Shown here in pieces: positions 1 to 25,560 of a DNA stretch of 25,560 nt (position 1 is its first letter; each line of letters starts with the position of its first letter). Source of the stretch: a virus; IMG/VR virus record IMGVR_UViG_3300021519_000065, positions 1 through 25,560 of that record; one strand, 5' to 3'. The notes under the pieces were generated by a model. It worked only from the letters and a program-made list of their open reading frames with translations, did no database searches and was not told where the DNA came from. Position numbers and translations under genes: made by a program.

Positions 1-13
1 AACCCTTTACAAA

Positions 14-319
14 ATGGCATCGGTGGTATTCTTTGATGCTTATGAAAATGTTGAAGAATACGATTGGGATTACTGCCAAAAGAAGATTGCTATTTGGAAA
101 AAAGAACCTGTTAACGCTTTTTTTTTGCAGATGCCTTTGCAAGAATTGATGGGCTTTTTAAATGGTTACAATATCAATTTCCTGAGCTATTTTCAAGCGA
201 CCGAAACGCTGACAAAAGCACATTTGGAAGCAATCTACACCAGCTTATCGGCGGAGCAGAAAGAAGGATTTACAGCCAGGCATTTAATATCCTCTGTGAA
301 GGAAACGCGGCAGAGTTAA
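14..319 (+). CDS. Tail assembly chaperone, short (0-frame) form; possibly 5' partial
   Basis: This 101-aa product sits directly before the tape measure gene, the usual place of the gpG-type chaperone that coats the tape measure during tail assembly. The assignment rests on position and on the slippery run inside the gene, not on a recognised domain. The N-terminal part (MASVVFFDAYENVEEY) is acidic and aromatic. The reading frame is open to the left window edge and no clear ribosome site precedes this ATG, so the true start may lie upstream. After the T9 run at 118-126 the frame stays open for another 65 codons. That tail may be genuine, or it may be chance if most ribosomes shift to the -1 frame. 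Confidence 0.6.
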   Translation: MASVVFFDAYENVEEYDWDYCQKKIAIWKKEPVNAFFLQMPLQELMGFLNGYNINFLSYFQATETLTKAHLEAIYTSLSAEQKEGFTARHLISSVKETRQS

Positions 320-432
320 TTACAATACAAGGGTTCACGATAGAACAATACTACTTCTACATGAACGAAAAAGTACTAAGGGCAAAGAAACAGCAAGAAC
401 ATTTCGACAATGGCAGAAAAGGCCGTAATTGA
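14..432 (+). CDS. Tail assembly chaperone, long form made by -1 frameshift (gpGT-like)
   Basis: A -1 shift at T TTT TTT (118-124) joins 37 codons of the upstream frame to a frame open from 115 to 432, giving about 139 aa. The -1 frame has no ATG before position 361, so it is unlikely to be a separate gene. It fills the 90-base gap before the tape measure gene and overlaps that gene's start by 23 bases, as other junctions here do. Its C-terminal part (ITIQGFTIEQYYFYMNEK, then a Lys/Arg/Gln-rich helix) looks like real coding sequence. In lambda-type phages the GT fusion recruits tail tube subunits to the tape measure. The alternative is a homopolymer-length error in the assembly that split a single gene. 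Confidence 0.62.
118..126 (+). other. Slippery T9 run, probable -1 ribosomal frameshift site
   Basis: Nine T residues include a canonical X XXY YYZ heptamer in the correct phase: GCT|TTT|TTT is read in frame 0, and sliding back one base re-pairs TTT with TTT. The -1 frame has a stop at 112-114, just before the run, and then stays open to 432. A weak 5-bp hairpin (TTGCA at 125-129 with TGCAA at 138-142) lies immediately downstream. No strong pseudoknot was seen by eye. Confidence 0.6.
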
Positions 433-3400
433 GTTAGTAGTTGACCCAAGTGGGTTAAAGCCTGGTTACGATGCCTTGAAAGCGTTGGGCCAACTCGACA
501 TACAACAACAAGAGGCATTTACCAAGGCTAATGCCGAGTTTCAGGCATCACAGCAAAAGACTACGGTAGCGGTACAGAACACCGCTAAGGCAATCCAACA
601 GATACCAAAGGATATAATTGGTAACACTACAAAAAAAGCTGTTGATGACGTGGAAAAATCCATGAAACAGCTAGGAACTGAAACGGCGGCAGTTGCCATG
701 AAGTCGTTATCATTGCGTCAGCAATTAAGGCAAAATACACAAGCGTTGGCAGAGTTGGAAGTACAGGGCAAGCGCAATACCAAGGAGTACCAAATACTAT
801 TGGCTACTACTGGAGAGCTAAAGGATGCCATGAGTGATACTCAACAGGCAATTGCACGTACTGGTAGCGACACAAGGAATATTGAAGGAGTGATTGGAGT
901 AATGCAAGGCGCGACAGGAGTATTTGCAGCAGCATCAGGAGCCGCCGCGCTATTCGGTCAAGACAGTGCTGAATTACAAAAGCAACTATTGAAAGTCAAT
1001 GCTGCAATGTCACTATTGCAGGGCGTTCAATCGGTTCAAAACCTACTGCAAAAGGAAAGTAGCTCCGTATTGCTGTTTAAGAATATTCAGCAAAAGATAC
1101 AGAATTACTTGCTCAAAGAAAACACTACGATTACTGCCGTCAACACAGTAGCAGAAGAAGCCAATACGGTTGCAGAGGTTGAGAATACCGTTGCGCGTAC
1201 AGCCAACACAACGGCGGCGGCTAATGCAACAATAGCGACTAGGATACTTAATGCGGTAATGTCGGCAAACCCTGCACTGGCTGTGGCTGCTGCTATGTTG
1301 GCACTCGCAGCAGCTATGCAGGTTGTTATTAACTGGATTGAAAAAACCAATGTCAGCTTTGAAACACAACTGGAAATGCAAAAGTTGATAATTGAGGCGG
1401 TCAAGGATTACGAAAAAAATATTATCAGCACCGCAAAGGCTGCAAATGATGCCATTCAGCTAACGATTGAACAGCGCAAAAAAGAGGGAGCTTCACTTGA
1501 GGAAATACAGGCATTGGAAAACGAGCAAGTGCAGAATAGGATTAAGGCGGCAAATGAGGTTGCATATGCCAATAGCCAACAGATAAAGGACCTGCATTTG
1601 TACCGTCAAATATTGCAGGACATCAACAAGGAAACACAAGAATATGCATCCAAGGCTAAGAGCGCAACACTGGACAAGAAGCAGGTATTGGAATTGGAGC
1701 GATTGAATATGCTGCAAAAGTTGTATCAGGACCGTATCGAAAAGACACAGGGCATAATTGATGAACAGCGCAACGCCGAAATAGCTGGATTTCAATTTGA
1801 AAAACAACTGATTGACAAGTTCTATAATGACCATATTGCCAAGGCGCAAGAGGTGTCAATCAGGGCAATAAAACTCAGCAAGCAAAGGGAGCAGGCGGAG
1901 ATATCAGCAATACAAAATACCCTTAAGTTAGAGTTGCTCAATAGTGGCGAAAGTGAGGCGCAAAGGAAATTAGGCGAAGCCAAGGCACAAGAGGCAATTA
2001 AGCAGGTACGTTCTAAGTATGCCATTGACCGCCTGAACGACCAGCGCAAGGCCATTGATGCGGAATTACAGCTACAAACACAGGGCAGTCAACAGCAATT
2101 GGCATTGAAGCTATTGGATTTGTCCAAGGCGGAGCAAGCGGAACTGGCGGTACTGCACTTGACAACAAACGAGAAACTGGATATTGAAGCAAAGTACCAA
2201 AAGCAGCGTATTGATTTACAAGCTGAATACACTATGAATGTGGCATTAAGGGAACTCGCAGCACAAAAGGTGTTGATTAATGCTAAGTCGGCTATTGAAA
2301 AAGAGGGCAATAGGCAGATACTATCTGATAGTCTAGCATTAATTGACATTACACAGCAAGAGGAATTAGCCAAAGCCCGCGCCAATTATGATGAACTAAA
2401 AATATCATTTGAGCAATATGAAAGCGAATTAACCCGTATCAATGCTGATGCGCTAAATAAGCGTTACGATGCTGAAAAGGAGTTTAAGGTTAAGGAAATA
2501 GAGTTGCGTAGCACTGACATAAATACCACAGCCGACCATGAAAAGGCTGTACTTGAATTGCGTAAAAATGGGTTAACCACTGGTATATTTGCCAAGCAAA
2601 AAGCCACACAAGAGGAGTTTGATATTGAAAAACGCAGGTTACGTGCGGAAAAAGCATTGACTGACCAACAACTTACCGCAGGCGCTATCACAGTAGAGCA
2701 ATACGCACAAAAGCAACGCAAGATTGACGACGACCTAGCAGCTAACAAGCAAGCTAAAGACAAACAGTCATTTGAGTTTGCCGCCAACCTTGCAAACCAA
2801 GGGTTTCAACAGGTGGCTAAGTTTGCACAAATGGCGGTACAGGCATGGCAGGAGGCTAACGATGCCTACTATCAACAAAGGATTGCCACACTTGAAAAGG
2901 CTATGAATGCGGAACTATCACTCGATAATACTTCAAACGTTCAAAAGGCGGCCATTCGAAACAAGTATCTGAAAGAGGAAAGGGAAATCAAGCTGAAGCA
3001 ATGGAAGATTGACCAACAGGCCAAAGAAGTACAGGCAGGCATTAACATTGCATTGGGTATCACAAGCGCATTGGCTACATCGGGCAACATCTATGCCGGT
3101 ATTGCATTGGCTGCATTGGTAGCGGCTACTGGTGCGGTTGAATTGGGTATTATCAGCAGTGCCAAGCCACCAGCATTTGCGGAAGGTGTGGTGAACTTTC
3201 AAGGCAAAGGAACGGGCAATAGTGACAGCAATGTGGCGTTAATTTCGCACGGCGAAAGCGTTATCACTGCCGATGCCACCAACAAATACGCACCCTACCT
3301 TGAAATGATGAACGCAGGTATGGAAATCCCGCAGTTCAGCGCACCTACCGTGTCAAGCGAGGTAATGAATACCTTTGTTAACCATATGCCTGAGTTTGAT

Positions 3401-3547
3401 TACAACAAGTTTGGCGAAGTGGTTGCGGAAAAGCTGAAACAAAACCCGCAATTTCATTTGACACTTGACCAGCATGGATATAATGTCCATGTACAGAAAG
3501 GCATACACCGTACACAGGAATTGAACAACCGTATCAGCACTAAGTAA
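410..3547 (+). CDS. Tape measure protein
   Basis: This 1045-aa protein sets tail length and is threaded through the tail tube. Most of it is long, charged, Gln/Ala/Lys-rich helix of coiled-coil character (about residues 30-160 and 330-850). Hydrophobic stretches occur near residues 165-185, 285-310 and 925-955, as expected of tape measures that enter membranes. A short imperfect repeat around NTVAEEANTVAEVENTVA lies near residues 245-270. The C-terminal part, FAEGVVNFQGKGTGNSDSN followed by a HGESVITADAT stretch, matches the Gly-rich, GE-containing end common in Bacteroidota tape measures. No lysozyme or peptidase domain was seen. Its start overlaps the frameshifted chaperone frame, and the next gene begins 2 bases after its stop. 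Confidence 0.9.
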   Translation: MAEKAVIELVVDPSGLKPGYDALKALGQLDIQQQEAFTKANAEFQASQQKTTVAVQNTAKAIQQIPKDIIGNTTKKAVDDVEKSMKQLGTETAAVAMKSLSLRQQLRQNTQALAELEVQGKRNTKEYQILLATTGELKDAMSDTQQAIARTGSDTRNIEGVIGVMQGATGVFAAASGAAALFGQDSAELQKQLLKVNAAMSLLQGVQSVQNLLQKESSSVLLFKNIQQKIQNYLLKENTTITAVNTVAEEANTVAEVENTVARTANTTAAANATIATRILNAVMSANPALAVAAAMLALAAAMQVVINWIEKTNVSFETQLEMQKLIIEAVKDYEKNIISTAKAANDAIQLTIEQRKKEGASLEEIQALENEQVQNRIKAANEVAYANSQQIKDLHLYRQILQDINKETQEYASKAKSATLDKKQVLELERLNMLQKLYQDRIEKTQGIIDEQRNAEIAGFQFEKQLIDKFYNDHIAKAQEVSIRAIKLSKQREQAEISAIQNTLKLELLNSGESEAQRKLGEAKAQEAIKQVRSKYAIDRLNDQRKAIDAELQLQTQGSQQQLALKLLDLSKAEQAELAVLHLTTNEKLDIEAKYQKQRIDLQAEYTMNVALRELAAQKVLINAKSAIEKEGNRQILSDSLALIDITQQEELAKARANYDELKISFEQYESELTRINADALNKRYDAEKEFKVKEIELRSTDINTTADHEKAVLELRKNGLTTGIFAKQKATQEEFDIEKRRLRAEKALTDQQLTAGAITVEQYAQKQRKIDDDLAANKQAKDKQSFEFAANLANQGFQQVAKFAQMAVQAWQEANDAYYQQRIATLEKAMNAELSLDNTSNVQKAAIRNKYLKEEREIKLKQWKIDQQAKEVQAGINIALGITSALATSGNIYAGIALAALVAATGAVELGIISSAKPPAFAEGVVNFQGKGTGNSDSNVALISHGESVITADATNKYAPYLEMMNAGMEIPQFSAPTVSSEVMNTFVNHMPEFDYNKFGEVVAEKLKQNPQFHLTLDQHGYNVHVQKGIHRTQELNNRISTK

Positions 3548-3549
3548 GT

Positions 3550-6387
3550 ATGTGGATTTATACACTCATAGACTACACCACAAACCCGCTAGGGGATAGC
3601 ACGGTTATTAAGGAGCCTGTGTCATGGGATAAGCTAACCATCAAGTACAACCGCGACAAGAAGTACCATGGTTTTTTCGATTTTCTTGATGATAGTTTGC
3701 AGGCGATGCAGTTCCGCAATTTTCCCGGTTCGCCAGCCTTTGACATCCTGACCAATGCCTATGATACTGATGGTGCAGCGGCAGAGGTGCACCTCAATTT
3801 ATCCTATCAATGCAATCCCAGTAGCGCGGTTATTGATATGTACACAGCACGTCTTGACTTCACCCGATACAATAAAGGTGAAGGGCTGGAGGGGTGCTTT
3901 GTTGAGGTAGGCGGCATGAACGCCAGTGCCTATTTCAACTTTAAGAACCGTATTGACCAAGCCGTTAACCTCAATAGCCTAGTATCTTATGACAAGGCAT
4001 TGATGGCAAACCAAAACGTACAGCAAGCCGATTTGATACGGTTACAAACGGCTTATCAAAACTTCAATGGCGCGTTTTCATCATTGGTAGGTAGCAGTAC
4101 TGCCGACCTGAATAATGCCATTGCAGGCGGTGTCAATGCGGAGATATACTCAGCCTATACAATGGTTGCGTGTGTATTTGCAATACAGGCCGCAACCATA
4201 GCGGGTGCCCCTACATTGGATGGCACCAATGCCGACCTGTCACAAGCAACGTCATTCGGGTTACAGGAACAAGAGGCACCCGATGCCCCAACAGCAGCAG
4301 CAATCGCGGCGGCGGCATTGGCAATACAAACCACTATCAACGGACTTGTAAGCCCAAATACTCAGGATATTGTTGATGTGATATACGCTTACATTATTGC
4401 TAATGTGTTAGCTACTTATAACGGCGTACCAAGTACCACGGCAAGCAGCGCAACGGCGGCGCAATCGGTATTCGGGGCATATGCGGTTATCTATGCGGCT
4501 GTTATGCCTACTGGCGACTTACCTAGTTACCCTGGACTTGGTTTTGAATTGCCGCTACTGGACAAACCAATTACGTATAGCGAATATTGGACTGGTTCAT
4601 TATTTAGGGATAATACATACCCTTGTTGGACATTGGGGCTGACTTCGTCTGCGATGTTTTTATGGCCTACATTTAATCTTACATGGGACGACTTGACTGG
4701 TGGTGTCAGTCAAGATGTTGAATATATTATTTATGGCAGCCCAACGTTTCCGGGTATTGTATGGACTGTGCCAACCGATAATAATTATTTATTTAGGGTT
4801 CAAATAATAGGTGAGTTTAAAGATACCGCACATAATACTGTTGATTGTACTGGTACTCCAACAGGATATGCAAGGGGTATGGGAACTTTTAACCCTCCGG
4901 GAGGTGGTTTCCCAAGTGGCGTACCGTTGGAGGTATATTTATTAGCATATTCTTCTGCTGGTATTACTTCTTTGGGAAGTTTTACCGCAGGGATATACTC
5001 AGCAGCAACGCAAACCTATTCAATAAATATTGATACATCTGTTTCAATTTCATTAACCGCTGGTAGCGATGTTAAGATTGTTTGGGGGTTTGCATATACT
5101 GACGTACCTGCTGGCAAGTCGACCAAATTTTCAATGAGTTATTCATTGTTTAACTTATACATAGGGCTTGTTACCACCTTTCCACTATCCAACGGGCAAG
5201 TATTTTTTGTCAATGAAGCATTAAGCAGGGTTGCAGAAAGTTTAACGCAAATGGATTTAAAGGTTTACAGCGACTTTTTCGGTCGTCCTGACGCCTTACC
5301 TTATGCGAGTGCTAATGATGGCTGTGGAGCGTTGGAATGTATCTCAAATGGTAGGTTTATACGTCAGGCATTGGTAGCAGCAGATGGAACGTTGGCAACC
5401 ATGTCCATATCCTTTAGCGACCTATTCCGTGACCTTGATGGCATCCACAGGCTAGGGATGGGACTTGAAGATGACCCCAACCGTACAGGCTACCAATTAT
5501 TGAGGGTCGAAAGTGAGGACTACTTCTACCAAAACAGCGTATTATTGACGTTGCCTAACGTGGCATTATTGAACACCGCACACGATGGGGCAAGCGACAT
5601 ATCAACGGTTGACCTTGGCTATCCTAACTGGCAATGTTGGAATATCAACGGGCTTGATGAATATAACACCCAGCGTAAATACAGGACTACCCTGCAATCA
5701 ATAACCAACAACAAGGATATTACCTGCAAATTCGTTACTTCGGGCTACGCTATTGAGTTTACACGTAGGCAAGGTGGTGGTAGCAGCGATTGGAGATGGG
5801 ATAATATGAATTTCCTTATCTGTTTGCGTAGGACATTGCCGGTACATTTACCGCCGTTTACCGATATCGCCATTGATGGGTTTAACCTTGATGCAACTAC
5901 CGCGGTCAATATCCTATCCGAAAACACAGGCACCACCTACAACGCTAGGATAAGCCCTGCACGTATCGCCTTGACTTGGATAAAGGCAATTTTTAGGAGT
6001 TACCAGGATTACTTGAATGGGCAACTGGTGTACACTTGGGGTGATGGCAACTACCTTGCTAAGTTCCAACCGACCGACCCTGCGGTATGGGCCTGTGAAA
6101 GTACAGAGAACCTATTAGGTGAAAACCAGCTACTTGATTACACAGTTTTCGATAATCCTAGCGACAATTATCCGTTATTTCGAAATGAATTGGTTACATT
6201 TGAGTATCCGTTAAGTATTGACCAATTCCTGATTATCAAGGCAAACCCATATAGGTTGATAGGGTATTCGGTTAATGGCGGCGCAACACGGTACGGATGG
6301 ATTGAACAAATGAGTTACGTGCCACAGATTGACGGCAGTACGCACGGGTTTATGGCTAAGTTCACATTAAGACCACAAATAGCATAA
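3550..6387 (+). CDS. Large tail tip / fibre-like structural protein
   Basis: This 945-aa protein follows the tape measure gene, where distal tail and tail-tip (Dit/Tal-type) proteins are encoded. The N-terminal 130 residues are beta-rich and aromatic (MWIYTLIDYTTNPLGDS onward). Residues about 180-320 are Ala/Thr-rich. A beta-rich central part (about 340-537) is encoded by visibly more AT-rich DNA than its flanks and may be a swapped domain. The C-terminal third returns to the local codon style and ends in a Trp/Tyr-rich region. No enzymatic motif was recognised, and assignment to the tail tip is by position and composition. Its TAA shares one base with the next ATG, so the two are probably translationally coupled. 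Confidence 0.65.
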   Translation: MWIYTLIDYTTNPLGDSTVIKEPVSWDKLTIKYNRDKKYHGFFDFLDDSLQAMQFRNFPGSPAFDILTNAYDTDGAAAEVHLNLSYQCNPSSAVIDMYTARLDFTRYNKGEGLEGCFVEVGGMNASAYFNFKNRIDQAVNLNSLVSYDKALMANQNVQQADLIRLQTAYQNFNGAFSSLVGSSTADLNNAIAGGVNAEIYSAYTMVACVFAIQAATIAGAPTLDGTNADLSQATSFGLQEQEAPDAPTAAAIAAAALAIQTTINGLVSPNTQDIVDVIYAYIIANVLATYNGVPSTTASSATAAQSVFGAYAVIYAAVMPTGDLPSYPGLGFELPLLDKPITYSEYWTGSLFRDNTYPCWTLGLTSSAMFLWPTFNLTWDDLTGGVSQDVEYIIYGSPTFPGIVWTVPTDNNYLFRVQIIGEFKDTAHNTVDCTGTPTGYARGMGTFNPPGGGFPSGVPLEVYLLAYSSAGITSLGSFTAGIYSAATQTYSINIDTSVSISLTAGSDVKIVWGFAYTDVPAGKSTKFSMSYSLFNLYIGLVTTFPLSNGQVFFVNEALSRVAESLTQMDLKVYSDFFGRPDALPYASANDGCGALECISNGRFIRQALVAADGTLATMSISFSDLFRDLDGIHRLGMGLEDDPNRTGYQLLRVESEDYFYQNSVLLTLPNVALLNTAHDGASDISTVDLGYPNWQCWNINGLDEYNTQRKYRTTLQSITNNKDITCKFVTSGYAIEFTRRQGGGSSDWRWDNMNFLICLRRTLPVHLPPFTDIAIDGFNLDATTAVNILSENTGTTYNARISPARIALTWIKAIFRSYQDYLNGQLVYTWGDGNYLAKFQPTDPAVWACESTENLLGENQLLDYTVFDNPSDNYPLFRNELVTFEYPLSIDQFLIIKANPYRLIGYSVNGGATRYGWIEQMSYVPQIDGSTHGFMAKFTLRPQIA

Positions 6388-7361
6388 TGGCAAACACACC
6401 AATAGTACCGCCTTACTCATTTCTGCAGCTTGCGGACCAAGCCAATAGCGCATGTGTGGTAGCTGTTAGTGGATGCCTGCCATTGACCGATTTTAATGGG
6501 TTGAAGTTTGAGTTGTTTTTTGATGACTACCTAGCCAGTGATTGCGGTGGCGGAGATGGCACCAGCACAATAATTTATGCCTTACCGACTAAGACACCAA
6601 TCCCACTTGGTGATATGTTTCCCGATTTTGGTTCATTGCCGTTGCCAAGGGTAATAAACAACGGTGGCCAAGTTAACAATGGTATTGCATATACTACCCA
6701 AGTAGCGATGGCAATTGTTGGATTGAATACGTTTGCTGAGTTAAATGCCATATTGAACGAACACCCTATACTTGATGGTGATTGCTTTACGTGGAATATC
6801 ATTATTGAGGGATTTGATAGCGAAACGGATATTATTTGCAGCCGTGAGTGCATTGGGCATAGCAATTGCTTTTACCGTGAGGATAATGCCTGCTACCTAG
6901 GTGTAGTAAATTACACCAACCGGGCAAATGCTTTTGGGTTTGAATACTTCGACAATGTAGGCACGACCAATGGCGTAACAAATACCATTACGTTACCGTT
7001 GTACTTACGCCGTCCACAAAACCCGACCAGCCAAAGTAACTACAAACTCAGCAATGGTGAAATATTGAAAACCTATTCGATTGTTGACCAAGAATGGCAG
7101 CTAGAAACGGCTAATATTGGTGCTGACTGGCACCAAAAGATTGCCGTAATGTTGGAGCATGACACAGTAAAAATAAAGAGCGAATATGCCAATGCGATAG
7201 TACCGAACCTTAACAATTTGAGTGGGTTTATTCCCATAGTAATAAGCGATAAATACGAAGCGGATTGGGGCGACTTGATGCCCCTTGTGGCACTATGCAA
7301 GGGCAAAGCAAAAGTGAAGAATGCAGTACCGATTGACATGATTAACAACAATTGTAAATAG
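6387..7361 (+). CDS. Cys-rich tail-associated structural protein, unknown function
   Basis: This 324-aa protein overlaps the tail tip gene by one base. It contains about ten cysteines, clustered near residues 24-30, 53 and 132-168 (for example IICSRECIGHSNCFY and DNACYL), which suggests disulphides or a metal site. The rest is mixed beta-type sequence with a basic, Cys-ending C-terminus. No signal peptide or membrane segment is visible. I do not recognise the family. Its place between the tail tip gene and the glycosyltransferase makes a minor tail or tip accessory protein likely, and it could be the substrate of the glycosyltransferase. Confidence 0.5.
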   Translation: MANTPIVPPYSFLQLADQANSACVVAVSGCLPLTDFNGLKFELFFDDYLASDCGGGDGTSTIIYALPTKTPIPLGDMFPDFGSLPLPRVINNGGQVNNGIAYTTQVAMAIVGLNTFAELNAILNEHPILDGDCFTWNIIIEGFDSETDIICSRECIGHSNCFYREDNACYLGVVNYTNRANAFGFEYFDNVGTTNGVTNTITLPLYLRRPQNPTSQSNYKLSNGEILKTYSIVDQEWQLETANIGADWHQKIAVMLEHDTVKIKSEYANAIVPNLNNLSGFIPIVISDKYEADWGDLMPLVALCKGKAKVKNAVPIDMINNNCK

Positions 7362-7372
7362 GCGAATTTGCG

Positions 7373-8296
7373 ATGACTAAAGGCATTTTATTACTGGCAC
7401 TAGGACACGGAGACTACGGGCGCATGGCGGCTACGTTGGCTGCATCCATAAGGGAGCACAGCGACATACCTATCCACCTTGTCCACTACGGAAGGGCGCT
7501 GGGAGTATTGAGCGAAAAGGAGAAGTCCTTTTTTACGTCAATGGAAGCAATCGACCGTGATTGCATCACCAAGGACGGCAAGCAAGAAGTATTTTTTAAG
7601 GCGAAAACCTGTATCTATGACCTTTCACCATTCGAGCAAACATTGTTTCTTGACGTAGACATGATATGGTTACCGAATGGAGCACGTAACAATTCAATCA
7701 ATAACCTGTTTGCCGAACTGGAAAGCGTAGAATTTGCTATGAAAAACAACGGGTGCATGGATATGTCCTCACCTGACCTATACAAGCATTCATTCCTATG
7801 GTGTTCACCAAGCGAGGTAAAGGAGGCATACGGGTTTACTGATGAATGCTATTACGACCTGCATAGTGAGCTGATATATTTCACCAAGTCGGAAGCCAAT
7901 AAAGCGTATTTTGATACGGTTAAAGAGATATTTGATAAGCCTAAGTTAGCGTTAGGGGCATGGGTGCAAAAGCAAGCCAACCAGCCAAAACAGTTGATTG
8001 AATTTTCAGGCGATATACCTGACGAGCCAGCGTTTTCAATTGCTTGTGCCATCCATAAGCATTACCCACATAAATTGAAATGGGAGCCGATATATTGGGA
8101 GCCAAGCGCAAGGAATTTAAACATTGCCCAAATCAATGCAGGCTTCTATGCGTTATCAATAGGCGGCAATACTTTTACTTCAACGACACAAAACAATTAC
8201 AACAACAGGGCCAAGTCGATTGGCGCAAAGTACGGGTTTAGTGCCTATCATGCACAGCCTAAGAAAAGTTGGAACAATCAAAGAACTTGGGTATGA
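7373..8296 (+). CDS. GT-A-fold glycosyltransferase
   Basis: This 307-aa protein starts with a hydrophobic strand followed by a helix (GILLLALGHGDYGRMAATLA), typical of nucleotide-sugar-binding folds. At residues 91-99 it has LFLDVDMIW, an LxxDxDxxW motif whose DxD (94-96) binds metal and nucleotide sugar in GT-A enzymes. The N-terminal 'IPIHLVHYG' strand also fits GT8-like or related enzymes. No membrane segment is seen. The gene is embedded between tail and portal genes with an 11-base gap upstream and an ATGA overlap with the portal start, so it is co-expressed with virion genes. Likely substrates are a virion protein or a host surface glycan. Donor and acceptor cannot be told from sequence. 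Confidence 0.72.
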   Translation: MTKGILLLALGHGDYGRMAATLAASIREHSDIPIHLVHYGRALGVLSEKEKSFFTSMEAIDRDCITKDGKQEVFFKAKTCIYDLSPFEQTLFLDVDMIWLPNGARNNSINNLFAELESVEFAMKNNGCMDMSSPDLYKHSFLWCSPSEVKEAYGFTDECYYDLHSELIYFTKSEANKAYFDTVKEIFDKPKLALGAWVQKQANQPKQLIEFSGDIPDEPAFSIACAIHKHYPHKLKWEPIYWEPSARNLNIAQINAGFYALSIGGNTFTSTTQNNYNNRAKSIGAKYGFSAYHAQPKKSWNNQRTWV

Positions 8297-10146
8297 CAAT
8301 TGCATTGACCCGTGAAAACCTAATCCCTTACTTCAAGGGTAAACAGAAGCACATCACTTACGAGCAATCAACTGATTTGTACAATCAGATGAAGATACAC
8401 GCCAATGGCGAATGGCCCGAAAAGCTACTTGGTAAAAAGAGGCCTAATGAACCTGGCGAAATTATGCTATACCGCAAAGAGAACTTTCAACCTCTTTCAA
8501 TGGCATACGTGGATAAGGTTTTTACGTCATTGGGCAAAATATTTCGGTCAGTTGACTTTATGCCCAAGTATGAGCAAAACGAAAAGTACGCCCCCAAAGG
8601 TGAGGACTTGGAAACTTACTGCGAGTACAGGTTTCCGCAAATGACAAGCCTAACGCATTGGACAAGTTCCGTATTGCTGAAAAACCAGTTAATGGATGCA
8701 AATGCGGTGGTAATGATTATGCCATTGAACGTAGCTGAGGGGGTTGCAGAAAATGAATATTACAAGCCATACCCATTTGTATTTAACAGCCCCAACGTTT
8801 ACGAATACAAAGAGGGCGAGTTAGCTATATTGCTTGCTGATGAAAAGGTCAAGCTAGGCAACCAGTTAAAGCCAACTGGACAAGTATTTTACGTTGTAAC
8901 CGATACTATTTTCCAACGTTGGGAGCAAGTCAATACCGACCTGCTATACTCAATGGTATGGGAGTTTGAGCATAACTGCCAATCAATGCCAGCGTTTCGA
9001 GTTAGGGGCGTGGTGTTTAAACAGATTGACGGTGCGGTGCTGTGGAATAGCCGACTATTCCCTATGGTGCCTGAATTGAACGAGGCGTTATTGAAAGAGG
9101 ATGACTTACGTGCAATCTTTGCCCAACACGTACACCCACAAAAATGGGAATGGGCTAACCAAACCTGTGACGATTGCAGGGGTACTGGAACGGTGGCAAT
9201 TAATAGCGTACTTGGTTTTGGCGGTACAGGTTCGGACGGCAAGCGTAACGAAACATGTAAGAAGTGCGGCGGTAACGGTTCAGTGGGTATGCCATCACCA
9301 TTTGATAAGAAAGTGATAAGAGCGGCTAATGCTGGTTTACAAGAAAGCCCTGCACCGATACCACCGATGGGATATATCACGTTGCCTACCGACATTATCA
9401 AGCTATTGATGGAGAAAGCGGAACTGCACTATTACAAGGCGCTTGCAGCAATCAATTTCCAGTTCCTTGACCAAACACCATTGAACATAAGCGGCGAAGC
9501 TAAGGGCATTGATAAAGACGAATTGAATAACTTTGTTTACTCGATTGCATCCGATGTTATTTGGTGTATGGACAAAATTTACTACTATACCGCTATGTAC
9601 CGTTACGGCTACAACGTGGGGTATAGCGAAGATGCGATTGAGGAGATAGTGCCCGAAGTGCCAGTACCGAATAAGTTTGATTTGTTGAGCAGCGATTATT
9701 TGGCAGAGGAGTTGAAAGTGGTACGGGATGCCAACCTATCAACATTGTTGATTAGGCAAGCAGAGATTGACTTTATGCAAAAGAAGTACGATTGCGACCC
9801 CGAAGCAAGGGAAACGCTGCGCACTATGTACGAGATTGACCCGTTGCCGGTAATGACCGATGCTGATAAAGCAAACGCCAAACTTAACGGCGGTTGCACT
9901 GATTTGGATTACGTGGTGTCCACAGGACTGCAAACATTTATAACCCGTGCGCTGGCAGAGAATGAAGATTTTAATGATTTGCCACTACAGGAGAAGTTGG
10001 CAATTATTGAAGCTATGGCACAGGAGAAATTGGATAGCATGAATGCGTCAAGCGAAGTGAAGCAAGCCGCAGCGATTAAGGTGGCCAAAGCATCAAGGAC
10101 ATTGCCTGCACCGCCAGCAGTTCCCGACCCTGTTATTACTGACTGA
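8293..10146 (+). CDS. Portal protein with internal DnaJ-like zinc-finger motif
   Basis: I chose the ATG at 8293 because it forms an ATGA overlap with the glycosyltransferase stop. An in-frame ATG at 8269 would add 8 residues. The 617-aa product has the size and order of a portal: it directly precedes a MuF-like gene, scaffold and capsid. The sequence alternates alpha and beta, with a helical region around residues 360-450 (a portal-type stem and wing) and an acidic, Ala/Pro-rich C-terminus. Residues 292-295 and 322-325 form two CxxC pairs, in CDDCRGTG and CKKCGGNG, like two CxxCxGxG repeats of the DnaJ zinc-binding region. This is unusual for a portal and may bind Zn to stabilise a loop. Portal identity is inferred mainly from size, context and fold-like composition. 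Confidence 0.72.
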   Translation: MTIALTRENLIPYFKGKQKHITYEQSTDLYNQMKIHANGEWPEKLLGKKRPNEPGEIMLYRKENFQPLSMAYVDKVFTSLGKIFRSVDFMPKYEQNEKYAPKGEDLETYCEYRFPQMTSLTHWTSSVLLKNQLMDANAVVMIMPLNVAEGVAENEYYKPYPFVFNSPNVYEYKEGELAILLADEKVKLGNQLKPTGQVFYVVTDTIFQRWEQVNTDLLYSMVWEFEHNCQSMPAFRVRGVVFKQIDGAVLWNSRLFPMVPELNEALLKEDDLRAIFAQHVHPQKWEWANQTCDDCRGTGTVAINSVLGFGGTGSDGKRNETCKKCGGNGSVGMPSPFDKKVIRAANAGLQESPAPIPPMGYITLPTDIIKLLMEKAELHYYKALAAINFQFLDQTPLNISGEAKGIDKDELNNFVYSIASDVIWCMDKIYYYTAMYRYGYNVGYSEDAIEEIVPEVPVPNKFDLLSSDYLAEELKVVRDANLSTLLIRQAEIDFMQKKYDCDPEARETLRTMYEIDPLPVMTDADKANAKLNGGCTDLDYVVSTGLQTFITRALAENEDFNDLPLQEKLAIIEAMAQEKLDSMNASSEVKQAAAIKVAKASRTLPAPPAVPDPVITD

Positions 10147-10988
10147 TGACTGATGACCTGTTAAAAACCATAAAAGGGGCCATTGATAAACTCAATGAGG
10201 ACATCCCCTATGTGCAGGAATATGCATTGAATGAGTTGATTGACCTCACTAAAACATTGGATACTAAGAATGGTATCATTGTGCCATCGGTTAAAAACCT
10301 ATCCATAGTGAGCAAGATACGGGGCAAAATGGATGCCATTGTATTAACCAAGTCATATAAAAACTCAGTAAGTGATTTTCTTGCTGAATACGACCAAGTG
10401 GCGCAAATACAGAATGAGTACTTTAGGGACTTGACCGATAAATTTACGCCAGGCAAAGTGTTGGACCAGATACAGGTGCAGGCCGTTGAAGATGCAGCTA
10501 ACTCATTGACAGAGGCAGGGGTAAATAGCGCGGTGGTAGACCCGATTAAACAGGTGCTTAGCCGTAACATAAACGGCGGCGGAAGCTATTCGGGATTGGT
10601 GAAGCAAATGACGGATTTGTTGAGCGATACCGAAACGACAGAGGGGTTATTGACCAAGCACGTAAAGCAAATCACCACGGATGGATTGAACCAATACAGC
10701 CGCCAATACACTCAGGTTATCAGCAGTGATTTAGGATTAAACAAATTCAGTTATGATGGGGCATTAATCAAGACTTCCCGTTGCTTTTGCCGTTCAATGG
10801 TAGGTATCCGTTACTTTACAATGGAAGATGTGCCTGATATGTTAGCAGGCAAATTCAAGAGTATGGATTGCGATATCTACGATAAGACAGGATTACCCTA
10901 CGGACTTATTGAGGGTACTAATCCCGGTAATTTCCTTACTTTCCTTGGTGGGTGGGGATGTCAGCATGTTGCAATTCCTGTATTGTAA
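10146..10988 (+). CDS. MuF-like minor head (head morphogenesis) protein
   Basis: This 280-aa protein shares one base (TGATG) with the portal stop. Its N-terminal 190 residues are mostly helical. The C-terminal part holds the conserved pattern of phage Mu F-like head proteins: TSRCFCRSM near residues 210-218, then a spacer, then GGWGCQHVAIPV at the end, where most members have a CRH motif. These proteins associate with the portal inside the procapsid, and some carry extra effector domains. None is evident here. The last 53 bases are overlapped by a minus-strand gene. Confidence 0.8.
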   Translation: MTDDLLKTIKGAIDKLNEDIPYVQEYALNELIDLTKTLDTKNGIIVPSVKNLSIVSKIRGKMDAIVLTKSYKNSVSDFLAEYDQVAQIQNEYFRDLTDKFTPGKVLDQIQVQAVEDAANSLTEAGVNSAVVDPIKQVLSRNINGGGSYSGLVKQMTDLLSDTETTEGLLTKHVKQITTDGLNQYSRQYTQVISSDLGLNKFSYDGALIKTSRCFCRSMVGIRYFTMEDVPDMLAGKFKSMDCDIYDKTGLPYGLIEGTNPGNFLTFLGGWGCQHVAIPVL

Positions 10989-11133
10989 AATCAATCCTTT
11001 TATCCATTAACTCCAATTGCCTGTAAACCGCTGGCCAATCAATAGCAGAGGACTTTGATATTAATACATTAGTAGTTGGCATGGTTGTTTTTAATTGGTG
11101 ATTGACCAATATCATTGATGCCTTTCCGCTCAT
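10936..11133 (-). CDS. Small antisense protein, second gene of the minus-strand cassette
   Basis: A 65-aa protein on the minus strand. Its ATG overlaps the stop of the RHH-like gene as ATGA, the classic mark of a two-gene operon, which is the main reason for calling it. The C-terminal half (IDWPAVYRQLELMDKRIDF) looks like amphipathic helices with a charged surface, and the end is HADIPTHQGK. The last 53 bases run antisense into the 3' end of the MuF-like gene. No family was recognised. It might be a partner of the RHH protein, for example a toxin-like or regulatory peptide, but nothing in the sequence establishes that. Confidence 0.5.
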   Translation of the reverse strand: MSGKASMILVNHQLKTTMPTTNVLISKSSAIDWPAVYRQLELMDKRIDFTIQELQHADIPTHQGK

Positions 11134-11309
11134 AACTTATCGCAGTCTATTTTCCTCAAAACGGTTTGGATTGCCTCTTGACGCGAGGGCATAGTTTGCC
11201 CCTTTTTTTTCTTGCTCAAAGCGTACTGGACGCATAGCAATTTATCCCGTACTTCGTCAGGTACATTGGTGAGTAGTATATCACCTTTGGTATCTCGTTT
11301 GGCTGCCAT
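11130..11309 (-). CDS. Ribbon-helix-helix (Arc/CopG-like) small protein
   Basis: A 59-aa minus-strand gene starting at ATG 11309. The layout fits a ribbon-helix-helix DNA-binding protein. A short strand (GDILLTNVPDEVRDKL) runs into helix 1, a basic turn with four Lys (SKKKKGQ) follows, and then helix 2 (SRQEAIQTVLRKI). RHH proteins dimerise and insert the paired strand in the DNA major groove, often repressing their own promoter. A promoter-like sequence lies upstream at 11326-11357 on this strand. It is co-directional and ATGA-linked with the 65-aa gene and lies opposite to all the surrounding virion genes. The family call is from pattern only, and no paralogue occurs in the window. Confidence 0.62.
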   Translation of the reverse strand: MAAKRDTKGDILLTNVPDEVRDKLLCVQYALSKKKKGQTMPSRQEAIQTVLRKIDCDKL

Positions 11310-11325
11310 AATATAAGCTATATAA

Positions 11326-11357
11326 CAAAGTAAGGCATTTCATTTGACATATGCAAA
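11326..11357 (-). promoter_or_regulatory. Candidate Bacteroidota-type promoter for the antisense cassette, with inverted repeats
   Basis: Read on the minus strand, TTTG (complement of 11354-11357), 20 bases, then TTACTTTG (complement of 11326-11333) resembles TTTG-N19-21-TAnnTTTG with one mismatch. It lies 16 bases before the RHH start. The same segment holds nested inverted repeats: ATTTG (11342-11346) with CAAAT (11354-11358), and GCATTT (11335-11340) with AAATGC (11367-11372). These could be an operator for the RHH protein. A perfect -7-like TATATTTG also occurs on the + strand at 11377-11384, but it lacks a -33 element. Confidence 0.4.
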
Positions 11358-11388
11358 TAGCCACAAAAATGCTTATTATATTTGGTGT

Positions 11389-12294
11389 ATGACAGTAGGC
11401 GAACAGTTTGGAGCATTACTTACCAAGATGGGGGTGGATGCTACCGATGCAAAGTACAAAGACTTGGTAACAATTACCGCAGCCGTACCTGATGGCGTGG
11501 ATTTTACTAGTCAACTATTTACACGTAAAGAAGCGGAGCAATTGCTAAACAATGATGCTACGTTTCAATTTACCCAAAAGGGCAAACACCTTGGCGGAGT
11601 GGATAGTGCGTTGAAAGACCTACTGGATAACTTTACCGACCTTTCCCCTGCCAAAAAAGAAGCCATCCTAAACGAGCGTAACACTTACGGCAAAATTCCA
11701 TTGCTGAAAGATGCGATTGCGGAAATGGTTGAACAGGCCAAAGGTGCAACTGGTGACGATAAAAAAGCATTAACCGCTAAGATTACAGAATTGAACGGCC
11801 AAATATTGGCAGCCAACGAAAGCAAGCAAACCGAAATTAAAGCATTGACCGACAAATACGAAGGTCAATTTACCAAAGCGCAAATCAAGCAGTTGCTATC
11901 TTCGTTCGAGTACCCTGACGGTACTGGATTGTCAAAAGATGACTACCTGCTATTGGCAGAAAACAAAATCAACCAGAACCTGGCAGCGAAAAAAGCTACC
12001 TACGTTCGTAATGGTGAAGATATTATACTCAAGCAACAGGATAATCCTGAACTTGAATACTTTGAAAACAACAAGGCGGTGTCATTCCCTGACTTCGTAA
12101 AAAGTACCCTGACGGAAGCCAAACTTCTAAAAGTAAATGGCGGCGGCGCTAAGCCCGCAGCGAACACTCCATCGGCTGCTAACCCAACCGATACACGTGC
12201 CCAACAGCTGAACGCAAAGCAACAGATTTTGCAAGAAGCACTAGGGAACAGAAACGTGGCACAGTTCGCAGAAGTTGCGGGTGCTGCGTCTTAA
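11389..12294 (+). CDS. Capsid scaffolding protein
   Basis: The ATG at 11389 gives 301 aa (MTVGEQFGALLTKMG). A longer reading from a TTG at 11344 would run through the putative intergenic regulatory region and is less likely. The middle is coiled coil (about residues 110-170, KALTAKITELNGQILAANES), followed by a helical part. The C-terminal region is Ala/Pro/Asn-rich, with GGGAKPAANTPSAANPTDT as a disordered linker and a short terminal helix (QQLNAKQQILQEALGN). This build, and its place directly before the major capsid gene, are typical of scaffold proteins that template procapsid assembly through their C-terminus and then leave. No protease domain is seen. Confidence 0.75.
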   Translation: MTVGEQFGALLTKMGVDATDAKYKDLVTITAAVPDGVDFTSQLFTRKEAEQLLNNDATFQFTQKGKHLGGVDSALKDLLDNFTDLSPAKKEAILNERNTYGKIPLLKDAIAEMVEQAKGATGDDKKALTAKITELNGQILAANESKQTEIKALTDKYEGQFTKAQIKQLLSSFEYPDGTGLSKDDYLLLAENKINQNLAAKKATYVRNGEDIILKQQDNPELEYFENNKAVSFPDFVKSTLTEAKLLKVNGGGAKPAANTPSAANPTDTRAQQLNAKQQILQEALGNRNVAQFAEVAGAAS

Positions 12295-12318
12295 CGCATA
12301 AATTCAACCCTCACACAT

Positions 12319-13494
12319 ATGGCAATTCAATTAGGATTAGGCTACGCCCCCTACTTGCTTGACACGTTGCAACACGTGGCTGGCAACGCTTACCCCGGCT
12401 TTAAAATAACCCCTACTGGCTTCTTGAAGTCAGCACTGGAAAACGAGCCATCATTGATGCTCCCTGAAATCGAAAAGAACCGACTAAGGTTGAGCACTAC
12501 TTCAGGTAACATCAAGTCGATACAGCTGGCTTACAAACCACGTATCACACCTGACCAAACCAGTTCGTCTCAGGACTGTACCAACAACTTGATACCTGTA
12601 TTCAATGAGATGTCTTTGGACGTTTCAGGATACCGCCAGTTTTCGTTCTACATCAGCAATGATACAGTAGCGCGTTACCCTGACGAATATGCAAAATCAA
12701 TGGCAATGGGTGGCGCACCTACTGACCTAATGATGGCTAACGTACAGGAAGTAATGCACGTTATCAATGGCATTGTTGGTGCTATTGACCGTGACCTGAT
12801 TGGCAAGATTGCATTCGGCAAGAACGTAGCCAACGGTAACAGCGGTAACAACACGCCAACCACGTTGAACTTCAACAAAAATGGCTTCACCTTTGACTTT
12901 TCACAAGGTATCACTGGTTTGATTGACCAGGCGATGCAGAATGAAATGTACAGCGAAGCCAACCCGCTTATCTTTGTGGGTGCAGGTAAGTTCAATGCTT
13001 ACCAACAAGCGGTGCTTCGTGCCATCGGTCAAAACGGTGCAGGCTACAATGCAGCAGCATTGAACAGCGCATACAAATGGTACTATGACTTGTATTGGGA
13101 GAGTGCTTTTGGTACTGATACCATTGGCGTGTTCCAACCGGGTGCGTATGGCTTTGTTGACTTGCAAAAGTACATTGGCTTTACCGCTTTTGGGGGCAAA
13201 GACAGTTTGTACCAAACATTCCAAATCACTCTGCCAGTTGGCGACCCTAACACAGAGGATGGAACTGTTGACCTGATGACCTTCGATGCAAGGCTGATCA
13301 AAATCACTTGCCCTACTACTATTGCTAACGGCTACGGTCAAACCGTATCGGTACAAGATGGATGGCAGTTGATTATCGGTAAGAACTACGGCCTGTATCA
13401 GTTGCCTACCACCGCGGTACAATCAACTGATAGGTTGTATGGTAACAACGGTTCACTGCTTTACAAAGCAACAAATGACTGCGTAAGCTGCTAA
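12319..13494 (+). CDS. Major capsid protein
   Basis: This 391-aa protein follows the scaffold gene by 24 bases, with an A/C-rich leader. Size, position and composition fit an HK97-type major capsid protein. It has an N-terminal arm (residues 1-45), an extended segment (TSGNIKSIQLAYKPRIT), a helix near 140-165 that could be a spine helix (NVQEVMHVINGIVGAIDRDLI), and a beta-rich C-terminal half ending in NDCVSC. The family was not recognised by a specific signature. Codon use is smoother here, with more GGT, AAC and CTG, than in neighbours, as expected for a highly expressed virion gene. Confidence 0.8.
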   Translation: MAIQLGLGYAPYLLDTLQHVAGNAYPGFKITPTGFLKSALENEPSLMLPEIEKNRLRLSTTSGNIKSIQLAYKPRITPDQTSSSQDCTNNLIPVFNEMSLDVSGYRQFSFYISNDTVARYPDEYAKSMAMGGAPTDLMMANVQEVMHVINGIVGAIDRDLIGKIAFGKNVANGNSGNNTPTTLNFNKNGFTFDFSQGITGLIDQAMQNEMYSEANPLIFVGAGKFNAYQQAVLRAIGQNGAGYNAAALNSAYKWYYDLYWESAFGTDTIGVFQPGAYGFVDLQKYIGFTAFGGKDSLYQTFQITLPVGDPNTEDGTVDLMTFDARLIKITCPTTIANGYGQTVSVQDGWQLIIGKNYGLYQLPTTAVQSTDRLYGNNGSLLYKATNDCVSC

Positions 13495-13495
13495 T

Positions 13496-14548
13496 ATGAG
13501 CTTTTGCCTAAAGGATTATGTCGGTATAGACGGATGTGAGCGTACAGCCCCATTATCGGGGCTGTACGTAAACAGACTACCGGGTGTATCGCTAAAGTCC
13601 ATCAAGGCACTTGCCAATGAGGAGCAAACCACATACTTAGAAGTGTGGGACAATATCCAAGATAGGGCAGAGGTTCAATTTTACGCAGATGTAACACAGG
13701 AGTTCAATAAGCGGTTTCGGTTGCGCCGGGTGGCAGATAGTGCCAATTTGGGGGACGTTCTTTCCTTTACTAGCAATACGCCAAAATCCAATCAATATAG
13801 GGGATGGACGTGTGACCTTACCTATGGTTCAAACATATGGACAAGTAGCCAATTGGCTATAATCCATGTGCAACAAATATCCCTTTACCTACTTGCGCCC
13901 GTAAGCGGTTTGGAGGTAATTATACAGGATGTTTTGAGGGGTAAAACGCTATTCACCACTACTATTGATGCGGTGGCTGGCTGGAACTATATTGACGTGG
14001 AACAGGACTATTCAACCTACCGCATATTTGTGGGTTATGATGCTACCAATGTGGACAGCGTTACCCACGTGCTACCTATCAATATTCAGAACATATTTAG
14101 CCAGTTTTTAGGCGGTTCAATATTTGGGGGTAACGGGAAAGCGTTGTTTTATGGCACTACCTACAATAGGTTGACAAACACCATAGGTCCGTACACTCAA
14201 AACACGTTTGGCATGACGGGCATTATGACTGTTGCCTGCACGTATGCTTCAATAGTGTGTAACAACAAGCGCAACTTTGCTGACGTATGGTGGTATCTGT
14301 TGGGTATCGAAATGATTACCGAGAGCCTATTTACCGACAAGATTAATAAGTGGTCAACTATCGACCGTGAAAAACGCCAGCAGCTACGTAATGAGATGCG
14401 GGCCATGTATGAGGTGAAACTGGATCAGGCTGTCAAAGGTATCAACCTGAGTACCGGCGATAATTGCCTTGAGTGTGACCAGCAGGTGCAAACGGCATGG
14501 GTAACACCATACGGCGGCCAGGGTAGAGTTGGGGGTATATTGCCATGA
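13496..14548 (+). CDS. Head-tail connector / head completion-like protein
   Basis: This 350-aa protein begins 1 base after the capsid stop. The N-terminal part has CERTAPLSGLYVNRLPGVSL, followed by a helix and EEQTTYLEVWDNIQ, a C..PLSGLYvn.LPGvsl pattern I associate with structural proteins of Bacteroidota phages. The middle (about 105-185) is a beta-sandwich-like region (LEVIIQDVLRGKTLFT) and the C-terminal part is helical, with a CLEC motif near the end (about residue 324). Position between capsid and a neck protein suggests a connector, adaptor or decoration role. Its TGA overlaps the next ATG (ATGA). Confidence 0.55.
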   Translation: MSFCLKDYVGIDGCERTAPLSGLYVNRLPGVSLKSIKALANEEQTTYLEVWDNIQDRAEVQFYADVTQEFNKRFRLRRVADSANLGDVLSFTSNTPKSNQYRGWTCDLTYGSNIWTSSQLAIIHVQQISLYLLAPVSGLEVIIQDVLRGKTLFTTTIDAVAGWNYIDVEQDYSTYRIFVGYDATNVDSVTHVLPINIQNIFSQFLGGSIFGGNGKALFYGTTYNRLTNTIGPYTQNTFGMTGIMTVACTYASIVCNNKRNFADVWWYLLGIEMITESLFTDKINKWSTIDREKRQQLRNEMRAMYEVKLDQAVKGINLSTGDNCLECDQQVQTAWVTPYGGQGRVGGILP

Positions 14549-15129
14549 TAGTCAGGATTAACAGCAACCTAGCGAAATCGGCTGACAGCCTAGCGGCTAA
14601 GTTGAAGTTGCTTGAACCTGGCGGGGCGATTTACGACAACATCATGCGGGCGGTATCGCTCACAATGTTATCGGCAGTAAAGCGGAGGATATACCTTGAG
14701 GGACGGGCGGCGGATGGGAGCGATATAGGACAGTATAGTACAAGGCCTATTTACATTAACCCTAAAAACAGCCCAAAGGATTTCGGCAGGCCGATTGGGA
14801 AAACCGGGAGCAAGTTTAAAACAGGTGAAAAGAAAGGACAGGACCACAAAACACGGTACTTTCCTGACGGTTATAAAGGGTTCAGGAATTCGATAGGTAG
14901 GCCGGTAAACAAAGTAAACCTATCATTGAGTGGACAGATGAATGCACAGTTTGTGGTGCTGGTGGATGGAAGTAGGTACTTTTTAGGGTGGCCCAACGGA
15001 TTATATGGGGACATTGCAGAGGGGCAAGAAGGGCATTGGAGAAAGAAGATATTTAAGTTGACAGACGCGGAGTTGGCGTTATTTGGTTTGGAATTTGAAA
15101 AACAACTGATACTTGCCTTACAACAATGA
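14545..15129 (+). CDS. Neck / tail-completion protein (HK97 gp10- or Mu-virion-morphogenesis-like)
   Basis: A basic 194-aa protein, ATGA-coupled to the previous gene. It starts with a helix (LAKSADSLAAKLKLL), followed by AVSLTMLSAVKRRIYLEG and then GRAADGSDIGQYS. The early helix, arginine-rich helix and 'G..ADG..ig.Y' turn are typical of phage virion-morphogenesis or gp10-type tail-completion proteins. Residues 70-125 are Lys/Gly-rich and probably exposed, and the end is an amphipathic helix (ELALFGLEFEKQLILAL). It probably sits in the neck between head and tail, and its place after the connector gene agrees. Confidence 0.6.
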   Translation: MIVRINSNLAKSADSLAAKLKLLEPGGAIYDNIMRAVSLTMLSAVKRRIYLEGRAADGSDIGQYSTRPIYINPKNSPKDFGRPIGKTGSKFKTGEKKGQDHKTRYFPDGYKGFRNSIGRPVNKVNLSLSGQMNAQFVVLVDGSRYFLGWPNGLYGDIAEGQEGHWRKKIFKLTDAELALFGLEFEKQLILALQQ

Positions 15130-15703
15130 AATATGCTTATTGATTAATGGCATCCTACAAAAAGGAAACCTAAGCGATAGCCGTTTCAGTGGGGCCCAGT
15201 ATCACGGGTTGACATACGAAACAATTGAGAAGGATAGCAATGAAAAGGCTTTTCCCTCTGAGTATAAAAACGGGAATTTTGAACAGGTAACTGTTGACAA
15301 TAATTACCCTTTAGTTCTTTGGCACAAATTACTAGGTAAGCGTTACGATAAGGTAACGGGTGAGCAACAGTTTGGCGGTCACTTATACAAGACGCGAGAA
15401 GTCACACAGGGCTATTGCGTGGTATTTGCTAACCGGGACGTAATTAGGGTAACACAGGAAAACCTTGAGGCATTGGTTGCGTTGGGATTTCCAAATGTGA
15501 TTGACCCTGAATTGGTGGCACCATACCAAATGGACTACTGCGAAGTAAACCCAACCGGCAGCAGCTTGATTACTGCAGCTATTTGGGCGCAAGAGTTTAA
15601 AGGTGCGGAACTACCGATAACGCCTGAAAATTACCTAGTGCGAATTGATTACCAAGTAATAACAACATTTAGAAACAACTGTATTAAAATTTGCGATTGC
15701 TAA
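15113..15703 (+). CDS. Structural protein of the neck/tail region, non-ATG start
   Basis: There is no usable ATG in this frame near the 5' end. TTG at 15113 (17-base overlap with the previous gene, 196 aa) and TTG at 15140 (starting with INGILQKGNLS, just after the previous stop) are the best starts, and the second would fit the compact spacing well. The body is alpha/beta with a conserved-looking middle (YPLVLWHKLLGKRYDKVTGE) and a Cys-rich end (NNCIKICDC). I do not recognise the family. Position just before the tail-tube candidate suggests a tail terminator, connector or other neck component. Confidence 0.55.
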   Translation: MPYNNEICLLINGILQKGNLSDSRFSGAQYHGLTYETIEKDSNEKAFPSEYKNGNFEQVTVDNNYPLVLWHKLLGKRYDKVTGEQQFGGHLYKTREVTQGYCVVFANRDVIRVTQENLEALVALGFPNVIDPELVAPYQMDYCEVNPTGSSLITAAIWAQEFKGAELPITPENYLVRIDYQVITTFRNNCIKICDC

Positions 15704-15723
15704 ACCCTTAAAAACACTATATC

Positions 15724-16260
15724 ATGGCATATACTCAATGTATTGGATTACCTGCTTACAACTGCGACCCGTGCGAGAGCGTGGAGCAAGGCAGGGTAAG
15801 GGCTTTTGCCCTAGTAAACAAAAGCTATATCGCAACGATATTGGCTAACCCTGCCGATAGCGCAACGTGGGCCGCTGGCGTTGGTAGTGGTCAAATATTT
15901 ATCGTGCCTGAAAGCGGCGGTAACGTGGCATTGCCATCAGCTAAAACCGTTACTGGTTTTGGTGATACCCCTGACTTTTTCATCAACGATGAATACACCG
16001 CTACCTTGCGTGTACCAAACTACAAATCAAACTGTACGTTTTGGAACTTAGCAAAGCAAACAGTAGGTGAATGGCACTTGGTGACTAAAACCAGCAGCCA
16101 AATTCAAGTTGGTGACAAACCTTGTGTTATCACCGGCGGCGCTGAAATCAAAGATGACCTGTATAGCCAAGTGACCTGGGAAATCCAGTTCAAATGGGTA
16201 TCACGTAACCTACCATGTCCGTTCAATGCTCCGGCTGACATTTTTGTCTGCCCAAACTAA
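15724..16260 (+). CDS. Probable major tail tube protein
   Basis: This 178-aa protein begins with CIGLPAYNCDPCESVEQGRVR and has a beta-rich body with many Thr, Gly and Asn. Length, beta content and place after the neck genes suit a siphovirus tail tube subunit. The leader (AAACCCTTAAAAACACTATATC) is A-rich like that of the capsid gene, which points to strong translation. Cysteines near the N-terminus (C..CDPC) and the C-terminus (CPFN..., FVCPN) could form disulphides. A decoration protein is an alternative. Unusually, the tape measure gene lies some 15 kb upstream rather than just downstream. Confidence 0.6.
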   Translation: MAYTQCIGLPAYNCDPCESVEQGRVRAFALVNKSYIATILANPADSATWAAGVGSGQIFIVPESGGNVALPSAKTVTGFGDTPDFFINDEYTATLRVPNYKSNCTFWNLAKQTVGEWHLVTKTSSQIQVGDKPCVITGGAEIKDDLYSQVTWEIQFKWVSRNLPCPFNAPADIFVCPN

Positions 16261-16277
16261 CCCCGGCTGACCCTTGT

Positions 16278-16523
16278 ATGGCTAGGTGCTTAAAGGCGGT
16301 ACGGTTCACAACCGTAATAGGTCAGTCGGTGTACAATTACTCCGCCATGACAGGTGATAATACCGCTATTTCGGCAACATCCGAGGTTGAGGCGGTTATG
16401 TATGGTGCAGCTAATATTGATTTGGCAGTATCACCTCCTGAGATAACCTTGGGGGCTACTGATATTACATTCAACTTTTCACCTGCCGATGTGGTGGGGG
16501 TAACAATCCTATTTTATCCATGA
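16278..16523 (+). CDS. Small protein of unknown function, coupled to the fibre gene
   Basis: An 81-aa protein 17 bases after the tail tube candidate. Its TGA overlaps the fibre ATG (ATGA). It is rich in Thr, Val, Ala and small residues, and looks like a beta-strand protein (ITLGATDITFNFSPADVVGV). No membrane segment or catalytic motif was found. The context suggests a small virion protein or one linked to the fibre. I do not recognise it. Confidence 0.5.
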   Translation: MARCLKAVRFTTVIGQSVYNYSAMTGDNTAISATSEVEAVMYGAANIDLAVSPPEITLGATDITFNFSPADVVGVTILFYP

Positions 16524-18961
16524 AAAAGCTAATCACAATATTGGCAGCCACACTCATAGCGAGTGTGGCTTTTTGCCAAGTAGACAATAACCACCATTAT
16601 TATAACAAGGCATGCGTGTTTCGCGACACGTTGGTGGTAGGCGATACAGGGTTGCTACAAATCAAATACCTAAAGCCTGCTACTGGCAGCAGGTATCTTA
16701 TTGTAAACCAAAAGGGCGATGTTGATAGCATAAATGGAACTGGCGGCAGTATACCCATTGACAGCCTAATGTGGACACATGATGCATCAGGCAACATTAT
16801 TGAGCGCGACACCAGTAAGAATGTCGGTATAGGTACGGTTTCACCAGTGTATAAATTGGATATTGTAGGAACAACACATTGCTCTGCACCTGTTTACTTT
16901 GGTACAGGAGGACAGAATGTAAGTCAAGGAACATTTGATAACGGTACAGGTGGAAACAAAGGTATTAGCCTCAATTGTGCGGTAGGCTATGAACTTAACT
17001 GGCAGGGTGGACATTTGACTAACAATACAGGCGGTACTTTTGTACCTGTTCAAGTAGATAGTGGATTAAGTGTAACCGGTTCAATATTAACAAATACTCA
17101 ACACTCTAATGGCACAGTAAGTGTTATTCAAACTGGAGACAATTTATTGGGTTTCGGTATTAAGGGTTTATCAATTACAGATAGTGCAAGTAATTATGGA
17201 TATTATATAGCAACATTAGGTGGCAATCCAACGGCAGTACTTGGAAGTTTACTTGAAAATAATATTAAAGTAAATAACAGCAATATAAGAATGTCGTCTA
17301 ATGATTATATTAGCATGACAGCACCTAACAATATTAGCATCAATACCGATAGCACGGCTGACATGTCCACAGCATACGGCGGCTTACATTTGCGCACCAA
17401 TGCCGAAGCAGGATTAAGTATGTATGATGATGGATTAACACCTACATCAGAGGTAGGATTTTCAATGTATAATAATACAACCAACGGCCACCATGCTGAC
17501 CACTTTTATTTTGATGTTGCAAGCGGGCAAGATGTTTCATTTTGTTCGGCTTGGAAAGAATTTTTAACTGGTCAGTTTGTATTTGATACTGTGGCAAAAA
17601 ATTCAATGGCTTGGTATATTGATAGTACTGGTTTTAGTATTGGTAAAGCAACCGCCGGAACAAAAAAGGTAACTGATTATGGTATTTTTGTTGATACCTT
17701 AACTAATGTTGGTATTGGTACAAATACGCCTGATGCAAATTTACATGTGGTAGGAGCAACCCATTTACAACAAGATGATGGCGCTGGGAACATTTTAGAA
17801 GCCTCAATTAGTACTAATGCAACATCATTTTTAAATACTTTTGCAACCGGTCAAAAAGCTCAGATTGGCATCAACACGGCAGCATCTACTGCAATAGCCT
17901 TTATGCAAGTTTATGATGCTTCCAATAATCCTTGGTCAGCTTTAATTGACAGCACCCATTTTTATGTGGGAGCTGGTATTGGTGATGATGCAAAATTCAA
18001 TGTGCAATCAAGTGGTAAGGTAGGCATAGGAACAAGTACGCCTCGATACCAACTTGACGTAAAGGGCAACACGATTATTGACAGCTCGCTATTTATCGGA
18101 TTCAATGACACAATGAGTGTTAACGGATTTAATTTGTTGTCAAACCTATCGGTACAAACTGATGCACTTTCTGTTGTCGAAGTCCATTCTTATAGTGATG
18201 ATGGCAGTGTATTAGGTTCTCCTTTGCTGTATTTTGCAAAATCAAGGGGAACTCATTTAGCTCCAACACCAGTATTGCAAGGCGATATTTTAGGGGGTAT
18301 TTATTCAACTGGATATGATGGCAGTAAATATTCAATTGGAAGCGTTATTGAGTTTCAATCTAGCGGAATAGCAGGTGTCGACAGCCTACCAACGGATATT
18401 GTATTCGGTACCACCCGCATCGATGGCAACACGCCCGTTGAGGCTATGCGTATTAATAATGCGGGAAGCGTGGGTATAGGCACCCCAACGCCTACGGCAA
18501 CACTTCAAGTAGGTGACAGCATCAATGCCGCTACATTGCGATACATTGACGGCAACCAAGCAGCAGGAAAGGTGTTGACTAGCGATGCCAATGGTAACGC
18601 ATCATGGCAAGCACCGACAGGCGCAACCGTAGCCAGCGCATACCTTACTGCGCAACACGCACCAGTTACGGTCAATACATATACCCCTACGGCTGATGGT
18701 AGTTACAGAGTAGGCGGTTCAATCAACTGTAATGCTATATCAGCAATGGCACTCACTTATAAGTTGGATTGGACGGACGAAGATAATGCTGCACAAACTT
18801 ACACGCTAAAAACAAGCATAAACGTAGCTGGATTTTACTCCGTACCACCCATTGATATACGTGCTAAAGGCGGCACCAGCATTACCGAAAGTATCATCAT
18901 TGCAGGTGTAGGTTCAACTACGTTTGCCGTTGGCGGTACCATTACATTCTTAAACAACTAA
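16520..18961 (+). CDS. Fibre / adhesin-like protein with signal peptide and VGIGT repeats
   Basis: An 813-aa protein. It opens with a Sec-type signal peptide: two Lys, a hydrophobic core (LITILAATLIASVAF) and a likely cut near residue 19, before QVDNNHH. Four repeats of the form (N/K/S)VGIGTxxPxxxLxVxG start near residues 101, 396, 500 and 650. These are common in Bacteroidota fibre and surface proteins. The spacers are beta-rich. Residues about 190-630 are coded by DNA clearly more AT-rich than the ends, a sign of mosaic exchange in a receptor-binding region. The C-terminal about 115 residues form a separate Thr/Ala/Gly-rich domain. A signal peptide is odd for a virion fibre, so an exported phage-encoded surface protein is an alternative. 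No S74 chaperone end is seen. Confidence 0.7.
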   Translation: MKKLITILAATLIASVAFCQVDNNHHYYNKACVFRDTLVVGDTGLLQIKYLKPATGSRYLIVNQKGDVDSINGTGGSIPIDSLMWTHDASGNIIERDTSKNVGIGTVSPVYKLDIVGTTHCSAPVYFGTGGQNVSQGTFDNGTGGNKGISLNCAVGYELNWQGGHLTNNTGGTFVPVQVDSGLSVTGSILTNTQHSNGTVSVIQTGDNLLGFGIKGLSITDSASNYGYYIATLGGNPTAVLGSLLENNIKVNNSNIRMSSNDYISMTAPNNISINTDSTADMSTAYGGLHLRTNAEAGLSMYDDGLTPTSEVGFSMYNNTTNGHHADHFYFDVASGQDVSFCSAWKEFLTGQFVFDTVAKNSMAWYIDSTGFSIGKATAGTKKVTDYGIFVDTLTNVGIGTNTPDANLHVVGATHLQQDDGAGNILEASISTNATSFLNTFATGQKAQIGINTAASTAIAFMQVYDASNNPWSALIDSTHFYVGAGIGDDAKFNVQSSGKVGIGTSTPRYQLDVKGNTIIDSSLFIGFNDTMSVNGFNLLSNLSVQTDALSVVEVHSYSDDGSVLGSPLLYFAKSRGTHLAPTPVLQGDILGGIYSTGYDGSKYSIGSVIEFQSSGIAGVDSLPTDIVFGTTRIDGNTPVEAMRINNAGSVGIGTPTPTATLQVGDSINAATLRYIDGNQAAGKVLTSDANGNASWQAPTGATVASAYLTAQHAPVTVNTYTPTADGSYRVGGSINCNAISAMALTYKLDWTDEDNAAQTYTLKTSINVAGFYSVPPIDIRAKGGTSITESIIIAGVGSTTFAVGGTITFLNN

Positions 18962-18972
18962 TACATACCACT

Positions 18973-19242
18973 ATGGCACAATTTGGAGTATCACAAATAG
19001 GCAATGAAGCCCCACTGGCATACAAGAGGGCCGTCAACTTTCTAATCATGGCACAAGCCCCTATTGGTGGCTTAATCCTGACATTGAACGGGCAACACGT
19101 ACTCAGCGACAAAGCCGCATTGATTACCACCGCCGTAATAGGCACGGTGGCATCATTATTAAAGCTATTGCAGCAGTTTATAGGTGCAGAACCTGCACAA
19201 ACAGTAACGGATGAAACTGGCGCAACAGTAGCACCCAAGTAA
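18973..19242 (+). CDS. Holin-like small membrane protein
   Basis: An 89-aa protein with two candidate membrane segments, about residues 20-38 (AVNFLIMAQAPIGGLILTL) and 47-66 (AALITTAVIGTVASLLKLL), and a short hydrophilic, Thr-rich C-terminus. Size and topology fit a holin, which forms membrane pores to release or activate endolysin. It lies just after the fibre gene and upstream of the endolysin gene, but several genes separate it from the endolysin. No family motif was recognised. Confidence 0.5.
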   Translation: MAQFGVSQIGNEAPLAYKRAVNFLIMAQAPIGGLILTLNGQHVLSDKAALITTAVIGTVASLLKLLQQFIGAEPAQTVTDETGATVAPK

Positions 19243-19304
19243 TACATTAAGGCAACGAAACTGTACGGGTTGGAATACGGACAGCAACATAAATTAAAGG
19301 CATT

Positions 19305-19553
19305 ATGACAATTATGAAGGAATTGAAAACTCCGCAACCAGTATTGAGTAATTTGGCATTGGCTTACTTGACCATATCCACAACAATAATCATTGGGTTG
19401 CTTGGTGGCATCTTTAATATTATCAGAACGCAGCAGGTACAAACGGATAACATTGTTGCCGTACATTCGAAGGTCATCCAAAAACATGACGACCAAATAG
19501 TGCAATTGAGCGTAAAGAATAGCATCCCTTATAACCCAATGTGCGGAAACTAA
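19305..19553 (+). CDS. Single-pass small membrane protein, possible spanin or holin partner
   Basis: An 82-aa protein with one strongly hydrophobic segment at residues about 18-40 (LALAYLTISTTIIIGLLGGI), followed by a Gln/Val/His-rich helix (DNIVAVHSKVIQKHDD). The first ATG is at 19305 and another lies at 19314. One membrane anchor followed by a helical periplasmic or cytoplasmic domain resembles inner-membrane spanins or antiholins, though it is short. The gap to the previous gene (62 bases) has no obvious hairpin. The role in lysis is inferred from position. Confidence 0.45.
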   Translation: MTIMKELKTPQPVLSNLALAYLTISTTIIIGLLGGIFNIIRTQQVQTDNIVAVHSKVIQKHDDQIVQLSVKNSIPYNPMCGN

Positions 19554-19600
19554 AATAGCATTGGCAAGTAAGCATTAGGTATTTACTCCAACTAATCCCT

Positions 19601-20908
19601 ATGGCAGCAAGTCCTATCATACCGTACTTCACTATCCATCCAAAGGGTGAAGATGAAAAAATTGAGAAGTACGTAAAAAGGATTGCAGGGCTTACTGGTT
19701 TCTCTTATGGCAGCGTTCAAAAGATATACTACCGAAACAAGAAACGAGCCACGGGAATTCCAACTATAAAGGCAGCTAATAAAACTAGCACCGTAACCGA
19801 AAGCACCACCATTACAGGCGACAAATGCACTTACGAAGGTACGTTTGACTTTCCCATCAAGACCGAAGAAGAAGCTATCAAATATTCCAAAGTTGATTTG
19901 GACAAATGGGAAGTTGACAAGGTGGTTATTAGACATTGGAGCACCACTACCAAAGATAAGGACGGGAAAGCACACGTAACCCAAAATAGTGGTGTAACAC
20001 TTTTCCTAAAAAAACTTGCCCACCTATCAGCCGACAACACCAAAGCGGAAATGGTGGAATGGCTAAAGTCTATTGCCCCTGTTTACCCACCGCTTTACCA
20101 TAAGTCAATCCAAGGCGAACACCTACTAGAAATAAACATTTTTGACCTCCATTTAGGTAAATTAGCATGGAGAGGCGAAACTGGTGAAGATTACGACCTA
20201 GAGATAGCCGAAAAACGCTTTTATGAAGGGCTAGAAAGCCTTATATCCAAATCAAGCCCCTACCGTATAGGAAAGATACTTTTCCCCTTTGGCAACGATT
20301 TTTTCAATGCCGATAATATGTTTAACACTACCACCGCAGGAACGCCACAAGACCAAGACGGAAGGTGGATGAAGATTTACACCAAAGGTAGGAAAATGCT
20401 ACATACTGCCGCTACAATGTTGGCACAGATAGCACCTGTGGAAATGGTATTGGTTCAAGGCAACCATGACCACCAAACATCGTTTTATGTAGGCGATGCC
20501 TTGGAATGTGCTTTTGCGAACAATCCCGATGTGGCTATTGACAATAAACCTGTACTAAGAAAGTATAAAACCTTTGGAAACTGTTTGATAGGCTATACAC
20601 ATGGTGATGGGGCAAAGGATGCAAAACTACCCTTGTTGATGGCCCAGGAAGCAAAGGAACAATGGGCGGCAAGCAATTACAGGGAATGGCATTTAGGGCA
20701 TTTTCACACACAGCAAACAAAACAGACCGCAAACGGATTGACTGTAAATACGGAAGAATACAACGGTGTTATAGTAAGGAAACTACCTAGCCTAAGCGGT
20801 ACGGACGCATGGCATCACAAAATGGGCTATAAATCATTACAGGCTGCCCACGCAATGATATGGGATAAGGAGAATGGTGTTCAGGCAATTTTACACCATA
20901 ACCTATGA
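19601..20908 (+). CDS. HTH-like plus calcineurin-type metallophosphoesterase
   Basis: A 435-aa protein. The C-terminal two thirds carry the metallophosphoesterase motifs in order: D182-L-H184 (FDLHLGK), GND at 231-233, GNHD at 287-290, His334 in YTHGD, and GHFH at 366-369. These residues bind two metal ions, and the family hydrolyses phosphoesters in nucleotides, proteins or DNA. The N-terminal 20-50 stretch (EKYVKRIAGLTGFSYGSVQ) looks like a helix-turn-helix, which suggests nucleic-acid contact, and residues about 75-165 form an uncharacterised middle domain. The stop is ATGA-overlapped by a 27-codon gene. A DNA-directed nuclease or a modifying enzyme is plausible, and the substrate is unknown. 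Confidence 0.78.
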   Translation: MAASPIIPYFTIHPKGEDEKIEKYVKRIAGLTGFSYGSVQKIYYRNKKRATGIPTIKAANKTSTVTESTTITGDKCTYEGTFDFPIKTEEEAIKYSKVDLDKWEVDKVVIRHWSTTTKDKDGKAHVTQNSGVTLFLKKLAHLSADNTKAEMVEWLKSIAPVYPPLYHKSIQGEHLLEINIFDLHLGKLAWRGETGEDYDLEIAEKRFYEGLESLISKSSPYRIGKILFPFGNDFFNADNMFNTTTAGTPQDQDGRWMKIYTKGRKMLHTAATMLAQIAPVEMVLVQGNHDHQTSFYVGDALECAFANNPDVAIDNKPVLRKYKTFGNCLIGYTHGDGAKDAKLPLLMAQEAKEQWAASNYREWHLGHFHTQQTKQTANGLTVNTEEYNGVIVRKLPSLSGTDAWHHKMGYKSLQAAHAMIWDKENGVQAILHHNL

Positions 20909-20988
20909 TACTACTGGCGATACTTGCTTTTTGCATTTGCGCCACAATAAGGATATTGATAATGGAGATATTTAAAAAGAGGAAATAA
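20905..20988 (+). CDS. 27-aa membrane microprotein
   Basis: ATG at 20905 overlaps the phosphoesterase TGA. The peptide is 27 aa, with a hydrophobic N-terminal segment (ILLAILAFCICATIRILIM) ending in a basic tail (FKKRK), so a single-pass membrane peptide with its C-terminus inside the cell is likely. The ATGA junction and the 3-base gap to the next gene support a real gene. Function unknown; a small lysis or membrane-acting peptide is possible. Confidence 0.45.
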   Translation: MILLAILAFCICATIRILIMEIFKKRK

Positions 20989-20991
20989 GCT

Positions 20992-21246
20992 ATGCTACCA
21001 ATAGAATTGCCAATCCTGTTCTTAACGGAAGAAGCAATCCAAATGGAGCAGCTAGAAATACAATATGAGGATGATTACTATGAGGAAAAGGTTACATTTT
21101 ACACCATCAGCTCAATCCGACCTTCAGAGCGATATGATGGCTATTCAACGGTGGTATCTGATGGCATAGAATACATTTGCCCAATAGCTTATAATGCACT
21201 AAAAGACAGGTTGGCACAGCCTATATTTATGATAAACTTTCAATAA
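20992..21246 (+). CDS. Small acidic protein, unknown function
   Basis: An 84-aa protein 3 bases after the 27-aa gene. It is acidic in the middle (EIQYEDDYYEEK) and mixed beta-like afterwards, with one Cys in YICPIAYNALKDRL. No domain recognised. It ends 55 bases before the DUF3310 gene, and a promoter-like motif lies in that gap. Confidence 0.5.
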   Translation: MLPIELPILFLTEEAIQMEQLEIQYEDDYYEEKVTFYTISSIRPSERYDGYSTVVSDGIEYICPIAYNALKDRLAQPIFMINFQ

Positions 21247-21275
21247 ACACGTATGGTTTATTGTGCAAAAACAGC

Positions 21276-21283
21276 TATATTTG
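21276..21283 (+). promoter_or_regulatory. Candidate -7 promoter element before the DUF3310 gene
   Basis: TATATTTG fits the Bacteroidota TAnnTTTG -7 motif and lies 18 bases before the ATG, as expected for a short leader. No good TTTG-type -33 box is seen at 19-21 bases upstream, so the promoter is likely weak or activator-dependent. Confidence 0.35.
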
Positions 21284-21301
21284 TGCGAGTAAACAAACAC
21301 T

Positions 21302-21526
21302 ATGGACGCAATAAACCCACAGCATTACAAAGGCAAGATTGAGTGTATAGAGTGCATTGAACAGCAAGGACTAGGTTATCATATCGGCAATGCATTCAAG
21401 TACATTTGGCGGGCAGGAAAAAAGGATAAAACAAAAGAGATTGAGGACTTGAACAAAGCAAAGTGGTACATTGAGCGCAGGATTAAACAACTTCAAGAAA
21501 TTAACAACACCCCTGAAATTTACTGA
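21302..21526 (+). CDS. DUF3310-type protein
   Basis: A 74-aa protein with the family pattern: N-terminal PxHYKG, IECIECIEQQGLGYHIGNAF, YIWRAGKKD, then EIEDLNKAKWYIERRI. DUF3310 (SaV-like) proteins are common in phages and are linked to nucleotide metabolism, as in T7 gp1.7, though roles vary. It covers the full usual family length. It precedes the endolysin gene by 1 base, so the two are co-translated. Confidence 0.85.
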   Translation: MDAINPQHYKGKIECIECIEQQGLGYHIGNAFKYIWRAGKKDKTKEIEDLNKAKWYIERRIKQLQEINNTPEIY

Positions 21527-21527
21527 C

Positions 21528-22052
21528 ATGATAGATAAATTTGTAAACATCGCATTGAGCAAGGTCGGCACACGAGAGGAAGGTGGCAATAACAAGGGTG
21601 CATCCATTATTGAGTTCCAAAAAGCAACATGGTTAAAACCTGACGCATGGGCGTGGTGTGCGGCATTTGTATGTTGGTGTCTGCGTGAGGCATTAACCCA
21701 ATCTCCTGAATACCTAGTGGAAATGAACATTACCGATTTGGAAAAATGGCGGTGTAGGGATGCCAGTGCATTTGGATGGATTAAATGGGCAAAGGCTCAC
21801 GGGTTGAAAGTATTTGAATATGCTGATGGCATTCCTACCGACTTAATTAAAGCCGGTGATATTATTGTTTACGCTTTTTCTCACATTGGTATTGCTAGTA
21901 AGGACCAGCCAGCTATTGGGGCACGTATTGATGCGATAGAGGGTAACACCAATGCAAGTGGTGCGCGAGATAGCAATACAGGCGATGCAGTATTGGCAAA
22001 AAACCGGCCAGCCAAACAAATAAAGGCGGTAATCCGTTTTGAATATGCCTAG
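21528..22052 (+). CDS. CHAP-like endolysin (peptidoglycan hydrolase)
   Basis: Start ATG at 21528 gives 174 aa; a longer reading would overlap the previous gene deeply. The sequence AWAWCAAFVCWCLREAL has a Cys (C44) followed by a helix, as in catalytic Cys hydrolases. SHIGIA supplies His119, and IEGNTN (E138/N140) supplies the polar third residue. This Cys-His-Glu/Asn arrangement and the order D/W...C...H...E/N are those of CHAP amidase/endopeptidase domains, which cleave peptidoglycan cross-links in lysis. No signal peptide is seen, so a holin is needed for export. The stop overlaps the next small gene by 8 bases. Confidence 0.8.
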   Translation: MIDKFVNIALSKVGTREEGGNNKGASIIEFQKATWLKPDAWAWCAAFVCWCLREALTQSPEYLVEMNITDLEKWRCRDASAFGWIKWAKAHGLKVFEYADGIPTDLIKAGDIIVYAFSHIGIASKDQPAIGARIDAIEGNTNASGARDSNTGDAVLAKNRPAKQIKAVIRFEYA

Positions 22053-22194
22053 TTGCTCCACGTGCTACTTTTATTTGGCCACATCCGGCAAGTGTGGCCG
22101 AACCGGTACGGAAAAGCCGGCAACTGGTAATTGCACCGAAACCAACACAGTAACAGGCGGCACAGGATACACCCCACTACCAGTTAAGCAATGA
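22045..22194 (+). CDS. 49-aa four-cysteine protein
   Basis: ATG at 22045 lies inside the endolysin 3' end. The product has CSTC near residues 4-7, then Cys16 in GKCGRTG and Cys27 in TGNCTE. The spacing CxxC, 8, C, 10, C could bind zinc or an iron-sulphur site, or form disulphides. Overlaps with both neighbours (8 bases with the endolysin, ATGA with the next gene) support it as a real gene. Function unknown. Confidence 0.45.
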   Translation: MPSCSTCYFYLATSGKCGRTGTEKPATGNCTETNTVTGGTGYTPLPVKQ

Positions 22195-22295
22195 AGCCAA
22201 AGCCACAAAGCAAGCAAGAGTTGATGGGTGCAATAATCGCCTTTGCTGCACTTCTGTTAATCTTGCTTGCTGTGGTACATGCTAATTACAAATAA
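22191..22295 (+). CDS. 34-aa single-pass membrane peptide
   Basis: ATGA-coupled to the 49-aa gene. A basic N-terminus (KPKPQSKQELM) is followed by a membrane segment (GAIIAFAALLLILLAVVHA) and a short end (NYK). Its place in the endolysin neighbourhood suggests a lysis-linked membrane peptide, such as a small holin or spanin part, but it is too short to assign. Confidence 0.45.
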   Translation: MKPKPQSKQELMGAIIAFAALLLILLAVVHANYK

Positions 22296-22338
22296 TTTAC
22301 TACCTTAGTGTCCTGATTTACTCACTAAAAACACAACT

Positions 22339-22707
22339 ATGTCAATGCTAATCAACGGGGTTAACGATCCAACGGTAGACACCGCCGCCGATTTACGTGC
22401 TGAATTGGTAGCCATGTCCCCATTCCATGTTCGCCACGTATGCAGGGCCTTGGGGATTAAACCACAGCCACTACCAAGGGGCAAAGCTGCCAACATTACC
22501 GAGATACTGGCGCAACCTATTGAGAAAGCAGTTGCAGCGTACACCACGGTAAAGCTAATCATTGCCAACAACCAAAAGCTGGCACTGGGTGCATTGAAAG
22601 CCATTTACAGTTGGCTCAAGGACAATTGGGCAAAGCTAATCGGCATCAAGTCATGGCAGGATGCCATTGACATTGCTAAGGGTGAACTTGACGGCGTACT
22701 TCACTAA
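22339..22707 (+). CDS. Small protein, unknown function, last gene before the terminators
   Basis: A 122-aa protein (ATG at 22345 is an alternative start). The N-terminal half (DLRAELVAMSPFHVRHVCRA) looks like a short helical, SAP- or HeH-like unit, then a loop with PQPLPRGKAANITEILAQ, then a hydrophobic helix (LALGALKAIYSWLKDNWAKL). A weak TACCTTAG -7-like motif lies 30 bases upstream. Terminators follow 26 bases after the stop, so it closes the lysis/late unit. Confidence 0.5.
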   Translation: MSMLINGVNDPTVDTAADLRAELVAMSPFHVRHVCRALGIKPQPLPRGKAANITEILAQPIEKAVAAYTTVKLIIANNQKLALGALKAIYSWLKDNWAKLIGIKSWQDAIDIAKGELDGVLH

Positions 22708-22733
22708 CTTTCTTTTTCGGTTTGGTTTTGGGT

Positions 22734-22765
22734 AGCCCTGTGTATTGATTACACGGGGCTTTTTT
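22734..22765 (+). terminator. Rho-independent terminator 1
   Basis: Stem AGCCCTGTGTA (22734-22744) pairs with TACACGGGGCT (22750-22760) over 11 bp with one G-T pair. The loop is TTGAT and a run of six T follows. It acts on + strand transcripts only, as no T run follows on the minus strand. It ends the late operon. Confidence 0.85.
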
Positions 22766-22817
22766 GTTTCATAAACTTTCCTTATCTTTACCATAGCTAT
22801 TAGGCAGTACCATACTT

Positions 22818-22853
22818 AACGCTCAATTTTCGCCCTGAAAATTGAGCGTTTTT
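22818..22853 (+). terminator. Rho-independent terminator 2
   Basis: Perfect 14-bp stem AACGCTCAATTTTC (22818-22831) with GAAAATTGAGCGTT (22837-22850), loop GCCCT, then TTTTT. It lies in tandem with terminator 1, 52 bases downstream. A TATCTTTA element (22783-22790) lies between the two. Confidence 0.85.
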
Positions 22854-22856
22854 AAT

Positions 22857-22887
22857 TTTGCCATTTCTGAATTATTTACTATTTTTA
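22857..22887 (+). promoter_or_regulatory. Candidate promoter before the structured intergenic region
   Basis: TTTG at 22857-22860, a 19-base spacer, then TATTTTTA at 22880-22887 fits the Bacteroidota TTTG-N19-21-TAnnTTTG pattern with one mismatch (final A for G). It directly follows terminator 2 and would start a transcript near 22893. Confidence 0.4.
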
Positions 22888-23135
22888 TAGCAGAAGGATT
22901 TTAATGCTTTTCCCTTGTGCTGCCTATAGCTAATCAGCCGAAAGAATAAGCCGAGAATAACATATTGCACATGGCAAGTCTCGCACTATCTGACTACTTG
23001 ATAACGAGCACCTGACAACGTAAGATAGCCATGTACCCGCCACAGGTCGGGATACTTGATATGTATATTCTCTGACCTAATCCTTTAGCTAATAAGGATG
23101 GATTGGGTACGCTAGACTAAGGTCAGGTATAGAAG
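22888..23135 (+). ncRNA. Possible structured non-coding RNA
   Basis: No ORF over about 15 codons covers this stretch, but inverted repeats are dense. They are ACATGGC (22969-22975) with GCCATGT (23028-23034) enclosing CTCG/CGAG (22980-22983/23005-23008) and TATC/GATA (22987-22990/23000-23003); CCCG/CGGG (23036-23039/23048-23051); ATAC/GTAT (23052-23055/23063-23066); CTGACCT (23072-23078) with AGGTCAG (23120-23126) enclosing ATCCTT/AAGGAT (23080-23085/23094-23099). Upstream, TATAGCAG (22886-22893) pairs with CTGCCTATA (22920-22928) with one bulge, though its 5' arm overlaps the promoter candidate. Known RNA families were not recognised. An origin or recombination site is an alternative. No terminator closes the 3' side. 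Confidence 0.4.
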
Positions 23136-23234
23136 TAGGTATGTAAACTACTGAAAAACAAAAATATTTACCACTCTGAAACCCCTATAAACATTGGGAA
23201 AACAAAAATAGTTGAAAATAATTTGCAGAAATAC

Positions 23235-23265
23235 TTGCACGGTAAATTATTTACCCCTATCTTTG
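23235..23265 (+). promoter_or_regulatory. Early promoter of Bacteroidota type
   Basis: TTG (23235-23237) is the -33 element, followed by 20 bases and a perfect TATCTTTG (23258-23265). The first gene begins at 23294, a leader of about 20 bases. It is the best promoter match in the window and starts the downstream operon after two terminators. Confidence 0.7.
23241..23255 (+). promoter_or_regulatory. Palindromic operator inside the early promoter
   Basis: GGTAAAT-T-ATTTACC is a perfect 7+1+7 inverted repeat between the -33 and -7 boxes, where a bound repressor would block RNA polymerase. A half-site ATTTACC recurs at 23166-23172. The binding protein is unknown. Confidence 0.55.
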
Positions 23266-23293
23266 ATTTATTATTAAATGAAACAGAAACACA

Positions 23294-23428
23294 ATGGACA
23301 ACGAACAAATAGCATACGAAGCCGAAATTGAAAGGCTTGCTGAAATTGCAGAACGCGAGCGCAATTACGAACTGATGCAGCAAGCGGTTGAAGATGCAAG
23401 AGAACATTACCAATTCATTCACGGATAA
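23294..23428 (+). CDS. 44-aa acidic helical protein
   Basis: The first gene after the early promoter. The 44-aa product is Glu-rich and predicted to be one long helix (IAYEAEIERLAEIAERERNY), ending in EHYQFIHG. Position as first early gene and an A-rich leader (AAACAGAAACACA) support it. Function unknown. Confidence 0.5.
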   Translation: MDNEQIAYEAEIERLAEIAERERNYELMQQAVEDAREHYQFIHG

Positions 23429-23444
23429 AAACCCCAAAACAACC

Positions 23445-23648
23445 ATGACAACCGAGCAACTACTACAACGGATACTTGACAAGTCGGCAGAGGCCGCTAA
23501 TGATGATGCCATATACACATCCGCAGTCCTATTGGAACTACATGCGGAACTGCAAGCGGAATTGTTATCTGAAACTAAGCCTATCAACCTATTAGACGGT
23601 GATAACCTTTTCAACGCCATTTCTAAAATCGCAAACCCACAACCATGA
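23445..23648 (+). CDS. 67-aa acidic helical protein
   Basis: The ATG at 23445 was chosen over a TTG at 23388 because the longer form would overlap the 44-aa gene. The 67-aa product is acidic and helical (TTEQLLQRILDKSAEAAND, then ELHAELQAELLSETK). Its TGA overlaps the next ATG (ATGA). Unknown function. Confidence 0.5.
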   Translation: MTTEQLLQRILDKSAEAANDDAIYTSAVLLELHAELQAELLSETKPINLLDGDNLFNAISKIANPQP

Positions 23649-23836
23649 TAGCACTAATCCCCCAAATAGTTGACGGCGACATACCTAGGGCAGGTATCCA
23701 GTCAACTGTATTCCCTGAAAAAATGCCAACCTTCAATATGTGGTCAAGGTACGTTAACAGGCGCGTATTGAAATCGGCGGCATCACTGATGCCAGTAAAG
23801 AAAATCTATTACTTGACCCCAAAACAAATCAACTGA
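23645..23836 (+). CDS. 63-aa basic protein, unknown
   Basis: ATGA-overlapped start and a one-base TGATG junction to the next gene. The N-terminal part has IPQIVDGDIPRAGIQSTVFP and the rest is basic (SRYVNRRVLKSAASLMPVKK). It is unrecognised; the basic stretch might bind nucleic acid. Confidence 0.45.
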   Translation: MIALIPQIVDGDIPRAGIQSTVFPEKMPTFNMWSRYVNRRVLKSAASLMPVKKIYYLTPKQIN

Positions 23837-24123
23837 TGGCACGTCCTAAGAACCCACCCAAAACACATGATTACGACCCTGACGATTTTATACCGGCATC
23901 CGAGGCGGTTAAGTTGTTCAAGTCAATTACCAACGTGAGCAGCTTTCAGTATCAATGCAAACAGGGCAATTTGTCATTTACTTGGGGCATGGATAGCAGC
24001 AAGCCTCACACCGACAAGTACCCCGATACCAAGGACAACCGCTGCGTAATGTACCGCGTTGCCGCAATCGAAAGGGAAGCGAAAGCATTTTTATCTAACA
24101 AAATCAAAGCCAAAGTAGCATGA
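23836..24123 (+). CDS. 95-aa protein, possibly HTH-type
   Basis: The stretch FIPASEAVKLFKSITNVSS followed by FQYQCKQGNLSFTW and VMYRVAAIEREAKAFL suggests a small winged or excisionase-like helix-turn-helix fold: a sampling helix, then a strand pair, then a C-terminal helix. This is a weak pattern match. Residues about 58-70 are charged and polar. It is ATGA-coupled to the ATPase gene, so it may work with it or regulate the operon. Confidence 0.45.
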   Translation: MARPKNPPKTHDYDPDDFIPASEAVKLFKSITNVSSFQYQCKQGNLSFTWGMDSSKPHTDKYPDTKDNRCVMYRVAAIEREAKAFLSNKIKAKVA

Positions 24124-25560
24124 AACTGACACTCCAAAAATTACGCGCCCAAAATTTTAAAGGGCATAAAGACTTGACAATTCAATTCTCCGACCTGACA
24201 CAGATAGTAGGCGACAACGGTACGGGCAAAACATCGCTTGTAGACGCTTTTATGTGGCTACTCTTTGGCAAGGATAGCCAAGACCGAAAAGACTTCAACG
24301 TGAAGCCGCTGGATAGCAATAGCGAACCGTTACACCGATTGGAGTATATGGTTGAGGGATGGATTGATGCTGATGGCACCATTACCCACCTGAAACGTAC
24401 TTTGATTGAGAAGTGGCAAAAGAAACGCGGCGCCACTGAGGCAGAGTTCACAGGCCATGAAACCCTATTCTTTGTCAACGATGTTCCCTACCAAGCGGGC
24501 GACTATGCCAAGTACATTGCCTCCATCATTCCCGAAGAAATGTTTAAATTGGTGACATCACCTAGCTATTTCAATTCGATGGATTGGAAGAAACGCCGGG
24601 AGGTGCTTATATCAATGGCTGGTGAAGTGGGTACTGATGTGCCTTTGTCTTTGATACCGCTTTTGAACGGCAAAACCCTTGACCAACTACGGTCCGAAAT
24701 CGCCGCCAAAAAGAAGAACCTGAAAACCCAACTGGATCAGATACCTAGCAGGGTGGATGAAGTGAGTAAAGGATGCCCAACCCATGAAGATTGGGACGAG
24801 TTGGAAAGTTTGTTAGATACCGCAAGGGATTATGTAAATGTAATGGATGGTCACATAACCGACCGCACCAAGGGACAAGACGCACAGTTGAAAGAGATTG
24901 CCAATAAGCAACGCGAAAAACAGCAGTTAGAAAGCGACTTGTACCACTTGAAAAATAACCTATTCAGTAATGTACATGAGCAAAAGCAAAAGCTAACCCA
25001 ACAAGTCGAAGCTGCGACCCGATACATCACCTCAGCAAAGCAGGGTATTGAGAATAACAACAAAACCATTGTTGAACGCCAGGGGGTAATTGCCGAACTT
25101 GAAAAGGAAAAGGCAGCATTGGTTACCAAGTGGCAAACTGAAAATGCAAAGGTATTCATTCCGCTTGCTGATAGCGACCTGATATGCCCAACCTGTAAGC
25201 AAGACCTGCCGGAAGATTTAGCCGTAGAAGCCAGCAACGATGCACAGGTCGCATTTAACTTGACCAAGTCTAACAACCTAAAAGCAATCGTTAACGATGG
25301 CAACGCCAAAAAAGCGGAAATACAACGCCATGAAGATGTGTGCATCAAGTTGGAGAAAGATAATGAGGCACTACATGAGGACATTGGTAACAAAATGCGC
25401 GACCAGTCGGAATGGGAAGTGCAACTATCGCAGGTACCTACCACAACCACCCCAACCACCGCAGAAACAGCCCTACAGCAGCAGATTGACGCAATCGTGA
25501 TACCTACTATCCAACCCGTTGACATAAGCGACCTGCAAACCCAAAGGAAGGCCGCTAGCG
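24120..25560 (+). CDS. SbcC/Rad50-like SMC-family ATPase (3' partial)
   Basis: The ORF stays open to the window end, so only 480 codons are seen. It starts at ATG 24120 (ATGA overlap). Residues 1-25 (MKLTLQKLRAQNFKGHKDL) form the typical N-terminal ABC ATPase strands. Walker A GDNGTGKTS is at 31-39, followed by VDAFMWLLFGKDS. From about residue 200 the sequence becomes coiled coil, with CPTC at 356-359 matching the zinc-hook motif of Rad50-type proteins. Walker B and the second lobe lie beyond the edge. Phage SbcC-like ATPases work with a nuclease in DNA processing, recombination or repair. No nuclease gene is adjacent in the window. Confidence 0.85.
   Translation, partial: MKLTLQKLRAQNFKGHKDLTIQFSDLTQIVGDNGTGKTSLVDAFMWLLFGKDSQDRKDFNVKPLDSNSEPLHRLEYMVEGWIDADGTITHLKRTLIEKWQKKRGATEAEFTGHETLFFVNDVPYQAGDYAKYIASIIPEEMFKLVTSPSYFNSMDWKKRREVLISMAGEVGTDVPLSLIPLLNGKTLDQLRSEIAAKKKNLKTQLDQIPSRVDEVSKGCPTHEDWDELESLLDTARDYVNVMDGHITDRTKGQDAQLKEIANKQREKQQLESDLYHLKNNLFSNVHEQKQKLTQQVEAATRYITSAKQGIENNNKTIVERQGVIAELEKEKAALVTKWQTENAKVFIPLADSDLICPTCKQDLPEDLAVEASNDAQVAFNLTKSNNLKAIVNDGNAKKAEIQRHEDVCIKLEKDNEALHEDIGNKMRDQSEWEVQLSQVPTTTTPTTAETALQQQIDAIVIPTIQPVDISDLQTQRKAAS

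Follow-up and report, generated by a model that had tools for sequence, protein, structure and literature searches.

A probable lambda G/GT-type tail assembly chaperone gene with two alternative C-termini at a run of nine T's in an orphan phage

The beginning of the IMG/VR record IMGVR_UViG_3300021519_000065 raises the question of whether one short stretch of DNA, read in two frames from a run of nine T's, encodes two different protein ends, and by which route the frame is changed. The window analyzed here is the entire virus record (25,560 bases). The features under discussion are listed below, with reference to L148 (a viral contig and the nearest relative) and to L122 (another relative).
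Positions 2 to 319, + strand: 0-frame open reading frame of the tail-chaperone-like gene (short, G-like product), its 5' end cut by the contig edge
Positions 115 to 432, + strand: -1 frame, an open reading frame with 32 of 96 residues identical to the L148 -1 tail
Positions 118 to 126, + strand: candidate T9 slip site, exactly T9 in seven of eight relatives found regardless of the run
Positions 118 to 124, + strand: T TTT TTT heptamer inside T9, in phase for a -1 shift (L122 has T TTT TTC there, equally in phase)
Positions 127 to 319, + strand: putative doubly coding region, 64 codons of the 0-frame tail overlapping the -1 frame
Positions 410 to 3547, + strand: tape-measure protein gene, 25% identity over 1119 columns with the L148 tape-measure protein (E 8e-49)
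Positions 3550 to 6387, + strand: downstream tail protein with a phrog_15220 match, which served as the anchor to find relatives

The original prediction placed a T TTT TTT heptamer, in the right phase, between the 0 frame and a -1 frame open from 115 to 432, and this description was borne out. T9 lies in the 0-frame codon context GCT TTT TTT TTG and is the longest homopolymer of the whole contig. No start codon was seen early in the -1 frame, in agreement with the proposal that it has no early ATG. The 0 frame ends with the stop codon at 317-319, and the -1 frame would, starting at about 124, supply a long (GT-like) C-terminal extension of ~101 residues, running 23 nt into the tape-measure gene (ATG at 410). 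The start proposed at 14 does lie within the open frame, but ATG14 is very probably internal and the gene start beyond the contig edge, because the 0 frame runs open to that edge and the L148 protein extends ~120 residues further on the N-terminal side than the portion contained in the window; in the relatives, 133-159 codons precede the T run.

The window phage is an orphan: viral and genome scans with its proteins gave nothing close. IMG/VR pattern scans with the -1 frame, the 0 frame and the tape-measure, tail and capsid proteins detected no relative, and the scan with an SbcC-like protein detected two distant ones. No relative was found in the genome collection with the window tape measure, and the phage-record searches gave only distant tape-measure, tail or portal matches. 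The homologues (n = 9) are L148 and eight from Bacteroidota genomes. The downstream tail protein, used as query against Bacteroidota genomes, yielded prophage loci (E down to 5e-27), and the genes preceding the tape measure in these loci, with further searches using them, provided eight homologues without reference to the run: L121, L131 and L142 (one genome, divergent sequences), L122, L123, L132, L133 and L143. L148 came from a DNA-pattern scan; since the pattern contained T9, the T9 of L148 is not counted as evidence and its frames are. The relatives are few, divergent and not phylogenetically independent, several loci are metagenome assemblies, and the probabilities given below are guides only.

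Several other observations concern the window itself. The gene order at 410-16523 is odd, with chaperone, tape measure and distal tail protein before portal/capsid-like genes, and a probable glycosyltransferase gene (7373-8296, by eye) lies between the tail and portal/capsid-like genes. The portal-like protein (8269-10146) has a CxxCxGxG-rich stretch at residues ~297-340 that is similar to the DnaJ zinc domain, with a Pfam E of 0.012 that falls short of the cutoff. By eye, the large protein encoded at 16520-18961 has an N-terminus like a signal peptide, MKKLITILAATLIASVAFCQ, and NVGIGT-type motifs that recur, which is odd for a tail fibre.

Exactly nine T's are present in L121, L123, L131, L132, L133, L142 and L143 (seven of the eight unselected relatives), at loci of 43-65% G+C, and six of these seven have the codon context XXT TTT TTT TTG. 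Under a first-order model, the expected number of runs of at least nine T's per locus is at most 0.06 in L122, L123, L132, L133 and L143, and 0.3-2.3 in the window, L121, L131 and L142. The eighth unselected relative, L122, carries T TTT TTC in the same phase with six T's only; the window and the seven others have nine or more consecutive A or T inside the ORF, whereas L122 does not. From the run on, a C-terminal ORF of 86-117 codons is open in all nine homologues; the shifted frame is -1 in the window and eight relatives and +1 in L132. The 0 frame continues past the run for 62 codons in L121, 67 in L122, 66 in L123, 61 in L131, 92 in L133, 70 in L142, 44 in L143 and about 70 in L148, i.e., 44-92 codons in eight of nine relatives and 61-92 in seven of nine. 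L132 (1192-1553) is a GC-rich T9 homologue with the long C-terminal ORF in +1 and a 0-frame tail of just 18 codons, and double coding is thus not universal among the relatives. Homologue alignment, put forward originally as a check, recovered T9 and both tails in relatives, and the sequence comparison confirms T9 with both frames as a real feature, more than chance.

This comparison also bears on two other explanations of the run. Were it the product of faulty sequencing or assembly, or of a genuine one-base indel, the locus would be a single gene broken at a homopolymer; the T run had been suggested to be one base short in the assembly. Homopolymers are prone to error, and public phage records of another family (L008 and L009, see below) are split at an A run. 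However, the seven unselected relatives, from several independent assemblies, also have exactly T9, and both frames are open with both tails conserved in relatives; on these sequences an assembly slip at T9 is effectively excluded. Phase variation, with replication slippage changing the T9 length in the DNA and toggling the long form, is very improbable: homopolymers are generally hypermutable, but a phase-variable tract would show several lengths and all T-run relatives have exactly nine.

The original prediction of a programmed -1 change at the T run, with 127-319 coding twice, is supported by homologues that share the run, phase, frames and gene order. Codon usage is coding-like in both frames of 127-319, and none of 6200 overlapping windows of other contig genes had an open alternative frame scoring as well as this region. 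Openness was analyzed by resampling the synonymous codons of one frame and asking how often the other remained open over the observed length, with the window and L132 left out; the seven loci combined gave a Fisher probability of about 4e-5 in each direction. L123 and L131 were not significant singly, which, with the 18-codon tail of L132, fits the alternative that the -1 fusion alone is functional and the 0-frame continuation past the run is non-functional read-on. This alternative appears unlikely, because the window 0-frame protein is homologous to the 0-frame proteins of L148, L123, L122 and L131 and its tail is alignable with each of theirs (z 4-7), and because 0-frame similarity in the window/L148 overlap exceeds what the -1 proteins explain, a level reached by 0 of 20,000 resamplings. 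In the same overlap, only 10 of 20,000 resamplings based on the 0-frame proteins reached the observed -1 similarity; several further pairs agree with this excess of similarity. DNA conservation in the close pair L122/L123 is 73% in the overlap vs 66% upstream, and the overlap evolves mainly with a 0-frame signature, the short -1-only part having a -1 signature. Slower change at synonymous sites, which the original prediction had proposed as a mark of double coding, was not detected in this pair (12/25 4-fold degenerate 0-frame sites differ in the overlap vs 18/40 in the comparison set). Judged from these comparisons, both frames are maintained, with seemingly stronger constraint on the 0 frame, and one DNA stretch apparently encodes two different protein ends.

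We suggest that this is, with good probability, a lambda G/GT-type tail assembly chaperone gene with two alternative C-termini produced by a programmed change at T9. Normal decoding would lead to the short product, in which the shared N-terminal domain is followed by 64 residues of 0-frame tail. With a programmed switch into -1 at T9, the long product would result, having a C-terminus of ~100 residues in the other frame that terminates shortly after the start of the tape-measure gene. Both products would have the N-terminus in common and alternative C-termini from the same DNA; we infer that both are made and that both are chaperones.

The run, both frames, their conservation and the gene order can be read directly from the sequences. 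L148 repeats the arrangement, including the 23-nt overlap with the tape measure, which starts MAEKVVIEF in L148 and MAEKAVIEL in the window. The chaperone-like gene is directly upstream of the tape measure in the window (410), L148 (9124), L122, L123, L132 and L142, and no recognisable tape measure follows it in L131. In L121 a second, paralogous chaperone-like gene without T9 (7580-8179) lies between the T9 gene and the tape measure. Pfam and PHROG profiles of annotated chaperone families gave no significant match for the window gene, and the structure model of the -1 tail alone was poor (pLDDT 58).

In lambda, the G/GT gene lies by the tape measure and produces a short product and a long -1-frame product with a common N-terminus (PMC5009743). 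The window gene resembles it in adjoining the tape measure and in this arrangement of short and long products. It differs in the site, T9 rather than the lambda heptamer, and in its position, the lambda shift being near the 3' end of G whereas the window has 64 more 0-frame codons; sequence homology between the window gene and lambda G/GT was not detectable. The closest published arrangement, compared by published description, is 17.5/17.5* of SPP1, with a predicted -1 shift at UUUUUUC, 112 shared amino acids and products of 173 and 297 aa (PMC6316719); by arithmetic from these lengths, ~61 codons overlap in two frames. Both are -1 changes in a chaperone gene at a T-rich site with the tape measure next, but SPP1 has a heptamer rather than T9 and a host of another phylum. 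The long doubly open region, considered unlike most known cases in the original prediction, is unusual in part, but SPP1 17.5/17.5* is a published precedent.

Tail chaperone frameshifting is textbook ribosomal recoding, and the locus was originally read in this way. The ribosomal heptamer is indeed in phase, but it offers only one of two routes, and polymerase slippage at T9 fits at least equally well. As a matter of judgement, we lean slightly towards RNA-polymerase slippage at T9 as the main route in the window; otherwise the route would be ribosomal -1 shifting on T TTT TTT. The two may both contribute, since among dnaX homologues both the slippage and the ribosomal route are in use (PMC5009743).

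Nine A or T is the usual slippage length in bacteria (PMC1088944), and transcriptional slippage at A9/T9 has been described for Thermus dnaX and Shigella mxiE (PMC1088944, PMC5009743). These genes are similar to the window gene in having an A or T run in the coding sequence and products in more than one frame; they are cellular genes, while in the window gene slippage is deduced from the run. The run is kept at nine, including a TTG leucine codon (the per-locus frequencies of TTG for Leu have a product of 7e-5), which points beyond the ribosomal heptamer. No report of transcriptional slippage in tail chaperone genes was found in the literature searched, which was largely outside subscription papers.

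A purely ribosomal change, with two tRNAs slipping in tandem into the -1 frame on T TTT TTT, is a real possibility, somewhat short of an even chance. The in-phase heptamer is present in the window and the -1 relatives, the lambda G-T shift has been shown, and L122 keeps T TTT TTC, an ideal ribosomal heptamer and the same site as the UUUUUUC predicted for SPP1 17.5 (PMC6316719); its six T's are too short for polymerase slippage, so the ribosomal route would be needed there at least. Against it, nine T's are retained where seven suffice, and GC-rich phages thereby keep TTG, a rare Leu codon; in addition, U_UUU_UUU is less shift-prone than A_AAA_AAG, and weakly shifty, in E. coli (PMC5009743). 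A downstream stimulatory RNA fold was sought and none was unusually stable (z -1.6 to 1.3). The L132 frames would require a +1 or -2 change, and polymerase slippage is able to supply either.

A parallel case was detected in the phrog_8914 family (PDS1, B124-14, P2559Y), which shares with the window gene the position before the tape measure, Bacteroidota phages and a mid-gene run, here A9-A10. The loci with phrog_8914-like proteins are L016-L095, L096-L102, L002-L005 and L010-L015, the gene being at about 2501-3260 in most, and some of these proteins are annotated as tail assembly chaperone. KKK at residue ~132-134 is encoded by AAA AAA AAA in 86 of 86 distinct proteins, and 52% of their other lysines are AAA. 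In 536 kb around these genes there are 105 A runs of at least nine (about one per locus) and no such T runs. A slip to either side would usually reach a stop within a few codons, shortening the protein from ~255 to ~135-140 residues. Unlike in the window, the long form is in the 0 frame, the slip truncates and a doubly coded region is absent; the arrangement looks like a mirror image, with the short form arising by slipping. In two public records the gene is split at the A run where relatives have A9-A10: Croceibacter phage P2559S (L008:1890-1930, A8) and Bacteroides phage BF8P1 (L009:1890-1915, A11).

Signs of a remote relationship between the long C-terminus and phrog_8914 are no more than suggestive: hhalign gave P 0.0032 and 0.008 for long tails and P 0.6 for 0-frame tails. 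Comparing the window with phrog_8914 directly gave no significant result, and a pair of divergent proteins from prophages, L107 and L108, did not link the two. The phrog_8914 structure model was good (pLDDT 92.7), with no PDB match at E <= 0.001; its significant matches among viral structures are all unnamed.

Taken together, these data lead to the tentative hypothesis, to which we give close to an even chance, that Bacteroidota phages set the short:long chaperone ratio by polymerase slippage at a 9-10-base homopolymer and not ribosomally, with T9 and two alternative C-termini here, and A9-A10 and the long form in frame 0 in the phrog_8914 family. A mid-gene T9 in one lineage and nine to ten A's in another would suggest that the polymerase can operate the two-product logic in place of the ribosome. 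With its ~65 codons apparently conserved in both frames, the overlap would provide a small natural example of double coding. Such proteins will be missed or split by gene callers, and 'correcting' the homopolymer would fuse them erroneously.
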